DNA of 64,000 nt from Meiothermus ruber DSM 1279 (GCF_000024425.1 NC_013946.1:2480001-2544000), one strand, 5' to 3'. Numbered from the stretch's first letter, positions 1 through 64,000 are shown. Translations and numbers: made by a program. The notes: generated by a model not told the origin, from the letters alone.

Positions 1-88
1 CAAGCCACCTGGGGGTTTAGCCATCGCCGAGCGACCGTCTGCGAAGGTTCAGGAGGTTGCAGGGCTTGGCTTAGCACCACCAACACCC

Positions 89-691
89 CTACTCCCTCCA
101 GACCACCTTCTCTTCCCACGGCTTGCGGCGGGCTTTTGGCCATGGAATTGCCGGTCGGCCAACATATAGGAAACCCAGCAGTTTGTCGGGCGGCTCCAGG
201 CCCACAAAGCGGGCGGTGTTTTCGTGCCGCACTGGCAGCCCAGAGGTCCAGAAGGCCCCCAAACCCAAGCTGGCCGCAACCAGATGGGCATTCTGTACAG
301 CGCAGGCTACAGCCGCTATCTCTTCCCACTCAGGAATCTTGGGATGGGTGCCTATCCGCACACCGATCGAGATCCAGACCGGCGCTTTCCAGACCCGCTC
401 CTTCTGGGCGATCCAGGCCGACTCCTGAAAGGCCTCACCCGTAAACGCCAGGCGGTAGCTCTGGGCAAAGGCTTCGCCTAGGGCGCGCCTTGCTTCGCCG
501 CTAAAAACCGTAAAACGCCAGGGCTCGGTTAAGCCGTGGGTTGGGGCATAGTTTGCGGCCTCGAGCATCCACTGGATGTATTCCATCGGGATGGGCTCGG
601 GGGAAAGCTGGTCCTGATGGATGCTGCGGCGCCTACGGATCACATCCATAAGCATTTCCAACTCGGCGGGGAGGGCCGTATCTTCTATCAT
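89..691 (-). CDS. Nitroreductase-family FMN oxidoreductase
   Basis: A 200-residue single-domain protein with the nitroreductase pattern: an Arg-rich N-terminal FMN-phosphate segment (RRRRSIHQDQL, about residues 18-28), the helix MLEAANYAPTHG, and a late GLGAFWTSG segment. Such enzymes reduce nitro, quinone or flavin substrates with NAD(P)H; the substrate cannot be told here. The ATG at 691 has a GGAGG ribosome site 7 nt upstream. The next strand-matched promoter lies at 840-868 and carries the same upstream box as the imelysin/FTR1 and heme-uptake promoters, so the enzyme may serve iron or redox metabolism (inference). It sits alone, facing away from the MoxR gene. Confidence 0.85.
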   Translation of the reverse strand: MIEDTALPAELEMLMDVIRRRRSIHQDQLSPEPIPMEYIQWMLEAANYAPTHGLTEPWRFTVFSGEARRALGEAFAQSYRLAFTGEAFQESAWIAQKERVWKAPVWISIGVRIGTHPKIPEWEEIAAVACAVQNAHLVAASLGLGAFWTSGLPVRHENTARFVGLEPPDKLLGFLYVGRPAIPWPKARRKPWEEKVVWRE

Positions 692-839
692 TAGAACACC
701 TCCGGGGCCCGCGTTCTGCCTCGAGCACAGATGGTTTTGAGGATGGTTTCCCTTCAGGGCAGACCGTTGGGGTTGGGACGGCTTTTCAGCATGCGGGTTG
801 TCAGGCCCAGCAAGGGTATTCAGCCTTCACAACGACCAC

Positions 840-885
840 AGTCTAAAATCGTCAACCCACAAAGTCAACTATTCCAGTCGGATTT
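840..885 (-). promoter_or_regulatory. Promoter with shared iron/heme box (site A)
   Basis: Read on the minus strand: -35 TTGACT (863-868), 17-bp spacer, -10 TAGACT (840-845). One base upstream of the -35 lies the pseudo-palindrome at 870-885 (plus strand TATTCCAGTCGGATTT). The same box, spacing and -35 recur at 9540-9585 and 15199-15243. The leader to the nitroreductase start is about 140 nt. Confidence 0.7.
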
Positions 886-1012
886 TATCAATATAAAAAC
901 GATAACCAATCTCAGCAGGGGAAAGCACCCAAGCCCACGCCTGGCATGTTTCGCATCAAAAACGGTTTGCGCAATACCAATCTGATTTACACAGTCTTGG
1001 AGCAGGCAGGAC

Positions 1013-1024
1013 TAAACTTGACCC
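1013..1024 (+). promoter_or_regulatory. -10 box for leaderless MoxR transcript
   Basis: TAAACT at 1013-1018 is followed by six bases and then the ATG at 1025, the spacing expected when transcription starts at or next to the start codon. No ribosome binding site precedes the ATG. No convincing -35 hexamer was found. Confidence 0.5.
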
Positions 1025-2446
1025 ATGACCAAGGCCCGAACCCTCGGCGAACTCAAGCGCACCTACCCCCTAGAGAAATTGCGTCGCAGCGTAAAGGACG
1101 AAGCGCGGGAGAACCTGATCGCCAAACTCCGCGCGGGTGAGCGGCTTTTCCCCGGTATTCAGAGCTACGACGACTCGGTGATTCCCAGCCTGGTCAATGC
1201 CATCCTGGCCCGGCACAACTTCATTCTGCTGGGCTTGCGCGGGCAGGCCAAAAGCCGCATCTTGCGCCAGCTCACCGAACTTTTGGACGATGAAGTGCCG
1301 GCCCTGCCCACCGAGATCCGCGACAACCCCCTCTTTCCCCTCTCGGCCGAGGCCAAGCGCCTGCTGGAGGAGGCCGGCGACGACGCTCCCATCGTCTGGA
1401 TTCCTCGCTCGGAGCGCTACGTGGAAAAGCTGGCCACCCCCGACACCACCGTGGCCGATATTCTGGGCGACATTGACCCCATCAAGGCCGCCAAGCGCGG
1501 CACCGGGCTGGCCGACCTCGAGGCCGTCCACTACGGCCTCTTGCCCCGCGCCAACCGGGGCATCTTCGGCATCAACGAGGTGGCCGACCTGGCCCCCAAG
1601 GTGCAGGTGGCGCTTTTCAATATCCTGCAAGAAGGCGACGTGCAGATCCGGGGCTATCCGGTGCGCCTTGAGCTCGACGTCTGGATTGCCTTCACCGCCA
1701 ACCCCCAGGACTACACCGCCCGCGGCAAGATCGTCACGCCCCTCAAAGACCGCATCGGCTCGGAGATCCGCACCCACTACCCCCGCACCCTCGAGGAGGG
1801 CCTTTCCATCACCCGCCAGGAGGCCTGGGTCGCTCGTGCGGAAGGAATGTACATTCCCGCCTACGTGGCCGAGGCTTCGGAGGCGGTGGCCTTTGTGGCC
1901 CGCGAGGACAAGCGGGTGGACAAGACCTCGGGGGTCTCGCAGCGCCTCTCCATTAGCTTGCTGGAACTGGTGGCCTCCAATGCCGAGCGGCGGGCCCTGC
2001 TGGCGGGGGAGCGCCCGGTGGCCCGGCCCCTCGACCTCTACGCGGCGCTACCGGCCATTACCGGCAAAATCGAGCTGGAGTACGAGGGTGAGCTGCAGGG
2101 CGCCGAGCGGGTGGCTAAAGACCTCTTGCAAAAAGCCTTTGGCCTGGCCTACGGCGAACGGGCCCGGGGCCTGCAGGTAGACGAGATCGTGCAGTACTTC
2201 GCCGATGGCAACCTCCTCACCCTGCCCGAGGGCAGCGCCAAAGCGGTGCTTAAGGAGATGGAAAAGGTGCCGGGGCTGATCGCGGCTGCCCGGAAGCTCG
2301 AGCCCCAGACCACCCCCGAGGCCCTGGTGGCCGCCGGGGAGTTCATCCTCGAGGGTCTGGCGGGCCGCCGCAAGATCGCCCGCGGCGAGGAGAGCTACAG
2401 CGCCCCCCTCGAGCGGGAACGCGAACGCTGGGGCAGCGGCAACTGA
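1025..2446 (+). CDS. MoxR/magnesium-chelatase-like AAA+ ATPase
   Basis: A 473-residue AAA+ protein of the MoxR/ChlI class. A Walker-A-like loop [11 protein letters not shown] lies near residues 68-78, an acidic Walker-B region around [11 protein letters not shown] near 178-188, and the sensor region [13 protein letters not shown] near 221-233. The large insert between Walker A and B is typical of this family. MoxR ATPases act as chaperones with VWA-domain partners in metal insertion or complex assembly; the next gene, 14 bp downstream, encodes such a partner, so the two probably work together (inference). Translation probably starts leaderless at the ATG. Client unknown. Confidence 0.85.
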
Positions 2447-2460
2447 TCGGGGGTAAACCC

Positions 2461-3681
2461 ATGCGCGTCCGATACTCCAAATACGAACCGGGCTTCGACG
2501 ACCTCACCGGCGCCGACCTGATGGAGATGATCCAGGACTTCCTGATGGACTCGGGCTTTTCGGATCCCTACAACCGCTACCAGCCCGACCCCAACCGCGG
2601 CCCCACCGCCGAAGACCTGATGGACGCCCTGCTGCAGGCCCTGCTGGAGCAGGATCGCATCCCCGAAGAGTGGCTGCGCGAGGCCCGGAACGCCCAGAAC
2701 TTTCAGGAAACCCGCCTGGGCCGGGAACTGCGGCGCCTGATGCAGCGCCTGCAAGACGAGGGCTACATCCGGTTGCCCGGCGACGACCCTACCAACCCCC
2801 AGGGCCAGGGCATGCAGGGCGAAGCCCAGGAAACCCGCCTCGAGCTCACCAACAAGTCGGTGGACTTTCTGGGCCTCAAAAGCCTGCGCACCCTGCTGGG
2901 TTCGCTGGGCAAAAACGCCCCCGGCGCCCACCTCACCCGACACTTTGCCCCGGGGGTGGAGTCGAGCGGCGAGACCAAGCCCTACGAGTTCGGCGACCAG
3001 CCCAACATCAACATCGGCGAGACACTCAAGCAGGTGGTGATGAAGGGGCTGGAGAACATCGAAGAACGCGACCTGACCATCGAGCTGTCCGAGTACACCG
3101 CCGCCATGAACACGGTGGTACTGCTGGACTGTTCCCACTCCATGATTCTCTACGGCGAAGACCGCTTCACCCCGGCCAAACGGGTGGCTCTGGGGCTGGC
3201 GCACCTGATCCGCACCCAGTACCCCGGCGACCAGGTGCGCTTCGGGGTCTTCCATGACAGCGCCGAGGAGGTGCCGCTGGGCCGCCTCCCCACCGTGCAG
3301 GTCGGGCCCTACCACACCAACACCGCCGAGGGCCTCAAGCTGGCCCGCAAGATGCTCAGAAAGATGAGCGGGGAGATGAAGCAGATCATCATGATCACCG
3401 ACGGCAAACCCTCCGCGCTCACCCTGCCCTCGGGTCAGATCTACAAAAACGCCTGGGGTCTCGACCCCGTGATCCTGGCCGAGACCCTCAAAGAGGCCAC
3501 CCTGGCCCGCAAGGAGGGCATCCCCATCCACACCTTCATGCTGGCCCGCGAGCCCGAGCTGCTGGCCTTCGTCAAGAAAATCACCCAGATCACCAGGGGC
3601 AAGGCCTACCTCACCACCCCCGGCAACATCGGGCGGTATGTGCTGATGGACTTTTTGAACCGCAAGGTGAGCCGGAACTAG
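2461..3681 (+). CDS. VWA-domain protein, partner of the MoxR ATPase
   Basis: A 406-residue protein with a C-terminal von Willebrand factor A domain. The metal-ion site is visible as LLDCSHSM (D-x-S-x-S, about residues 222-229), with ITDGKPS supplying the later Asp. The N-terminal half is helical and charged, without a signal peptide or membrane segment, so the protein is probably cytoplasmic. It forms a two-gene operon with the MoxR-like ATPase. Pairs of this kind activate or assemble other protein complexes; nothing nearby identifies the client. The intact MIDAS argues for a working metal-dependent ligand site. Confidence 0.85.
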
Positions 3682-3770
3682 ACAGCACCTGACCAGGCCT
3701 GTAGAGCACCTTTTGCCAAGCTTGTACTCTCTGGGATCAAAAATTCCCCCGCCTCCGAGAAGCGGTTATA

Positions 3771-3816
3771 CACATTTTGACAGCATCGTTCACTTTTGAA
3801 GGCGGAAACGGCATTA
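3771..3816 (+). repeat. Degenerate remnant of the twin-hairpin repeat
   Basis: Bases 3771-3799 resemble the left end of the 137-bp repeat at 6120-6256 (shared ATCGTTCACTTT), and 3800-3814 resemble its right end (GGCGGAAACGG, then CAT against TAT). The middle of the element is missing. This looks like an internally deleted copy, but the match is short. Confidence 0.4.
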
Positions 3817-4089
3817 GTAATGGTATCGCGCTTGCAGGAAATCAATCCGCTCGTCTGAGACGCGGTAAACCAGGCGGTGCTCCTGGGTGATCCGGCGTGA
3901 CCACATGCCAGGGCCAAGGTATTTGAGGGGTTCGGGCTTTCCGATCCCAGCAAAGGGTTCGCGCAAGACCGATTCGATCAGGTCGAAAATTTTGAGCGCA
4001 ACCTTTCGGTCGGTATCCACCCAGAAGCGAAGATCCTCGAGAAAGACCGGCGTGAATAGGGCCTCGCGCGGCCTATTTGCCTTGGCCAC
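3814..4089 (-). CDS. yoeB: YoeB-family mRNA interferase toxin
   Basis: A 91-residue protein of the Txe/YoeB RelE-fold toxin family, which cleaves mRNA in the ribosomal A site. Family features seen are FLEDLRFWVDTDRK near the start, the core GKPEPLKYL, then WSRRITQEHRLVY, and the C-terminal ARYHY with the His-Tyr end typical of YoeB. The usual catalytic Glu, Arg and His are therefore present. Its start overlaps the antitoxin gene by 17 bp, so the two are translationally coupled with the antitoxin first. The gene appears intact. The pair is inserted between the VWA gene and a small hypothetical gene. Confidence 0.93.
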   Translation of the reverse strand: MAKANRPREALFTPVFLEDLRFWVDTDRKVALKIFDLIESVLREPFAGIGKPEPLKYLGPGMWSRRITQEHRLVYRVSDERIDFLQARYHY

Positions 4090-4360
4090 CCAGTACCTCG
4101 AGCCGCAGATCTGCGGTGCTGCCCTTCAGACCCTCACCTTTTTGAGCCTGCTCGAGTGCCTTCAACAGCCGCTCGGCGTTCTTGGGAGAGCGCAGCAAAT
4201 GCACGGTTTCCATGAGGCGCTCGTACTCATCGGCGTCAATCATAGCCACGCGCTTCCCGTTGCGGCGGTTGATGATGACCACCTCCAGATCGTTGGTCAC
4301 GCGATCGAGCAGGGTAGCAAGCTGCTCTCTAGCCAGGCTGTAACTCGTTTCAATAGCCAT
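4073..4360 (-). CDS. yefM: YefM/Phd-family antitoxin
   Basis: A 95-residue antitoxin with the Phd/YefM N-terminal DNA-binding fold: METSY-like start (MAIETSYSLAREQLATLLD), the VIINRRNGKRVAMI strand pair, and DEYERLMETVHLL. The C-terminal part (about residues 55-95) would wrap and neutralise YoeB. I chose the ATG at 4360 because an in-frame extension to 4417 would run through the operator. The complex should autoregulate through the TGTACA sites at 4368-4388, immediately upstream of the start. Confidence 0.92.
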   Translation of the reverse strand: MAIETSYSLAREQLATLLDRVTNDLEVVIINRRNGKRVAMIDADEYERLMETVHLLRSPKNAERLLKALEQAQKGEGLKGSTADLRLEVLGGQGK

Positions 4361-4367
4361 AACCCTA

Positions 4368-4388
4368 TTGTACAGTAAATCTGTACAA
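4368..4388. promoter_or_regulatory. YefM-YoeB operator with two TGTACA cores
   Basis: A perfect 8-5-8 inverted repeat, TTGTACAG and CTGTACAA around a 5-bp centre, just before the yefM start. YefM-YoeB complexes in other bacteria recognise TGTACA cores in paired palindromes; here the two cores are 13 bp apart centre to centre. Confidence 0.8.
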
Positions 4389-4455
4389 GTTCGAAGGCGA
4401 TGATCACTGGTCGGCACTCATGCTTTGCCCTTCGCTTCCGGCTACATTACCCTTT

Positions 4456-4701
4456 ATGAAAACGGCCCGAGCCTGGGGAATCGCGGCCTACCTGGCCCTC
4501 CTCATCGAACGCCTCTCCCAGGCTGTGCAGTTCCGGCCCAGGCCGGCCTTCAACCCCGCGCAGATCCGCCGCTGCGAAGAGGAGCAGCGGGAGTTGAGCC
4601 TCGAGGTGCCCTACTACCCCGCGCGAAGCTCGAGGGGCTATGTGCTGATTCCCAAGGATGGCTACTTCCAGCAAACCGAGGAGATTCTGGAACATCTTTA
4701 G
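4456..4701 (+). CDS. Small hypothetical protein
   Basis: An 81-residue protein beginning MKTARAWGIAAY at the ATG at 4456, with a helical N-terminus, a charged middle (RRCEEEQREL) and a C-terminus RGYVLIPKDGYFQQ. No family is recognised. An in-frame upstream start at 4420 exists, but TACATT lies 7 nt before 4456 and would fit a leaderless transcript from the later ATG. The codon pattern, including Leu-Glu as CTC GAG, is like that of neighbouring genes, which supports it being real. It is divergent from the toxin-antitoxin operon. Confidence 0.55.
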   Translation: MKTARAWGIAAYLALLIERLSQAVQFRPRPAFNPAQIRRCEEEQRELSLEVPYYPARSSRGYVLIPKDGYFQQTEEILEHL

Positions 4702-4785
4702 GACGCGCAGGGCGCGCTCGTACTGGCGGCGTCATGGTGTACTGCATCCTATCTGAACTCAACCCTTCCCCAGTACCCTGTACCC

Positions 4786-6075
4786 ATGCACCGGGCATGG
4801 GCCGCAAGACGGGCCTGGCGGGTACGGCTCTGGCTAGCCATAGGGCTGGCCCTGCTGCTGTTTCCGCTGGCCTGGCTGGTGCACCCAGCCTGGGTGCTGG
4901 GGTCGTTGCTGGGTCTGCTGTACCCCTCCCGCTGGGAGGAAGGGCGCGCCCTGGCCGACCTGGATCGGCGGTATGGCCTGGCCTACCGCAGCGCCCTGGA
5001 GGCCCCTCCCCACCACCCCTGGCGTAATCAGTTGCAGCTCGAGGCGCAGGCCAGCCTGCGCGGGGCCCGGCTGCCGGTTTTCCCTTGGGCTTTTGCTGCC
5101 CTTTACGTGCTATTGCTGGGCTTGGTCTGGGTACTGCCACCCCTGCCCCCGCCCTCCTCCTCGCCTGCGGTGGCCTCTACTCCGAGCTCGAGTCCCCCCT
5201 CCCCTGCTGCGCCACAAACCACCCCAGCCCAGCAGCCAGCCGAACCCCTTCCCCCGCCGGGGAGCTCATCCGAAAGCCAGCCACCCGGTTCGGAGCCGGG
5301 GACAGCCCCCACCCCAGCCGAAGAGACGCAGCCCACGCAACCAGACGCACCTGTACAGCAAGCGCAGGGAAGGGACGTACAAAGCCAGAACCAGCCGCAG
5401 GATGTCACACGCCCCGGTCAAACGGACGAAGACCTGCAAGGCCGCGAACAGCCTTCATCCAGTCCAACCGGGCAAGATCCCGCGCAGTCTGGGCAGACCC
5501 CCCCCAATCAGACAGGACGGCCGCAGACCAATCAGCCGGGTCAAGCGCAGCCGTCCCAACCTGGACAGGCGCGGTCTGGACAAACCCAGCCCTCGCCCTC
5601 GGAATCAGCCCAGCCCAGCCAGGCGGGGCAGCCGCCCCAGAACCAACCTGGGCAAGCGCAGCCATCCCAACCTGGGCAAGCACAGCCACCTCAACCTGGG
5701 CAAGCACAGCCACCTCAACCTGGGCAGGCACAGCCATCCCAACCTGGACAGGCACAGCCAGGGCAGGGCCAGCCTTCGAGGGATAATCCGGCCCCGGGCC
5801 CGACCCGCAGCGGCGAGGGCGGCAGCGCCCAGGGACAGGCCCTGCAAACCCGCCCACCCCAGAATCCGCCCACGAGTGCGGAGCGCCCCGCCGGTGAGGC
5901 GCCGCTGGGACGAGGAGAAAATCGGCAGGGAAGGCCGGTTGCACTGCCCAGCCCCTGGGCCTCGGGTCAGCCCCCGCAGAACGTGCAGCGCCAGGCTGAA
6001 AAGTACCTCGAGTCCGAGCCCCTGCCCCCGGAGGTGCGCAATCTCGTTCGTCGCTACTTTGAGCTACCCCCATAG
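4786..6075 (+). CDS. Membrane-anchored Pro/Gln/Gly-repeat protein
   Basis: A 429-residue protein with two hydrophobic segments near residues 16-50, a soluble loop, and a third segment near 100-122. A long Pro/Ser/Gln/Gly low-complexity tail then follows to about residue 395. The tail contains exact 8-residue repeats of the type QPGQAQPS encoded by the 24-bp tandem array at 5644-5763. The last 30 residues are ordered and charged (PPEVRNLVRRYFELPP). Similar tails end some proteins of MoxR/VWA clusters, so a link to the pair at 1025-3681 is possible (inference). TACCCT 6 nt before the ATG suggests leaderless transcription. Confidence 0.75.
   Translation: MHRAWAARRAWRVRLWLAIGLALLLFPLAWLVHPAWVLGSLLGLLYPSRWEEGRALADLDRRYGLAYRSALEAPPHHPWRNQLQLEAQASLRGARLPVFPWAFAALYVLLLGLVWVLPPLPPPSSSPAVASTPSSSPPSPAAPQTTPAQQPAEPLPPPGSSSESQPPGSEPGTAPTPAEETQPTQPDAPVQQAQGRDVQSQNQPQDVTRPGQTDEDLQGREQPSSSPTGQDPAQSGQTPPNQTGRPQTNQPGQAQPSQPGQARSGQTQPSPSESAQPSQAGQPPQNQPGQAQPSQPGQAQPPQPGQAQPPQPGQAQPSQPGQAQPGQGQPSRDNPAPGPTRSGEGGSAQGQALQTRPPQNPPTSAERPAGEAPLGRGENRQGRPVALPSPWASGQPPQNVQRQAEKYLESEPLPPEVRNLVRRYFELPP
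5644..5763 (+). repeat. Five 24-bp tandem repeats within coding sequence
   Basis: Five head-to-tail units, each starting CAACCTGGGCAAGC or a close variant, at 5644, 5668, 5692, 5716 and 5740. Units two and three are identical. Each encodes one QPGQAQPS/P octapeptide. The array can change length in frame by slippage or recombination. Confidence 0.9.
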
Positions 6076-6119
6076 GTCACCGGGGCCACCCGCACCACCG
6101 GATCGCCGATTAGAAGGGT

Positions 6120-6256
6120 ATGCGCACTTCGGTAGTATCGTTCACTTTGACAAGCCTAAACGATACTACCGAAAGGCTTTTCTACTCCCTTCGGTCGGCT
6201 TGAATCCTTCACCTCTGACTGCGTCCTACAGTGAAGGATTCAAGCGGAAACGGTAT
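6120..6256 (+). repeat. 137-bp twin-hairpin repeat, copy 1
   Basis: It contains two perfect 15-bp inverted repeats: 6128-6142 with 6159-6173, and 6198-6212 with 6231-6245. A nearly identical 137-bp copy lies in opposite orientation at 9725-9861. It ends on the stop codon of the FTR1 gene (6256-6258) and could act as that gene's transcription terminator. No transposase gene is present in it. Confidence 0.9.
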
Positions 6257-8487
6257 CAGGCGGTTTTTAGGCGCCCCAGGTGATTGCGCTTGATTCGCTC
6301 TGCCCAGAAATAGCTTCCAAGCACCACACCCGCTGATAGCGCCTGCAAAACGATGCCCTCCCAGGTCGCGTATAGACCAAACCAGCTACTCAGCCAGAAG
6401 GGCACCTCGAGGGGAAAAGCGTGTATGGGCAGCCAGCCCACCACCTGCATGACGTGGGCGGTCTGGCCCACCATAACCACCAGCACCATCAGGATCAGCA
6501 CCCCGGTGAAGATCAGCATCTTTTTCTGGGGTAGCTTAATTTGAAAACGGAAGATGGCGATTCCCAGGAGAATTACGCTGCTCAGGCCCACCAGGATGCC
6601 CCAAAGCACATCGCGGAACCCTCCCTGAAGCACCAGCGACTGCAAAAACAAAACCGTTTCAAAGCCCTCGCGGTAAATGCTTTCAAAGCCCACCGCAACC
6701 AGCCCGAGTATGGCGGCCCAGCCCGTCTTTTGCACGGCCTGCTGCTTGTGCTGATGAAAGTCGGCCAGGCGGTCGGTCCAGTACACCTTGTGGTAAAACC
6801 AGTTCAGGATTAGCAGCAGCACGCCAATGGCCAGCAAGGAGACCACGGCCTCCACCCGCTCGCCGAACCGCGCGAACTGCTGGATGGTTCCCCACATGGC
6901 GGCCCAGGTAAGCAGGCTGGCTACCAGCGCCAGGCCCACCCCCCACCAGACCGGTCGGCGCAGGTGCAGGTTTTCTGGGCGACGAAAGGAGGCCAGCAGC
7001 GCTGCAATGATCAGCACCGCTTCCAAACCCTCTCGGAATACGATGATGGCCGCATTGATGCCGATGGTGGTTGGCGAGGTTTCGCGCCCCAGTATGCGGG
7101 CGGCCTCGCTGAGCTTGCTCTCCAGTGCACGACGGGTGCTGCGCACCTCGAGGGGGCTGGCTTTATCCCGAATCAGGCGGGCCAGGCCTGGGGGGTTCAC
7201 CCCATTCCAGAACAGCGATTCCAGATCGAGGGCAAGCTGGGGGTTGAAAGCGCGCAGGCGGGCCTCGGCGCCCGATTCCAGCATGGCGTAGGCGTCCAGG
7301 CGGGCCGTTTCGGCCAGATCGTAGCGGCCGGCCGCCACCGCGTTTTCCAGCGACCGCAACTGCTGACGTATGACCTCGAGGTCGCCGGATGGATCGGCCC
7401 GCCGCCAGGACTCGGGCAGCATCTCCGATAGCAGGCGCACGGTCGCGTCTACCTCGTCCGAGAGCCTGTCGGCTGTGGGGGGGGTGTGGGCGTACAGGGC
7501 CTGCTCGAGCCAGGCGAAGCGCTGGTTAACCAGGTTCACCTGGGCCTGCTGATCTTTTATAAGCAGCGGCTCGAGCACCTTCCAGGCACTCTGGGCGCTG
7601 CGCAAAAAGCTGCGCGCTTCGATGATTTCAAGCTCGTTGGTAACGCGCACCTCGCCCTCGGTGCCCCGCACACCCCGGCGGTACTCCACGGGCACCAGTT
7701 GTAAAAAGCGCAGGGTTTGATTAGCCCGTTTGGCCCGCTCGCGCGGCGACAGGGGGGCCGCTTGAAAACCCTCGAGCGCCTTTAGCATGGCAGCCGGCTG
7801 CCCAGTGGCAAACGCCTGCTGGGCCTGGGCCAGGGCAGCTTCCCCACGCTGCTGGCGGTATGCGTCGGCTAGAATTGCAAAATAACCCTGTGCCAAGGCG
7901 ATCTGCTCGGCCAGGCGCACCTGGTAGCCCTGCTGCTGGGCCTGCTGCGCGGCCTCGATGGCTTGCGCCAGGCGCGCCTGGTATGCGCCGAGCAGATCCG
8001 ATTGCACGGCGGTCAGGGCTTCCTGCACGTCCAGCTTGTTGTGCGCAAGCTCTTCCAGCGCCAGGGTGGCATCGTAGGCGGGGGGGGCGTAGGGGGTGGC
8101 TGGACGGTACTCCCGCAAGCTGATCCAGTTCCTGGCCTCCTCGAGGTTCCCCGCCCGCAGGGCCTCCTCGAGCCGCTGGTAGCTCTGGGCCAGTAGATTC
8201 GTCCAGAGCCGGGCCTGTAGCTGGGCAAAACCGGCTGGGTTTTTCTGGACAACCTGCTCTTTGAGCTGGGCAAAAGTGTTCTGTTCGAAGCGAAGGCCCA
8301 GCTTTTCTAGCTGTAGCGCAGCCTGTTCCGCTTCCTGCAGAAGACTCCCGGCCGCAGCGGAATCGAAGTTGAGCTCGAGGGCAGCCTGACTTAAGGCAGC
8401 CCGCAGTTGCTCGGCCGCCTCAGCAGGGCTTTGCTGGGCAAGCGCCCAGCATCCAAGCACCACCATTATTGTTGTTATCCAGCGCAT
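6256..8487 (-). CDS. FTR1-family iron permease with long N-terminal domain
   Basis: A 743-residue protein. After a signal-like start (MRWITTIMVVLGCWALAQ) comes a helical, presumably extracytoplasmic region to about residue 470, and then a seven-helix FTR1/EfeU permease domain. The two iron-binding REXXE motifs are present: VFREGLEAVL near residue 485 and YREGFETVLF near 600. It overlaps the stop of the upstream imelysin-like gene by one base (TAATG), so the two are co-translated. By analogy with EfeUO it should import ferrous or ferric iron across the inner membrane. The extended N-terminal domain may supply the iron-delivery function of EfeO. Confidence 0.88.
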   Translation of the reverse strand: MRWITTIMVVLGCWALAQQSPAEAAEQLRAALSQAALELNFDSAAAGSLLQEAEQAALQLEKLGLRFEQNTFAQLKEQVVQKNPAGFAQLQARLWTNLLAQSYQRLEEALRAGNLEEARNWISLREYRPATPYAPPAYDATLALEELAHNKLDVQEALTAVQSDLLGAYQARLAQAIEAAQQAQQQGYQVRLAEQIALAQGYFAILADAYRQQRGEAALAQAQQAFATGQPAAMLKALEGFQAAPLSPRERAKRANQTLRFLQLVPVEYRRGVRGTEGEVRVTNELEIIEARSFLRSAQSAWKVLEPLLIKDQQAQVNLVNQRFAWLEQALYAHTPPTADRLSDEVDATVRLLSEMLPESWRRADPSGDLEVIRQQLRSLENAVAAGRYDLAETARLDAYAMLESGAEARLRAFNPQLALDLESLFWNGVNPPGLARLIRDKASPLEVRSTRRALESKLSEAARILGRETSPTTIGINAAIIVFREGLEAVLIIAALLASFRRPENLHLRRPVWWGVGLALVASLLTWAAMWGTIQQFARFGERVEAVVSLLAIGVLLLILNWFYHKVYWTDRLADFHQHKQQAVQKTGWAAILGLVAVGFESIYREGFETVLFLQSLVLQGGFRDVLWGILVGLSSVILLGIAIFRFQIKLPQKKMLIFTGVLILMVLVVMVGQTAHVMQVVGWLPIHAFPLEVPFWLSSWFGLYATWEGIVLQALSAGVVLGSYFWAERIKRNHLGRLKTA

Positions 8488-9515
8488 TACTCCACCTTGA
8501 TGCCCAGCAAGGCAGCAGCCTGAACGATTTTTCCGGTCACAGCCGTGGCGCGGTTATCACCCTCTTTGAGGATCATCTCGGCTTGCTCAGGCGTGAAGCG
8601 ACGGGTTTTCTCCTGGGCGGCGAGGCGCTGCACCCAGGTTCTGAGGCTGGCCAGGCCATCACGAATCTGCCGGTCAAGGGAGGGGTTTTTGGCTTGCACG
8701 AGCTGCGCCACCCCCCCATAAAGCTGCTGCCAGGAGGTGATGTTGTTGATCAGGTCGTCCAGCGAAGAGATCACGTTAAAGTCCCGGCGGGTGGCCTTGT
8801 CGCCCAGCACAAACCGACTGGTTTTCCAGCGCTCGATAAACACCGATGCTGCCGTGGGGACGTTGGCGGCTAAAGCCCTGAACACATCCTGCGCGGTGGG
8901 CTTCCATGTGCGGGCGGTAGCCAGCAGCTCCCCGGTCATGGCATCCAGTTTTTCTGCCGCAGCCCGCAGGATAAGCGCATCGGGTAACTGATCGCCAAAC
9001 CCTATGCGCCCATCACCGTCCACATCAAAGGCAACCCCGGAGGAGAAAGCGCGCTCACTGCCCCACAGGCTGCCCTCCAAAACGCCAAAAAGATTACCGG
9101 GGCGGGGCAGAACCTTGCCGTTGGCCAGCTTGAGGTCGAAGGTGACCACGGCGTCGCCCCCCTCGGCCCCCGAAGCACCGGCGTCCAGATTGAGGTCGAA
9201 ATCGCTCAGCAACTCGACCCCAGCCACAATGCCCTCCACGCTCTCGTAAATCGGGCTGGCTTTAATCCAGGCTATCCGCGCGTCCCGCAGAGCGTTGCGA
9301 ATAGCCGGGCCGTGCTGCTGGGCTAGGCTGGCATACTTGAACCCGGCATTGCGAACGATGGCCTCATAGCGCCCGGCGGCCTCGGCCAGTTGAGCGGTGG
9401 CGGCTTTTTGCTGCGTCACCCGCTCGATCAGATAGCTTTTTACGCTTTCAACCTGGGCCTGGGCTGTGGGTAACCACAACGATAGCGATAGCAGCGCGAG
9501 AATAGGCCATCTCAT
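8487..9515 (-). CDS. Imelysin/EfeO-like exported iron-uptake protein
   Basis: A 342-residue secreted protein: signal peptide at residues 1-20 ending AQA, then a long helical body. I assign it tentatively to the imelysin (M75/EfeO-M) group from its size, helical character and coupling to an FTR1 permease. The family's usual GxHxxE is not obvious; SPIYESVEGIVAG occupies a similar place. Near residue 165 is a calcium-loop-like DVDGDGRIGFGD (D-x-D-x-D-G-x-I-x-x-x-D). The ATG at 9515 follows AAGGAAGG by 6 nt. The promoter and box at 9540-9585 drive the two-gene operon. Confidence 0.6.
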   Translation of the reverse strand: MRWPILALLSLSLWLPTAQAQVESVKSYLIERVTQQKAATAQLAEAAGRYEAIVRNAGFKYASLAQQHGPAIRNALRDARIAWIKASPIYESVEGIVAGVELLSDFDLNLDAGASGAEGGDAVVTFDLKLANGKVLPRPGNLFGVLEGSLWGSERAFSSGVAFDVDGDGRIGFGDQLPDALILRAAAEKLDAMTGELLATARTWKPTAQDVFRALAANVPTAASVFIERWKTSRFVLGDKATRRDFNVISSLDDLINNITSWQQLYGGVAQLVQAKNPSLDRQIRDGLASLRTWVQRLAAQEKTRRFTPEQAEMILKEGDNRATAVTGKIVQAAALLGIKVE

Positions 9516-9539
9516 GGCATTCCTTCCTTTTCAAGGCCC

Positions 9540-9585
9540 AGTCTAGGAAGCTGTTGTTATAAAGTCAAGTAATCCGGTTGGAATA
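9540..9585 (-). promoter_or_regulatory. Promoter with shared iron/heme box (site B)
   Basis: Minus strand: -35 TTGACT (9563-9568), 17-bp spacer, -10 TAGACT (9540-9545). The box at 9570-9585 (plus strand TAATCCGGTTGGAATA) lies one base upstream of the -35. The leader to the imelysin-like start is about 18-20 nt. Confidence 0.75.
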
Positions 9586-9933
9586 TATGTATATTTGTAT
9601 TGATAACTAGTTGCAATAGCGAAACCGCCGCAACGGTGCCAGGCCGGTTGTAGCGTGCGTAGCCGCTTATGCTCATTCGGGCAAAGCTTTTTGATTTTTG
9701 CAGATGGCTGGACTCGTTCCTATAATACCGTTTTTTGCTTGAATCCTTCACCGCCCTGCGTAGTCAGAGGTGAAGGATTCAAGCCGACCGAAGGGAGTAG
9801 AAAAGCCTTTCGGTAGTATCGTTTAGGCTTGTCAAAGTGAACAATACTACCGAAATGCGTATGAAGTCCGCCCGTACGAAGCTGCCCTGCGTGCACCCGC
9901 GGGATGGAAGCGAGCCGGCAGCCTGGCCCCGTG
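9586..9933. other. Intergenic region between lutC and the iron operon
   Basis: Bases 9586-9724 are relatively AT-rich and hold nothing I can assign. Bases 9725-9861 are the second twin-hairpin repeat. Bases 9862-9933 lead to the end of lutC without a clear separate terminator; the repeat's hairpins could serve. Confidence 0.5.
9725..9861 (-). repeat. 137-bp twin-hairpin repeat, copy 2 (inverted)
   Basis: Reverse-complement copy of 6120-6256 and of the same length. Stem one is 9737-9752 with 9769-9784. Stem two is 9809-9823 with 9841-9855 and has one base change that becomes a G-U pair in one RNA strand. Loop sequences differ between the copies while the stems are kept, which suggests selection for the fold. 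Confidence 0.9.
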
Positions 9934-10518
9934 CTAAACCAGACCCGCACCCTGCAACACCGCCACCACCAGCCGCCCTGGCCCGTGCACCCCTTTGACC
10001 ATAATCTGGCCGATATCGGCGGACTTGCTGGGGCCGGAGTGCAACCCGATGGCCGAGGGCAGCCCAGGTCGCAGGGCCTGTAGGGCCTGCAAAAGGGTCG
10101 GGTAAACCTCCTCCTGCGGTACAAACACCAGGTGCGTGGGCGGTAAAAGCTGGGTGCGGCGGCCCTCCTGGCTGGAGAGGATAACCGTACCGGTCTCGGC
10201 CACCGCACCCAAAGCCCAGGAGACCCCCAGGGGGGCTTCTTCGGGGGGTAGGAGGGGCCGCCTGGGTTGCAGCGCTTCGGGAACAGTCCGGCCCACGGCC
10301 ACGCCAGCAAAAGCCTGAGCGAAGTGGCCCAGCCACTCCTGGGCTGCCTCGAGCCCTTCCAGCCGCACCACCTCTCCCCCGTTTCCCGTCAGGCGCTCGC
10401 TGAAGAGGGCCAGGGCTTCCTCGGGCGAAAACGCCGACCCGACCAGCGGCTCCGGCAGGGCAACTTTTGGGCGGTGCTCGAGGCCCCGCCGGATACGGGC
10501 CAGGATGCGTTCGCGCAT
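9934..10518 (-). CDS. lutC: LutC/YkgG-family (LUD domain) protein
   Basis: A 194-residue LUD-domain protein. The signature is at the C-terminus: GPSKSADIGQIMVKGVHGPG, which matches the LutC pattern closely. A GAVAETGTVILSS strand-loop is in the middle. LutC acts with the iron-sulfur proteins LutA and LutB in lactate oxidation, but neither gene is beside it, so it is an orphan copy here or its partners lie elsewhere. The ATG at 10518 starts MRERILARIRRGL; a longer in-frame reading has no support. It is divergent from aroQ with about 60 bp between them. Confidence 0.85.
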   Translation of the reverse strand: MRERILARIRRGLEHRPKVALPEPLVGSAFSPEEALALFSERLTGNGGEVVRLEGLEAAQEWLGHFAQAFAGVAVGRTVPEALQPRRPLLPPEEAPLGVSWALGAVAETGTVILSSQEGRRTQLLPPTHLVFVPQEEVYPTLLQALQALRPGLPSAIGLHSGPSKSADIGQIMVKGVHGPGRLVVAVLQGAGLV

Positions 10519-10580
10519 GGCTGGAGTATACCAGGCCCTCGTTGCCCAATAGCCCCTGGGGCCTTTACCATTAGGATCAA

Positions 10581-11021
10581 ATGATCCTGATTCTCAACGG
10601 CCCCAACCTGAACCTACTGGGCAGGCGCGAACCCGGAATTTACGGCCATACCACCCTCGAGGAGCTCGAGGAGCTGTGCGAGGCCTGGGGGGCCGAGCTG
10701 GGCCTGGGGGTGGCCTGCCGCCAGTCCAACTTCGAGGGACAGTTGGTGGAGTGGATCCAACAGGCCGCCGACGAGGGCTTCCGGGCCATCGTGCTGAACC
10801 CTGGGGCCCTCACCCATTATTCGGTTGCCCTGCTGGACGCGATACGGGCACAGACCTTGCCGGTGGTGGAGGTGCACCTCTCCAACATCCACGCCCGCGA
10901 GGAGTACCGCCGCCACTCGGTCACGGCCATGGGCGCCAAGGGCCTCATCTCGGGCTTTGGGCCCATGTCCTACAGGATGGCGCTGGTCTACCTGGCCGAC
11001 CTGCTGGAGGCCCAGCCATGA
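10581..11021 (+). CDS. aroQ: Type II 3-dehydroquinate dehydratase
   Basis: A 146-residue class II dehydroquinase, which makes 3-dehydroshikimate in the shikimate pathway. It starts with the diagnostic ILNGPNLNLLGRREPGIYG, containing the catalytic Tyr and flanking Arg. The QSNFEGQLVEWI, NPGALTHYSVAL and HLSNIHAREEYRRHS motifs, with the catalytic Asn and His, follow in the right order and spacing. The length is normal. The stop overlaps the start of the next small gene (ATGA), so the two are translationally coupled. Confidence 0.97.
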   Translation: MILILNGPNLNLLGRREPGIYGHTTLEELEELCEAWGAELGLGVACRQSNFEGQLVEWIQQAADEGFRAIVLNPGALTHYSVALLDAIRAQTLPVVEVHLSNIHAREEYRRHSVTAMGAKGLISGFGPMSYRMALVYLADLLEAQP

Positions 11022-11245
11022 AGGTGCACTGGCAGGAAGTCGCCATGGTCGCGGCCGTCGCCGGCATTTTTACCCTGGTGGCCCAGATTCCACAGGTGGG
11101 CTTCTGGAAGGCGTTGTGGCTGGGGCTTCCGGTGGCCCTGCTGGCCGGGGGGGCCTACGGGCTGCTGATGCCCTGGATCATTCGCTGGGCTGCCAAAGGG
11201 GCCCGGCCCAAAGAGACACCCCCCGATGATGAAACCAGAGTATGA
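11018..11245 (+). CDS. Small two-helix membrane protein coupled to aroQ
   Basis: A 75-residue protein with two predicted membrane helices (about residues 7-24 and 30-52) and a charged C-terminal tail ending ETPPDDETRV. Its ATG lies in the aroQ stop overlap. No family is recognised. The coupling and normal codon use support a real gene. It converges on hmuV, whose stop lies 20 bp away. Confidence 0.65.
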   Translation: MKVHWQEVAMVAAVAGIFTLVAQIPQVGFWKALWLGLPVALLAGGAYGLLMPWIIRWAAKGARPKETPPDDETRV

Positions 11246-11264
11246 AGGCGCAGCTTGCAGGCTT

Positions 11265-12080
11265 TTAGCAAGCAAGGCGTTCTTTGTCTTGGGGAACCAC
11301 CGCATCCACCTCGACCTCGGCCAGGGGCATCACCCAGGGCCTACCGCTGGGGTGCTGGGTCTGGATAAACGGCAGACCATAAACCGCCTGAAGGCGCGCG
11401 GGCTGTAAAACCTCGGCTGGCTGACCCCACGCCTCCACACGCCCCTGGTGTAGCAGCAAAATGCGGTCGGAGAACAGCCCAGCCAGGTTGAGGTCGTGCA
11501 GCACCGTCAGCACCCCCCAGCCCATCTGGGCCAAACGCCTGCACAGGGCCAGCACCTCTACCTGGTGTTTGGGGTCGAGGTGATTGGTGGGCTCATCCAG
11601 CAGCAGCAGCCGTGGTTCCTGGGCCAGCACCCGGGCCAGATCCACCCGGCTCTGCTCCCCGCCCGAGAGGGTTTGGTATCGGCGGGTGGCGAAGTGCAGC
11701 GCACCGGTCTGGCTCAACGCGCGCTCGGTGGTCTGGTGATCCTGGGGGTTTTCGGCCCGGCGCTCGAGGTGGGGTAGGCGGCCCAAAAAGGCCACCTCAT
11801 AGGCGTCAAAGGGGAAATTGATCTCGCGCCGCTGGGTGAGCACCGCGCGTTCGAGGGCCAGCTCGAGCGGCCGGTAGCTGGCTAAGGGTCTGCCCATCAG
11901 CTCGATCTGCCCCGAGTCGGGCTTCACCTCGCCCGATAAAAGCCGCAGCAGGGTGGATTTGCCAGCGCCGTTGGGCCCGATGACGCTCAGCATCTGGCCG
12001 GCCTCGAGGCGGAAGGAGATGTTCTCAAGAAGGGTTTTCCCTCCTACAGCATAGCGAAGCGAGCGAGCCTCCAGCATCAC
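11265..12080 (-). CDS. hmuV: Heme ABC transporter ATP-binding protein
   Basis: A 271-residue ABC ATPase of the FecE/HmuV group. Walker A is GPNGAGKSTLL (about residues 36-46), the signature is LSGGEQSRVDLARVL, and Walker B with the D-loop is LLLLDEPTNHLD; an H-loop His follows in VLHDLN. It is the last gene of the five-gene heme-uptake operon and would power import through HmuU. All catalytic motifs are intact. Confidence 0.93.
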   Translation of the reverse strand: MMLEARSLRYAVGGKTLLENISFRLEAGQMLSVIGPNGAGKSTLLRLLSGEVKPDSGQIELMGRPLASYRPLELALERAVLTQRREINFPFDAYEVAFLGRLPHLERRAENPQDHQTTERALSQTGALHFATRRYQTLSGGEQSRVDLARVLAQEPRLLLLDEPTNHLDPKHQVEVLALCRRLAQMGWGVLTVLHDLNLAGLFSDRILLLHQGRVEAWGQPAEVLQPARLQAVYGLPFIQTQHPSGRPWVMPLAEVEVDAVVPQDKERLAC

Positions 12081-12092
12081 ACCACACCTTCC

Positions 12093-13121
12093 CTAGCGGG
12101 CTGCCCCCTGCTTGAAGCGCAGCAGCAGCCAGATGAAGAAAGGAGCCCCCAGCAGGCTCGTCACCACACCCACCGGCAACTCGGCGGGCGAGGCCACGGT
12201 GCGGGCAATAAGATCGGCCAGCACGCTCAGACCAGCCCCCAGGAGCATCGAACCGGTCAACAGGTAGCGATGATCCGGCCCAGCCATCAGTCGGAAAAGA
12301 TGGGGGGCCACCAGCCCGATGAAGCCCACCCCACCCGCTGCTGCCACCGCAGTGCCCACCGCCAGTGCGGCCAGGGCCACTGCCTGGCGCTTGAAACGCT
12401 CGAGGTGCACCCCCAGATGAAAGGCCTCGCTCTCGCCAAGAACTAGTGCGTTCAGCGGGCGGGCCAGGCGCATCAGCCCCCAGAAGGCCAGCAGCGCGGT
12501 AGGGGCCATGGCAGCCAGCCCGCCCCAGGTAGCCCCGCTGTAGCCACCCAACGTCCAAAAGGTGAGGCTGCGCAATTGCTCATCGGTGGCACGGGTGATC
12601 AGCAGGCCAATGAGGGCCCCTGCCAGGGCATTGATGGCGATCCCCGCCAGCAGCAGGGTCAGGGTCTGCACCCGCCCTCCACTGCTAGCCATGAACCAGA
12701 CCGCCAGGGTAGCCAGCAGCCCGCCCACAAAAGCCGCGAGCGGCAGGGCGTACACTTCCAGGATGCCCGCGCCCGGAACCAGGATGATAAAGATGGCAGC
12801 CCCCAGGGCGGCCCCGGCGCTCACGCCGATCAGGCCTGGGTCGGCCAGGGGGTTGCGAAACAACCCTTGCATGACCGCGCCCGAAAGGGCCAGCAACGCC
12901 CCCACCAGCAAAGCCAGCAAAACCCGGGGGAAGCGAACCGATACCAGCACCGCATAGGCCTGCTCCGAGCGCTCCCACAGGATGCGGGGAATCTCCTGGG
13001 GTGGGATGTAGTAGGCCCCGAGGCCCGCCGAGATGAGCACCACCAGTGGTAGCAGCACCCCCAACGCCAGCAGCGTCGAGCGGTAACGGCTGGAGGCTTT
13101 ATAGAAAGACGAGGGTTGCAT
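12093..13121 (-). CDS. hmuU: Heme ABC transporter permease
   Basis: A 342-residue FecCD/BtuC-type permease with about ten hydrophobic helices. Hallmarks are RFPRVLLALLVGALLALSG with MQGLFRNPLADPGLIG near residues 60-105 and the late GFIGLVAPHLFR, which contacts the ATPase. The start at 13121 has only a weak ribosome site, so translation may depend on coupling to the upstream gene 15 bp away. It would form the channel for heme taken from HmuT. Confidence 0.93.
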   Translation of the reverse strand: MQPSSFYKASSRYRSTLLALGVLLPLVVLISAGLGAYYIPPQEIPRILWERSEQAYAVLVSVRFPRVLLALLVGALLALSGAVMQGLFRNPLADPGLIGVSAGAALGAAIFIILVPGAGILEVYALPLAAFVGGLLATLAVWFMASSGGRVQTLTLLLAGIAINALAGALIGLLITRATDEQLRSLTFWTLGGYSGATWGGLAAMAPTALLAFWGLMRLARPLNALVLGESEAFHLGVHLERFKRQAVALAALAVGTAVAAAGGVGFIGLVAPHLFRLMAGPDHRYLLTGSMLLGAGLSVLADLIARTVASPAELPVGVVTSLLGAPFFIWLLLRFKQGAAR

Positions 13122-13136
13122 GGCAATTGATGCGCC

Positions 13137-13772
13137 CTAGGTCAGCAGGGCGTGCTGGTCGAGCTGCAACTCGCGCACGGTTAGGCCATCCCTATCGTGG
13201 CGCACCACCTGGCGCCGGCTGGGCAACCAAACCCCCTCAACCTGAACATAGCGATCGTCGAACGATTCCACCGCTTCAATCAAACCCTGGGCATTGCGGT
13301 AGGTGACGGTAAAGTGCTGGGGCAGGTGGTGCGCTCCAGCCGGCACATGGCTGTGGATGTGGATGCGAAAGGAGCTATCGGGCAGGTTGCGCTCAACCAT
13401 CCGGATGTGGTTATCCTGCACCCACAGAACGGAGCGCATGGCATCCTCGAGGCGCACCCCCACCCCCAGCGGGGTTTCCCCCTCGAGGTGCATGGGGTAC
13501 TGGCCCTCGTTCTGCGCGAAAGGCCGGGGGCTGCGGTGGGCCAGCATCGAAGCCAGTTCCCGACGCGGCCAGGCCTGCAGGTCTTCGGGCAGGTGCAGCT
13601 CAATCTCCCTGGGCGAGCGGGCCACCAGGCCGCCCTGGTACCAGCTACCCGCCAGGTATACCCTCAGGCGGGCCCTGAACCCAGCGAACCCCTCTGGTAG
13701 GGTGTAGGCCTGGTTGCGGGCCGCTTCCAGCAGGGCGTAGGCTTTCTCCTGAACCGATGGCATATAGCTCAC
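13137..13772 (-). CDS. His-rich protein of the heme operon (possibly DUF3386)
   Basis: A 211-residue soluble protein without a signal peptide, placed between hmuT and hmuU. The N-terminal pattern (ALLEAARNQAYTLPEGFAGF) recalls DUF3386 proteins, but I am not certain. A striking His cluster occurs near residues 150-165 (FRIHIHSHVPAGAHHLP followed by QHF), which could bind heme or metal. Its ATG directly abuts the hmuT stop. A role in intracellular heme handling is inference from position only. Confidence 0.7.
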   Translation of the reverse strand: MSYMPSVQEKAYALLEAARNQAYTLPEGFAGFRARLRVYLAGSWYQGGLVARSPREIELHLPEDLQAWPRRELASMLAHRSPRPFAQNEGQYPMHLEGETPLGVGVRLEDAMRSVLWVQDNHIRMVERNLPDSSFRIHIHSHVPAGAHHLPQHFTVTYRNAQGLIEAVESFDDRYVQVEGVWLPSRRQVVRHDRDGLTVRELQLDQHALLT

Positions 13773-14696
13773 CTACTCCTGGGCTCCGGCGATATAAAGT
13801 CCGCTGCGTTCATAAGCGCCCACAAACAAATCCAGCGCAGCCCGCCCCGCCCTGGGCCCAAAACCGCCCAGGTACAGGTCGTCGATAGCCACCACCCGGC
13901 CGTTCTGACCGGCGGGGGTCTGCATTACCCCGGGCAGCTTACGCAAACCCTCCAACCCACCAATGCTCTCCAGACCGGCGGTGAATACCACAAAAACATC
14001 GGGCTGGGCGGCAATCACCGCCTCTGCGGTCATCTGCTGGCAGTTCTGGATACCTTTGGCCGCATTGGCAATACCAGCCAGCTCCATCATCCCCACCGGG
14101 TTGGAACCCTGGCCGCAAACATAGGTGACGTTGGTGCCACGCAGGTACAGGAAGATGCCTTTAAGCTGTTTGCGTGTGGTGGCCTGGCGTTGCTTGGAAC
14201 GCAACACCAGCAGGTCGCGCTCGAGACGACGCACCAGCTCCTCGCCGCGCTCAACCCGACCCACCGCCGCTGCAATCGTGCGGATTTTCTCCTTGGCCCC
14301 CTCGAGGCTGGGCTTGTCCGGCACCCGCACCACCGTGACCCCAGCAGCCGCTAGCTGATCAAAAACGGTTGGGGGGCGCACATCCTCCCGGCCCAGCACC
14401 AGGGTGGGGCGCAAGGAAAGAATGCCTTCCGTGTTGAGCTGGAACTGGTAGCCCACCGTGGGCAGCTTATTTACGCTGGCCGGGTAGTAGCTGCTGGTAT
14501 CACGGCCCACCACCCGATCCCCCACCCCCAGGGCAAAGAGAATCTCGGTGGTAACCCCGTTGAGCGAGACGATCCGCTCGATGGAACGCACCGTGATGGT
14601 TTGACCCCTTGCATCCTTGACGGTAAAGGGCTGGGCCAGCCCGCAGCCCAACAAGCAAAGCCCCAATCCGATAACGATCTGTTTCACAAAACCCAC
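13773..14696 (-). CDS. hmuT: Heme ABC transporter substrate-binding protein
   Basis: A 307-residue periplasmic binding protein of the HmuT/BtuF class: signal peptide at residues 1-21, then FTVKDARGQTITV and IERIVSLNGVTTEILFALG typical of metal-chelate binders, with the RDTSSYYPA segment that lies near heme-coordinating residues in relatives. The C-lobe is intact (GRVVAIDDLYLGGFGPRAG). There is a Cys in the signal region (LCLLGCGLA), but the context is a weak lipobox. Operon order puts it second, after the small monooxygenase-like gene. Confidence 0.92.
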   Translation of the reverse strand: MGFVKQIVIGLGLCLLGCGLAQPFTVKDARGQTITVRSIERIVSLNGVTTEILFALGVGDRVVGRDTSSYYPASVNKLPTVGYQFQLNTEGILSLRPTLVLGREDVRPPTVFDQLAAAGVTVVRVPDKPSLEGAKEKIRTIAAAVGRVERGEELVRRLERDLLVLRSKQRQATTRKQLKGIFLYLRGTNVTYVCGQGSNPVGMMELAGIANAAKGIQNCQQMTAEAVIAAQPDVFVVFTAGLESIGGLEGLRKLPGVMQTPAGQNGRVVAIDDLYLGGFGPRAGRAALDLFVGAYERSGLYIAGAQE

Positions 14697-14728
14697 CTCT
14701 TTTTCTGGACTTCTACACTGCTCCTCAG

Positions 14729-15058
14729 CTAAGAAGTTGTGGCCTCGAGCGCGGCCGAATCAGTGAACACCTCAAAGGTTTCCAGCGAGCTATGCCCCAT
14801 AAACACTTCGCGGGGCAGGGTTCCACTTCTGGCATGCCCCTGCTTGAACTCGGGGCTTTCCACCCAGTTTTTGAAGTGCTGTTCGCTTTCCCAGAAGGTC
14901 ATGACCACATAGGGTTGATCGGGCTTCTGCGGGCGCAGCACCAGGTTGCGGATAAAGCCCGGCATGCGGTCGACCAGACGGGCCCGCTCGCGGAAATTTT
15001 GCTCAAACAGTTCGGCATACGCGGGGTTGACCGGTATGCGGTTCATGGTGATGAACAT
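14729..15058 (-). CDS. Heme-degrading monooxygenase-like protein (IsdG/HmoA fold)
   Basis: A 109-residue antibiotic-biosynthesis-monooxygenase fold protein. It fits the heme oxygenase subfamily: MFITMNRIPV start with the conserved Asn, PGFIRNLVLRP, the Trp in TFWESEQHFKNWV, and the His in FKQGHA. Being first gene of the heme-uptake operon, it probably opens imported heme to release iron. The ATG at 15058 has AAGGAGG 8-9 nt upstream. The promoter at 15199-15226 gives a leader of about 130 nt with no feature I can name. Confidence 0.8.
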   Translation of the reverse strand: MFITMNRIPVNPAYAELFEQNFRERARLVDRMPGFIRNLVLRPQKPDQPYVVMTFWESEQHFKNWVESPEFKQGHARSGTLPREVFMGHSSLETFEVFTDSAALEATTS

Positions 15059-15198
15059 CCTCTTCCCTCCTTAGCTTCGTCGGGTCGCTCCTCAGGCCTC
15101 GCCTCCAGTACAAGAGGAACAACCCCATCCCGGCGTCGCTGTGCAAGCCCGGGGGACACGCTTTCTGCACGATTCTCTTCCACCATTCTGGCCGTCAG

Positions 15199-15243
15199 TT
15201 TATACAGGCCACGGCCCTAAAGTCAAGTAATCCGGTCGGAATA
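15199..15243 (-). promoter_or_regulatory. Promoter with shared iron/heme box (site C)
   Basis: Minus strand: -35 TTGACT (15221-15226), 16-bp spacer, -10 TATAAA (15199-15204). The box at 15228-15243 (plus strand TAATCCGGTCGGAATA) is one base upstream of the -35. Bases 15218-15243 match 9560-9585 in all but one position. Confidence 0.75.
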
Positions 15244-15293
15244 CATTTATTTAGTAAAAAGAACTATTCGCAACACTGCCCCCCAAAAACAAA

Positions 15294-15316
15294 CCTCCCC
15301 CATGGGGTGGGGGAGG
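15294..15316 (-). terminator. Terminator after bioY
   Basis: Nine-bp stem CCTCCCCCA/TGGGGGAGG with a 5-base loop, located 16 bp past the bioY stop. On the minus strand it is followed by a T-rich run (GTTTGTTTTTGG). Confidence 0.75.
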
Positions 15317-15331
15317 CGCACAACCTCGAGG

Positions 15332-15928
15332 CTACCGGCCGATCAAGCGCCAGGCGGTAGGGAGCAGGGCCGCAGCGATGGCGGCTTTGATCAGGTCACC
15401 CAGCAAAAAGGGGATCATCCCGGCTTGTAGCACCCCCCAGACCCCGCTGTAGCGCCCCGCGCCTGCCAGCGCGAAGCCCAGCCAGGTCACGCCGATGGCG
15501 TAGATGAGCAGGCTGGCCAGCAGCATGGCCCCAAAGGTCTTGAGCGCGCTGCGGTCGGTGCCGTAGCGCTCAACCAGGTAGCCCACCAGGTAGGCCGCCA
15601 GGGGGAAGGCCAGCAGGTAACCGGCGGTAAAGGCGATGCGCGGGTGGAACCAGGTGGCCCCCCCCGCAAACACCGGCAGCACCAGGCCCTCGAGCAGGTA
15701 CGCCACCACCGCCAGAAAGCCCAGCCGGCTACCCAGCGCAGCCCCCACCAACAGCACCCCCAGGGTCTGCAGGGTGATGGGCACCGGCTGCAAGGGGATC
15801 ACCGCCTGGGACAAGAGCGCCAGCAAAAAGCTACCTCCCAGTACCAGCAGCAGATCGCGCTGCCAGCTCCGGGCCGGAAAAAGCGACTTCGAGAGGGGTA
15901 GATAGGGTAGGCTTTGGGTTGGGTTCAT
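15332..15928 (-). CDS. bioY: Biotin transporter substrate-binding subunit BioY
   Basis: A 198-residue membrane protein with about six helices and the BioY signature: QPVPITLQTLGVLLVG, GSRLGFLAVVAYLLEG and the PVFAGGATWF..TAGYLLAFPLAAYLVG region. It binds biotin for uptake, alone or with an ECF energising module, which is not encoded nearby. Its start overlaps the birA stop (ATGA), so it is translated with the biotin regulator. Both lie under the BirA operator at 16847-16879. Confidence 0.95.
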   Translation of the reverse strand: MNPTQSLPYLPLSKSLFPARSWQRDLLLVLGGSFLLALLSQAVIPLQPVPITLQTLGVLLVGAALGSRLGFLAVVAYLLEGLVLPVFAGGATWFHPRIAFTAGYLLAFPLAAYLVGYLVERYGTDRSALKTFGAMLLASLLIYAIGVTWLGFALAGAGRYSGVWGVLQAGMIPFLLGDLIKAAIAAALLPTAWRLIGR

Positions 15929-16848
15929 CTGCTTCCTCCTAAAAAACCGATCAGTTCCACATCACCCGCCCCGATGTGGTGGGTTGTGTCTGCGCTTTGC
16001 ACCACCAGGGCCCCATCCGCGGCAATATCGATGGCCTGGCCCTCGAGCACACCCCGCGCGGTAGCCACCCGCACCCGCTGCCCCAGGGTGTAGCTCATGG
16101 CCCGGTAGTCCCGCAAAAGTGCCGGCGGGTCGCGAAGCTGGGTATAGCGGGCCTCCAGATGCTCCAGCAGGCGCGCCAGAAGCTGGACGCGGCTCACCTC
16201 CAAGAACTCCTCCAGGGCCGCCGCGCCATCGGGAAGCACCCCCCGGTGCACATTGAGACCGATGCCCAAAAGCACCCAGGCCACCTCTTCCCCACTCACC
16301 TGGGCTTCCAGCAGCACCCCTGCCAGCTTGCGGCCATCGGGGCTCAGGAGGTCGTTGGGCCACTTGAGCCCCCCCAGCCCACAGGCCTCGCGCAGGGCCA
16401 GGCCCGCGGCCAGGGGCAGCAGGGGCAGCGCAGACAGGGGCAACGCCGGGCGCAGCAAAACCGAAAAGGTCAGGCTCTTACCCGGTTCGCTGGCCCAGGC
16501 CCGCCCGCGGCGGCCCCGGCCTTTGAGCTGCCGCTCGGCCAGCACCACCGCCCCTTCCTCGGCCCCGTCCAGGGCCCAGTTTTTGAGTACCTCCTGGGTG
16601 CTTTCCACCGTACCCAGATAGGCGTAAAAGGCCCCAAAGCTACCCTTTCGCAGGGCCTCGAGGGCGGCTGGGGTGGGGCTTCCCGGGGCCAGGCGGTAGC
16701 CCCGGCCCTTCTGGGTCTCCACCGGGTAACCAGCCTTACGGAGCTCCACTACCTGCTTCCAGACCGCCGTGCGGCTTACTCCCAAGGCCGACGCCAGCGC
16801 CTCACCGCTCTGGAAGCGCTCGTGCAGGTGGTTCAGCAAGGCCGACAC
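15925..16848 (-). CDS. birA: BirA bifunctional biotin ligase/repressor
   Basis: About 307 residues: an N-terminal winged helix (SGEALASALGVSRTAVWKQV, GYPVETQKGRGYRL) followed by the ligase core with ERQLKGRGRRGRAW (biotinyl-AMP loop), LKWPNDLL and KLAGVLLEA, and a C-terminal SH3-like part. It biotinylates acceptor proteins and represses biotin uptake. A TTG at 16857 would add three residues, but a -10 box (16856-16861) overlaps it and sits 7 nt before the GTG at 16848, which I prefer as a leaderless start. Confidence 0.93.
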   Translation of the reverse strand: MSALLNHLHERFQSGEALASALGVSRTAVWKQVVELRKAGYPVETQKGRGYRLAPGSPTPAALEALRKGSFGAFYAYLGTVESTQEVLKNWALDGAEEGAVVLAERQLKGRGRRGRAWASEPGKSLTFSVLLRPALPLSALPLLPLAAGLALREACGLGGLKWPNDLLSPDGRKLAGVLLEAQVSGEEVAWVLLGIGLNVHRGVLPDGAAALEEFLEVSRVQLLARLLEHLEARYTQLRDPPALLRDYRAMSYTLGQRVRVATARGVLEGQAIDIAADGALVVQSADTTHHIGAGDVELIGFLGGSR

Positions 16849-16879
16849 GTCAACCAAAATACCCCGTCTTGGTTGACAA
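16847..16879. promoter_or_regulatory. BirA operator overlapping birA-bioY promoter
   Basis: GTCAACC (16849-16855) and GGTTGAC (16871-16877) face each other across 15 bp, the half-site form and spacing known for BirA boxes. On the minus strand the promoter TTGTCT (16880-16885), 18 bp, TATTTT (16856-16861) lies across it, so bound BirA would block RNA polymerase. Confidence 0.85.
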
Positions 16880-17009
16880 AGACAAGCCCATACAAAATTA
16901 GTCGGACTCGGTGCAAAGAGGCCTCGAGCAGCGTGCGCCGGGTGGGTTTGCGTGGCTTAAGGCTGGCTTCAGCTTGGGTGGCTATGTTTGATGCATCAGG
17001 AGTTTCGCT

Positions 17010-18209
17010 ATGGCCCGTCCCCTCAGTTTTTCCAACGCCACCCACCTGCTACGCCGCGCTGCTGCACGGGGGCGCAAGGAGGAAGCCCAGCAGTTGACCG
17101 AAATGGGCCTCGAGCCTGCCGTAGACTTCCTGCTGCGCGACCCGGCCCCGGCCCCCAGCTACCGCACCGCGGCAACCCGCAACGAACGCGGTCAGCAGCA
17201 CCGCGAGATCAGCCAGCTCTGGCTCAACCACTGGCTCACCACCCCCACCCCGGCCGCCGAGCGCCTGGTGCTGTTCTGGCACGGCCACCTGACCTCCGAG
17301 TTTCGCGAGACCATGGGGGCCCAGGGCATCGATTTCTGGCAGCAGTTCGCCACCTTCCGGCAACTGGGGTATGGCCCCTACGGCGACCTGCTGAAGGCCA
17401 TCGCCCGCAACCCGGTGATGCTGCTCTACCTCAACAACGCCCAAAGCCGCAAGGAACACCCCAACCAGAACTGGGCTCGAGAGCTTCTGGAGCTTTACAC
17501 CCTGGGGCCCGGCCACTACACCGAGCAGGACATCCTCGAGGCCGCCCGTGCCTTCACCGGCTGGACGGTGCGCCTCTCCGGCAACCAGCGGCCCCGTGAG
17601 GCCAGCGCCAACGTGGCCTTTGAGTTCGTCTTCAACCGCAACTGGCACGACCCCGGCGAAAAAACCTTCCTGGGCCGACGCGTCCGCACCGGCGACGAGG
17701 TGCTCGAGATCCTGATTGAGCACCCCCAGACCTACCTTTTTGTGGCCCGCAAGCTGCTGCGCTTCTACCTGTGCCCCGAGCCACCCGAGAACCTGGTGCA
17801 GGAGGGGGCCCGGGTCTTCCGCGCCGAGGGCACCCGTGGGTTCTTGCGCTGGCTCTTCACCCACGAGGCGTTCTATAGCCCGGCCTACCGCAACGCCCTC
17901 ATCAAAAGCCCCCTGGAATATCTGATTGGGCTGTGGTACGCCGCCGGTATCGAACAGGTGAACTTTGAAGAACGGCCCGGACGGGCCCTCTACCTGTCCC
18001 TGGCGGCTATGGGTCAGATTCCCTTCGACCCACCCAATGTGGCCGGATGGGATGGCGGGCGGGCCTGGCTGGCTGAGTCGCCCTTCCTGACCCGGCTCAA
18101 CCTGCTGGCTGGCTTTGCCGGCCGCGAACGGCGCCTCGACCTCGAGGTCTTCATGGACGGCGCCGACGGGGCCTTGTCGCTGGTCAAACCGGAAGCACAG
18201 CTACTGTAA
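17010..18209 (+). CDS. DUF1800 family protein
   Basis: A 399-residue protein with the DUF1800 pattern: ATHLLRRAA at the start, LVLFWHGHLTSEF near residues 88-100, NPVMLLYLNNAQSRKEHPNQNWARELLEL near 133-161, and a C-terminal PPNVAGWDGGRAWL. The function is unknown; these proteins almost always pair with DUF1501 proteins, as here 21 bp downstream. No signal peptide is seen. The start ATG has CAGGAG 7 nt upstream. The family occurs in polymer- and envelope-associated settings in many bacteria. Confidence 0.9.
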   Translation: MARPLSFSNATHLLRRAAARGRKEEAQQLTEMGLEPAVDFLLRDPAPAPSYRTAATRNERGQQHREISQLWLNHWLTTPTPAAERLVLFWHGHLTSEFRETMGAQGIDFWQQFATFRQLGYGPYGDLLKAIARNPVMLLYLNNAQSRKEHPNQNWARELLELYTLGPGHYTEQDILEAARAFTGWTVRLSGNQRPREASANVAFEFVFNRNWHDPGEKTFLGRRVRTGDEVLEILIEHPQTYLFVARKLLRFYLCPEPPENLVQEGARVFRAEGTRGFLRWLFTHEAFYSPAYRNALIKSPLEYLIGLWYAAGIEQVNFEERPGRALYLSLAAMGQIPFDPPNVAGWDGGRAWLAESPFLTRLNLLAGFAGRERRLDLEVFMDGADGALSLVKPEAQLL

Positions 18210-18230
18210 ATCTGCTTTTTCGAGGCCGAT

Positions 18231-19403
18231 ATGAACCGACGCGACTTTATCCAGAAATCCTTGCTCACGCTGGCCCTGGGCCAGGGGGCCCCTTCGCTGC
18301 TCTCGAAAACCGCCCTGGCCGCCCAGTCCAAAGACAAAATCCTGGTGGTGGTCAACCTGTTTGGCGGCAACGACCAGCTCAATACCCTCATCCCCTACCG
18401 CAACGAGCTCTACTACCGCCTGCGCCCCAACATCGCCATCAAGCGAGAGGAGGTGCTCGACCTGGGCGCCAACGGTGAGCGCCTGGGCCTGCACCCCGCC
18501 CTGAGGCCCCTGATGCAGATGTGGAACAACGGCGAACTGGCGGTGATCCCCCAGGTGGGCTACCCCAACCCCAACCGCAGCCACTTTATCTCCACCTCCA
18601 TCTGGCACACCGCCGACCCCAGCCGCCGGCTGGAAACCGGCTGGCTGGGCCGCTGGGGCGACCTGCAGGACGACCCCTTCTGCGATACCTTTCTGGGCGG
18701 GGCCACCCCCCAGGCCCAGACGGGCGAGCGCCGCAGCGCGCCGGCCATCAGCAGCATCGATACCTTCAGCATCCGGCTGCCCCGGCCTTTCGAGGAGGCC
18801 TTTGAGCGGGAGGCCCAGCGGGTGCGCAGCGGCACCGCCGAAGAGGTGCGCCGGGCCATGCTCTCGCTGCGCGGCGCCCTGGACAGGGTGGGGCAGCTAC
18901 GCCAGGTTCGGAACCAGGCCCAGTACCCCGACAACGCCTTTGGCCGCAGCATGGCCGATATCGCCCGCATGATTGCCGGCGGACTGGGCAGCAGCGTTTA
19001 CTACACCACCCTGGGGGGCTGGGATACCCACGCCGGGCAGCCCCCGCGCCAGGCCGAGCTGCTGGGGTATGTGGCCCAGGCCCTGGCCGCTTTCAGGGCC
19101 GACCTGAGGGCCATTGGCCGGGATAAGGACGTCATGGTGATGGTGTTTAGCGAGTTCGGGCGCCAGGTGGCGGAAAACGCCTCGTTTGGCACCGACCACG
19201 GGGAGGGTGGGCTGATGCTGGTGCTGGGCGGTGGTATTCGGGGCGGGCTGTACGGCAGCGAGCCCAACCTGGAAGACCTCGAGCTCAACGCGCTCAAGTA
19301 CCAGACCGATTTCCGCAACGTCTACGCCACCGCCTTGCAGTGGATTGCCGCCAACCCCCAGCAGGTGTTGGGGGGCGATTTCCAGCCCCTGCGCCTGATT
19401 TAG
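18231..19403 (+). CDS. DUF1501 family protein with Tat signal
   Basis: A 390-residue protein starting MNRRDFIQKSLLTLALG, a twin-arginine export signal, so it is probably folded before export. The body belongs to the DUF1501 (sulfatase/alkaline-phosphatase-like) group: VNLFGGNDQLNTLIPY, TTLGGWDTHAGQ, VMVFSEFGRQVAEN and TDHGEGGLMLVLGG are the usual metal-site motifs. It is co-transcribed with the DUF1800 gene. The substrate is unknown. Confidence 0.9.
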   Translation: MNRRDFIQKSLLTLALGQGAPSLLSKTALAAQSKDKILVVVNLFGGNDQLNTLIPYRNELYYRLRPNIAIKREEVLDLGANGERLGLHPALRPLMQMWNNGELAVIPQVGYPNPNRSHFISTSIWHTADPSRRLETGWLGRWGDLQDDPFCDTFLGGATPQAQTGERRSAPAISSIDTFSIRLPRPFEEAFEREAQRVRSGTAEEVRRAMLSLRGALDRVGQLRQVRNQAQYPDNAFGRSMADIARMIAGGLGSSVYYTTLGGWDTHAGQPPRQAELLGYVAQALAAFRADLRAIGRDKDVMVMVFSEFGRQVAENASFGTDHGEGGLMLVLGGGIRGGLYGSEPNLEDLELNALKYQTDFRNVYATALQWIAANPQQVLGGDFQPLRLI

Positions 19404-19438
19404 GGTAACACCAGCACTGCTCAGTTTTATCCAGTATG

Positions 19439-19458
19439 GGGTCGGGCTCAGCCGACCC
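19439..19458 (+). terminator. Candidate terminator after the DUF1501 gene
   Basis: Stem GGGTCGG (19439-19445) with CCGACCC (19452-19458), six-base loop, followed by TTTCCTG. The T tract is short, so strength is uncertain. Confidence 0.5.
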
Positions 19459-19534
19459 TTTCCTGTAACGGCTGGTACAGCAAAAAGAGCCGCCCTGTTC
19501 AGTTAGACAGGCCGGGCTGCTATCATTAGTCAGA

Positions 19535-19555
19535 TTTTAGATTTATAATCTAAAA
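19535..19555. promoter_or_regulatory. TTTTAGAT palindrome overlapping -10 box
   Basis: Perfect 9-3-9 inverted repeat of TTTTAGATT around TAT. TATAAT (19544-19549), an ideal -10 box, lies within it, 9 nt before the ATG at 19559. The same half-site TTTTAGAT occurs at the promoter of the sulfonate operon and its GntR gene (37551-37580), so the two may share a regulator. Confidence 0.7.
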
Positions 19556-19558
19556 ACT

Positions 19559-20776
19559 ATGAAACGCAACAAGGAGTTTGCCAACCGCCTCCACGCGCTC
19601 ACGCCCAAGTTTGCCTACATCCCGCAGGAAGACCGCTTCCTGATGAACCCCGGCCCCCTCAAGTACCGCTTCAACGTGATTGGGGTGGGGGTAAACGGGC
19701 AGGAGCACATCCGGGTGACGCTGCTCGAGGGCCGCTGTACCGTTCACGGCGTCTACGATCCCAACCCCAGTAGCGTGGAGGCCGCCCGGCGCATCAAGGC
19801 CCAGTTCACCGAGGAACCCCTGGTGGTCTACGAGAGCCTCGAGGCCGCCTGCCACGACCCCGCGGTGGACGGGCTGATCATCTGCACCCCCAACCACACC
19901 CACCTGGAGGTGCTGAAGGTGGCCGCCCAGTCGGGCAAGCACATCCTCTTGGAAAAACCCATGGCCACCAACCTACCGGACGCCTACGAGATCTGGCAGA
20001 TTGCGCAGAATTACCCCAGGGTGCTGCAAATCGGCCTGCAGTACCGCTTCAAGCCCATCTACGTGGAGGCCATCCACGAGGCCAAGGAACGCAAAAGCCT
20101 GGGCGAGATCAAGACCATCACCATCCTCGAGCACCGCGAGCCTTTCCTGGACAAAGTGAAGCAGTGGAACAAGTTTTCCAAGTACTCCGGCGGCACCCTG
20201 GTGGAGAAGTGCTGCCACTACTTCGATTTGTTCAATCTGTTCGCCGAGTCGCGCCCGGTGAGCGTGTACGCCTCGGGCAGCCAGGCGGTCAACTTCCGCG
20301 ACTTCGAGTACGGCGGGGAGAAGTCGGACATCCTGGACAACGCCTTTGTGATTGTGGAGTACGCCAACGGCATCCGGGCCAACTTTAATCTGTGCATGTT
20401 CGCGCCCATGGTCTACGAGGAAATTGTCATCTGTGGCGACGAAGGCCGGCTCAAGGCCAGCGAGGGCGTGAACGGGCAGGCCTACTCCAAGTGGGAAAAC
20501 TACCTCGAGGTCATCTGCCTCCCCGACCGCACCTCCCGCACCATGACCCCCAGCTACCCCGCCCTGATCGAGGAGAGCGGCCACAGCGGGGCCACCTACT
20601 ACGAGCACCTGCGCTGGATCGAGGCCATGGACGGTTTACCCAGCAAGGCCGCCACCGCCGAAGAGGGCTTCTGGAGCGTGGTGGTGGGGGTGGCCGCCGA
20701 GGAGTCGGTGAAGCGGGGGGAGAAGGTGTGGGTGAAGGAGTTGCTCGAGGCAAATGGGTTGGGGCATCTGGTCTAG
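19559..20776 (+). CDS. Gfo/Idh/MocA-fold NAD-dependent enzyme, possible GH188-type sulfoquinovosidase
   Basis: A 405-residue protein with an N-terminal Rossmann domain beginning near residue 37 (FNVIGVGVNGQEH), the family's EKP motif (ILLEKPMATN, near 130) and the later GGTLVEKCCHYFDL. The first 36 residues are an extension not usual in plain oxidoreductases. Some members of this fold are NAD-dependent glycosidases; family GH188 contains sulfoquinovosidases. The shared TTTTAGAT operator with the sulfonate operon makes that role attractive, but no residue I can see proves it. A general sugar dehydrogenase is the alternative. Confidence 0.7.
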   Translation: MKRNKEFANRLHALTPKFAYIPQEDRFLMNPGPLKYRFNVIGVGVNGQEHIRVTLLEGRCTVHGVYDPNPSSVEAARRIKAQFTEEPLVVYESLEAACHDPAVDGLIICTPNHTHLEVLKVAAQSGKHILLEKPMATNLPDAYEIWQIAQNYPRVLQIGLQYRFKPIYVEAIHEAKERKSLGEIKTITILEHREPFLDKVKQWNKFSKYSGGTLVEKCCHYFDLFNLFAESRPVSVYASGSQAVNFRDFEYGGEKSDILDNAFVIVEYANGIRANFNLCMFAPMVYEEIVICGDEGRLKASEGVNGQAYSKWENYLEVICLPDRTSRTMTPSYPALIEESGHSGATYYEHLRWIEAMDGLPSKAATAEEGFWSVVVGVAAEESVKRGEKVWVKELLEANGLGHLV

Positions 20777-20845
20777 GTTGCGACGCCATTCGTCCCGCAG
20801 CCCAAGTTAACCGCCGGGCATACTGGGATGCTATCCGTGTTGCGC

Positions 20846-23800
20846 CTAGGCTGCCCACTGCGCCGACAGTAGCGCAGCTTGCTCCAGTACCGTCTGGGTG
20901 GCTTTCTCCTGCTTGTCGGGTGGGTAGCCGTATTTGCGCAGCGTGCGTTTGACCAGCACGCGCAACTGCGCCCGCACATTCTCACGCAAGGTCCAGTCGA
21001 GGGTTACATTGTTGCGCACCGTCTGAACCAGTTCACGGGCAATTTCCCGCAAGGTTGCGTCGCCCAGCACCTTGACCGCGCTGTCGTTGGCCTCGAGGGC
21101 ATCGTAGAAGGCCAGTTCGTCCTCGGATAAGCCGAGTTTCTCGCCACGGGCATTGGCTTCGCGCATATCCCTGGCGAGCGCGATGAGTTCTTCAATCACC
21201 TGGGCGGCCTCGATGGCCCGGTTCTGGTAACGGCGGATGGTTCGCTCGAGCATCTCGGCAAACGACCTGGCCTGCACCAGGTTCTTCTGTCCTCGAGCCC
21301 GAATCTCTCCTTTAAGCAGCTTTTGCAATAGCTCTACCGCCAGGTTTTTCTGCGGCATCCCCCGCACCTCGGACAAAAACTCATCGGAGAGTATGGAGAT
21401 GTCCGGCCTCTTGAGCCCCGCTGCTGCGAAAATGTCCACCACACCCTCGGGTGCCACCGCACGGGCGATTATCTGGCGCACGGCCTGCTCGAGTTCCTCC
21501 TCGGGCCGTGCCTGGCCTGGCGCGCGTTTAGCCAGCACCGCTTGCACGGCCTGGAAGAAGGCCACGTCGTCTCGGATGCGCAGGGCCTCTTCATGCGGCA
21601 CAGCCAGCGCGAACGCTTGTGACAGCTCGCGCGCCGCACGCAGCAGCCGATCCTTGCCGTTCTCCTGAGCGAGGATGTGCTCCTGCGCGGCAGGCAGAAG
21701 GCTCAGCCGTTCCGCCGGCGTGCCCGTAACCCACCTCGACCAGTCGAAGCCGTAAAAAAGGCCACGGCAAATCTCGTATTTCTCGCGCATGAGCGCCACC
21801 GCTTCTTCCTGATTGAGCGCGGTGCGTCCGGTGCCGCCGCTCTCGGTGTAGGTAGCCAGCGCGGCTTTTAGCTCGGTAGCCAGCCCCAGGTAATCCACCA
21901 CCAGCCCGCCGGGCTTGTCGCGGAAGACCCGGTTTACCCGCGCGATGGCCTGCATCAGGCCGTGTCCACGCATGGGCTTGTCCAGGTACATGGTGTGCAG
22001 GCTGGGCGCGTCGAAGCCGGTAAGCCACATGTCGCGCACAATGACCAGCTTGAAGGCATCTTCGGGATCGCGGAAACGCTTAGCCAGCGCTTCGCGGCGG
22101 GGCTTGTTGCGGATGTGCGGCTGCCAGTCGGGTGGGTCGGAAGCGGAGCCGGTCATCACGATCTTGATCGCGCCTTTGTCGTCGTCGTCGTGATGCCACT
22201 GGGGCCTCAGGCGCACAATCTCGCGGTAGAGTTCCACGCAAATGCGACGGCTCATGCAGACAATCATGGCCTTGCCGTCCAAGGCCTCGAGCCGCTGTTC
22301 GAAGTGCTGGACAATATCCTTCGCCACCAGGCGCAGCCGCCTTTCCGCACCCACGATGGCCTCGAGCTGCGCCCACTTGCTCTTGAGCTTCTCCTTGCGC
22401 TCGAGTTCCTCCCCCTCGGTAACTTCCTCGAATTCCTCATCAATCTTCGGCTTGAGTTCCTCAGGCAGGTCAAGCTTGGCCTGGCGGCTTTCGTAATAGA
22501 TGGGCACGGTGGCCCCGTCCTCCACGGCGCGCTGGATGTCGTAGATGCTGATGTAATCGCCAAACACCGCGCGGGTATTGGCATCCTGAAGCTCGATGGG
22601 GGTTCCGGTGAAGCCGATAAAAGAGGCGTTGGGCAGGGCGTCGCGCATATGGCGGGCAAAGCCATCTATGAAGTCGTACTGGCTGCGATGGGCTTCGTCG
22701 GCAATAACCACGATGTTGCGCCGCTCGGAAAGCCGCGGGTGGCGGTCGCCTTTCTCTTCGGGCATGAACTTCTGGATGGTGGTGAAGACCACCCCGCCCG
22801 ACTGCACCGAGAGCAGCTCGCGCAGGTGGGCGCGGCTTTCGGCCTGCACCGGCGGCTGGCGCAGCAACTCGTGGCAACGCGCAAAGGTGCTGTAAAGCTG
22901 GTCGTCGAGGTCGTTGCGGTCGGTGAGCACCACCAGGGTGGGGTTCTCCATGGCGGGTTCGCGGATGATGCGCCCGGCGTAAAACGCCATGGTCAGGCTT
23001 TTACCCGAGCCCTGGGTGTGCCAGACCACGCCGATGCGCCGGTCGCCCGACTGGCCCCCCCTACCCTCGCGCAAGGCCAGGGCCGCCCGCAGCGTTTCCT
23101 GTACTGCCACCTGCACCGCGTGGAACTGGTGATAACCCGCCATTTTCTTGATCAATCGTCCGCTGCCGTCATCCTCAAACACGATGAAGTCGCGCACCAG
23201 GTCGAGGAAGCGCCGCGGTGCGAACACCCCCTCGAGCACCACCTGCAACTCGGGCACGTGGCTGTCGGCCAGGCGATCGCCAGCCACCGTGCGCCAGGGC
23301 TTGAACCACTCCCGCCCTGCCCCCACCACCCCCACGCGCGCCTCCACCCCATCGGAAATCACCAGCACCGCGTTGGGCACAAAGAGCGAGGGGATTTCGG
23401 CCTGGTAGGTCTGGAGCTGCTGCCACGCCGTCCAGATTGTCGCGTCTTCGTCGGCAGCGTTCTTCAGCTCCACTACTGCCAGCGGTAGGCCATTGACGAA
23501 CAGCACCACGTCGGGGCGGCGGGTTGAGGCACGTTGCATAGATGGGGCACGTTGCAACGTACCCCTCTCCACAACGCTGAACTGATTGACCGCCAGCCAG
23601 TCGTTGTTGGCTGGGTTGTCAAAATCAATTACTCTGGCCTGTGCGCCGCGAATCTCGCCGTCCTTGTCGCGGTACTCCACGTTTACGCCATTCACCAGCA
23701 GGCGGTGCAGGGCGCGGTTTCGTTGGATTAGGTCTGAACCCTCAGGCTGGGTGAGCTTGCGGGAGGCGTCCTCCAGCGTCTCTGCAGGCAGCCCAGGGTT

Positions 23801-23974
23801 AAGCCGCACCAGCGCATCGCGCAGCCGCTGCTCGAGCACCACCTGACCATAGTCGGCCCGCTCGGCCTGGGGCTGGTCGGGGGCAATCTCGGGGCCGTGT
23901 ACCACCTGCCAACCGGCGGCCTCGAGCCAGGCCAGGGCGGCTTCTTCAACGACAGATTCGGTCATTTGCGCCAT
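20846..23974 (-). CDS. hsdR: Type I restriction enzyme R subunit
   Basis: A 1042-residue HsdR. Nuclease motif: [20 protein letters not shown] (about residues 150-169). Translocase: Walker [12 protein letters not shown] near 315 and DEAHRSQYD near 425. Directly before the nuclease Pro-Asp is an unusual peptide, residues 135-149 ([15 protein letters not shown]), encoded by DNA matching the REP-like palindrome of the neighbouring RAYT gene. The rest of the reading frame is intact, so the protein may work despite the insert. It is the last gene of the restriction-modification operon and converges on the gene at 19559. Confidence 0.95.
23526..23570. repeat. REP-like palindrome inside hsdR
   Basis: GGGGCACGTTGCAACGTACCCC-type near-palindrome at 23544-23565 (one mismatched pair), plus half of another unit (GGCACGTTGCAT, 23528-23539). 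The core equals that at 24242-24275. It is in frame and adds about 15 residues to HsdR. Confidence 0.75.
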
Positions 23975-23994
23975 AACTGACCTCTCGTGGGGGC

Positions 23995-24596
23995 CTATTC
24001 CAACCCCACCCCGACAACCGGATTTTCCCTATCCAATCCCCATTTTATGGGGTTATTCACGATGTATTGGCGAATGCGATTCAGGGATGCATCGTTGCGG
24101 ATGATGTGTTCGTAATAATTGCGTTGCCAAACGGGCATACCGGGCGTGCCGCGGTGTTCGTTGATGCGTTTGGTTGTGGCGGATTTGAATAAACGAACGA
24201 TTGTCGGAATGGAATTCGATGTGGGTTTGCCGAATTGTTCGATGGTAGGGGCACGTTGCAACGTGCCCCTACCATGCAACGTGCCCCTACCATGCAACGT
24301 GCCCCTACCATGCAACGTGCCCCTACAATCATCGGTGATGATGATGACGCCGTGGATATGATTGGGCATCACAACGTATTCATCCAACACCACGGACGGC
24401 CGCAAAATGGCCGTTTTCAACCATTCATCCCGGACAATCAGGCCAATTTCATTCAACCGCATTTCCCCGTCCACCACATCCCCAAACAAACATTCGCGAT
24501 TCTGCGCGCATATGGTGATGAAATACGCCCCCGCCTGGGTGTAGTCGTACCCCTTCAGGCGAACGCTGCGGCGGTGGTGTTTGTCGGGGTTGTATT

Positions 24597-24600
<4 letters not shown>
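23995..24600 (-). CDS. REP-associated tyrosine transposase (RAYT, Y1 type)
   Basis: A 201-residue Y1 transposase of the TnpREP/RAYT group. The HUH motif is MPNHIHGVI and the catalytic Tyr lies in [12 protein letters not shown]; both are present. The GTG start overlaps the hsdS stop (GTGA), so it is co-translated within the restriction operon. Between the HUH motif and the Tyr helix is a repetitive [20 protein letters not shown] stretch encoded by its own REP-like DNA. GC content is visibly lower than in neighbours. RAYTs mobilise or maintain REP palindromes. Confidence 0.9.
24242..24328. repeat. REP palindrome plus 18-bp tandem repeats inside the RAYT gene
   Basis: Bases 24242-24275 are a perfect 34-bp palindrome whose arms begin ATGGTAGGGGCACG. 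From 24257, four 18-bp units of TGCAACGTGCCCCTACCA (the last ending AA) run to 24328. The GTAG tetranucleotide at the head of each arm is the usual recognition mark of REP elements served by RAYT proteins. Confidence 0.85.
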
Positions 24601-27462
<2,862 letters not shown>

Positions 27463-27591
27463 GGTTTACCTCGTGGGATGTAAGCCCGGAGCGCCAGAAG
27501 TTCGCTCGGAGAGCACGTTGTGCTCTTTATGCTACGCAATCCCAAAAGCACACGCCAAGTCATTTGCACTGAAATAGCACCGGTCTATGCC

Positions 27592-27610
27592 CGCCCGCCG
27601 TACGCGGGCG
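27592..27610 (-). terminator. GC-rich hairpin after the sulfonate operon
   Basis: Seven-bp stem CGCCCGC/GCGGGCG with a five-base loop, 19 bp beyond the aldolase stop. There is no T run on the minus strand, so termination is plausible rather than shown. Confidence 0.45.
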
Positions 27611-27628
27611 CTGGTGCGGGAATAATTT

Positions 27629-28618
27629 TCAGCCTGCGACGCCCTCGAGCCGCCAGTCCACCTCGGGGTAGATGGGCCGGATGCCGTGCAGGAGTTCGTT
27701 CAGGCGGTGGAGGGTCTCGAGGCCCTCCTCGCGCAGGGCCTCGCGCAGCCGGGAGCGGTCGGGGTAGAAGCGCAGGGGGTGCTGCCAGACCGCGCGGCCT
27801 GCCAGGTAGCCCCGCGCACCGGCCCGCAGGGCTGCTTCCAGCACCTGCACGAACTGGTCGGCGTTCAGGCCGCCCGAGAGCAGCAGCCAGGGGGCCGGGA
27901 GCTTGCTGTACTCCTTCATGTCGGCCTCGAGGTCGTCCAGCGAGTAGCCCTTGCCGCCCCACTCCTTCACCAGCCCCGCCGCGCCGGGGAAGGCCAGCTT
28001 GTAAAGGTCAATGTGAAAACCGGGGTCGGCGAAGGCCGCGGCGATTTCCAGCGACATCTCGCGCAGCTTGGCGTTGTAGGTAGGGGCATCCTCGCCGGGG
28101 AGGGGGTAGGGCAGCACCTCAAAGATGAAGAGGCGGTCGGCCTTTCGGCAGGCCTCGCCCACGCTTCGCACAAAGTTCAGTTGGTGCTCGGTTATTTCGG
28201 GCGGGGCATCGGGGCGGTGCCAGGCCAGAAGCTTCAGGCCATCGGCCCCCATGCGCACCGCCTGCTCCACGCTCCAGCCGGGAATCATCGCACTTTTGCG
28301 CCAGCCGCCCTCTACGGTCTCGAAGCGGTGGTGCTCGAGGGTCAGCATCAGGCCGGTCTCGCGCGGCAGAACGGGCATGGCGGCGGGGAAAGCGTAGTGC
28401 GGGTCTATCAGGATTCCAGTCACGCCCCGGGCCAGGGTCTCGGCCAGCAGGCCCTTGAGTTCGGTCACTTCGGGCCCCACGCTCTCCGGGTCGCGGCCCA
28501 GGGCCTGGGCGACGATCTGCATCAGGGGTGGGCGCTGGTCAATGGCCAGGGTGCCAAAGCGCATGGCCCCATCGCCAATACGGGCATAGGCGCGGGCTTT
28601 TGCTGGGGTGGTTTTCAT
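27629..28618 (-). CDS. YihT-like class I sugar-phosphate aldolase (candidate sulfofructose-phosphate aldolase)
   Basis: A 329-residue aldolase of the LacD/YihT group. Recognisable parts are GTLAIDQRPPL near residue 20, GLKLLAWHRPD, the Schiff-base Lys in IDLYKLAFP (near 216), PWLLLSGGLN, and GYLAGRAVWQ. These align with E. coli YihT (LAVDQRE, LKLLVLWRSD, DLYKVEMP, FLAGRAVW, from memory). YihT splits 6-deoxy-6-sulfofructose 1-phosphate into DHAP and sulfolactaldehyde. Last gene of the ten-gene operon. Tagatose-bisphosphate aldolase is the main alternative; the SuyAB context favours the sulfosugar. ATG at 28618 follows GAGGAG. Confidence 0.8.
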   Translation of the reverse strand: MKTTPAKARAYARIGDGAMRFGTLAIDQRPPLMQIVAQALGRDPESVGPEVTELKGLLAETLARGVTGILIDPHYAFPAAMPVLPRETGLMLTLEHHRFETVEGGWRKSAMIPGWSVEQAVRMGADGLKLLAWHRPDAPPEITEHQLNFVRSVGEACRKADRLFIFEVLPYPLPGEDAPTYNAKLREMSLEIAAAFADPGFHIDLYKLAFPGAAGLVKEWGGKGYSLDDLEADMKEYSKLPAPWLLLSGGLNADQFVQVLEAALRAGARGYLAGRAVWQHPLRFYPDRSRLREALREEGLETLHRLNELLHGIRPIYPEVDWRLEGVAG

Positions 28619-28658
28619 GCTTCTCCTCGTGTATCTAGCTTGCTTAGGGTTTTGGGGT

Positions 28659-29507
28659 TCAGGGCAAGGAAGCCAGAAAGGCCCGCACCTCGTCCCGGCG
28701 CGGGGGGCTGGCCTGGGCGCAGTGCAGGGCGGCGGTCGCCGAGGCGAAGCGCAGCGCTGCCACCTCGTTCTGCCCCTCGGCAAGGGCCAGGGTAAAGGCC
28801 CCGTGGAAGACGTCCCCCGCCCCGGTGGTGTCGCGCACCTGCACCGGGTGGGCCGGCAGGTGTCCGCCCGCATAGGCCACCCCCTGGGCCCCCAGGGTCA
28901 CCGCGGCAAACACCCCCAGGGCTTGCAGTTGGGCCAGCAGCGCGTCCACGCCGCCTTTCTGCACGGCCAGTTCCTCCGAGGCCACCACGTGCGTGGCCAC
29001 CTGGGTGAGCATCCAGTCCTCGTCGCGGTCGCGATCCAGGTCCAGCACCACCGGGAGGCCCCGCGCGCGGGCGGCCTGGCCCAGGCCATACCCCGCCGAG
29101 GCCCAGCGCCCGTCCAGCAGCAGCGCGCCGGTTCCTTTGAGCAGGCCCTCTTCGTCCAGCACCAGCCCCTCGGGCAGCCCGGGCCGGTAGGGGAAGATGT
29201 AGCGCTCGCCCTCCGGCGTGACCAGCACCGCCGAGACCGGGGTGGCCGCCCCAAGCTGGAAGTGGGCCCTGACCCCTTCGGCCTCGAGCATCCCCTGCAG
29301 GCGTTCTCCCGTGGCATCGTCACCCCGACGGCTCACCAGGTGGGCCTCGGCCCCCAGCCGGGCCGCCGCCACCGCGGCCACCGCCGCCGGCCCCCCGATG
29401 GTCTCGCGGTAGTCCAGCACCCCGGTGCGGCTGGCACGGGGTGGGAAGGTCTCGATGTAGTAGCGCTGGTCCAGGTTGGCCCAGCCCACGGTCAGGATCT
29501 TCACCAT
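28659..29507 (-). CDS. PfkB-family sugar kinase, YihV-like (candidate sulfofructose kinase)
   Basis: A 282-residue ribokinase-fold kinase. It has the PfkB motifs GGPAAVAAVAAARLGA and DTTGAGDVFHGAF with the catalytic Asp. Similarity to E. coli YihV, from memory, extends over its length (RGDDATG, GERYIFPY, RFASATAALHC). Of the YihV sulfonate-contact residues I remember (Lys27, Asn109, Arg138), Arg138 is kept in DGRW, Lys27 is replaced by Arg, and Asn109 by Pro. The ATG overlaps the preceding stop by 7 nt, so it is coupled to the isomerase-like gene. Confidence 0.82.
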   Translation of the reverse strand: MVKILTVGWANLDQRYYIETFPPRASRTGVLDYRETIGGPAAVAAVAAARLGAEAHLVSRRGDDATGERLQGMLEAEGVRAHFQLGAATPVSAVLVTPEGERYIFPYRPGLPEGLVLDEEGLLKGTGALLLDGRWASAGYGLGQAARARGLPVVLDLDRDRDEDWMLTQVATHVVASEELAVQKGGVDALLAQLQALGVFAAVTLGAQGVAYAGGHLPAHPVQVRDTTGAGDVFHGAFTLALAEGQNEVAALRFASATAALHCAQASPPRRDEVRAFLASLP

Positions 29508-30823
29508 ACCAGTCGGTTTTCCTGGGGCCGGGCGGGCAGCACCTCCAGGCCCAGCCAGGCGCACATCTCCAGCAGGGCCTCTTCATGCGCGCCCATCCCT
29601 ACGGCCAGGTGGTGGGGGAGGCGGTGGTTGAGCCAGCTTGCCAAAAACTGCCGGGGGGTGAGGGGTTCGGCGGCCCAGGTGGGGCGGGTGAGGTAGCCAG
29701 AGTCCCCGTCGTAGCCTTTCTCACCGCTCAACACACCCCCGTGCACCACGGCTTTGCGGCCCGGCAGCAGGCGCAGGCCGCTGATGGGCCCGGCCCGCAG
29801 CGCCATGTCGCGCACCGCGGGCAGGTGGCGGTTGAAGTGCGGCACCAGCCGGGTGGGGCCCGCGGCCCAGGCCAGAGGCGCCTCGCCCCCGTGCCAGAGC
29901 ATGATCCCTTTGGCCGAAAAGTGCGAGATGTCCAGCAGAATGGCCGGCCGGCCCGAGATGGCCTTCAGGGCTAGCTGGCTGGCCAGGCCCATCACGTCGC
30001 CCTCCGGGGCCAGGGTGTAGCCCGCATCGGCCAGGCGGGCCATGGCTGCATAGGCCATCACCCCTGTTCGGTCGGGGATTTCCGGCCACTCCCGCAGGGC
30101 CACCCCGTCGTAGGGCCGGGCCAGTTGCTCCAGGGCCAGCTCGAGGCGGAAGCTTTCGCGCAGCTGCTCCAGCGGGTACTCGGAAAGCTCGCGGAACTCT
30201 GCGACCCGCGCCTCTAGCTCGGCCTCCGAGACCGCCGCCAGGGCCTCCCACAGCTCGGACAGCTCGGCTTTCTCCACGGTGAGGCCGGTCTCGGGCAGGG
30301 CCCCAAAGGCAAAAAAACCGGGCGCGTGGCCGCCCAGCCAGAGCACCCGGCCCTCGCGCAGCACCTTCACACCCCGCAGGGCCTGCAGGGTGAGCTCGAG
30401 GCGGGTCTGAAACCAGGCATCCTCCACCGAGCCGTAGAACCACTTGGTGGGCTTTTGGGCCAGCGAGACCCCCAGGTTGAGGCCGCAGACCGCGTTCTGC
30501 GGCAGCGGGCCGCTGTCCCATACCTCGGGCAGGGCCCACAGCCCCACCGGGATGGGCAGTTCCAGAAGCGGCAAAAAGGCATCGCCGGTGGCAAAGGTCA
30601 CGTGCTGCACCAGCAGCAGATCCAGCTTCGCGGCCTGGGCCGCGCGGGCCGCCGCCTCGGCCTGGGCGGTGTCGGCCACCGGCTCGGCCGCATAGGCCAG
30701 CTCGAAGCCCAGCTTGGGGCCCAGGGCTTCCAGGGCCTGGCGGGCGGTGGGCTCGAGGCCCAGCCTGGAACCCCTAAACAGGGGCCGCACGATAGGAACA
30801 AGTCCGATTCTGAGGTTTTGCAT
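29501..30823 (-). CDS. L-fucose/arabinose-isomerase-like protein (candidate sulfoquinovose isomerase)
   Basis: A 440-residue protein with the two-domain layout of the fucose-isomerase superfamily. The N-terminal part has LLLVQHVTFATGDAFLPLL and IPVGLWALPEVWDSG. The metal-site region is PEGDVMGLASQLALKAISGR (near residue 275), followed by LLDISHF. Its partners are a sugar kinase and an aldolase, so an aldose-ketose isomerase is expected. If the pathway is sulfoglycolysis it would turn sulfoquinovose into sulfofructose. This substrate is inferred from neighbours only. Confidence 0.7.
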   Translation of the reverse strand: MQNLRIGLVPIVRPLFRGSRLGLEPTARQALEALGPKLGFELAYAAEPVADTAQAEAAARAAQAAKLDLLLVQHVTFATGDAFLPLLELPIPVGLWALPEVWDSGPLPQNAVCGLNLGVSLAQKPTKWFYGSVEDAWFQTRLELTLQALRGVKVLREGRVLWLGGHAPGFFAFGALPETGLTVEKAELSELWEALAAVSEAELEARVAEFRELSEYPLEQLRESFRLELALEQLARPYDGVALREWPEIPDRTGVMAYAAMARLADAGYTLAPEGDVMGLASQLALKAISGRPAILLDISHFSAKGIMLWHGGEAPLAWAAGPTRLVPHFNRHLPAVRDMALRAGPISGLRLLPGRKAVVHGGVLSGEKGYDGDSGYLTRPTWAAEPLTPRQFLASWLNHRLPHHLAVGMGAHEEALLEMCAWLGLEVLPARPQENRLVW

Positions 30824-30850
30824 AACGATGATCTGGTACTACCTGTCGGC

Positions 30851-31681
30851 CTACCCTTTCACCCCCCCCTGGGTCAGGCCGCCCACCACCCGCTCCTGGA
30901 AAATCGCAATCACCAGGGCCACCGGCACCAGCGCAATTATCAGCGCCGCCGAGATCAGCGGCCATGGAAAGCTGTACTCGCCCTGCAGGAACTGGATGCC
31001 CACCGGCAGGGTGCGCATGGCCTGCGAGGGCAGCAGGGTCAGCGACAGGAGGAACTCATCCCAACTGTTGACGAAGGCCAGAATGCTGGCAGTAAAGACC
31101 CCCGGTGCAGACAGCGGCACCACGATGCGCCACAACGCTCCCAGACGAGAGCAGCCATCCACCATGGCGGCCGACTCCAGATCCTTGGGGATGCCCTGAA
31201 AAAAGCTGACCAGCACCAGCGTGGCTACCGGGATGGACAGCGCGGCATGGGGCAGAATCAGGGCGACATAGGTGTTGCGCAGCCCCAGCGCCAGCACCAT
31301 CTCGAACAAGGGCAGCAGCAGGGTGACGGTGGGAAACATCGAAACCCCCACCAGCAGAGAAAAAATCAGGGTTTTGTAGGGGATGCGCAGACGGGCCAGG
31401 GCGTAGGCCGCCAGCGCCGATACGAACACACACAGCAGGGTTGCGCCCACGGCCACAATCAGGCTGTTGAGGAAATAGCGCCCGATGGGGGCCCTGGTAA
31501 GGGCCTGCACGTAGTTTTGCAGGGTCGGGTTCTCAGGCAGCCAGGTGATGGGGATGCGGGTGAGCTCCGCCTCGGTTTTGAACGAGGTCAGGAGAATCCA
31601 AACCGCCGGAAAAAAACCGTTGATAACAACGATACCCGCCGCAATCCAGAGCCATATACGGGGACTGTTGAGTTTCACCAT
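30851..31681 (-). CDS. Sugar ABC transporter permease (MalG type)
   Basis: A 276-residue inner-membrane permease with six helices and the EAA loop (LESAAMVDGCSRLGALWRIVVPLSAPG, about residues 170-195) that docks to the ATPase. The ATG at 31681 (MVKLNSPRIW) is chosen over an upstream one because it has GGGAGG 1-2 nt closer context and matches the usual MalG N-terminus. No ATPase gene is in the operon, so a shared MsiK-like ATPase must energise it. Confidence 0.9.
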   Translation of the reverse strand: MVKLNSPRIWLWIAAGIVVINGFFPAVWILLTSFKTEAELTRIPITWLPENPTLQNYVQALTRAPIGRYFLNSLIVAVGATLLCVFVSALAAYALARLRIPYKTLIFSLLVGVSMFPTVTLLLPLFEMVLALGLRNTYVALILPHAALSIPVATLVLVSFFQGIPKDLESAAMVDGCSRLGALWRIVVPLSAPGVFTASILAFVNSWDEFLLSLTLLPSQAMRTLPVGIQFLQGEYSFPWPLISAALIIALVPVALVIAIFQERVVGGLTQGGVKG

Positions 31682-31747
31682 ACCCTCCCGGCTCGAGCGC
31701 GGGCGCCAGGGCGCAGACAAGCCCCGAAGGAAGCGGGCCGCTCGAGC

Positions 31748-32647
31748 CTAATCATCGGCCCCCCTCACATACCGCAGGTAGACCAGCGTAACCGCCAGGC
31801 TGATCAGGAACATCAGCACCGCCAGGGCCGACCCATAGCCAAAGTTGAGGTTTTCGATGCTCATGGTGCGCACATACATAGCCAGGGTTTCGAAGGAGCT
31901 GCCCCCATTCTGCATCGCAAAGGGGATGTCAAAGGTCTGGAAAGCCGTGATGGTGCGGAAGATTGCCGCCACCAGGATGGCCGGGGTCAGGAGCGGCAGG
32001 GTGATCCGCCAGAAGCTCTGCCAGCGGCTGGCCCCATCCACCGAGGCCGATTCGTAGAGCTCCTTGGGAATCACCTGCAGCCCGGCCAGCAAAATCAGGG
32101 CCACAAAAGAACTGCTTTTCCAGATGATGCTGAAGCAAATGGCCCAGAACAGCAGCTCCGGCGTGGTTACCCACAACAGCCGCTCGCCCCCTAAGCGCAC
32201 GATCACATCGTTGACCACTCCATACTGGCTGTCAAAAAACCATCTAAAAATCAGCCCAGCGAACACCAGCGGCAAAGCCCAGGGTAGCAACAGACCCAGG
32301 CGCACCGGCCACTTGGCGCGAAAAGGCAGGTTGGCTAGCAAGGCCAGCAAGAGCCCCACCACCAGCGCCCCCGGCACCGTCACCAGCACAATCAGAAGGG
32401 TGTTCCACAAAGCCGTCCAGAAGCGCTCATCGGAAAGGGCCTGGGCAAAGTTGGCAAAGCCAATGAACACCGGGTTGCTGCCGGTTTCATCGGTCAGGCG
32501 GCGCTGGAACAGGCTGTTATAGATCAAGCGCGCAACCGGATACAAGGCCACCGACCCCAGCAGCAAGGCCGCCGGAAGCAGCAGCCAGAAGGCCAGGGCG
32601 CGCTCGCTCAGGTCGCCAAAGCTGCGGCGGTATTTGGGCTGAATCAT
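31748..32647 (-). CDS. Sugar ABC transporter permease (MalF type)
   Basis: A 299-residue permease with a long first helix (ALAFWLLLPAALLLGSVALY) and the EAA motif ELYESASVDGASRWQSFWRI. It pairs with the downstream MalG-type permease to form the channel. The ATG at 32647 has GGGAGG 6 nt upstream. It is separated from the binding-protein gene by 187 bp containing a strong REP-like hairpin, which may uncouple expression of the permeases from that of the binding protein. Confidence 0.9.
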   Translation of the reverse strand: MIQPKYRRSFGDLSERALAFWLLLPAALLLGSVALYPVARLIYNSLFQRRLTDETGSNPVFIGFANFAQALSDERFWTALWNTLLIVLVTVPGALVVGLLLALLANLPFRAKWPVRLGLLLPWALPLVFAGLIFRWFFDSQYGVVNDVIVRLGGERLLWVTTPELLFWAICFSIIWKSSSFVALILLAGLQVIPKELYESASVDGASRWQSFWRITLPLLTPAILVAAIFRTITAFQTFDIPFAMQNGGSSFETLAMYVRTMSIENLNFGYGSALAVLMFLISLAVTLVYLRYVRGADD

Positions 32648-32797
32648 GCGCACCTCCCGGTAAATCCTTGGCCCAGCCACTCGGTCATCGCCATTCCGCT
32701 ATGCCTGGAGATTGTTGGGTCGGTCTTGGGCCATCTGTGCATGGCTTGTGCCAAAAAGAGCTGTTCTTGTGTTGTGCAAACAAAAAACACCGGTTGA

Positions 32798-32824
32798 GGG
32801 GTAGGGGCGGCAGGCCCCTACCCC
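32798..32824. repeat. REP-like hairpin between binding protein and permeases
   Basis: Eleven-bp perfect arms, GGGGTAGGGGC (32798-32808) and GCCCCTACCCC (32814-32824), with loop GGCAG. The GTAGGGGC head is the same as in the RAYT-associated palindrome at 24242-24275. It lies just after the stop of the abundant binding protein, a position where hairpins commonly protect the upstream mRNA. Confidence 0.8.
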
Positions 32825-32834
32825 AATCGGCTAT

Positions 32835-34094
32835 TTATCGGCCGCTGTAGATCGCCTGCAGACGGTTCACGATATCGCGGGCACCCTGCTCGGGGGTTTT
32901 CTGCCGGGCCAGCACCTGGTTGGTATTAACCCGGATGGCCTCGGAGATCTCGGCGTAACGCGGATGCTGCGGACGTGCACGGGCTGCCTGCACCACAGGC
33001 AAAGCCTGGGCGAACCAGGGGTTCACCCGCAGGATGTCGGCATCGCGGTACAGCGAGGGGAAGACCGGCAGGTTGGAAGCATCAATGGCTAGAATCTTGG
33101 AGACCTCCGGGCTACTCAGGAAGCGCACCAGGCGGTGAGCCTGCGCTTTGTTGCGGCTGAAGTCGGAGACGGTCCACTGCCAGCCGCCCAGGCAGCTCGC
33201 CTGGCGGCCCCCAGGGAAGGCGGGCAGGGGCACCACGCCAATTTTGCCCTTGACCTGGCTGTCGGGGTCGTTCTGGAACCTGTTCCAGGCATAGGCAAAC
33301 AGCGTACCGAAGATCCAGCGCCCGGCCTGCATCTCCTGGCGGATGGTGTCTTGGGGTTTTTCGGCCATGTTGGGGGGAGAAACCCGCCGATCCATCAGGC
33401 TGACCCAGAACTGCAAGGAGCGCTGGGCCTGTTCCACGGTGAGGCTGAACTGGCCCTGGGCGTTGGTCACATCGCCACCAGCCGCCCAAATGGGCAGCAG
33501 GAAGGTACAGACCGTCCCTTCGATGGGTGCGCCGATATAACCGATGCCGTTGAGGTTGGGGTTGTTCTCGCGCTGCAGGATGGTCTGGGCCTGCTGGATG
33601 GCCTCATCCCAGGTGGTGGGAGGCTTGAAGTTGTACTTCTCCAGCAAGTCGGCGCGGTAGTAGAGGAACATCGCGTCGGCAAAGGCCGGCAGGGCCACCA
33701 GTTGACCGTTGATCACGTTGGCCTGCGAGTAGGCCGGCAGGTACTGCCGCAGCAGGTTCTGGCGCGAAGCGGCGGGCAGATACTTGTCCAGGGTATCAGC
33801 CCAGCGACTGGCCAGGTACTGAGCGGGGCGGATAACGTCAATCAGGATCACGTCGATGCTGGGATCGCGCGAAGCCAGCACGGTGGTGAGGTACTGCTGC
33901 TGCTGATCGGAGGTAGCCCCACCCACCTCCAGATCAACCCGAACGCCGGGGTTGCGCGACTGGTAGAGGTCGAAAATCTTCCGCATCACGTCCGGGCGCT
34001 GCTGACCTCCCACGAACACCCGCAGGCGGGTTTGCTGCGCCAGGGCGGTTGAAAACACCAGCACAGCGACGAGTAGCCAAAACAACTTCTTCAT
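32835..34094 (-). CDS. Sugar ABC transporter substrate-binding protein
   Basis: A 419-residue family 1 extracellular solute-binding protein with signal peptide (residues 1-19, MKKLFWLLVAVLVFSTALA). Body motifs include PSIDVILIDVIRPAQYL and ALPAFADAMFLYYRADLLEKY, followed by TTWDEAI, typical of maltose/trehalose-type binders. Its ATG overlaps the comC stop (ATGA) after AAGGAGGAGG. In this operon the ligand is probably sulfoquinovose or its glycerol glycoside, as for the analogous Agrobacterium SmoF (inference). Confidence 0.88.
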   Translation of the reverse strand: MKKLFWLLVAVLVFSTALAQQTRLRVFVGGQQRPDVMRKIFDLYQSRNPGVRVDLEVGGATSDQQQQYLTTVLASRDPSIDVILIDVIRPAQYLASRWADTLDKYLPAASRQNLLRQYLPAYSQANVINGQLVALPAFADAMFLYYRADLLEKYNFKPPTTWDEAIQQAQTILQRENNPNLNGIGYIGAPIEGTVCTFLLPIWAAGGDVTNAQGQFSLTVEQAQRSLQFWVSLMDRRVSPPNMAEKPQDTIRQEMQAGRWIFGTLFAYAWNRFQNDPDSQVKGKIGVVPLPAFPGGRQASCLGGWQWTVSDFSRNKAQAHRLVRFLSSPEVSKILAIDASNLPVFPSLYRDADILRVNPWFAQALPVVQAARARPQHPRYAEISEAIRVNTNQVLARQKTPEQGARDIVNRLQAIYSGR

Positions 34095-35089
34095 CTTGTC
34101 CCTCCTCCTTGTAGATGCACGCCTAGTGTACCGAGTTCGGCCTGAAGCGTCTGGTTGACCTCCAGACCTTCCGCCAAGGCTTTCTCTCGTAAAGCGGCCC
34201 GGCGCGCACCGGGAATCCGGCCTCCGGCCGCTTTAAGAGCCTCGATGAGCTGGGCCACCCGGCCCCTGTAGCCCGGGCCAAAGGCGGCGGGGTCAAAGGC
34301 CAGCAGCAGCAGCCCCGGCTTGGCGGCCTGCGCTGGGGGCATCCAGGGCAGGGGCAGCTCGGGCGAGAGCACGTCGCCCGCCAGGGCCCCGGCCAGAATT
34401 TCCACCAGCACTGCCAGCGCAAACCCCTTGCCCTCGCCAATGGGCAGCAGTGAGCCTTCCAGCGCAGCCTTGGCATCGGTGGTTGGGCGACCCTCCTTGT
34501 CGAGCGCCCAGCCCGGCGGGATGGGCTCGCCCTTTTTAGCCGCGGCGATGATCTTGCCGCGCGCCACCACCGAGATGGAGGTATCAATGATGACCGGCTG
34601 GGGCTCGGCCGGCGCGCCCAGGGCGATGGGGTTGGTGCCCAGCACCGGCCCCGGGGCGATGGCCGGGGGGGTGTTGGCAAAGGCCAGGGCTACCAGGCCC
34701 TCTTGGGCCAGCCGGCCCACGTACGCCGAGAGCACCCCGGAATGCCCCGCGCCGCGCACGGCCAGGGCGGCGCTTCCCTGCTCCCTGGCCATCGGGGCCA
34801 GCGCCTGCACTGCAAAAAGCCCGGCCACCGGCCCGGGTGCGCCGTCGGCATGCAGAACTGCAACCCCGGGTTTGGTTCGTTCCAAACGCATCTGCGGCCG
34901 GGGGTTGAGCCCACCGGCCTGTAGCTGGGCGGTGTACTGGGCAATCCGGGTCAGGCCGTGCCCCAGGTTGCCCTCGAGCTCGGCCTCGAGGATCACCTCG
35001 GTGAAGGCCTCGGCATGATCCGGGGCCAGCCCCAGGCCCTGGAAGTGGCTCGAGACCGCCTGCTTGAGTACGGGATAAGGAACCCTCAT
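34091..35089 (-). CDS. comC: Malate/L-lactate dehydrogenase family, candidate (R)-sulfolactate dehydrogenase
   Basis: A 332-residue Ldh_2/MDH-fold oxidoreductase: GNLGHGLTRI, the catalytic-region RGAGHSGVLSAYV, TPPAIAPGPVLGTNPIALG for nucleotide binding and LLPIGEGKGFALAVLVEIL. Next to slcC and suyAB it should be ComC, which reduces 3-sulfopyruvate to (R)-sulfolactate. I start it at ATG 35089, in the ATGA overlap with the slcC stop; the longer reading overlaps slcC without reason. Ureidoglycolate or malate dehydrogenase activity is the generic alternative. Confidence 0.8.
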   Translation of the reverse strand: MRVPYPVLKQAVSSHFQGLGLAPDHAEAFTEVILEAELEGNLGHGLTRIAQYTAQLQAGGLNPRPQMRLERTKPGVAVLHADGAPGPVAGLFAVQALAPMAREQGSAALAVRGAGHSGVLSAYVGRLAQEGLVALAFANTPPAIAPGPVLGTNPIALGAPAEPQPVIIDTSISVVARGKIIAAAKKGEPIPPGWALDKEGRPTTDAKAALEGSLLPIGEGKGFALAVLVEILAGALAGDVLSPELPLPWMPPAQAAKPGLLLLAFDPAAFGPGYRGRVAQLIEALKAAGGRIPGARRAALREKALAEGLEVNQTLQAELGTLGVHLQGGGTR

Positions 35090-36012
35090 GCCACCCCCAG
35101 GATGTTCAAAACCCCCTCGGCCACCCGCAACCCCACCGCCTCCTGGGCCTCGGCGGTCAGGCCGGCCACATGGGGGGTGATCCACAGGTTCTCCACACCC
35201 CGCAGCGGGTGTTCAGGGGGCAGGGGCTCGGGGTCGACCACGTCCAGCACCGCCCCGGCCAGGTGGCCCGAACGCAGGGCCGCCACCAGGTCGGCCTGCT
35301 GCACCAGCTCACCGCGGGCGGTATTGATGAGAAAGCTGCCCCGGGGCATGGCGGCCAGGGTCTCGGCCCGGATCAGTTCTCTGGTCTCGGGGGTTAGCGG
35401 GGCGTGCAGCGAGAGGAACTGGGCCCGCCGCAGCACCTCCGGGGTCGAGACCAGCTCAATCCCCAGGTCTTCCACCGCGCTCTCCCAGGGCAGGCGCATG
35501 GGGTCGGAGGCCACCACCCGCATGCCAAAGGCCCGGGCCCGCCGGGCCACCCGGAGCCCCACCTCGCCCAGGCCCACCAGGCCCAGGGTCTTGCCCGAGA
35601 GCTCGAACCCCCCAAAGGCCGTGCGGTTCCAGCCGCCCTCCGCCACATGGGCCGCCGCCCCCGCGATGTTGCGAGCCAGGTGCAGCATGGCGGCCATTAC
35701 ATACTCAGCGACGCCATTGGCGTTGATGCCCCGGGCAAAGTAGAGCTGAACCCCGGCGGCCTTCAGGTCGGGCTGGTTGATGTTGTCCAGGCCCACCCCC
35801 AGCCGCCCCACCACCCGCAGCCGGGGCGCGGCGGCCAGCAGCTCGGCGTTGACCTGGGTCTGGTTGCGCACGATCAGCGCGCTGGCCCCGGCCAGCCGGG
35901 CCTTGAGGGCTTCGCGGTCTTTCCAGAGGTGGGGGTCGTAGTGCACCTCGAGGCCGCTTTGCTGCAGGCGCTGCAGGCCGCTGGGCGTGATGAACTCGCA
36001 AACCACTATCAT
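35086..36012 (-). CDS. slcC: D-2-hydroxyacid dehydrogenase, candidate (S)-sulfolactate dehydrogenase
   Basis: A 308-residue NAD-dependent D-isomer hydroxyacid dehydrogenase. The Rossmann motif is GLVGLGEVGLRVARRA near residue 145. The active-site Arg lies in INTARGELV, the Glu in the following segment, and the His in ITPHVAG near 285. SlcC of this family oxidises (S)-sulfolactate to 3-sulfopyruvate; with ComC it inverts the stereocentre before SuyAB. It is 3 bp after the suyB stop. The family alone would allow phosphoglycerate dehydrogenase, but serine-pathway neighbours are absent. Confidence 0.8.
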   Translation of the reverse strand: MIVVCEFITPSGLQRLQQSGLEVHYDPHLWKDREALKARLAGASALIVRNQTQVNAELLAAAPRLRVVGRLGVGLDNINQPDLKAAGVQLYFARGINANGVAEYVMAAMLHLARNIAGAAAHVAEGGWNRTAFGGFELSGKTLGLVGLGEVGLRVARRARAFGMRVVASDPMRLPWESAVEDLGIELVSTPEVLRRAQFLSLHAPLTPETRELIRAETLAAMPRGSFLINTARGELVQQADLVAALRSGHLAGAVLDVVDPEPLPPEHPLRGVENLWITPHVAGLTAEAQEAVGLRVAEGVLNILGVA

Positions 36013-36015
36013 GGT

Positions 36016-37194
36016 TCAGGCGCTGGGGTAGAGCTTGGTGATGACGAACTCGTTGTGCCGCAGGAGCTCGGCCGCGGTCAGGCGGCCATTGACGGTGCGG
36101 GCGAAGACCTCGAGGATGCGGTCGGCGGCCTGGTCGAGGTTGATATCGCCCACCAGCAGATCCGGCAGCTTGACGTCGATGTGCTCGCTCATGGTGCTGC
36201 AGGTGATGGGGTTGGGCGAGACCTTGATGACCGGAATCAGGGGGTGCCCCACGATGTTGCCCTGGCCGGTGGTGAAGAAGTGCAGCACGCTGCCCCCCGC
36301 CGCGCAGAGCGTTACCTGCTCGGCCCCGGCGGAAGAGCTGTTCATAAAGACCAGACCCTGGCCCGGCTTGACCGGCTCGGCGTAGTCGAGCACCGCCTGG
36401 ATGGGGCGGGTGCCGGTTTTCTGGATGTTGCCCAGGGCTTTTTCCTCGATGGTGGAAAGGCCGCCGCGGATGTTGCCCTCGGTGGGCTGGGAGCCCAGCA
36501 GGTCAACGCCCTGGGCCTCAATCATGCGGATGTAGTCGTTGTAGATCTGCATGAATTTGCGCTTGAGGGCGGGCGTGGCACAGCGGTTGGCGATCAGGTG
36601 TTCGCCGCCGGTGAGCTCGGAGGTCTCGCCAAAGATGACCGAGGCCCCCATATCCACCAGTCGATCCACCGCCCGGCCCTGGGCCTTGTTGCCGGCCAGT
36701 CCTAAGGTGGGATCGGACTCGCCGCACTTGATGGAGAGCACCAGCTCCGAGACCTGGATGGGCTCGCGCCTGAGCTCGGAGGCGTCCTGCGCCATCCGGT
36801 AGGCCACCCGGCTGGCCGCGTTGATCACGTTGAGGTCGCCGTGGCGCTCGATGGAGAAGGTCTCCACCGGTTTGCCGGTTTTGGCGATAGCCGAGGCTAC
36901 CCGGTCGGTCCACTTGGGCTCGATGCCGATCACCACCACCCCATGCACGTTGGGGTTGGCCCCGTGGCCCGAAAGGGTGCGGAAGGTGAGCTCGAGGTCG
37001 GCGCCGAACTGCAAGCGCCCGTAGGGGTGCGGCAGGGCGGTGGTGCCGTGGATGAGCCGGGCCACCCCCTCGGCAGCGGCGTTGGAAAGGTCGTCTACTG
37101 GCAGGATCAGCACATGGTTGCGCACCCCCACCGCCCCGTTGGGACGGCGGTAGCCGGTCAGTTGTAGCTCTTTAGAGGCGGCTTTCCTCGGCAT
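36016..37194 (-). CDS. suyB: (R)-sulfolactate sulfo-lyase large subunit (UxaA family)
   Basis: A 392-residue UxaA/SuyB-type lyase. Features are TGYRRPNGAVGVRNHVLILP near residue 13, HPYGRLQFGAD, VLSIKCGESDPTLGLAGN near 170 and the metal-binding ISxNPITCSTMSEHID-like region near 330. Separate small and large subunits, rather than one fused altronate dehydratase of about 495 residues, fit SuyAB. The reaction is (R)-sulfolactate to pyruvate plus sulfite. The start overlaps the suyA stop by one base (TGATG). Split altronate dehydratase remains possible. Confidence 0.82.
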   Translation of the reverse strand: MPRKAASKELQLTGYRRPNGAVGVRNHVLILPVDDLSNAAAEGVARLIHGTTALPHPYGRLQFGADLELTFRTLSGHGANPNVHGVVVIGIEPKWTDRVASAIAKTGKPVETFSIERHGDLNVINAASRVAYRMAQDASELRREPIQVSELVLSIKCGESDPTLGLAGNKAQGRAVDRLVDMGASVIFGETSELTGGEHLIANRCATPALKRKFMQIYNDYIRMIEAQGVDLLGSQPTEGNIRGGLSTIEEKALGNIQKTGTRPIQAVLDYAEPVKPGQGLVFMNSSSAGAEQVTLCAAGGSVLHFFTTGQGNIVGHPLIPVIKVSPNPITCSTMSEHIDVKLPDLLVGDINLDQAADRILEVFARTVNGRLTAAELLRHNEFVITKLYPSA

Positions 37195-37526
37195 CAGCGG
37201 CCCCCTTTGGCCCTGGCCTTCTGGCTTTTGCTCTTGCTGCCGTAGTCCCAGCGCAGGGTGCGGATGTTGTGCACGTGTACATAGCCACCTTTTTTGACGG
37301 GCTGGGTCATGCGGCCCACCTTTTCGCCGTACTCGATAACCACATGGCCCTCGGGCATGTCCCTGAGGGCAATTTTGTGCCCCAGCGGAATATCCTCCAG
37401 CAGTTTGACCCTGTGGGTTTGCCCGCCCTCGAGGCTGTGAATGACCAGCTCCTCGCCGGCTTTCAAGTCGGCCACCGCAACCGCCACATCATCGGTGCTT
37501 TTATGCGCTAAGGCCCTATATGCCAC
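37194..37526 (-). CDS. suyA: (R)-sulfolactate sulfo-lyase small subunit (SAF domain)
   Basis: A 110-residue SAF-domain protein (AHKSTDDVAVAVADLKAGEEL, IPLGHKIALRDMPEG, VIEYGEKVGRM). It forms the small subunit with SuyB. I place the start at GTG 37526 because AAGGAGG lies 5 nt upstream; the longer frame to 37580 would run through the promoter and operator. It is the first gene of the operon, with the promoter at 37552-37580 about 30 nt away. Confidence 0.82.
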   Translation of the reverse strand: MAYRALAHKSTDDVAVAVADLKAGEELVIHSLEGGQTHRVKLLEDIPLGHKIALRDMPEGHVVIEYGEKVGRMTQPVKKGGYVHVHNIRTLRWDYGSKSKSQKARAKGGR

Positions 37527-37550
37527 CAGATCCTCCTTTGGTTTCTGCAA

Positions 37551-37580
37551 GATTTTATATCTAAAATATTTTGTGGTCAA
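37551..37580. promoter_or_regulatory. Promoter and GntR-type operator between suyA and the regulator gene
   Basis: On the minus strand: -35 TTGACC (37575-37580), 17-bp spacer, -10 TAAAAT (37552-37557). Inside lies AAAATATTTT (perfect palindrome, 37563-37572), and, on the minus strand, TTTTAGAT followed by ATAAAATCT, which matches the palindrome at 19535-19555. The position would let the divergent GntR protein repress both its own gene and the operon. Confidence 0.72.
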
Positions 37581-37603
37581 TGTGCTAAACTGGAAGACCG
37601 AGG

Positions 37604-38263
37604 ATGACCCTGCACCGCACCACCCTGAACCGCGAAGCCTACAAGGCGCTCAGGCAGGCCATTCTGGGGCGCCGAATCCCCCCCGGCCAGAAGCTGGTGG
37701 TGCGGGTACTGGCCGAGGAGCTGGGCCTCTCCCCCACCCCGGTCAAGGAGGCCCTGGCCGCGCTGGAGCGGGAGGGGCTGGTGGTGGCGGTGCCCCACCG
37801 GGGCTATTTTGTGCTGGAACCGAGCCTCGAGGACGTGCGCGAAATCTACAGCCTGCGCGAGGTGCTGGAGGGGCTGGCGGCCCGTCTGGCCGTTGAGAAC
37901 GATGGAAAAGCCCTCCTCAAGAGGCTCGAGCGGCTGTTCGAAAAGCAGCGCGAAGCGGCGGAACGGGGGGATATGGACGCCTACGGCGACCTCGACCTGG
38001 CCTTTCACCGCACCTTCTGGGAAGCCGCCGGCAGCAAGCGCCTGCTGGCCACCGCCGAGACCATAGACGGCCAGATTCGCATGCTCATCAACAGCTCGGC
38101 GGCCATCCCCGGGCGCTTACCGCAGTCGCGGGCCGAACACCAGGCTATTTTGCAGGCGGTGCGCGACAAAGACCCTCAGGCCGCCGAGGCCGCCATGCGC
38201 ACCCACGTGCGCAACGCCGGGCAGGCCCTGGAGCAATTCCTGCTGCACCAGGCCAAGCGCTAA
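37604..38263 (+). CDS. GntR-family regulator (FadR/FCD type)
   Basis: A 219-residue repressor: N-terminal winged helix (YKALRQAILGRRIPPGQKL, ELGLSPTPVKEALAALEREGL, PHRGYFV) and a C-terminal all-helical FCD domain from about residue 80 (SLREVLEGLAARLA, DLAFHRTFWEAAG, EHQAILQAV, HVRNA) with the metal-binding Asp/His pattern. It is divergent from the sulfonate operon and is the obvious local regulator. Its inducer could be a sulfonate pathway intermediate. Its stop overlaps that of murQ by two to three bases on the other strand. Confidence 0.92.
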   Translation: MTLHRTTLNREAYKALRQAILGRRIPPGQKLVVRVLAEELGLSPTPVKEALAALEREGLVVAVPHRGYFVLEPSLEDVREIYSLREVLEGLAARLAVENDGKALLKRLERLFEKQREAAERGDMDAYGDLDLAFHRTFWEAAGSKRLLATAETIDGQIRMLINSSAAIPGRLPQSRAEHQAILQAVRDKDPQAAEAAMRTHVRNAGQALEQFLLHQAKR

Positions 38264-39159
38264 GGCCCCACCGCCAGGGCCCGCCGCACATTCCCATCCA
38301 CCCTATTCAGCAGGGCCTGGGCTGCCGGGGCATCCAGCCCTTTTTCGATCATCACAATGGCGGTCTTGACGCGGTACTCACAGGCTTCCAGGGCTGCTTT
38401 GGCCTGGGCCTCGGAGGCCCCTGTGGCCGCCACGGTCAGGCGCACCGCCCGCGCCAGCAGCTTGGCGTTGGTGGCCTGCACATCCACCATCAGGTTGCCA
38501 TACACCTTGCCCAGTCGCACCATCAGTGCGCTGGAAAAGGCGTTGAGGGCTATCTTTTGCGCGGTACCGGCCTTGAGGCGGGTTGAGCCCGAGATCACCT
38601 CGGGGCCAGTCTCGAGCACAATTCCTATCTGGCTCTGCTGCACCAAAGGCGTCTGGGGGTTGTTGGCGATACCGATGGTCAGGGCTCCCACCTCCCTGGC
38701 GGCGCCCACCGCCCCCAGCGGGTAGGGGGTGGTGCCGGAGGCCGCGATCGCAATCACCACGTCGTGATGCGTGGGATGCAGGGCCAGCAGGTCGCGCTTT
38801 CCGGCCTCGAGGTCGTCCTCGGCGCCCTCCACCGCCCGCCACAGGGCTTCCCGGCCCCCAGCGACACAGGCCACCGCCCGCTCCCTTGGCCAGGAAAAGG
38901 TGGGGGGCAGTTCGGAGGCATCGAGCTGCCCCAGGCGTCCGCTGGTGCCAGCCCCCACGTAAATCAGGCGCCCCCCCGCGTTCATGCGTTCGGCTGCCTG
39001 TTCGACTGCGTCTACCAACTGGGGTAGGGCCCGCTGCACGGCCTCCACCGCCCGGAGCTGATCCTCCACTAGGGCCTGCAGGATCGCTGGGGTGGGGCGG
39101 GTCTCGAGGTCGCGAAAGGCCTGGTTGATCTGCTCGGTGGCTATAAAGGGCTCTTTCAT
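38260..39159 (-). CDS. murQ: N-acetylmuramic acid 6-phosphate etherase
   Basis: A 299-residue SIS-domain etherase. It has GRLIYVGAGTSGRLGQLDASE (near residue 62), IAIAASGTTPY and ETGPEVISGSTRLKAGTAQK, all MurQ signatures, and the C-terminal helical CUE-like tail. It cleaves D-lactate from MurNAc 6-phosphate in peptidoglycan recycling. It is followed upstream by a BadF/BadG kinase and an amidohydrolase on the same strand, forming a muropeptide salvage set. Confidence 0.95.
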   Translation of the reverse strand: MKEPFIATEQINQAFRDLETRPTPAILQALVEDQLRAVEAVQRALPQLVDAVEQAAERMNAGGRLIYVGAGTSGRLGQLDASELPPTFSWPRERAVACVAGGREALWRAVEGAEDDLEAGKRDLLALHPTHHDVVIAIAASGTTPYPLGAVGAAREVGALTIGIANNPQTPLVQQSQIGIVLETGPEVISGSTRLKAGTAQKIALNAFSSALMVRLGKVYGNLMVDVQATNAKLLARAVRLTVAATGASEAQAKAALEACEYRVKTAIVMIEKGLDAPAAQALLNRVDGNVRRALAVGP

Positions 39160-39175
39160 AGATACTCCAGCGATT

Positions 39176-40072
39176 CTAAATGCCAGACCTGAACAGCGCC
39201 CAGGCCATGCGGGCGGCGGCCTCGGCGCTCGAGGCGTGCTGAACGGTCAGTTCCAGCATTTCTCGGGCTCCTTGCTCGATGAGCGGGCTCACCTGCAAGG
39301 CCCCCCCGCACAGCACCACCGGCAGGGGCCCCAGCCGCTGGCGCAGGGTCAGGGCCAGGTCGGCCAGCGCGCGCCCGGCCTGAAGCAAGATCTGGGTTGC
39401 GGCCTGGTCGCCCTCGAGGGCCGCCCGGCCCACCGCCGGGGCCAGCCCGGCCACGGCCTGCCGCCCACCCCCGTACACCTGCGCGCGAATGTGCGGCCAG
39501 TCACAGCCCCCCAGCGCCCTGTACAGATGCCGGGCCAGCGGGTACGAAGCGGCATCCAATCCCATATCGCGCCAGCGCAACACCTGGCGCAGCGCGGTTT
39601 TCCCTATCCAGAACCCGGCCCCCTCGTCGCCAATCAAAAAACCGTGCCCGCCCGCGCGGTAAACCGTACCGTCCTGGACGATGCTGTAGGCCACCGAACC
39701 GGTTCCGGCATAGACCACGATGCCCTCCCCAGGGGCGAAGTGGGCCCGGTAGACCAGTTCCATATCGTTAAGGACAAGCACCCGGTTCTCTGGAAGCCCC
39801 AGGGCTTGCTGGATATATGCACCGAGCTGCTGGGCTTCCTTGGTGCCCGCATCCAGACCAGCAACACCGGCCACCACCGCCATCGGCGCAAATGACCGGC
39901 CCTCCCGCAGCAGCCCATCCAGCGCGGCCAGGGTCTGGGCCTTTACCTTTTCGTCGAACAGGTGGCCCACAAGGGGGGCTGTGCGTCCTCGAGCCACCAG
40001 GCGGCCTTCTTCATCCAGCACCGCCCATTTACCGCTGCTGGCGCCACCATCAATACCCAGGGCATAGCGCAT
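39176..40072 (-). CDS. BadF/BadG-family amino-sugar kinase (GlcNAc/MurNAc kinase-like)
   Basis: A 298-residue ASKHA-fold kinase starting ALGIDGGASSGKWAVLDE (phosphate-1 motif), with VYAGTGSVAYSIV (phosphate-2 region) and GDEGAGFWIGKTAL typical of N-acetylglucosamine kinases. MurK-type members phosphorylate GlcNAc and MurNAc, which would feed MurQ next door. I start at ATG 40072 because AGGAG lies 7-9 nt upstream; the upstream in-frame ATG lacks this. Confidence 0.85.
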   Translation of the reverse strand: MRYALGIDGGASSGKWAVLDEEGRLVARGRTAPLVGHLFDEKVKAQTLAALDGLLREGRSFAPMAVVAGVAGLDAGTKEAQQLGAYIQQALGLPENRVLVLNDMELVYRAHFAPGEGIVVYAGTGSVAYSIVQDGTVYRAGGHGFLIGDEGAGFWIGKTALRQVLRWRDMGLDAASYPLARHLYRALGGCDWPHIRAQVYGGGRQAVAGLAPAVGRAALEGDQAATQILLQAGRALADLALTLRQRLGPLPVVLCGGALQVSPLIEQGAREMLELTVQHASSAEAAARMAWALFRSGI

Positions 40073-40082
40073 GGGCTTTCTC

Positions 40083-41510
40083 CTAAAGCTCGAGCCCGCC
40101 CCGAAACACCCGCCCAACAGGGCGTCCGTTTTCCCACAGGGTCAGGTCGGCGGGGGCCTCTGGGCGAATCTGGCCGTGCTGGGGCCAGCCCGCCGCCAGC
40201 GCCGCCCCCCTGGTATGAGCCCACAAAACCTCAGCCGGTGTCAGGCTCTGGGCCGGGTTCAGGGGGTGCTGGGTAGCGGCCTGGAGATTAAGCTCGTAGA
40301 GCGGTTTCATCACCGGGGCATCCGAGCCAAAGGCCACAGGCAGGCCGGTCTTCCAGAGGTCGCGCAGGCGGAAGGCCTCGTGCTCCTGGCCCTTCAGGTG
40401 AAACCGCACCAGCTCGGCGTCGCCCAGTAGGTGCATGGGCTGCAGGGAGAGGGCCAGGTTGAGGCCGGCCAGCCGGGCCAGCTCGGCATCGCGCACGTGC
40501 TGGGCGTGCTCGAGCCGAAAGATGCGCCTGGAGATGGGTTGCAGTTGGTGGAACACCTCCAAGACCCCCTGCACCGCCCGGGTTCCAATGGCGTGCACCA
40601 CCAGGCCCAGGCCGGCCTCCAGGGCGGCCCGCCCTTCGCTCAGGATGAGCTCGAGGGCATCGAGCGCCAGCCCGTGCGAGCCGTCGGGGTAGGGCTCCAC
40701 CATCCAGGCCGTGCGGCTGCCCAAGGCCCCATCGGCAAAAAACTTGACCGCGGCGATCTCCAGGCTGTCGCCCCGCCAGCCGGGCCGGGCTTCCCGCCAG
40801 TGGTCGCGATCCAGGGCCCACCACAACCGCACCGGCAGGCGGCCCGATTCTGCCAGTTGTTCGGCCAGGCTAAAGTGGCACCAGCCCATATGGTGCACGG
40901 CGGTGTAGCCCCGGCGGGCCAGATCATGGAGGCCGCGCTCGAGTTCGGCCAGGCCGGGTTTTGGCATCACCCGCTGCACAAGCTCCTGGGCGGCTTCCAG
41001 CAGGTAGCCGGTGGGCTGGCCCTGGGCATCGCGCACCAGAACCCCACCAGGCGGGTCGGGGGTCTGGGCGGTGATACCGGCCTGCTCGAGGGCCCTGGTG
41101 TTGGCCCAGCCCGAGTGCCGGTCGCGGCTTTGCAGGAAGACGGGGTGGTGGGGGGCCGCCGCATCCAGCAGTTCGCGGGTGGGATAGGCCCGAAAAAGAT
41201 AGCCGCCCCCGCGAATCCAGCCGCCGGGGGGCAGGGCACGGGCCTTCTCGGCCACCTGCTGCGCCACCGCCTGGGGGTCGGTCAGCCCCTCCAGATCCAG
41301 GCTGTCGAGTTGCAGGCCCCACATCTGCGGGTGGGCGTGGGCTTCGTGCAGACCGGGGGTGATCTGCTCGAAAAATTGCTTTTTTGCACCGGGATACCGC
41401 GCGCTCAGGTCTTGCAGACTGCCCACATCGGCAATGCGATCACCCTCCAGGTACACCGCTTCGACCTGGCCGGCCTCGGTCATGGTTTCAACGCGCCCGT
41501 ATAGCAGCAT
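40083..41510 (-). CDS. YtcJ-like amidohydrolase
   Basis: A 475-residue amidohydrolase_3 protein. Metal ligands are visible as HEAHAHPQMW (near residue 55), the HAIGT and EHAQHV histidines (near 280-310), and SDAPVM (near 355). The family hydrolyses N-acyl or cyclic amide bonds, with substrate unknown. The ATG at 41510 is preferred: TAGGAT lies 7 nt upstream, which fits leaderless transcription. A link to muropeptide salvage is inferred from the neighbouring kinase and murQ. Confidence 0.82.
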   Translation of the reverse strand: MLLYGRVETMTEAGQVEAVYLEGDRIADVGSLQDLSARYPGAKKQFFEQITPGLHEAHAHPQMWGLQLDSLDLEGLTDPQAVAQQVAEKARALPPGGWIRGGGYLFRAYPTRELLDAAAPHHPVFLQSRDRHSGWANTRALEQAGITAQTPDPPGGVLVRDAQGQPTGYLLEAAQELVQRVMPKPGLAELERGLHDLARRGYTAVHHMGWCHFSLAEQLAESGRLPVRLWWALDRDHWREARPGWRGDSLEIAAVKFFADGALGSRTAWMVEPYPDGSHGLALDALELILSEGRAALEAGLGLVVHAIGTRAVQGVLEVFHQLQPISRRIFRLEHAQHVRDAELARLAGLNLALSLQPMHLLGDAELVRFHLKGQEHEAFRLRDLWKTGLPVAFGSDAPVMKPLYELNLQAATQHPLNPAQSLTPAEVLWAHTRGAALAAGWPQHGQIRPEAPADLTLWENGRPVGRVFRGGLEL

Positions 41511-41629
41511 GGAAGGCATCCTATCCCGCCGATGCCCCTGGCTCAAGCCGGGGGTGGAGGTTCTGTACAGCCCGATTGGGCATTCGCCCCCAAATCCAGG
41601 TTATAGCGGGCGGCTATACTCGGAGTCCG

Positions 41630-43369
41630 ATGAGGCGCAGCGTGGTGGTCGGGCTGGGTCTGGCAACTGGTCTAGCATTGGGCTGGGCAGCCTTTGAGCA
41701 TTACCACCGCAACCGCATCTATGCAGGCGTCGAGGCCGCTGGGGTTTTGGTGGGAAGCCTGACCCTGGAAGAGGCCGAGGCTCGTATTGCCGCCGCCACG
41801 CAAAACACCCCCCTGCCCCGGCTTACCCTCAAGGCAGGGAATCAAACCCTCGAGGTCTCCGCGGCCGAGCTGGGCTGGAGGCTCGATGCCAGGGCCACCG
41901 CCCTGCGCGCTTTTGCAGTAGGACGGACAAGCCTGGGCGAGCGTTTGGCCGCCCTGCGCGGGCAGATCAAGGTTCCGCTGGTGCCCAGCGTGGATGCCAC
42001 AATCCTGGAAAAGCGGCTGCAATCCATCGCCCGGGGCCTCGAGCGCCCCCCCACCAACGCCAGGGTGGTCTTCAAAAACGATCGGTTCGTGGTTATTCCG
42101 GAAAAGCCAGGCCTCGAGCTGGACGTCCAGAGCGCAGTCGAGAGCTATCTACAACACCCCAAACTGACCGTGCTCGAGTTTTTCCCCAAAACCATCACCC
42201 CCCGCGTTACCGCCGCCGTGCTCGAGCCGGTGGCCCGCCGGGCCAACGAGCTCCTGCGCCCCCTCGACCTGATCTACACCGAACCCCCTCCCAGCGGCAG
42301 CGGAAAACGCCACCGGTACAGCCTGGGCGCGGCCCAGGTGGCCTCGCTTTTAAGCGTGCAGGAGGAGGTCAGGGTTAACACCCAGGCCCTGCGCAAGCTC
42401 CTGGCCCAGATAGCCACCCGCCACGACCGCTTACCCAAAGACGCCCGCTACTCCCCAGGCCCCGGGGGCCAGCTCACGGTGCAGCCCGAGGTCAATGGCT
42501 GGAAGATGAACCAGCCCGAGAGCCGCAAGCGCCTCGAGCTGGCCCTTCTGCGGCCCGATCTGAGCGAGTTTCACCTGACCGTGGTGCCCAAGGCCGCCCA
42601 GGTGCGGGCCGCCGACCTGCCCAAGGCCGAGAACCTTCAACTCCTGGCCGAAGCCACCACGCACTACGGCGGCTCGAGCCCCGAGCGGATCGCCAACGTC
42701 CACGCCGCTGCCCGCAACCTGGACGGCTACGTGGTGCCCGCGGGAGGGGTTTTCAATTTCAACGAGGCCATCGGCAGCATCAGCCCCGAAAACGGCTTCA
42801 AGGAGGCGCTGATCATCTCCGATGGGCGCACGGTCAAGGGCGTGGGGGGCGGGGTTTGCCAGGTTTCCACCACGGCCTTCCGGGCTTTGTACCAAGCCGG
42901 CCTGCCCATCCTCGAGCGCAACCAGCACGCCTACCGGGTGCGCTGGTACGACCCCATCGTGGGCTACGACGCCGCGGTGTACCAGCCCTATCTCAATCTG
43001 CGGGCCAGCAACGACACCCCAGGCCCCATCATCGTGCGCACCAGCTTTACCCGCTCCAGCCTCACGGTGCGGCTGTACGGCCTCCCCGATGGCCGCAAGG
43101 TAGCGGTCTCCAAGCCGGTCATCCTTGCCCGCACCCCCCACCCGCCCCCGCAGTACATCGTAGATCCCAGCCTGCGCCCCGGGCAGATTAAGCAGGTGGA
43201 CTGGGCCGTGGATGGCTTCCGCACCCGCATCACCCGCACCATCACCCGCCCCGACGGGCGGGTGGAGGTGGACGTGCTCAACTCCAACTTCCGCCCCTGG
43301 CGGGCGGTGTATCTGGTGGGGCCTCAGACCCCCATCCCAGCGGACGAGGTGGCCTCGAGGAACCCTTAG
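41630..43369 (+). CDS. VanW-family cell-wall protein
   Basis: A 579-residue protein: an N-terminal anchor (RRSVVVGLGLATGLALGWAA), peptidoglycan-binding_4-like repeats to about residue 330, then the VanW domain (VPAGGVFNFNEAIG, GVGGGVCQVSTTAF, near 370-420) and a C-terminal beta-rich G5-like tail. The role is presumably in wall binding or modification; no catalysis is known for VanW. TATACT lies 9 nt before the ATG at 41630, and the longer upstream reading overlaps the divergent gene. Confidence 0.85.
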   Translation: MRRSVVVGLGLATGLALGWAAFEHYHRNRIYAGVEAAGVLVGSLTLEEAEARIAAATQNTPLPRLTLKAGNQTLEVSAAELGWRLDARATALRAFAVGRTSLGERLAALRGQIKVPLVPSVDATILEKRLQSIARGLERPPTNARVVFKNDRFVVIPEKPGLELDVQSAVESYLQHPKLTVLEFFPKTITPRVTAAVLEPVARRANELLRPLDLIYTEPPPSGSGKRHRYSLGAAQVASLLSVQEEVRVNTQALRKLLAQIATRHDRLPKDARYSPGPGGQLTVQPEVNGWKMNQPESRKRLELALLRPDLSEFHLTVVPKAAQVRAADLPKAENLQLLAEATTHYGGSSPERIANVHAAARNLDGYVVPAGGVFNFNEAIGSISPENGFKEALIISDGRTVKGVGGGVCQVSTTAFRALYQAGLPILERNQHAYRVRWYDPIVGYDAAVYQPYLNLRASNDTPGPIIVRTSFTRSSLTVRLYGLPDGRKVAVSKPVILARTPHPPPQYIVDPSLRPGQIKQVDWAVDGFRTRITRTITRPDGRVEVDVLNSNFRPWRAVYLVGPQTPIPADEVASRNP

Positions 43370-44421
43370 GCCGGGCTCATCTCCACCCGGTTGCGGCCCA
43401 GGCGCTTGGCTTCGTACAGGGCCCTGTCGGCCCGCTCTACCAAAGCATGAATGCTGTCGCCTATATGCCCTTCGGCCACCCCAAAGCTCGCCGAAACCGG
43501 GCCCACCAGCTTAAAAGGCCAGAAGGCGATGTCTTCCCGTAAGCGCTCCACCGCCGCCGGCACATCCTGCTGGCTCTCACCACGCATCAAGATCATGAAC
43601 TCCTCGCCCCCCCAACGCCCCAACACATCCTCCTTGCGCATGGAAACCCGCAGGCGGCGGGCCACCTCCCTGAGCACCTCGTCGCCGGCTGCGTGACCAA
43701 AGCGGTCGTTTATCTGCTTGAAGCGGTCGATATCCAGCAGCACCAAATACAAACCATGCATATGCTGCGAGGCTTCTTCCAGCAGCTCGCTCAGGGCCAG
43801 GCGGTTGGGCAGCCCGGTCAGGGGGTCGGTGCGGGCCAGGGCATGCATCTCTTCCACCTGCCGGTTGGCCAGGGCAAGCTGATCCTTGACGATGGCCAGG
43901 GCGTATAGCAAACCCGCCATAGCAAAAAGCCGCATCTCCGAGCGCACAAAGGCCAGAAACTCGGTTCTGTACTGGCCCTGGGCCACCTCGCCCCCCAGCC
44001 GCAACAGACCCAGGATCAGGGTCACCACCGCCAGGGCCAGGCTGTATGTCAGACCCTTGCGGGCATCGAATACGATGTAAAGCAGAACCATGACAAACGC
44101 CATGACCCAGTAGGTGCTCTCGATCTCGACCCAGTTCTGCTCGAGGTTGCCCCAGAACAGGTAATAAGCCAGCTTGATGGTAAAGAAAAGCGTTACCGTA
44201 GCGATGGTCTCGCGCTCAATAGCACCCAGATTAACCCCGCGGTATAGCCGCCAGGCCCAGCCCGCACACATCAGGATAAACGCCGGGTACAGCCAGCGGA
44301 TAAAACCCTCCTCGGGCCGCATCAGCCAGATGAAAAACAGCACCGGTATGGCCAGCAGAATAGCCCAAAAGTAAGCCGCCCGTCTTTTGCTTTTAGAAAT
44401 AGCTACAAAAAGCCCCCGCAC
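43366..44421 (-). CDS. Membrane diguanylate cyclase
   Basis: A 351-residue protein with about six membrane helices in residues 15-180 and a C-terminal GGDEF domain. The active-site loop is RWGGEEF, with the inhibitory-site RKED (RxxD) five residues before it. DPLTGLPNRLAL opens the domain, and VLLDIDRFKQINDRFGH supplies the metal Asp. It should therefore make c-di-GMP and be feedback-inhibited. The membrane part probably senses an unknown signal. It converges on the VanW gene with overlapping stops. Confidence 0.92.
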   Translation of the reverse strand: MRGLFVAISKSKRRAAYFWAILLAIPVLFFIWLMRPEEGFIRWLYPAFILMCAGWAWRLYRGVNLGAIERETIATVTLFFTIKLAYYLFWGNLEQNWVEIESTYWVMAFVMVLLYIVFDARKGLTYSLALAVVTLILGLLRLGGEVAQGQYRTEFLAFVRSEMRLFAMAGLLYALAIVKDQLALANRQVEEMHALARTDPLTGLPNRLALSELLEEASQHMHGLYLVLLDIDRFKQINDRFGHAAGDEVLREVARRLRVSMRKEDVLGRWGGEEFMILMRGESQQDVPAAVERLREDIAFWPFKLVGPVSASFGVAEGHIGDSIHALVERADRALYEAKRLGRNRVEMSPA

Positions 44422-44479
44422 CCCATCAGTCTAGAGGAAGCTCGAGGGCCCCGTGCGATGTTTTGAGCGTCACAGGCAG

Positions 44480-45097
44480 TTAGCGCGTAACGGTATCGGA
44501 AATCTTGGCCTTATCCCCCAGACGGCGCTCGTTGCCTGCTTGCAGACGCTTGATGTTCTCGCGGTGCGTCCAGAAGACCAGCCCGGCCAGCAGCACCACC
44601 GTCAGGATCTCCCACATGGGCCGGCCCAGGGCTACAGCAACCACCGCTGCGGTAAGGGCGCCGATCATGCTGCCTGCCGAGACGAAGCGGGTAAGCCCCA
44701 TGGTCGCCACGCCCACCGGAAATGTGAGGAGGGCCAGCAGGGGATCCAGGAACAGCAGGGTGCCAAAGCTGGTCGCCACCCCCTTACCCCCGGTGAAGCG
44801 CAGGAAAACCGAGTAGTTGTGGCCCAGCACCGCCGCCAGCGCCACCCCGCCCAGCAAATAGCCTTCGATGCCCACCAGCCGGGCCAGCCACACCGCAATT
44901 CCACCTTTGAGCACGTCAAAAGCCGCCACCACCAGCGCCGGGCCCGCCCCCAGGGTGCGCAGGATGTTGGTAGCACCGGTATTCCCGGAACCCACCTTCT
45001 GGATGTCCACCCCATAGTAGCGGGCCACCCAAGCCCCCGCGGGGATCGCGCCAAACAAGTAAGCTAGCAACAAAACAAGCCAGGTTGTCCAGTCCAC
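44480..45097 (-). CDS. plsY: Acyl-phosphate:glycerol-3-phosphate acyltransferase
   Basis: A 205-residue integral membrane enzyme. The three PlsY motifs are present: [16 protein letters not shown] (near residue 36), KGGIAVWLA, and [14 protein letters not shown] (near 100). It acylates glycerol 3-phosphate with acyl-phosphate, the first step of phospholipid synthesis in most bacteria. The length is normal. Confidence 0.95.
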
Positions 45098-45165
45098 TGG
45101 GGCATTTTATACCCAACAGCCCGTGGCCCAAAGGCCCGTCTGGGAACTGCACCTGGAACCAGCGC

Positions 45166-45759
45166 TCAGTCGCTAAAGCGTTCCTCTTTCCAGGGGTCGC
45201 CCCGGCGATGGTAGCCGTTCACCTCCCAGAAGCCCAGTTCCTCCTTATCCAGAAACTCCAAACCCCGCACCCACTTGGCGCTCTTCCAGGCGTACAGGTG
45301 CGGCACCACCAGGCGCAAAGGGCCGCCGTGGTCCCGCGGGAGGGGCTGGCCAAACAGGGTGTGGGCCAGGATATTCTCCGCGCGCAAAAAGTCCTCGAGG
45401 CTGAGGTTGGTGGTGTAGCCCCCGTAGCAGTGCACCAGCACCGCCCTGGCCTGCGGCTTGAGTTGAACCTGCTGCATTAGGTCGAGCACCCGGACGCCAC
45501 TCCACTGTACGTCCAGCTTGCTCCAGCGGGTCACGCAGTGAAAGTCGGCGGTCAGGTCGGACTGGGGCAGGGCCATCAGATCGGCCCAGCTCAGGGTTCT
45601 GGGCTCCTCAACCTGGCCTTTGATTTCAAATTGCAGCTCTTCTGGGCGCACGGTGGGGGTGGGACCGTAGGTGAGCACCGGGAATTTTTCGGTGAGCACC
45701 TGGCCGGGAGGCACCCGGTGCTGATCCACTACCCTGGGCTTGAAGAAGTTACCGAACAT
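45166..45759 (-). CDS. Cytoplasmic sulfite-oxidase-like Mo-cofactor oxidoreductase
   Basis: A 197-residue protein with the molybdopterin fold of the YedY/sulfite-oxidase family. The Mo-ligand Cys lies in DFHCVTRWSK (near residue 75), followed by VQWSGVRVLDL and later LPRDHGGPLRLVVPHLYAWK. It lacks a Tat signal, unlike MsrP, and has no partner membrane subunit nearby. The true substrate is unknown. Removal of sulfite from the SuyAB reaction is conceivable but unsupported, as it lies 8 kb from that operon. Confidence 0.85.
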   Translation of the reverse strand: MFGNFFKPRVVDQHRVPPGQVLTEKFPVLTYGPTPTVRPEELQFEIKGQVEEPRTLSWADLMALPQSDLTADFHCVTRWSKLDVQWSGVRVLDLMQQVQLKPQARAVLVHCYGGYTTNLSLEDFLRAENILAHTLFGQPLPRDHGGPLRLVVPHLYAWKSAKWVRGLEFLDKEELGFWEVNGYHRRGDPWKEERFSD

Positions 45760-45812
45760 GGCTCTAGCCTAGCTGGGCTCGAGCCCCAGCCCCGTAAGCA
45801 AACGTACAATGC

Positions 45813-46145
45813 CTAGCGGGAGCGGTAGCGAATCACCTCGACCTTTTCCATGGTGATTAGGCCTTCCTGCACCATCTGGTCGAGGGTAGGCAAAAAGCCC
45901 TGTATTTTCTCTTCGCTGTCTACAATTTCGATGCAGATGGGCAGGTCTTCGGATAGCTGGAGGATTTTAGCGGTGTGGATGCGGGAGTGGGCTCCAAAGC
46001 CCATGAAGCCCCGGAACACGGTGGCACCGGCCAGGCCGGCTTTTTTGGCCTCGAGCACAATCGCTTCGTAGAGGGGCCGCCCCTGCCACTTGTCCGACTC
46101 GCCCAGAAAAATGCGCACCAGTTTGGCTTCGCCCTGCAGTTTCAT
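45813..46145 (-). CDS. DUF190 family protein
   Basis: A 110-residue PII-like fold protein of the DUF190 family (AKLVRIFLGESDKWQGRPLYEAIV, GATVFRGFMGFGAHSRIHTAK, LPICIEIVDSEEKI). These proteins commonly accompany crcB and may sense or regulate fluoride or ion transport. The ATG at 46145 overlaps the crcB stop (ATGA) and has GGGAGG upstream. Confidence 0.92.
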   Translation of the reverse strand: MKLQGEAKLVRIFLGESDKWQGRPLYEAIVLEAKKAGLAGATVFRGFMGFGAHSRIHTAKILQLSEDLPICIEIVDSEEKIQGFLPTLDQMVQEGLITMEKVEVIRYRSR

Positions 46146-46516
46146 ACCCACCTCCCGGCCCAGCGGTAGGCCAGCCAGACCAAGACAAACCCCAGCACCA
46201 CACTGCCAGCCACATATAAAAAGGCTTTGAGCCACTCCCCCTGCTGCACCAGGGTCAGGGTCTCCCAGCTAAAGGTGGAGAAGGTGGTGTAGCCGCCCAG
46301 CACCCCCACCGCCAGAAAAAGCCGCCACTCCGGGCTCAGGGCCCCCTCGAGGCTCAGGCGCAGCACCAGCCCAATCAGAAGGCTGCCGGTGATGTTAATC
46401 AAAAAAGTGCTCCAGGGAAACCCCGGCCCCAAGAGGCCCTGCACCCAGGCCCCCAGCCCATAGCGCAGCATGGCCCCGATGGCCCCGCCCAGCATGACCA
46501 GCAGATAGCGTTCCAC
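46142..46516 (-). CDS. crcB: CrcB/Fluc fluoride channel
   Basis: A 124-residue four-helix membrane protein: MLGGAIGAMLRYGLGAWV, then FPWSTFLINITGSLLIGLV, and GVLGGYTTFSTFSWET, the classical Fluc signatures with the conserved Asn and Phe pore residues. It exports fluoride as a dual-topology dimer. The GTG at 46516 is chosen to give the normal length and has GATACT 7 nt upstream. I saw no fluoride riboswitch in the 80-bp gap. Confidence 0.93.
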   Translation of the reverse strand: MERYLLVMLGGAIGAMLRYGLGAWVQGLLGPGFPWSTFLINITGSLLIGLVLRLSLEGALSPEWRLFLAVGVLGGYTTFSTFSWETLTLVQQGEWLKAFLYVAGSVVLGFVLVWLAYRWAGRWV

Positions 46517-46596
46517 CCTGCACAGTATCTTGTCTAAAGCCCGGCTTAATCCAGTCCCCTGTGGTGCTCTCAGGAAGTAAGGGGTAGACTTTTGGG

Positions 46597-47103
46597 ATGA
46601 GATTCCTGGGCTTTTCATTAGTTGTATTGCTGCTGGTGGGCTGTGCGCCCCAGCCTGGAATTGGCGAAAAAGAGCGCCGTGAATGGGGCCTGCAGCCCAT
46701 CATCAGCGGGTTTGCCCCCGACCGGGGCGAGGGCGGCAAGTACAAACTGCGCGAGCGGGTGTTTTTTAGCTTTACCCTGAGCCAGCCGGGCTACGTGACC
46801 CTGGTGACCATGGACAGCGACGGAACGACGGTGGTGCTCGAGCGCAACGTGCAGTTGCCGGCAGGCCGCCATACCTTCCCCCTAGCCACCGACCGCAACG
46901 CCCAGGGCCAGGCCGCCTACCTGGTGGTGCCGCCCCTGGGGCCTTCGCGCTTCCGGCTGCTGTATACCGATGTGCCGGCCACCAACCGGGAGCTTTTCCG
47001 GGGCAAGCTCAGCAACGATGAATTCAACCGGCACACCCAGGCCTACCTGAGCGCTGCCACGGTGCGCGACGTGGCCGAAACCTGGATGGAGGCGGTGCAA
47101 TGA
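46597..47103 (+). CDS. DUF4384-like lipoprotein
   Basis: A 168-residue lipoprotein with lipobox LLVGC (Cys at residue 16). The body (FFSFTLSQPGYVTLVTMDSDG, YLVVPPLGPSRFRLLYTD) resembles DUF4384 beta-sandwich proteins. TAGACT lies 6 nt before the ATG, so the transcript is probably leaderless. Its stop overlaps the next gene (ATGA), another lipoprotein. Confidence 0.75.
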   Translation: MRFLGFSLVVLLLVGCAPQPGIGEKERREWGLQPIISGFAPDRGEGGKYKLRERVFFSFTLSQPGYVTLVTMDSDGTTVVLERNVQLPAGRHTFPLATDRNAQGQAAYLVVPPLGPSRFRLLYTDVPATNRELFRGKLSNDEFNRHTQAYLSAATVRDVAETWMEAVQ

Positions 47104-48314
47104 GATGGTGGCCCATAGCCCTGACCGGTGTGCTGGGGCTGACAGCCTGCACCCCGCCGGGCCCCCAGACCCAGGTCTGCACACCCGTCACCGATACCGG
47201 CACCGTGACCGGCAGCTTTACGCCGGTGGCGACGCTCAAGGTGCTCGACCCCGACAAAACCGAGGTGGCCCCCGGCCAGGTGGTGGTGACCGACAGCACC
47301 TTCAGTGCAAGCGCCGGGGACGTGCTTGTAAGTAATTGCAACGACGGCCTGCTACAGAAGGTCAAGAGCGTCTCCGCCCAGTTTGTGGGGGGGAACGGGG
47401 TCTCCAGCCAGGCGGTGCGGAAAGTTTACATTCAGACCGAGGAAGCGAGCCTCGAGGACGCCATTGCCTCGGGCGAGGTAACCCTCGAGACCGACCTCAC
47501 CATCGGCGAGGCCAGCCTGGTGCAGGCCCTGGATGGCGTGAGCGTACAGGACTTCACCGGGCGCATCAACCTGACCAACGTCAAGTTCGATATTCCGGGC
47601 GTGCCCGGCGGGAGCATCACCCTCAACGGCTCTATCGAGCAGACCCTCAAACCCAGCTTCAACCTCAAGTTCAGCAACGGCAGCGTGGAGGTGTTCAGGG
47701 CCGGCCTGAGCGGCACGCTCAAGTCCTCCATTACCGCCACCATCCAGGCCAACGCCAGCTACAGCCCCTTTAGCCTAAGCAAGGAGCTGGCCTCCTGGAA
47801 CATCAAACGGGCCTTTCTGGTGGGCAGCGTGCCGGTGGTGGTGGTCTTGCAGCCCAAGCTAATCGCCGGGGTGAGCAGCAACGCCGGGGGCAAGGTGACG
47901 GTCTCGGTGGGCATTGCCCCCACCTTTACCACCAACCTCCAGCTCGACTACAACCGCAACCGCACCACCAACGGGGGATGGAACAATACCTTTACCGCCA
48001 ACTTTGCCCTCAACCCCACCTTCAACTACTCGGTTCCGGTACAGGGCACGGGCAATGCCTTCGCGGGGCTGGCTATGGACATCAAGTTCTATGGGGTGGC
48101 CGGGCCCAGCCTCGAGACCAAGCCTTTCATCAACCTGACCCTGAACGGCAACAACGGCACCGCCGGACTCAAAACCGGCATCAACGGCCAGAGCAAGGTC
48201 GAGGCTGGCTTCAAGGTGCTGGGCAAGGGGCTCGAGACCAGCTACAACGGGCCCAGCATCGAGCAGGCCCGCACCTTTAGCTGCCAGGCCCCCAGCACCT
48301 GCACTGCCAACTGA
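47100..48314 (+). CDS. Hypothetical beta-rich lipoprotein
   Basis: A 404-residue protein with lipobox LTAC (Cys at residue 17). The remainder is Ser/Thr/Asn/Gly-rich beta strands without a family I recognise (long runs such as VSVGIAPTFTTNLQLDY and PFINLTLNGNNGT). Cysteines near 27, 80 and the C-terminus (FSCQAPSTC) could form disulfides. It is coupled to the preceding lipoprotein gene, so both may be part of one envelope structure. Confidence 0.75.
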   Translation: MRWWPIALTGVLGLTACTPPGPQTQVCTPVTDTGTVTGSFTPVATLKVLDPDKTEVAPGQVVVTDSTFSASAGDVLVSNCNDGLLQKVKSVSAQFVGGNGVSSQAVRKVYIQTEEASLEDAIASGEVTLETDLTIGEASLVQALDGVSVQDFTGRINLTNVKFDIPGVPGGSITLNGSIEQTLKPSFNLKFSNGSVEVFRAGLSGTLKSSITATIQANASYSPFSLSKELASWNIKRAFLVGSVPVVVVLQPKLIAGVSSNAGGKVTVSVGIAPTFTTNLQLDYNRNRTTNGGWNNTFTANFALNPTFNYSVPVQGTGNAFAGLAMDIKFYGVAGPSLETKPFINLTLNGNNGTAGLKTGINGQSKVEAGFKVLGKGLETSYNGPSIEQARTFSCQAPSTCTAN

Positions 48315-48448
48315 GTACGCCATGGGAAGCTGCGCCCCCTGGCTCATCGTAGTAAATTTGCCCTTCCTGCGGGGAGTCTTGGGGTGAGGAAAATCCAGCA
48401 GGGGTAAGGCCGGTTGAACTTTGGGCCAGTAGGCCCCAAAATACCCAG

Positions 48449-49600
48449 GTGTTCGAGTTTGCCATCACCGCCCAGTCCGGCCGGGCCCGCACTGGGCTTT
48501 TTCACACCCCCCACGGCCTGGTGCAAACCCCTTTGTTCATGCCGGTTGGCACCCAGGGCAGCGTCAAGGGCATCAGCCCCCGCGAGCTTAGGGAAATCGG
48601 CTCACAGATCATTCTGGGCAACACCTACCACCTGCTGCTGCGGCCCGGCCCCGAGCGGGTGCGGGCCCTGGGTGGGCTGCATAAATTCGCCGCCTACGAC
48701 GGCCCCTGGCTCACCGACTCGGGCGGTTTTCAGGTGATGAGCCTGGGCGACCTGCGCCAGATCAGCGAGCAGGGCGTGACCTTCCGCAGCCACCTCAACG
48801 GCGACCTGATCGAGCTAACCCCCGAGTACAGCATCCAGGTGCAGGAAGCCCTGGGGGCCGATATCATCATGGCCTTCGACGAGTGCCCCCCCTACCCGGC
48901 CAGCCCGGAGTACCTCAAGGCCTCCATCGAACGCACCCTGCGCTGGCTCGAGCGCTGCCTTAAGGCCAAAACCCGGCCCGACCAGGCCCTGTTTGCCATT
49001 GCCCAGGGCGGGATTGACCTGGCCCTGCGTAAAGCCAGCGCCGAGGCCACAGCGGCCTTCGATACCCCCGGTCTGGCCATTGGCGGCCTGGCCGTGGGGG
49101 AACCCAAGGAGGGCATGTACCCGGCGGTGGAGCTTTCCACCCGGCTGCTGCCCGAGTCCAAACCCCGCTACCTGATGGGGGTGGGCCACCCCGAGGATCT
49201 GGTGGCCTCGGTGGCCCTGGGGGTGGATATGTTCGACTGCGTCTACCCCACCCGCACCGGGCGCTTTGGCTATGCCCTGGTGACCGAGGGGCGGCTCAAC
49301 CTCAAGCTCTCGCGCTACCTCGACGACCCCCGCCCCATCGACCCCACCTGCGACTGCTACGCCTGCACCCACTACAGCCGGGCCTACCTGGCCCACTTGG
49401 TGCGGGCCGAGGAGATGCTGGCCCCCCGCATGATCTCGCTGCACAACCTGCGCTACCTGCACCGCCTGATGGAAAGCGCCCGAAAGGCCATCCAGTCCGG
49501 CAACTACGGCGAGTTTGCTAAGGACTTCGCCGGCCAACGCTTTGGGCAGCAGATTCCCGCGTGGTTTACCAGGGCCCTCGAGGAAGGTGGCCACTGGTAG
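48449..49600 (+). CDS. tgt: tRNA-guanine transglycosylase
   Basis: A 383-residue queuosine-pathway enzyme that swaps guanine-34 for preQ1 in tRNAs with GUN anticodons. Motifs are ILGNTYHLLLRPG, LTDSGGFQVMSL with the first catalytic Asp, GLAIGGLAVGEPKEGM, DMFDCVYPTRTGRFG with the second Asp, and zinc ligands in CDCYACTHYSRAYLAHL. The start is GTG at 48449. The 134-bp gap upstream holds an imperfect TTGGGCC/GGCCCCAA hairpin of unclear role. Confidence 0.96.
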   Translation: MFEFAITAQSGRARTGLFHTPHGLVQTPLFMPVGTQGSVKGISPRELREIGSQIILGNTYHLLLRPGPERVRALGGLHKFAAYDGPWLTDSGGFQVMSLGDLRQISEQGVTFRSHLNGDLIELTPEYSIQVQEALGADIIMAFDECPPYPASPEYLKASIERTLRWLERCLKAKTRPDQALFAIAQGGIDLALRKASAEATAAFDTPGLAIGGLAVGEPKEGMYPAVELSTRLLPESKPRYLMGVGHPEDLVASVALGVDMFDCVYPTRTGRFGYALVTEGRLNLKLSRYLDDPRPIDPTCDCYACTHYSRAYLAHLVRAEEMLAPRMISLHNLRYLHRLMESARKAIQSGNYGEFAKDFAGQRFGQQIPAWFTRALEEGGHW

Positions 49601-49605
49601 TAGCC

Positions 49606-50742
49606 TCAACCCTCCTGGTAAAAACGACTATTCAGGTAGTAGTCGTTGTATAGGATTTTGAAAAAGGCCACCAGGGGCACGGCCAGTAAAGCCCCCGCCA
49701 CCCCAAACAGCGAGCCCCCGATCAGCACCGCAGCAATGCCGGTCACCGGGTGCAGGCTGGTGGTACGGCCCATAATGATCGGCCAGACCACCCCCTGGAT
49801 CTGGTTGCAAACCCACAGCACCAGGGCCACCACCGCAAAAGCCAGCCAGCCCAGCGGTAAAGCCAGCAACAAGGCCGGTATGGCCGAGATGATCACCCCC
49901 AGCACCGGCACAAAGCTAAAAATAAAGGCCAGAAATCCCAAAGACATGGCCTGGGTCAGCACCCCCACCCCAAACCCCTGAAAAGCCCCGAACGACAGGT
50001 ACATGGCCAGGCTGATGAGCACCCCGTTGAACAAAGCGCCCAGCAGGGTACCCCGCACATAGCCCCCAAAGGCTGCATCGGCTTTTTGGGCCAGTTCCTG
50101 CACCTTGGGCTGGTAGGGCAACGGAACCGCGCGGAACAGCGCCGCCCCCACGCGGGGCAGGTCGTAGAGCAGGTAGATCGAGATGGTAATGACCGTCAAA
50201 AGCTGGAAGGCGCCGCCCAGAAGCCCTGTGAAAAAACCCAGCAGGTTGCCCCCCTGTGCCAGCAGGCTCTGCAAGCCGCGCAGCAGGGTCTGGGTGAAGG
50301 CTTGTAGCAGGGTTTGCAGGTTGAGGGTGGCCTGGTTGAGGGCCTCGAGCAAAACCGGCGGCAGCTCGATGCGCCCGATCTGCTCTGGCAGGCCCCGCGC
50401 CCAACCCACCAGGGGCTCTACCAGGCTGGGCAGATTGTTGACAAAGCGGGCGAGCTGCGTTGTCATACCGGCCAGCAGCACCGTGGCCAGCCCCAGGAAA
50501 AAGAGCAGGCCCACGAACACCACCACCACACCCAAGGCCCGCGTCAGACGCCGTTGCTCAAACCAGCGCACCACCGGGCTCGCCAGGTAAGAAAATACAA
50601 AGGCCGTCGAAACGATTCCAATGGCGGTGCGCGCGCCGTTCAGCACCCAGCTCAGCAGCCAAAAAACCAGCCCCGCCAGCAGCAAATACACCACAAGGCG
50701 TATCCAAGGGTTCTGCCAGGCCCAGCTCAGGGTTGTGCTCAT
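49606..50742 (-). CDS. AI-2E/PerM-family transporter (first of a tandem pair)
   Basis: A 378-residue membrane protein with about eight helices. The family hallmarks are FVFSYLASPVVRWFEQRRL, the long amphipathic middle (about residues 95-150), ISIYLLYDLPRVG, and the late PIIMGRTTSLHPVTGIAAVLIGGSLFG. The family includes AI-2 exporters and Na+/H+ antiporters, so substrate cannot be assigned. It is a clear paralog of the next gene, 4 bp upstream. Confidence 0.88.
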   Translation of the reverse strand: MSTTLSWAWQNPWIRLVVYLLLAGLVFWLLSWVLNGARTAIGIVSTAFVFSYLASPVVRWFEQRRLTRALGVVVVFVGLLFFLGLATVLLAGMTTQLARFVNNLPSLVEPLVGWARGLPEQIGRIELPPVLLEALNQATLNLQTLLQAFTQTLLRGLQSLLAQGGNLLGFFTGLLGGAFQLLTVITISIYLLYDLPRVGAALFRAVPLPYQPKVQELAQKADAAFGGYVRGTLLGALFNGVLISLAMYLSFGAFQGFGVGVLTQAMSLGFLAFIFSFVPVLGVIISAIPALLLALPLGWLAFAVVALVLWVCNQIQGVVWPIIMGRTTSLHPVTGIAAVLIGGSLFGVAGALLAVPLVAFFKILYNDYYLNSRFYQEG

Positions 50743-50746
50743 ACCT

Positions 50747-51856
50747 TTATCCCTCACGGTAGAACCGGCTGTTCAGATAAAGCTCGGTATAAAGCACCTT
50801 GAAAAAAGCCAGCAGCGGCACCGCCAGCAAGGCCCCTACCAGACCATAGAGGCTCGAGCCCACCAAAATGGCCGCAATTACGCTCACCGGATGCAGGCTG
50901 GTGGCCTGGCCCAGAATGCGCGGGCTCAGGACATGGGCTTCCACCTGGTTGGCCACCACCACCACCCCCAAGACCGCCAGCACCTGCGGCCAACCCACCG
51001 TAAGGGCCAGTAGCATCGCCGGCACCGTGGAAACAATCACCCCTACAAACGGAACCAGATTGAATACCGCTGCCAGAAACCCCAGCGACCCTGCCAGCGG
51101 CACCCCGCATATCCAAAAACCCACCGTCACGATCAGACCTACGCTGATGGCCACCAGAAGCTGTCCCCGGATGTATCCCCCCACCGCCCGATCCAACTTG
51201 GCAGCGATATCGGCCACAAAAGGTTGGTACGGCAAGGGAACCGCCTGGAAGAGGGTCTTGGAGATTTGCGGCAGGTCGTAGAGCAGGTAAATCGAGATGA
51301 TCAGCGCGGCAAAAAGCTGCAACACCCCTCCCACCAGCGAGGCAAAGAAGCCCACCAGGCTCCCTCCCTGGGCCAGCAGCGCGCGCAAACCCTGCAAAAG
51401 GGTCTGGGTAAAGCCCTCGAGCAAGGTCTGCAAACCCTGGGCCGCCTGGGCAAAGGCCCCCTCCAGGGCTGGTGGAAGCTCTACCTGGCCGATGCGCGAG
51501 GGCAGGTTCTCAATCCAGGTGAGCAAGGGGGTCAGGATGCGGGGAAGTTCGGTCACGTAGCGGGCCAGCACATTTACCATTTCGGCGATCAGAAACGAGG
51601 CCAGCCCCAAAAACAGCCCCAGCCCCAGGTATACCAGGAGCACCCCCACAAAGCGCGGCACCTGGCGCTTTTCCAAAGCCCGCACGATGGGCGAGGTTAG
51701 ATAGGCAAAAATAAAAGCCAGCGCCAGCGTAATCAGCGCCCCCCGGGCCCCCCCCAGCACCATCCCCAAAAGCTGGAGAAGCAGGTAAATCGAAACCGCA
51801 TAGACGGCAATCCGCACCCACAACAGCTTCCAGATCTCGGCGAGGTCACGGCGCAT
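50747..51856 (-). CDS. AI-2E/PerM-family transporter (second of a tandem pair)
   Basis: A 369-residue paralog of the previous gene: the same FIFAYLTSPIVRALEKRQV, IIISIYLLYDLPQIS-like and PRILGQATSLHPVSVIAAIL motifs. The ATG at 51856 has TATTGT (51864-51869 on the minus strand) 7 nt upstream, fitting leaderless transcription. The pair arose by tandem duplication and is one operon. Confidence 0.88.
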   Translation of the reverse strand: MRRDLAEIWKLLWVRIAVYAVSIYLLLQLLGMVLGGARGALITLALAFIFAYLTSPIVRALEKRQVPRFVGVLLVYLGLGLFLGLASFLIAEMVNVLARYVTELPRILTPLLTWIENLPSRIGQVELPPALEGAFAQAAQGLQTLLEGFTQTLLQGLRALLAQGGSLVGFFASLVGGVLQLFAALIISIYLLYDLPQISKTLFQAVPLPYQPFVADIAAKLDRAVGGYIRGQLLVAISVGLIVTVGFWICGVPLAGSLGFLAAVFNLVPFVGVIVSTVPAMLLALTVGWPQVLAVLGVVVVANQVEAHVLSPRILGQATSLHPVSVIAAILVGSSLYGLVGALLAVPLLAFFKVLYTELYLNSRFYREG

Positions 51857-51878
51857 GGGGATTACAATACCGCACGGT

Positions 51879-52592
51879 TCAGGGAAGGGCGAACTCGAGC
51901 CGGGCCCTGGCCCGCAGCGCCTCGGGTGTGAGTCCCTGGCCGAAGTACCTGTCTCGATCGGGCTCACCATCCCACAGCTCAAACAAGAGCCGCGCACCTT
52001 CACGGGTGCCTCGCACGGCGGCCTCGGTTCCGCTGTTGCCCACCCGGCCAATCCACTGCCCCTTGTGCACCCTGCTACCCACCTTTAGCCCCGGCGCGAT
52101 CTCGGCAAGGTGGGCGTACACAGTGGTAAAACCGCCTGGATGGCGAATCCAGACCTCGCGCCCCCGCAGTTTGTCCATCTGCTCGGGCCCGGCCCCATTG
52201 GCCACCGCCCGAACCAGGGCCTCAAACTCGGCACGGCTCATTTCTTTGTAGCTGGTCTCGGCCTTAATCACCTCGCCCCCGGCGGCGGCCACCACCCCCA
52301 TGCCATAGCGCACCGGAATACAGGCATCATCACCAGTAAACACAAAACCAGGGTTGGTGCCCTTGCGGTATTCGCGGGGGGCACCGGGCAGGTTGCCATC
52401 GGTTTTGGGCAGGCAGGCGCCGGGCAGGGGCAGCATAAAGCCCCCAGGGCCTTGCTCGAGGCGCTCTTTGAGCTGGGAAATTTCCGATTGCAAAACCGCA
52501 ATCTGCCGGCGGGCACCGGATAGTTGCACGCTCTGCCACAAGGCCAGCAGGGTCACCAGAGCGAGCAGAATCCAGCCGGGCTTGATCGGCAT
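51879..52592 (-). CDS. Degenerate M23 (LytM) peptidase-like membrane-anchored protein
   Basis: A 237-residue protein: N-terminal membrane helix (residues 5-21), a short coiled coil (LQSEISQLKERLEQ), then a LytM-like fold with VVAAAGGEVIKAE, VWIRHPGGFTTVYAHL and KGQWIGRVGNSGT. The zinc ligands of active M23 enzymes are not conserved: the HxxxD site is replaced by RKGTNPGFVF and the HxH strand by LLFELW. It is therefore probably a non-catalytic wall-binding or regulatory protein like inactive EnvC/NlpD members. Confidence 0.78.
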   Translation of the reverse strand: MPIKPGWILLALVTLLALWQSVQLSGARRQIAVLQSEISQLKERLEQGPGGFMLPLPGACLPKTDGNLPGAPREYRKGTNPGFVFTGDDACIPVRYGMGVVAAAGGEVIKAETSYKEMSRAEFEALVRAVANGAGPEQMDKLRGREVWIRHPGGFTTVYAHLAEIAPGLKVGSRVHKGQWIGRVGNSGTEAAVRGTREGARLLFELWDGEPDRDRYFGQGLTPEALRARARLEFALP

Positions 52593-52615
52593 GGGCCTAT
52601 TTTATGCCAAAAGTA

Positions 52616-52641
52616 AAGAGGCACAGCGGGCTGTGCCTCTT
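52616..52641 (-). terminator. Terminator after rpmB
   Basis: Eleven-bp stem AAGAGGCACAG/CTGTGCCTCTT with loop CGGG, 14 bp past the rpmB stop. On the minus strand a T-rich stretch (TTTACTTTTGG) follows. Confidence 0.85.
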
Positions 52642-52654
52642 GATGCTGGATGGC

Positions 52655-52951
52655 CTAGAGCAGGCTTAGCAGACGGGCTTTGATCTGCTTAGCGGTGAGG
52701 CCCTCGAGCTTCATGCCTTTGGCGCGCTCCACCAGCTCGTACACCTTGTGGGCGTGGCTGTTAGCGACGCGGAAGGTGATGGCCTGACCAACAACGGTAA
52801 CGGTCACCTTGCGTAGGTTGGGCTCCTGCCAGCGCTTGGTATAGCCGGTGATCTTCTTACCCACCCCACCTTCGCGTTTGGCCTTACCACGGGTAATGAT
52901 ACTGTAGGCCACTACGGGGCGCTTGCCGCTAATTTCGCAAATCTTCGACAT
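52655..52951 (-). CDS. rpmB: 50S ribosomal protein L28
   Basis: A 98-residue L28 in the long Thermus-type form. It starts MSKICEISGKRPVVAYSI and contains RGKAKREGGVGKKITG and LRKVTVTVVGQAITFRVA, with a C-terminal helix pair (KVYELVERAKGMKLEGL). It is a single gene with its own terminator. An in-frame extension to 53029 is not supported. Confidence 0.95.
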   Translation of the reverse strand: MSKICEISGKRPVVAYSIITRGKAKREGGVGKKITGYTKRWQEPNLRKVTVTVVGQAITFRVANSHAHKVYELVERAKGMKLEGLTAKQIKARLLSLL

Positions 52952-53054
52952 TGCAGGACTCCTAACTGCCAATGCAAGGGGCTGCCCCCTTGCCTCAGGG
53001 CAACAGCAAGGAGTATAGCATACCCTCATGGGAGCGTGCTAGACTTCCAGCGGT

Positions 53055-53543
53055 ATGAATATCGCCACCTGGCTGGTTCCTGCCCTGCTGGTTGCCGATC
53101 AGGCCATCAAACTTGCGGTGCTATGGGCGGTTGGGCCACGTGTGTTCGAAGGCGAGGTAGGCGCGGTTTTTTTGAGCAATTTGTTTTGGGTCGTGGATGC
53201 CACCTTTGTGAAAAATACCGGTGCAGCCTTTGGGATATTCCAGGGTGGGGCCCGCATTTTGGTCTGGATAAGCCTGCTAATAGGCCTTGGCATTCTCGTA
53301 TATCTGAGCCTGCATCACCGCCGAACCCCCCTGTTGCAGCAGTTGGCCTTATCCCTGATTGCCGCAGGGGCCCTGGGCAACGCAATCGATCGACTGGGCC
53401 ACGGCTGGGTGGTCGACTACGTGGACATCAACCGCACGGGGCTGTCTATTTTAGACAATTTCCCCATCTGGAATCTGGCCGACGCATGCGTGGTGGTGGG
53501 GGTGTTTTTACTGTTGCTACCCCAGCGTAAGCGTCGGTACTAG
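53055..53543 (+). CDS. lspA: Signal peptidase II (lipoprotein)
   Basis: A 162-residue four-helix aspartic protease. Catalytic Asp residues lie in GNAIDRLGHGWVVDYVD (near residues 113-129) and IWNLADACVVVG (near 143). FVKNTGAAFGIF is the other conserved box. It cleaves prolipoproteins, such as the two lipoproteins encoded at 46597-48314. The start ATG is 15 nt after a TAGACT-like -10 box. Confidence 0.95.
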   Translation: MNIATWLVPALLVADQAIKLAVLWAVGPRVFEGEVGAVFLSNLFWVVDATFVKNTGAAFGIFQGGARILVWISLLIGLGILVYLSLHHRRTPLLQQLALSLIAAGALGNAIDRLGHGWVVDYVDINRTGLSILDNFPIWNLADACVVVGVFLLLLPQRKRRY

Positions 53544-53674
53544 CCGAGCGCAGACGCTCCGGTTGCGCCGCGGGCGTTCTTTTCTCCATTCAAGGTGGGA
53601 GAACAACGGCCTGGGAAGACCTTAAGGCCACGCACCCTGCGCTTGCCAACCCATCATCGCGGTGTGACTGCGGT

Positions 53675-55543
53675 TCAGACCTCGGGCTTGAAAGCTGTGG
53701 GAGCGACGGTTTCGGGCTGCTTGCTCTGGGCGATAATTTCCCGCACGCGCTCGCCCTGCACAATCTCGGTATCCAGGAGTTCGGCGGCCAGCTGATGCAC
53801 GGCTTTGGCGTTTTCGGATAGAACCTGCTTAGCCCGTTCGTAGGCCCGATCCAGGATGGCCCGGATGTCCGCATCGATCAGGCGGCTGGTCTCCTCGGAG
53901 TGGTCTTGCTTTTTGGCGATCTCCTCCCCCAGGAAGATGGGGCCGGTGTTGGAGCCCCAGGCCACGTTCTTGAAGTGGTCGCCCATTCCCCAGTCCAGCA
54001 CCATCTGCTTGGCCAGGCTGGTGGCCTGCTTGAAATCGTTGGCGGCCCCGGTGGTGATGGTACCCACAAACAGCTCCTCGGCCGCCCGACCCGCCAGGGT
54101 CATGGCCAGGGTGTCCTCGAGGTGCTCCTTGCTCATCAGGATGCGCTCCTCGGGCTTGCTCCAGCGCACCCCCAGGGCCATACCGCGGGGCACAATCGAA
54201 ACCTTTTCGGTTTTGTCGGCATAAGGCAGCTCTTCGCCCACAATGGCATGGCCGGCCTCGTGGTAGGCCACAGCGCGCTTTTCTTGCTCACTAAGCTTCA
54301 GGGTTCCACGCTCCAGGCCCAGCATGATCTTGTCGAGCGCTGCCTGAAAGTGAGCGTTGGTGATTTCACTGGCATTCTCACGGGCCGCCTGCAGGGCCGC
54401 TTCGTTGACCAGGTTTTTCAGGTCGGCTCCGCTGAACTGCGGTGTCAGGCGGGCCAGGTTGTTTACGTCGACGTCCGGGGCAAACTTCTTACCCCGCATG
54501 TGCACCTGCAGAATTTCCTTGCGCTCCTCCAGGGTCGGCAGTCCAATTACCACCTGCCGGTCAAAGCGCCCTGGGCGCAAAAGGGCAGGGTCGAGGATAT
54601 CCGGGCGGTTGGTCGCAGCCAGCACAATGACGCTGGTATCCTTCTCAAAACCGTCCATCTCGGAGAGGATCTGGTTAAGGGTCTGTTCCCGCTCATCGTG
54701 GCCGCCCCCAATGCCGGCCCCGCGTTTGCGGCCAATCGAGTCAAGCTCGTCTATAAAGATAATGGCCGGCGCGTTGCGGCGGGCCTCGTCAAACAGGGTA
54801 CGTACCCGGCTGGCCCCCACCCCCACAAACATCTCCATAAACTCCGAGGCCGACACCGAGAAGAACGGCACCCCAGCCTCCCCGGCCACCGCGCGGGTCA
54901 GCAGGGTCTTACCGGTGCCGGGCGGCCCCACCAGGAGCACGCCCTTGGGAATCTCCGCCCCAATGGCGATATATTTTTGCGGGTTTTTGAGGAAGTCCAC
55001 CACTTCCATCAGCTCGCGTTTGGCCTCGTGGTGGCCGGCCACATCCTTGAAGGTGGTATTGACCCGGCGCTCCTTACCGTACTGGCGCGCCCGGCTCTGG
55101 CCGAACTGCATAACCTGCCCCGCCCCCCCCTGCGAGCGCATGAAAAAAAACCACCAGAAACCAATCAGGGCCGCAATGGGCAGCAGGGTATACAGGAGCT
55201 GGGGCCAGATGCTAGGCAGCCGGTTTTCGATAACCACGCCGTTCTGACGAAGGAGGTTGGTAAACTGCGGATCGCTGTACCCCGCTGGAAGGGCAATCAC
55301 GGTAAAGCGATCGGTGGTTTCAGTGTTGTTGCCCACCCGGATGCGCTCAGGCGCCTTGAAAAAACCAGTAATCCGGCCTTCCTGCAAAATAACCCGGGCC
55401 ACCTTGCCCTGTTCAATGTAGGTGATAAAGTCGCTGTATGGAATGCTGGTGCGGGCGTTGTTGCCGCCCCCGAATAAGGTGAAAAGCCAGTAGGCCAGGA
55501 TGAAGATAACAAGCAAGCTCCAAGGATTGATACGCGTAGGCAA
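53675..55543 (-). CDS. ftsH: ATP-dependent zinc metalloprotease FtsH
   Basis: A 622-residue membrane AAA+ protease. Two N-terminal helices flank a periplasmic loop (about 10-115). The AAA domain has [21 protein letters not shown] and the arginine finger region. The zinc site is [11 protein letters not shown] (near residue 415). It degrades misassembled membrane proteins and regulators. I choose the TTG at 55543 because GGAGG lies 6 nt upstream; the longer ATG reading at 55582 would start before that site. Confidence 0.95.
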
Positions 55544-55587
55544 ACCAGAACCTCCATTGAGTGCCTGTGGTGCAGGCAGCACACATT

Positions 55588-55608
55588 CTGCCGATTATAT
55601 AACGGCAG
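55588..55608 (-). promoter_or_regulatory. ftsH promoter -10 within an inverted repeat
   Basis: Minus-strand TATAAT (55594-55599) is bracketed by CTGCCG (55588-55593) and CGGCAG (55603-55608). This could be an operator or a small stem at the start of the transcript. No good -35 hexamer was found. Confidence 0.45.
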
Positions 55609-55780
55609 CGCGGTGCACTAGATTATGGTACTCAATCCTGGCGCAATGAATGAGTCCTAGGGTCGAAAGCCCAGGCCCGTTCGCAGGTGCAGCTTACACC
55701 GCGGCCCCCAGCCCCGCCTGGCCTGGCAAAGCAGACCTGGTTCTTATCGCTCTAAGCTTTGGGCTTTATGATGGAGGGTA

Positions 55781-57145
55781 ATGCAAGTGGTACTCGAGGC
55801 CCTCCACCAAGGCGACTACGATACGGCGTTCGAAACGCTGATACGCACCTTGGCATTGGCGCAAGGACAGGAGGCAGCAGAGGCCGCCCTGCTATTGGCC
55901 GAGGCCTACTCACTGTACGGCGAGGGGGGCATCGAAGGCGCCAACCGGGCCCTGGAAGAGGGGCTAAGCAGCGTGCCATCCCTCGAGGCCCACCCGCGCT
56001 ATCGCTCCATCCTGGGCGAGATGCGCGCACTGGAAGGTGCTTCGGAAGACGAGGTGCGCCAAATACTGCCCCGCACCACCGACCCTCGAGCCCTCTACCA
56101 CCAGGCCCAGGCGCTGATGTACCTGGGTCTGCCCGAAGAAGCCCTGGAGATCCTGAACCGCCCCCTCGAGCTGCCGGCTTTTCTGGCCTGGCGGGCGCAT
56201 ACCTTGCGGGGCAAGGCCCTGGAGCGTCTGGGGCAGCCCGCCGAGGCAGCCGCGGCCTACAAAGAAGCTTCGCGGCTGGCAGTGGGCATGGAGCATTACT
56301 GGAACCTGATCGACGCCTCGGCCATGTTTGTAGAGGCCGGGATGGGCCTCGAGGCCCTGCAAGCCCTGCAAGAGGCCGAGCTCGAGGCCCCGGAGCTGGA
56401 AGACCCCGAGGAGGCCGCCACCCGCTACTATCTGATCGCGCGCAGCCACCTCCTGCTGGGCAACCCCAACCTGGCCCTCGAGGCCATCCAGCGGGCTTTG
56501 GAGATCGAGCGCGAAGGTGCAGAGCCGGCCCACGGCACACCGCTGGTACACGGCCAGGCGCTTATGCAGCTGGGGCAGCCCCGCGAGGCCATTGAGGCCT
56601 TCCGGGAGGCTGTGCGGCGGGCTGAAGAACAGGACAGAAGCTACGCCTTGCACGAGCTGGCCGTTGCGTACCTCGAGGCTGGTGAGCTGGCCGAGGCCGA
56701 GGCCACCCTGCGGGAGGTGCTGCGCGACCCCGAGTACGGCCACCTAGGCGACGCCTACGGCGACCTGGCCGAGGTGCTCTACCGCCTGGGCCGCTACGAT
56801 GAGGCCCATCAAGCCGCCCATGAGGCCATCCGCCAGGGAAGCCCAAGCACCGGATACCTGATCCTGGGCAACCTGGCCTACGACCTGCTACACCTGGAAG
56901 AGGCCCTCGAGCACTACACCCAGGCCTGCGAGACCGCCGCCGAGGGCAGCCGCGACTGGGTCACGGCCCAGCAAATGGTGGTGGATACCTTGGCCCAGCT
57001 AGGCTTTCGCCGCCCCAACGAGATCATCCACCGCAGCGAGGCTGTGCTGCCTTACCTACACCCCGCCGACGAGTGGCACCACACCCTGAGCAGCTACCTC
57101 GAGCGCGCTCGCAGCCTGATGGATGGTAGCCGGACACTCAACTAG
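55781..57145 (+). CDS. TPR-repeat protein
   Basis: A 454-residue cytoplasmic protein made of tetratricopeptide-like helix pairs along most of its length (for example [62 protein letters not shown]). There is no signal peptide or catalytic domain. It is a scaffold for protein-protein contacts with unknown partners. GGAGG and TATGAT both precede the ATG. Confidence 0.85.
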
Positions 57146-57213
57146 CACCGATGGTTCAGACAGCCTGGCCCGGCCTGACAACGGCCGGTGCGGGGCACGC
57201 TAATATAAAGCCG

Positions 57214-57615
57214 ATGAAAGCACTGGCCCTCATTGCACACGACGGCAAGAAAGCCGATATGGTGTCGTTTGCCAAGGATCACAAAGACCTCCTGGCACGC
57301 TTTCCGCTGGTGGCCACCGGCACCACCGGGCGAATGCTGGAGGAAAAAGCTGGCCTGGCCGTAACCCGCCTGCTTTCGGGGCCTTTGGGCGGCGATCAGC
57401 AGATCGGGGCTATGGTGGCGGAGGACAAGGTGCTGGCGGTGGTTTTCCTGCGCGACCCCTTGCAGGCCCAGCCGCACGAACCCGATGTGCAAGCCCTGAT
57501 GCGGGTATGCGACGTGCATAACGTACCCCTCGCCACCAACCTTACCGCTGCTGAAGCCGTGCTAGCCTGGCTGCAGAGCGAGCTGTCCGCCAACGAGCGG
57601 CAGGAAAACCACTAG
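57214..57615 (+). CDS. mgsA: Methylglyoxal synthase
   Basis: A 133-residue enzyme turning DHAP into methylglyoxal and phosphate. Motifs are [22 protein letters not shown], the phosphate-binding [17 protein letters not shown] with the catalytic Asp, and [20 protein letters not shown] (57201-57206) lies exactly 7 nt before the ATG, so it is probably leaderless. Confidence 0.96.
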
Positions 57616-57683
57616 GCCCGGGCCGCAGATAGTGTCAAAAGACCGAATGTTAGAAAAGTTGAGTGCTATATTAGCAAGTAGGT

Positions 57684-57908
57684 ATGACACCGGTTGAGTG
57701 GATTCAACAAATGGTCGAAGCCAACCGCGAAGCCCTGCGGCAGATGCCCTTTCCGCCCGGCATGGCCGAGTACGTAGAGGAGCTGGTGCGCACAGGTCAG
57801 ACGGAACAGATCATAGCCATCATAAAGATGGGCTTCTTAATCGGCGTCCAGCAAGGCGCCCGAAGCGAACCGATACCAACCGCACCTCCTGTGCGCATCC
57901 AGGCCTAG
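57684..57908 (+). CDS. Small hypothetical protein
   Basis: A 74-residue acidic, helical protein (MTPVEWIQQMVEANREALRQ). The region GQTEQIIAIIKMGFLIGVQQ may form an amphipathic helix. TATATT lies 11 nt before the ATG and AAGTAGG is a possible ribosome site. No family is recognised. Confidence 0.6.
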   Translation: MTPVEWIQQMVEANREALRQMPFPPGMAEYVEELVRTGQTEQIIAIIKMGFLIGVQQGARSEPIPTAPPVRIQA

Positions 57909-58020
57909 GCCCGGGTTATCGACGGCCGGGAGGGGCTCCTGGTGGTAGACGCGCTTTCTTAACCCAAGGGGTCGGCATTCCTGACCAATGGCGACTATGC
58001 TATTGGTTAGGACGGTTGCT

Positions 58021-60336
58021 ATGCCGCAGCGCTATATTCCACCCCCTACCCCGCAGTACGCCCTCGAGTCCGGCCCCATTCTCCTTAAGGACGGCCGAAC
58101 CGCCACCCTGCGCCCGGCCCAGCCCGAGGATCGGGCCCTGTTTGTGGAGTTTCTCCAACGCCTATCCCCGCAAGCCCGCACCTTCCGGTTTTTCTCCGAG
58201 GTCGACCCCGAAACCGCCGCCGATCTGCTTTTGCGCAAGCCCCCCGATGAGGACAAGGTGACCCTGGTGGTGCTCACCGGCGACCCCGAACGCATCATTG
58301 CCACCGGTGAGTACGTGCAGGAGGGGCCCGGCTCCACCTCGGCTGAGGTGGCTTTTTTGGTAGACGACTGGTACCAGGGACGGGGCCTGGGCTCGCTGCT
58401 GCTCGAGCGGCTGGCCCTGATCGGGGTGCAACGCGGCATCCGGCGGTTCCATGCCTTCACCCTGGCCGAAAACAAGCAGATGCTGGATGTGTTTAAGGCC
58501 AGCGGTTTCCAGGTCGAGTCGCACACCGAGTCCGGCGAGGTGGAGGTCAGTTTCGATATCGAGCCCAACCCCGAGATGGTGGCCCGGTTTGAGTTGCGCG
58601 AGCGCGTGGCCACGGTGGCCTCGCTGCTGCCGGTTTTGCGCCCCAAGGGCGTGGCCGTGGTAGGTGCTTCCAGAGATCCTAGCAGCGTTGGCTACCAAAT
58701 TCTGGAACACCTGGTGCTCAACCGGTTCCAGGGCCCGGTCTATCCGGTCAACACCGCCGCCACCCCCGCCGCGGGCGAGGTGCCGGTGGTGGGCTCGATG
58801 CTGGCCTACACCTCGGTCAAGGCCGTGCCGGGGCCAATTGACCTGGCGATCATCACCACCCCCCGCGACAAGGTGCTGGAGGCTGCCGAGGCCTGTGGCC
58901 AGCGGGGGGTCAGGGCCCTGATGGTGATCACCACCGACATGGAAGAGCGGCAGATCAAAGCCCTGGCCCAAACCTGCCGCCACTACGGCATGCGGCTGTT
59001 GGGGCCGGGTTCACTGGCTCTAATGAGCACCAGCTCCGAGGTGCAGCTCTGTGCTGGCCTGGCCCCGCGGCTCCCCTTGCAGGGGCGGATCGCCATGTCC
59101 AGCCAGAGCGGGGCTGTGGGGCTGGCGGTGCTGGAGTACGCTCGCGAGATGGGAATGGGGTTTTCCAACTTTGTATCGCTGGGGGCCAAAGTGGACATCT
59201 CCTCCAACGACCTGATTCAGTACTGGGAGGAAGACCCCGAGACCGGACTGATCCTGCTGTACGTAGAGTCGTTCGGCAATCCCCGGCGCTTTGCCCGGCT
59301 GGCCCGGCGGGTGGGTCGTAAAAAACCCATCCTGGCCGTCCGACCCGGGCGCGATCCGGTGGTGGAGGCGCTCTTCAAACAAACCGGGGTGGTGCGGGCC
59401 GAAAACCTGGAGGAAATGTTCGATATCGCAGCCATTCTGGCCCACCAGCCCCTACCCGAAGGCCCCAATGTAGCCCTGCTGACCAATGCTTCGGGGCCCG
59501 CATACCTGGCCAAGGACGCCCTCGAGGCCGAGGGGTTACAGGCCGAGGTTCGCGACCTGGGCTCGAGGGCCTCCGCTGAAGAGTACCTGGCGGCCGCGCA
59601 AGCGCTCCTCTCAGGCGGCTACCATGCCTTTATCGCGCTCTTCGTACCGCTGGGCTATGCCACCCTGGAGGAGGTCGCCGAAGCCTTGCAAACCGCTTTT
59701 AATGAAGCTCGAGCCCAGGGCATCCAGATTCCGCTGCTCACCTGCTTTATGGCCGCAGGGCGGCCACGCGTGCGGCTGGGGGCCGAGCTGGTGCCCTCGT
59801 ACCGCTTCCCCGAATCGGCCGGACGCGCCCTGGCCGCAGCCTACGCATACGCCCAGTGGCGCACCACCCCACCCGGGGAGATCCCCGACCATGGGGTACA
59901 GGAAGACGCCGCCCGGGCCCTGGTCGGGAAAGCCCGGGGCCAGCTTAGCCCGAAACAAACCCAGGAACTGCTGGGGTACTTCGGCATCGCGCTCAGGCCT
60001 TCTTCCCAGCCAGGCATCGCCCTGGTGCTGCGAATCCGGCACGATGCCCTGTTTGGGCCGGTGCTGAGCCTGTCCCTTACCGGGCTGCCCCTTGGAGAGC
60101 AACTACTGGGTCTGCGCATCACCCCTCTCACCGACCGGGAAGCCCTCGAGATGCTACAGCCGCTGGCCGGCAAAGCCCACCTCGAGAGCCTCCAAGACCT
60201 GCTGCTGCGGGTCTCGCGTATGGTTGAGGAGCTGCCCGAGGTGGAGGGACTCGAGCTTACCTTGCACAGCCAGCCGGAAGCCACTGCGGTGACCCAGGCT
60301 CAGGTTCGGCTACGCAACCACCCAGCCAAACGGTAG
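58021..60336 (+). CDS. GNAT acetyltransferase fused to an acyl-CoA synthetase (Pat-like) with eroded ATP-grasp
   Basis: A 771-residue fusion. Residues about 15-165 form a GNAT domain (EVAFLVDDWYQGRGLGSLLLE). About 205-300 form a CoA-binding domain (VAVVGASRDPSSVGYQIL). About 310-620 are succinyl-CoA-ligase-like (MSSQSGAVGLAVLEYA). The C-terminal ATP-grasp domain seems to lack roughly its first 130 residues: YFGIALRP runs almost directly into FGPVLSLSL. Related PatZ/Pat proteins acetylate acetyl-CoA synthetase and other lysines. The GNAT part may still work, but ATP-dependent ligase activity is unlikely. The start at 58021 is chosen over 57988 by similarity of the N-terminus to the family. Confidence 0.85.
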   Translation: MPQRYIPPPTPQYALESGPILLKDGRTATLRPAQPEDRALFVEFLQRLSPQARTFRFFSEVDPETAADLLLRKPPDEDKVTLVVLTGDPERIIATGEYVQEGPGSTSAEVAFLVDDWYQGRGLGSLLLERLALIGVQRGIRRFHAFTLAENKQMLDVFKASGFQVESHTESGEVEVSFDIEPNPEMVARFELRERVATVASLLPVLRPKGVAVVGASRDPSSVGYQILEHLVLNRFQGPVYPVNTAATPAAGEVPVVGSMLAYTSVKAVPGPIDLAIITTPRDKVLEAAEACGQRGVRALMVITTDMEERQIKALAQTCRHYGMRLLGPGSLALMSTSSEVQLCAGLAPRLPLQGRIAMSSQSGAVGLAVLEYAREMGMGFSNFVSLGAKVDISSNDLIQYWEEDPETGLILLYVESFGNPRRFARLARRVGRKKPILAVRPGRDPVVEALFKQTGVVRAENLEEMFDIAAILAHQPLPEGPNVALLTNASGPAYLAKDALEAEGLQAEVRDLGSRASAEEYLAAAQALLSGGYHAFIALFVPLGYATLEEVAEALQTAFNEARAQGIQIPLLTCFMAAGRPRVRLGAELVPSYRFPESAGRALAAAYAYAQWRTTPPGEIPDHGVQEDAARALVGKARGQLSPKQTQELLGYFGIALRPSSQPGIALVLRIRHDALFGPVLSLSLTGLPLGEQLLGLRITPLTDREALEMLQPLAGKAHLESLQDLLLRVSRMVEELPEVEGLELTLHSQPEATAVTQAQVRLRNHPAKR

Positions 60337-60356
60337 TTTTTCCAGCCCCCGGCGGC

Positions 60357-61343
60357 TCAGGGCTTCAGGCCCACAAAAATGCTCCAGTCCTCTTCCCCGT
60401 CCTCCGATACAGCCAGGTGATAGTGCAGGGGCTCGAGATCCTGTTCGCTCAGCAAAAGCTCCAGCGGCGCCACAAAAGCCCAGCGCACCAGCCCTTCGTG
60501 CCGAATGAACCGCTGGGGCTTATGCTCGGGCCGCACAATCAGCACCAGGCGACCGCGCGGTTTGAGCACCGGTAGGGCGCACTCCAGGTGCCTCGAGAGC
60601 CAGTTGGTGTAATCCGTCTCGGGGTGCTCGTGGATGCTGGGGTCGAAGACGTTGCGGGCAAACCAGGAAAAAGTAGGAGGATGCAGCACCAGCAAATCGG
60701 CCACCGCCTCCCCCAGCGCATCCACCAGATCGGCGATATCCATCTTGTGCACCAGCCGGCCATCCCCGTTGATGTCGCTACCCCAGGCTTTACGACCCAG
60801 TTCCAGGGCCTTCTGCACCACCGTTCCCCTGCCCGCCATAGGATCCACCACCAGGCCCCCTGGCTCGCTGTAGCGCTGGATCAGCACCTCAGCGATCGCT
60901 GGATTGAGGCCCTCGAGCCGACGGCTCCGCTTATCGGCAGGAAAGATCCAGACCGGCCGGCTGGCCCAGTCCACCGGGGCCCGGCGCGTTGTCAGTAGCC
61001 TGGGCCAAGAGTGCTCCTGGACGGCTTTTTGCAATTGGGCAAGCTCCAACTGCCGCTTTCGATACAGGCTTAGGAGCTTGTGCACCTCAACAAAGCTGGC
61101 TCCTTCTACCAGGAGCTCCCGCAAGAGGGGGCCCACCGGTGGCTCCAGGCAGGCCAGGGCCAGCACCGTGTAGCGCAGGTGCTTGGTGCTGGTCATCCCC
61201 ACCAGATGGGTGAACACCTTGAACCGGGCCTCGTCCAGCTCCAGCAGGCTCGAGGCAATCTGTTGGTCGTTTGCTTCTGGCCGGTTCAGAAAATCCCGAC
61301 CGGCCTGTATCACCCGCTGATAAACCAGATGCGCGTTCGGCAT
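60357..61343 (-). CDS. DNA/RNA-methylase-like SAM-dependent protein
   Basis: A 328-residue protein. After a helical N-terminal half (1-130) comes a methyltransferase fold with motif I VVDPMAGRGTVVQKALELG (near residue 165) and a motif-IV-like VLHPPTFSWF (near 220) where N6-adenine/N4-cytosine enzymes have (D/N)PPY. A C-terminal RGRLVLIVRPEH strand is also seen. Family: N-4/N-6 DNA methylase or Trm11-like. HPPT is an unusual variant, so the activity is uncertain. No restriction partner is adjacent. Confidence 0.75.
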   Translation of the reverse strand: MPNAHLVYQRVIQAGRDFLNRPEANDQQIASSLLELDEARFKVFTHLVGMTSTKHLRYTVLALACLEPPVGPLLRELLVEGASFVEVHKLLSLYRKRQLELAQLQKAVQEHSWPRLLTTRRAPVDWASRPVWIFPADKRSRRLEGLNPAIAEVLIQRYSEPGGLVVDPMAGRGTVVQKALELGRKAWGSDINGDGRLVHKMDIADLVDALGEAVADLLVLHPPTFSWFARNVFDPSIHEHPETDYTNWLSRHLECALPVLKPRGRLVLIVRPEHKPQRFIRHEGLVRWAFVAPLELLLSEQDLEPLHYHLAVSEDGEEDWSIFVGLKP

Positions 61344-61401
61344 GGTTTCATTTTGCCGCCAGAAAGATTTCCGCTAAACAGAAAAGTGTTTGCCCTGCCT
61401 G

Positions 61402-62205
61402 CTACTCGATCACAATCTTCTCCGAGGCTGTTTCGGGCTGGGGGTACTGCATCGCCAAGCCCTCCAGGGTTTCTACCAGGATGTGGCTCACCAGCCAGTT
61501 GCGGTACCAGTTCTTGTTGGCCGGAATGACATACCAGGGGGCATACTCGGTGCTGGTCTCGCGGATGGCTGCTTCATAGGCCTCTTGATACCTGTCCCAA
61601 AGCCGGCGATCCTCGAGGTCGCCCATACGAAATTTCCAGCGCTTCTCGGGGTTATCTAAGCGCTCCTGCAACCGCTGGCGCTGCTCGTCTTTGGAGATAT
61701 GCAGGAAGAATTTGAGGATGGTGGTTCCCTCATCGGCCAGCATGCGCTCGAACTCGCGGATGTGGCGGTAGCGCTTCTGCCAAACCTGTTGGGGCACCAG
61801 GTTTTTAACCCGCACCACCAGCACGTCCTCGTAGTGGGAGCGGTTGAAAATCACCAGCTCACCCTTGCGGGGCACCTGCTGGTGCACCCGCCAGAGGTAG
61901 TCGCGGGCCAGCTCCTGCTCGGTGGGCACACCAAAACTGGCCACGCGCACCCCGCTGGGGTTTACCCCGTCGAAAACCACCCGGATGGTGCCATCCTTGC
62001 CGCCCGCATCCATGGCCTGCAACACCACCAGTACCTTGTGCTGGCCTTCCGCATACAGCAGCTCTTGCAGCTTCTCCAAACGCCTGTTGAGCACAGCCAG
62101 GGCTTCCAGGGCCGCTTGCTTGCCCCCCTCAAAGGCGCTGGTGTCGTCGGGATCGAAGCGCTTTAGTTCAAAGCGACCATCCGGTTGAACGCGGTATTTT
62201 TTCAT
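61402..62205 (-). CDS. ppk2: Polyphosphate kinase 2 (class III)
   Basis: A 267-residue PPK2. Walker A lies in LQAMDAGGKDGTI (near residue 65), the lid and Walker B region in LVIFNRSHYEDVLVVRV (near 125), and the C-terminal RRLWDRYQEAYEAAI follows. It phosphorylates AMP and ADP with polyphosphate. From memory it matches the crystallised Meiothermus ruber enzyme, which is the best clue to the species. The ATG at 62205 (MKKYRVQPDG) is that enzyme's start. Confidence 0.96.
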   Translation of the reverse strand: MKKYRVQPDGRFELKRFDPDDTSAFEGGKQAALEALAVLNRRLEKLQELLYAEGQHKVLVVLQAMDAGGKDGTIRVVFDGVNPSGVRVASFGVPTEQELARDYLWRVHQQVPRKGELVIFNRSHYEDVLVVRVKNLVPQQVWQKRYRHIREFERMLADEGTTILKFFLHISKDEQRQRLQERLDNPEKRWKFRMGDLEDRRLWDRYQEAYEAAIRETSTEYAPWYVIPANKNWYRNWLVSHILVETLEGLAMQYPQPETASEKIVIE

Positions 62206-62300
62206 CTGGGCTCCCATCAGGAATTCTATGCTGCAGAACCCCATCCGGCCAGCATCCCAGCCTCATCCTTGCGTCCGGGTGGCTCCGGTAGGCTAATGGG

Positions 62301-64000
62301 GTGCACCGGTGGATTGGCTGGCTTTTATGTTTGTCGTTGGCGACCGCCCAGCAACCGTCGCAGATACTTGTGGGACACCGGGCCCCGGTGGGGGCTGTGG
62401 CTTTTGGCCCTGGGGGAAGGTTGGCCCTGGGAGCGGATACCTACGTTCATCTCCACCAGGCCGATGGGCGTTTTTTGCGCACCCTGAGCGGGCACAGCGA
62501 TACCGTGCGAGCCCTGGACTTCGCTGCGGATGGCACCTTGCTCAGCGCGTCCTCCGATACCACCCTGCGGCTGTGGAACCCCCAGAGCGGCCTGCTGAAA
62601 GGCGTGTTGCAAGGCCACCGCGATCAGGTTTGGTCGGCCCGCATCAGCCCGGATGGGCGTCAGGTGCTCAGTGGTAGCGCCGACGGTGAGTTGCGCCTTT
62701 GGAGTGTGCCAGCGCTGGGCTTGTCTCGGTCTATTTATGCAGGGCGCGGCTGGATATACAGCGTTGGGCTTTCCCCGTTAAACCCTGTCTGGGCAGCCGG
62801 GGGGCAGGATGGGGTGCTCTTGTGGAATCCCCAGAGCGGCCACCGGCTGCCCCTTCTGGGCTCCCTCTCGGTGCGAGCGCTGGCCTGGGGGCCGGACGGC
62901 CAGTTGGCCACTGGCGACCGGGACGGACAGATACAATTGTGGAGTGCCGAGGGGCGCTATGTGCAGCAGTGGAGTGCGCATCGCCTGGCGGTGAGCGCCC
63001 TGGTCTGGCGCAAGCGCGCGCAGCTCATCAGCGGGGGGCAGGACGGCCAGATTATCTTCTGGGACACAGGCCGGCCCCAAAAAACCCTCCAGACGGCCTC
63101 GGTGCTGGCCCTGGCTGTGGGCGAAAGCCGGCTCCTGAGCGGCCACGACGATGGGCGGGCCCGGTTGTGGAGCCTGGACGGAGGGCTGCTACGAACCCTC
63201 GAGCCCCCTGCGGCCTCGGTGAGCGCCCTGGCCTACAGCCCCGACGGGAGGCTGCTGGCCAGCGGGGGCTGGGACGGCGAGGTCTGGCTGTGGAACCGCC
63301 AGGGGCAGCCCATCCACAGGCTGAGCGAGGCCGCCCTGGAAATTACCGCCCTGGCCTTCAGCCCGGATGGGCAGTACCTGGCCGCAGGCAGCCGCGACGG
63401 CCTGACCCGCCTCTACCAAACAGGTAGCGGGCGGCTGTTGCAGAGCCTCGAGGCCCATGGCAACGGGGTGGGGGCCCTGGCCTTCGCCCCAAACGGACGG
63501 GCCCTGGCCACCGGCGGGCGCGACCGGTTAATCCGGCTCTGGGACTGGCGGCAGGGCCGGAAGGTGCTCGAGTTCCGCGCCCACGAGTCCCACGTAACGG
63601 GCCTGGCTTTTAGCCCCGACGGGCGCACGCTTTATAGCAGCAGCAGCGATGAAAGCCTGGCCTGGTGGGCCCTGCGCCCCGAGGGGGTGGGGCTCCTGCG
63701 CCGGGTCATGGCCCACGCCCGGGGCCTCTACGGCCTGGCCCTGAGCCCCAACGGACGCCTGCTGGCCACCGCCAGCCACGACCAGACCCTCAAGCTCTGG
63801 GATGCCCAGTCGGGGAAGCTGCTCCGGGTGCTGGAAGGGCACACCGAGGCCGCCCAGGCCCTGGCCTTCTCGCCCGACGGCCAGCGGCTGGCCAGCGTGG
63901 GCTGGGACAAGACCCTGCGCCTGTGGAGCGTGCAGGGGCCGCTTTTACAGACCACCTCAGGGTTTGTGCGGCCCCTCTACGCGGTGGCCTGGGCCCCTGA
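62301..64000 (+). CDS. Secreted WD40-repeat protein (partial, runs off the window)
   Basis: From a GTG at 62301 the frame stays open to the window end (566 codons). A signal peptide (HRWIGWLLCLSLATAQQ) precedes at least a dozen WD40 blades, each with patterns such as VRALDFAADGTLLSASSDTT followed by LRLWN. TAGGCT at 62289-62294 lies 6 nt before the GTG, so it is probably leaderless. An exported beta-propeller is unusual; it may bind envelope partners. The C-terminus is outside the window. Confidence 0.88.
   Translation, partial: MHRWIGWLLCLSLATAQQPSQILVGHRAPVGAVAFGPGGRLALGADTYVHLHQADGRFLRTLSGHSDTVRALDFAADGTLLSASSDTTLRLWNPQSGLLKGVLQGHRDQVWSARISPDGRQVLSGSADGELRLWSVPALGLSRSIYAGRGWIYSVGLSPLNPVWAAGGQDGVLLWNPQSGHRLPLLGSLSVRALAWGPDGQLATGDRDGQIQLWSAEGRYVQQWSAHRLAVSALVWRKRAQLISGGQDGQIIFWDTGRPQKTLQTASVLALAVGESRLLSGHDDGRARLWSLDGGLLRTLEPPAASVSALAYSPDGRLLASGGWDGEVWLWNRQGQPIHRLSEAALEITALAFSPDGQYLAAGSRDGLTRLYQTGSGRLLQSLEAHGNGVGALAFAPNGRALATGGRDRLIRLWDWRQGRKVLEFRAHESHVTGLAFSPDGRTLYSSSSDESLAWWALRPEGVGLLRRVMAHARGLYGLALSPNGRLLATASHDQTLKLWDAQSGKLLRVLEGHTEAAQALAFSPDGQRLASVGWDKTLRLWSVQGPLLQTTSGFVRPLYAVAWAP

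Follow-up and report, generated by a model that had tools for sequence, protein, structure and literature searches.

A 137-bp MITE-type family in Meiothermus ruber with two opposed copies around an apparently inverted FTR1/imelysin segment

Comparison with close relatives indicates that a 3.5-kb iron operon segment, which lies between two opposed copies of a short repeated element in Meiothermus ruber, is inverted in the M. ruber lineage and that its present orientation is the derived one. The history that we consider very probable is that two MITE insertions were followed by recombination between the inverted copies, which turned the FTR1/imelysin segment. The sequence records the insertions, the exchange of duplications and the ancestral order alike, which makes the locus an unusually complete example of tiny non-coding elements rearranging a bacterial chromosome. 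The window analysed here is a stretch of 64,000 nucleotides from M. ruber DSM 1279 (positions 2,480,001-2,544,000 of a single 3,097,457-bp contig, which was the genome searched), and its relevant features, in window coordinates, are as follows.

6118..6120, + strand: copy 1 left junction, GTA, probably a decayed TTA whose partner is now at copy 2
6120..6256, + strand: MITE copy 1, 137 bp, right end adjoining the FTR1 stop codon
6128..6173, + strand: hairpin 1 of copy 1, arms 6128-6142 and 6159-6173
6198..6245, + strand: hairpin 2 of copy 1, arms 6198-6213 and 6230-6245
6256..6258, + strand: copy 1 right junction, TCA, which is the FTR1 stop TGA on the minus strand; the partner target-site duplication (TSD) is now at 9862-9864
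6256..8487, - strand: FTR1-family iron permease (PF03239)
6257..9724, no strand: segment between the copies; two close relatives carry its conserved part, 6256-9628, in the opposite orientation
8487..9515, - strand: imelysin / EfeO-like M75 protein (PF09375)
9723..9725, + strand: copy 2 right junction, TAA (TTA in element orientation)
9725..9862, - strand: MITE copy 2, 138 bp, in the orientation opposite to copy 1
9737..9784, - strand: hairpin 2 of copy 2, arms 9737-9752 and 9769-9784
9808..9855, - strand: hairpin 1 of copy 2, arms 9808-9823 and 9840-9855, with one mismatch
9862..9864, + strand: copy 2 left junction, TGA (TCA in element orientation)

A preliminary description of the window had reported two repeats of equal length, 137 bp, in opposite orientation around the operon. 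Both are present, copy 1 on the plus strand at 6120-6256 and copy 2 on the minus strand at 9725-9862, with an identity of ~91%; the length holds for copy 1, but copy 2 measures 138 bp because of one extra A, and its end had been placed one base short, at 9861. The two stems of 15-16 bp proposed for each copy were found at element positions 9-23/40-54 (~15 bp) and 79-94/111-126 (16 bp), and they form stable hairpins: the MFE of both copies was -55 to -63 kcal/mol with z of -7.0 to -7.8 on either strand, and none of the dinucleotide shuffles matched the native MFE on either strand. Among 84 distinct ungapped copies compared, the stem pairs were 82-99% Watson-Crick and two-sided stem changes occurred (T-A to C-G at pair 14:49 in 20 copies; pairs 10:53 and 86:119 in 4-5 copies), the highest variability was in loop 2 (~positions 102-109) and the inter-hairpin spacer was nearly invariant, in agreement with the earlier remark that stems are conserved while loops vary. 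The element had no Rfam match up to E=1.

A search of the M. ruber genome with copy 1 as the query returned 27 near-full-length copies, nearly all of 135-138 bp, together with ~13 fragments or degenerate copies. The repeat pair is thus far from a chance resemblance, since the family has ~40 members in this genome and not merely two. In a genus search, the element was also found in relatives G008, G009, G011 and G013, with roughly 60 copies in G008 as judged by the end pattern, and it had no match in the other 13 genus genomes searched. When aligned with their flanks, intact copies start with ATACGCATTTCGG (a few with one change) and finish with CGGTAT, and the flank pattern TN/ATAC...GTAT/NA corresponds to a duplicated TNA of 3 bp. 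The middle base of the duplication matches in 26/29 two-ended copies in the M. ruber genome, and the complete TNA triplet is identical in 50 of the 54 two-ended copies in G008. One of the mismatched M. ruber copies is copy 210016 (L007, G000:C1 210016-210152), with TTA/TCA, whose flanks lie ~1.1 kb apart on the same strand in G008; plain mutation may therefore fit this copy, not rearrangement. The element termini, ATACGCATTTCGG versus ATACCGTTTCCGC, are imperfect and weak inverted repeats (8/13 identical). Copy 2931727, an insertion common to the M. ruber genome and G008, is missing from M. taiwanensis, where the empty site is exact and holds one TCA. Judged by these sequence features, namely its fixed length, copy number, TNA duplications and exact empty sites in relatives, the element is a non-coding MITE-type transposable element, as the suggestion of a non-autonomous mobile family had anticipated.

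To compare the operon between species, we used imelysin-encoding loci fetched from relatives. In Meiothermus sp. KatS3mg071 (L071) and M. taiwanensis DSM 14542 (L072), the flanks are colinear with window 1-6075 and ~9905-17400, window 6256-9628 aligns reversed, and neither element is present at the FTR1/imelysin locus. Furthermore, when the FTR1 3' end was joined to the sequence that follows copy 2, with one TGA kept, the alignment with both L071 and L072 was unbroken over 479 bp; at the present window junctions, the alignment to these loci breaks at the element. The re-paired site in L071 reads AAAACCGCCTGAACTCCGCCC, and its single TGA is the FTR1 stop codon. The TSDs point the same way. Their middle bases (left/right) are T/C in copy 1 and C/T in copy 2, these being two of only three mismatched copies among the 29 two-ended ones, and an exchange of TSD partners between copies 1 and 2 restores both middle-base matches, as recombination between inverted copies predicts. 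The reversed segment, the element-free relatives, the unbroken re-paired junction and the swapped middle bases argue that the present orientation is derived; the pair, which had been thought capable of inverting the operon, has, on this evidence, done so already.

In the sequence of events that we propose, the 137-bp MITE inserts at TNA and duplicates 3 bp, presumably by means of an IS5-family, IS1031-type transposase supplied in trans. One copy inserted exactly in the FTR1 stop codon, where the duplication regenerated the stop, and a second copy inserted in inverted orientation at the opposite end of the operon. Recombination between the copies, most plausibly homologous, then inverted the 3.5-kb segment and exchanged the TSDs. 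Recombination between IS copies is an established cause of lost TSDs and of rearrangements (PMC11708052). Several points speak against this explanation: no parent IS with the MITE ends was found in the searches given below and the MITE has only weak terminal inverted repeats, copy 1 has GTA and not TTA at its left junction, and 91% identity over 137 bp is a short substrate for homologous recombination. In addition, the second empty site cannot be demonstrated because the upstream junction (6076-6119 plus 9629-9724) is not conserved in the relatives, at 140 bp versus ~32 bp in L071. Within it, window 9629-9724 (~96 bp, from the imelysin upstream part to copy 2) has no counterpart in L071 and L072.

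Certain IS movements go together with rearrangement and leave no TSDs (PMC11708052); on this view, transposase activity in one rearrangement-linked transposition might have produced the inversion, with no homologous recombination of established copies. We regard this as quite improbable, as the two copies share only ~91% identity and copy 1 matches several other family members better (up to 97%), which makes one event unlikely, and the swapped TSDs fit two separate prior insertions. Alternatively, the two inverted 137-bp copies, which remain 3.5 kb apart as a substrate, might keep recombining as a reversible switch, so that the two orientations would be present side by side and would influence how the iron operon is expressed. 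This is very improbable: the segment holds recognised imelysin and FTR1 genes only, with no recombinase, and the conserved imelysin upstream part (9516-9628) moved together with the operon, which leaves no orientation-dependent promoter evident in the one assembly of the species. Since this upstream region moved with the operon, the inversion may be neutral. The unexplained T/C mismatch of copy 210016 lends something to the idea that the TSDs of copies 1 and 2 were swapped by independent mutation and that the opposite orientation in the relatives came from an unrelated event there. However, two relatives with the other orientation are element-free and carry the exact contiguous site predicted by re-pairing, and the re-paired junction alignment contradicts this idea, which is extremely unlikely. 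Two insertions followed by recombination between the copies remain the preferred account.

A second reversal was seen beside the operon. In G002, G008, G009 and G014, genomes that gave no imelysin match, the AAA / VWA / 4786-6075 gene block (window ~1000-6075) has the opposite orientation with respect to the LUD and dehydroquinase genes; this is a second, older rearrangement in the same place.

The TNA triplets are TAA and TGA, or their complements TTA and TCA, and each target is thus a stop codon on one strand; insertion keeps the stop codon because the TNA duplication restores it. Copy 1 does end on the FTR1 stop codon, as had been noted, its last base and the target duplication overlapping 6256-6258 on the minus strand. 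Placement on stop codons was scored by a simple codon-usage test at every junction. Copies with a junction that coincided exactly with the stop codon of a coding-like ORF made up 14/36 in the M. ruber genome and 17/56 in G008, and the combined 31/92 (34%) compares with a background, from the same test on 4,055 TNA sites, of 2.5% of all sites (p=2e-26) and 14.9% of non-coding sites (p=5e-6), the counts being not fully independent since some insertions are common to both genomes. The gene was at the right end of the element in 22 of the 30 counted stop-codon cases (p=0.016). The excess can arise, in part or entirely, through selection that removes insertions from genes and promoters. More tentatively, stop codons might be a safe harbour, where the element preferentially lands or survives, restores the stop with its right end mostly towards the gene, and lets its twin hairpins become the 3' ends of many transcripts. 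This gives a testable idea of how a transposon with a TNA target could reach high copy number harmlessly in a gene-dense genome. We found no transposons described as regenerating stop codons in the literature searched, where other wordings may exist.

The same placement, with the right end mostly towards the gene, and the good conservation of the stems and the inter-hairpin spacer would also be expected if the elements were functional mRNA 3'-end structures (terminators or REP-like stabilisers) under selection and not passive mobile DNA. We consider this unlikely, as neutral survival of harmless insertions yields the same placement and the FTR1 gene of close relatives has no element. Moreover, when the strand is read out of FTR1, CGACCGAAGG comes after hairpin 2 and a GTGCGCAT-type end after hairpin 1, with a U-tract behind neither of them, which speaks against the earlier proposal that copy 1 could terminate transcription. 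A scan that is blind to loops of >8 bases marked no terminator-like site within the elements, and the terminator and promoter scan gave site numbers near chance level. One promoter-like site, TTTGCA-18-TATAAT at window 9697-9726, has its -10 box across the copy 2 junction and is directed into copy 2, away from the operon; such sites are near chance level.

Mobile DNA remains the preferred reading of the elements, and they are probably mobilised in trans by a transposase of the IS5/IS1031 type. The IS1031 subgroup of IS5 prefers a TNA target and makes a 3-bp repeat (PMC12016507), and the same target and duplication are seen in the Meiothermus MITE (26/29 and 50/54 copies). The MITE ends, however, match neither the resident TNA-duplicating IS nor the other IS5-type elements examined, the resident IS5-type ends being AGAGACTGTC... 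and AATCTACAAACC..., and no parent IS with the MITE ends was found by end patterns in the M. ruber genome and the genus or among the IS5-type ISs examined. The end-pattern searches of the own genome and the genus yielded copies of the MITE and a small number of dispersed single hits. Several candidate parents were rejected. The ends differ both in an IS of 932 bp with TIR AGAGACTGTCTTAATA and TNA duplications and in an 864-bp IS with ends AATCTACAAACC and a CTAG/TTAG-type flank; a 1.2-kb end pair in G013 (L115) is actually a two-ORF IS within a MITE remnant; and the single end hits L130 and L131, in other species, lack a partner. The two-ORF transposase element occupies L115 1299-2508 (G013:C3 69298-70507), at TA inside a deleted MITE copy.

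This MITE family is a new one of a known kind, and the rearrangement at the operon is well documented. The literature searched, most subscription papers being outside its reach, contained no description of the family, and no MITEs in Meiothermus were found there, where other wordings may exist. The closest known elements are IS5-type MITEs such as MITEAba12, which goes with ISAba12, and MITEPsy1, probably derived from ISPsy2. These are likewise short (100-140 bp), non-coding and present in many copies, with sharp ends and a target duplication (PMC6382973, PMC3189936), but a resident IS shares their terminal repeats and their duplications are of 9 bp or CTAG/YTAA, whereas the Meiothermus MITE has a TNA duplication, weak terminal repeats, two long internal hairpins and no parent found. 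REP/REPIN and BIME elements also have two hairpins, an intergenic position near gene ends and a role as recombination sites; the Meiothermus MITE differs in its sharp transposon ends, TNA duplication and exact empty sites. Palindromic elements derived from IS200/IS605 (PATEs) resemble it in carrying hairpins close to both ends. No target duplication accompanies IS200/IS605 insertion, and this type is ruled out by the nearly universal TNA duplication of the Meiothermus MITE. Correia, RUP and ERIC elements are similar in size (~107-154 bp), in their hairpins and as recombination hot spots. They duplicate TA, and they are ruled out because the Meiothermus MITE duplicates TNA, with a variable middle base, and has unrelated ends.

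Resident ISs were seen at or within MITE copies. The 932-bp IS5-type element (AGAGACTGTCTTAATA) lies directly at a MITE end in 6/10 copies chosen irrespective of MITEs, namely L103, L104, L107, L109 and L110 (G008) and L112 (G000:C1 ~1011072-1012036); a MITE with its TSD always supplies TATNA, seemingly the preferred target of this IS. The 864-bp IS, with CTAG/TTAG-type flanks, has a high copy number in G008, and one copy is inside the hairpin 1 loop of the MITE at L116 (G008:C1 ~234000-235060). In three MITE copies (L034, G000:C1 26208-26344; L037, G000:C1 2275033-2275130; and G013:C1 57233-57369), the hairpin 1 loop is inverted relative to the family and looks as if the loop of the palindrome had flipped.
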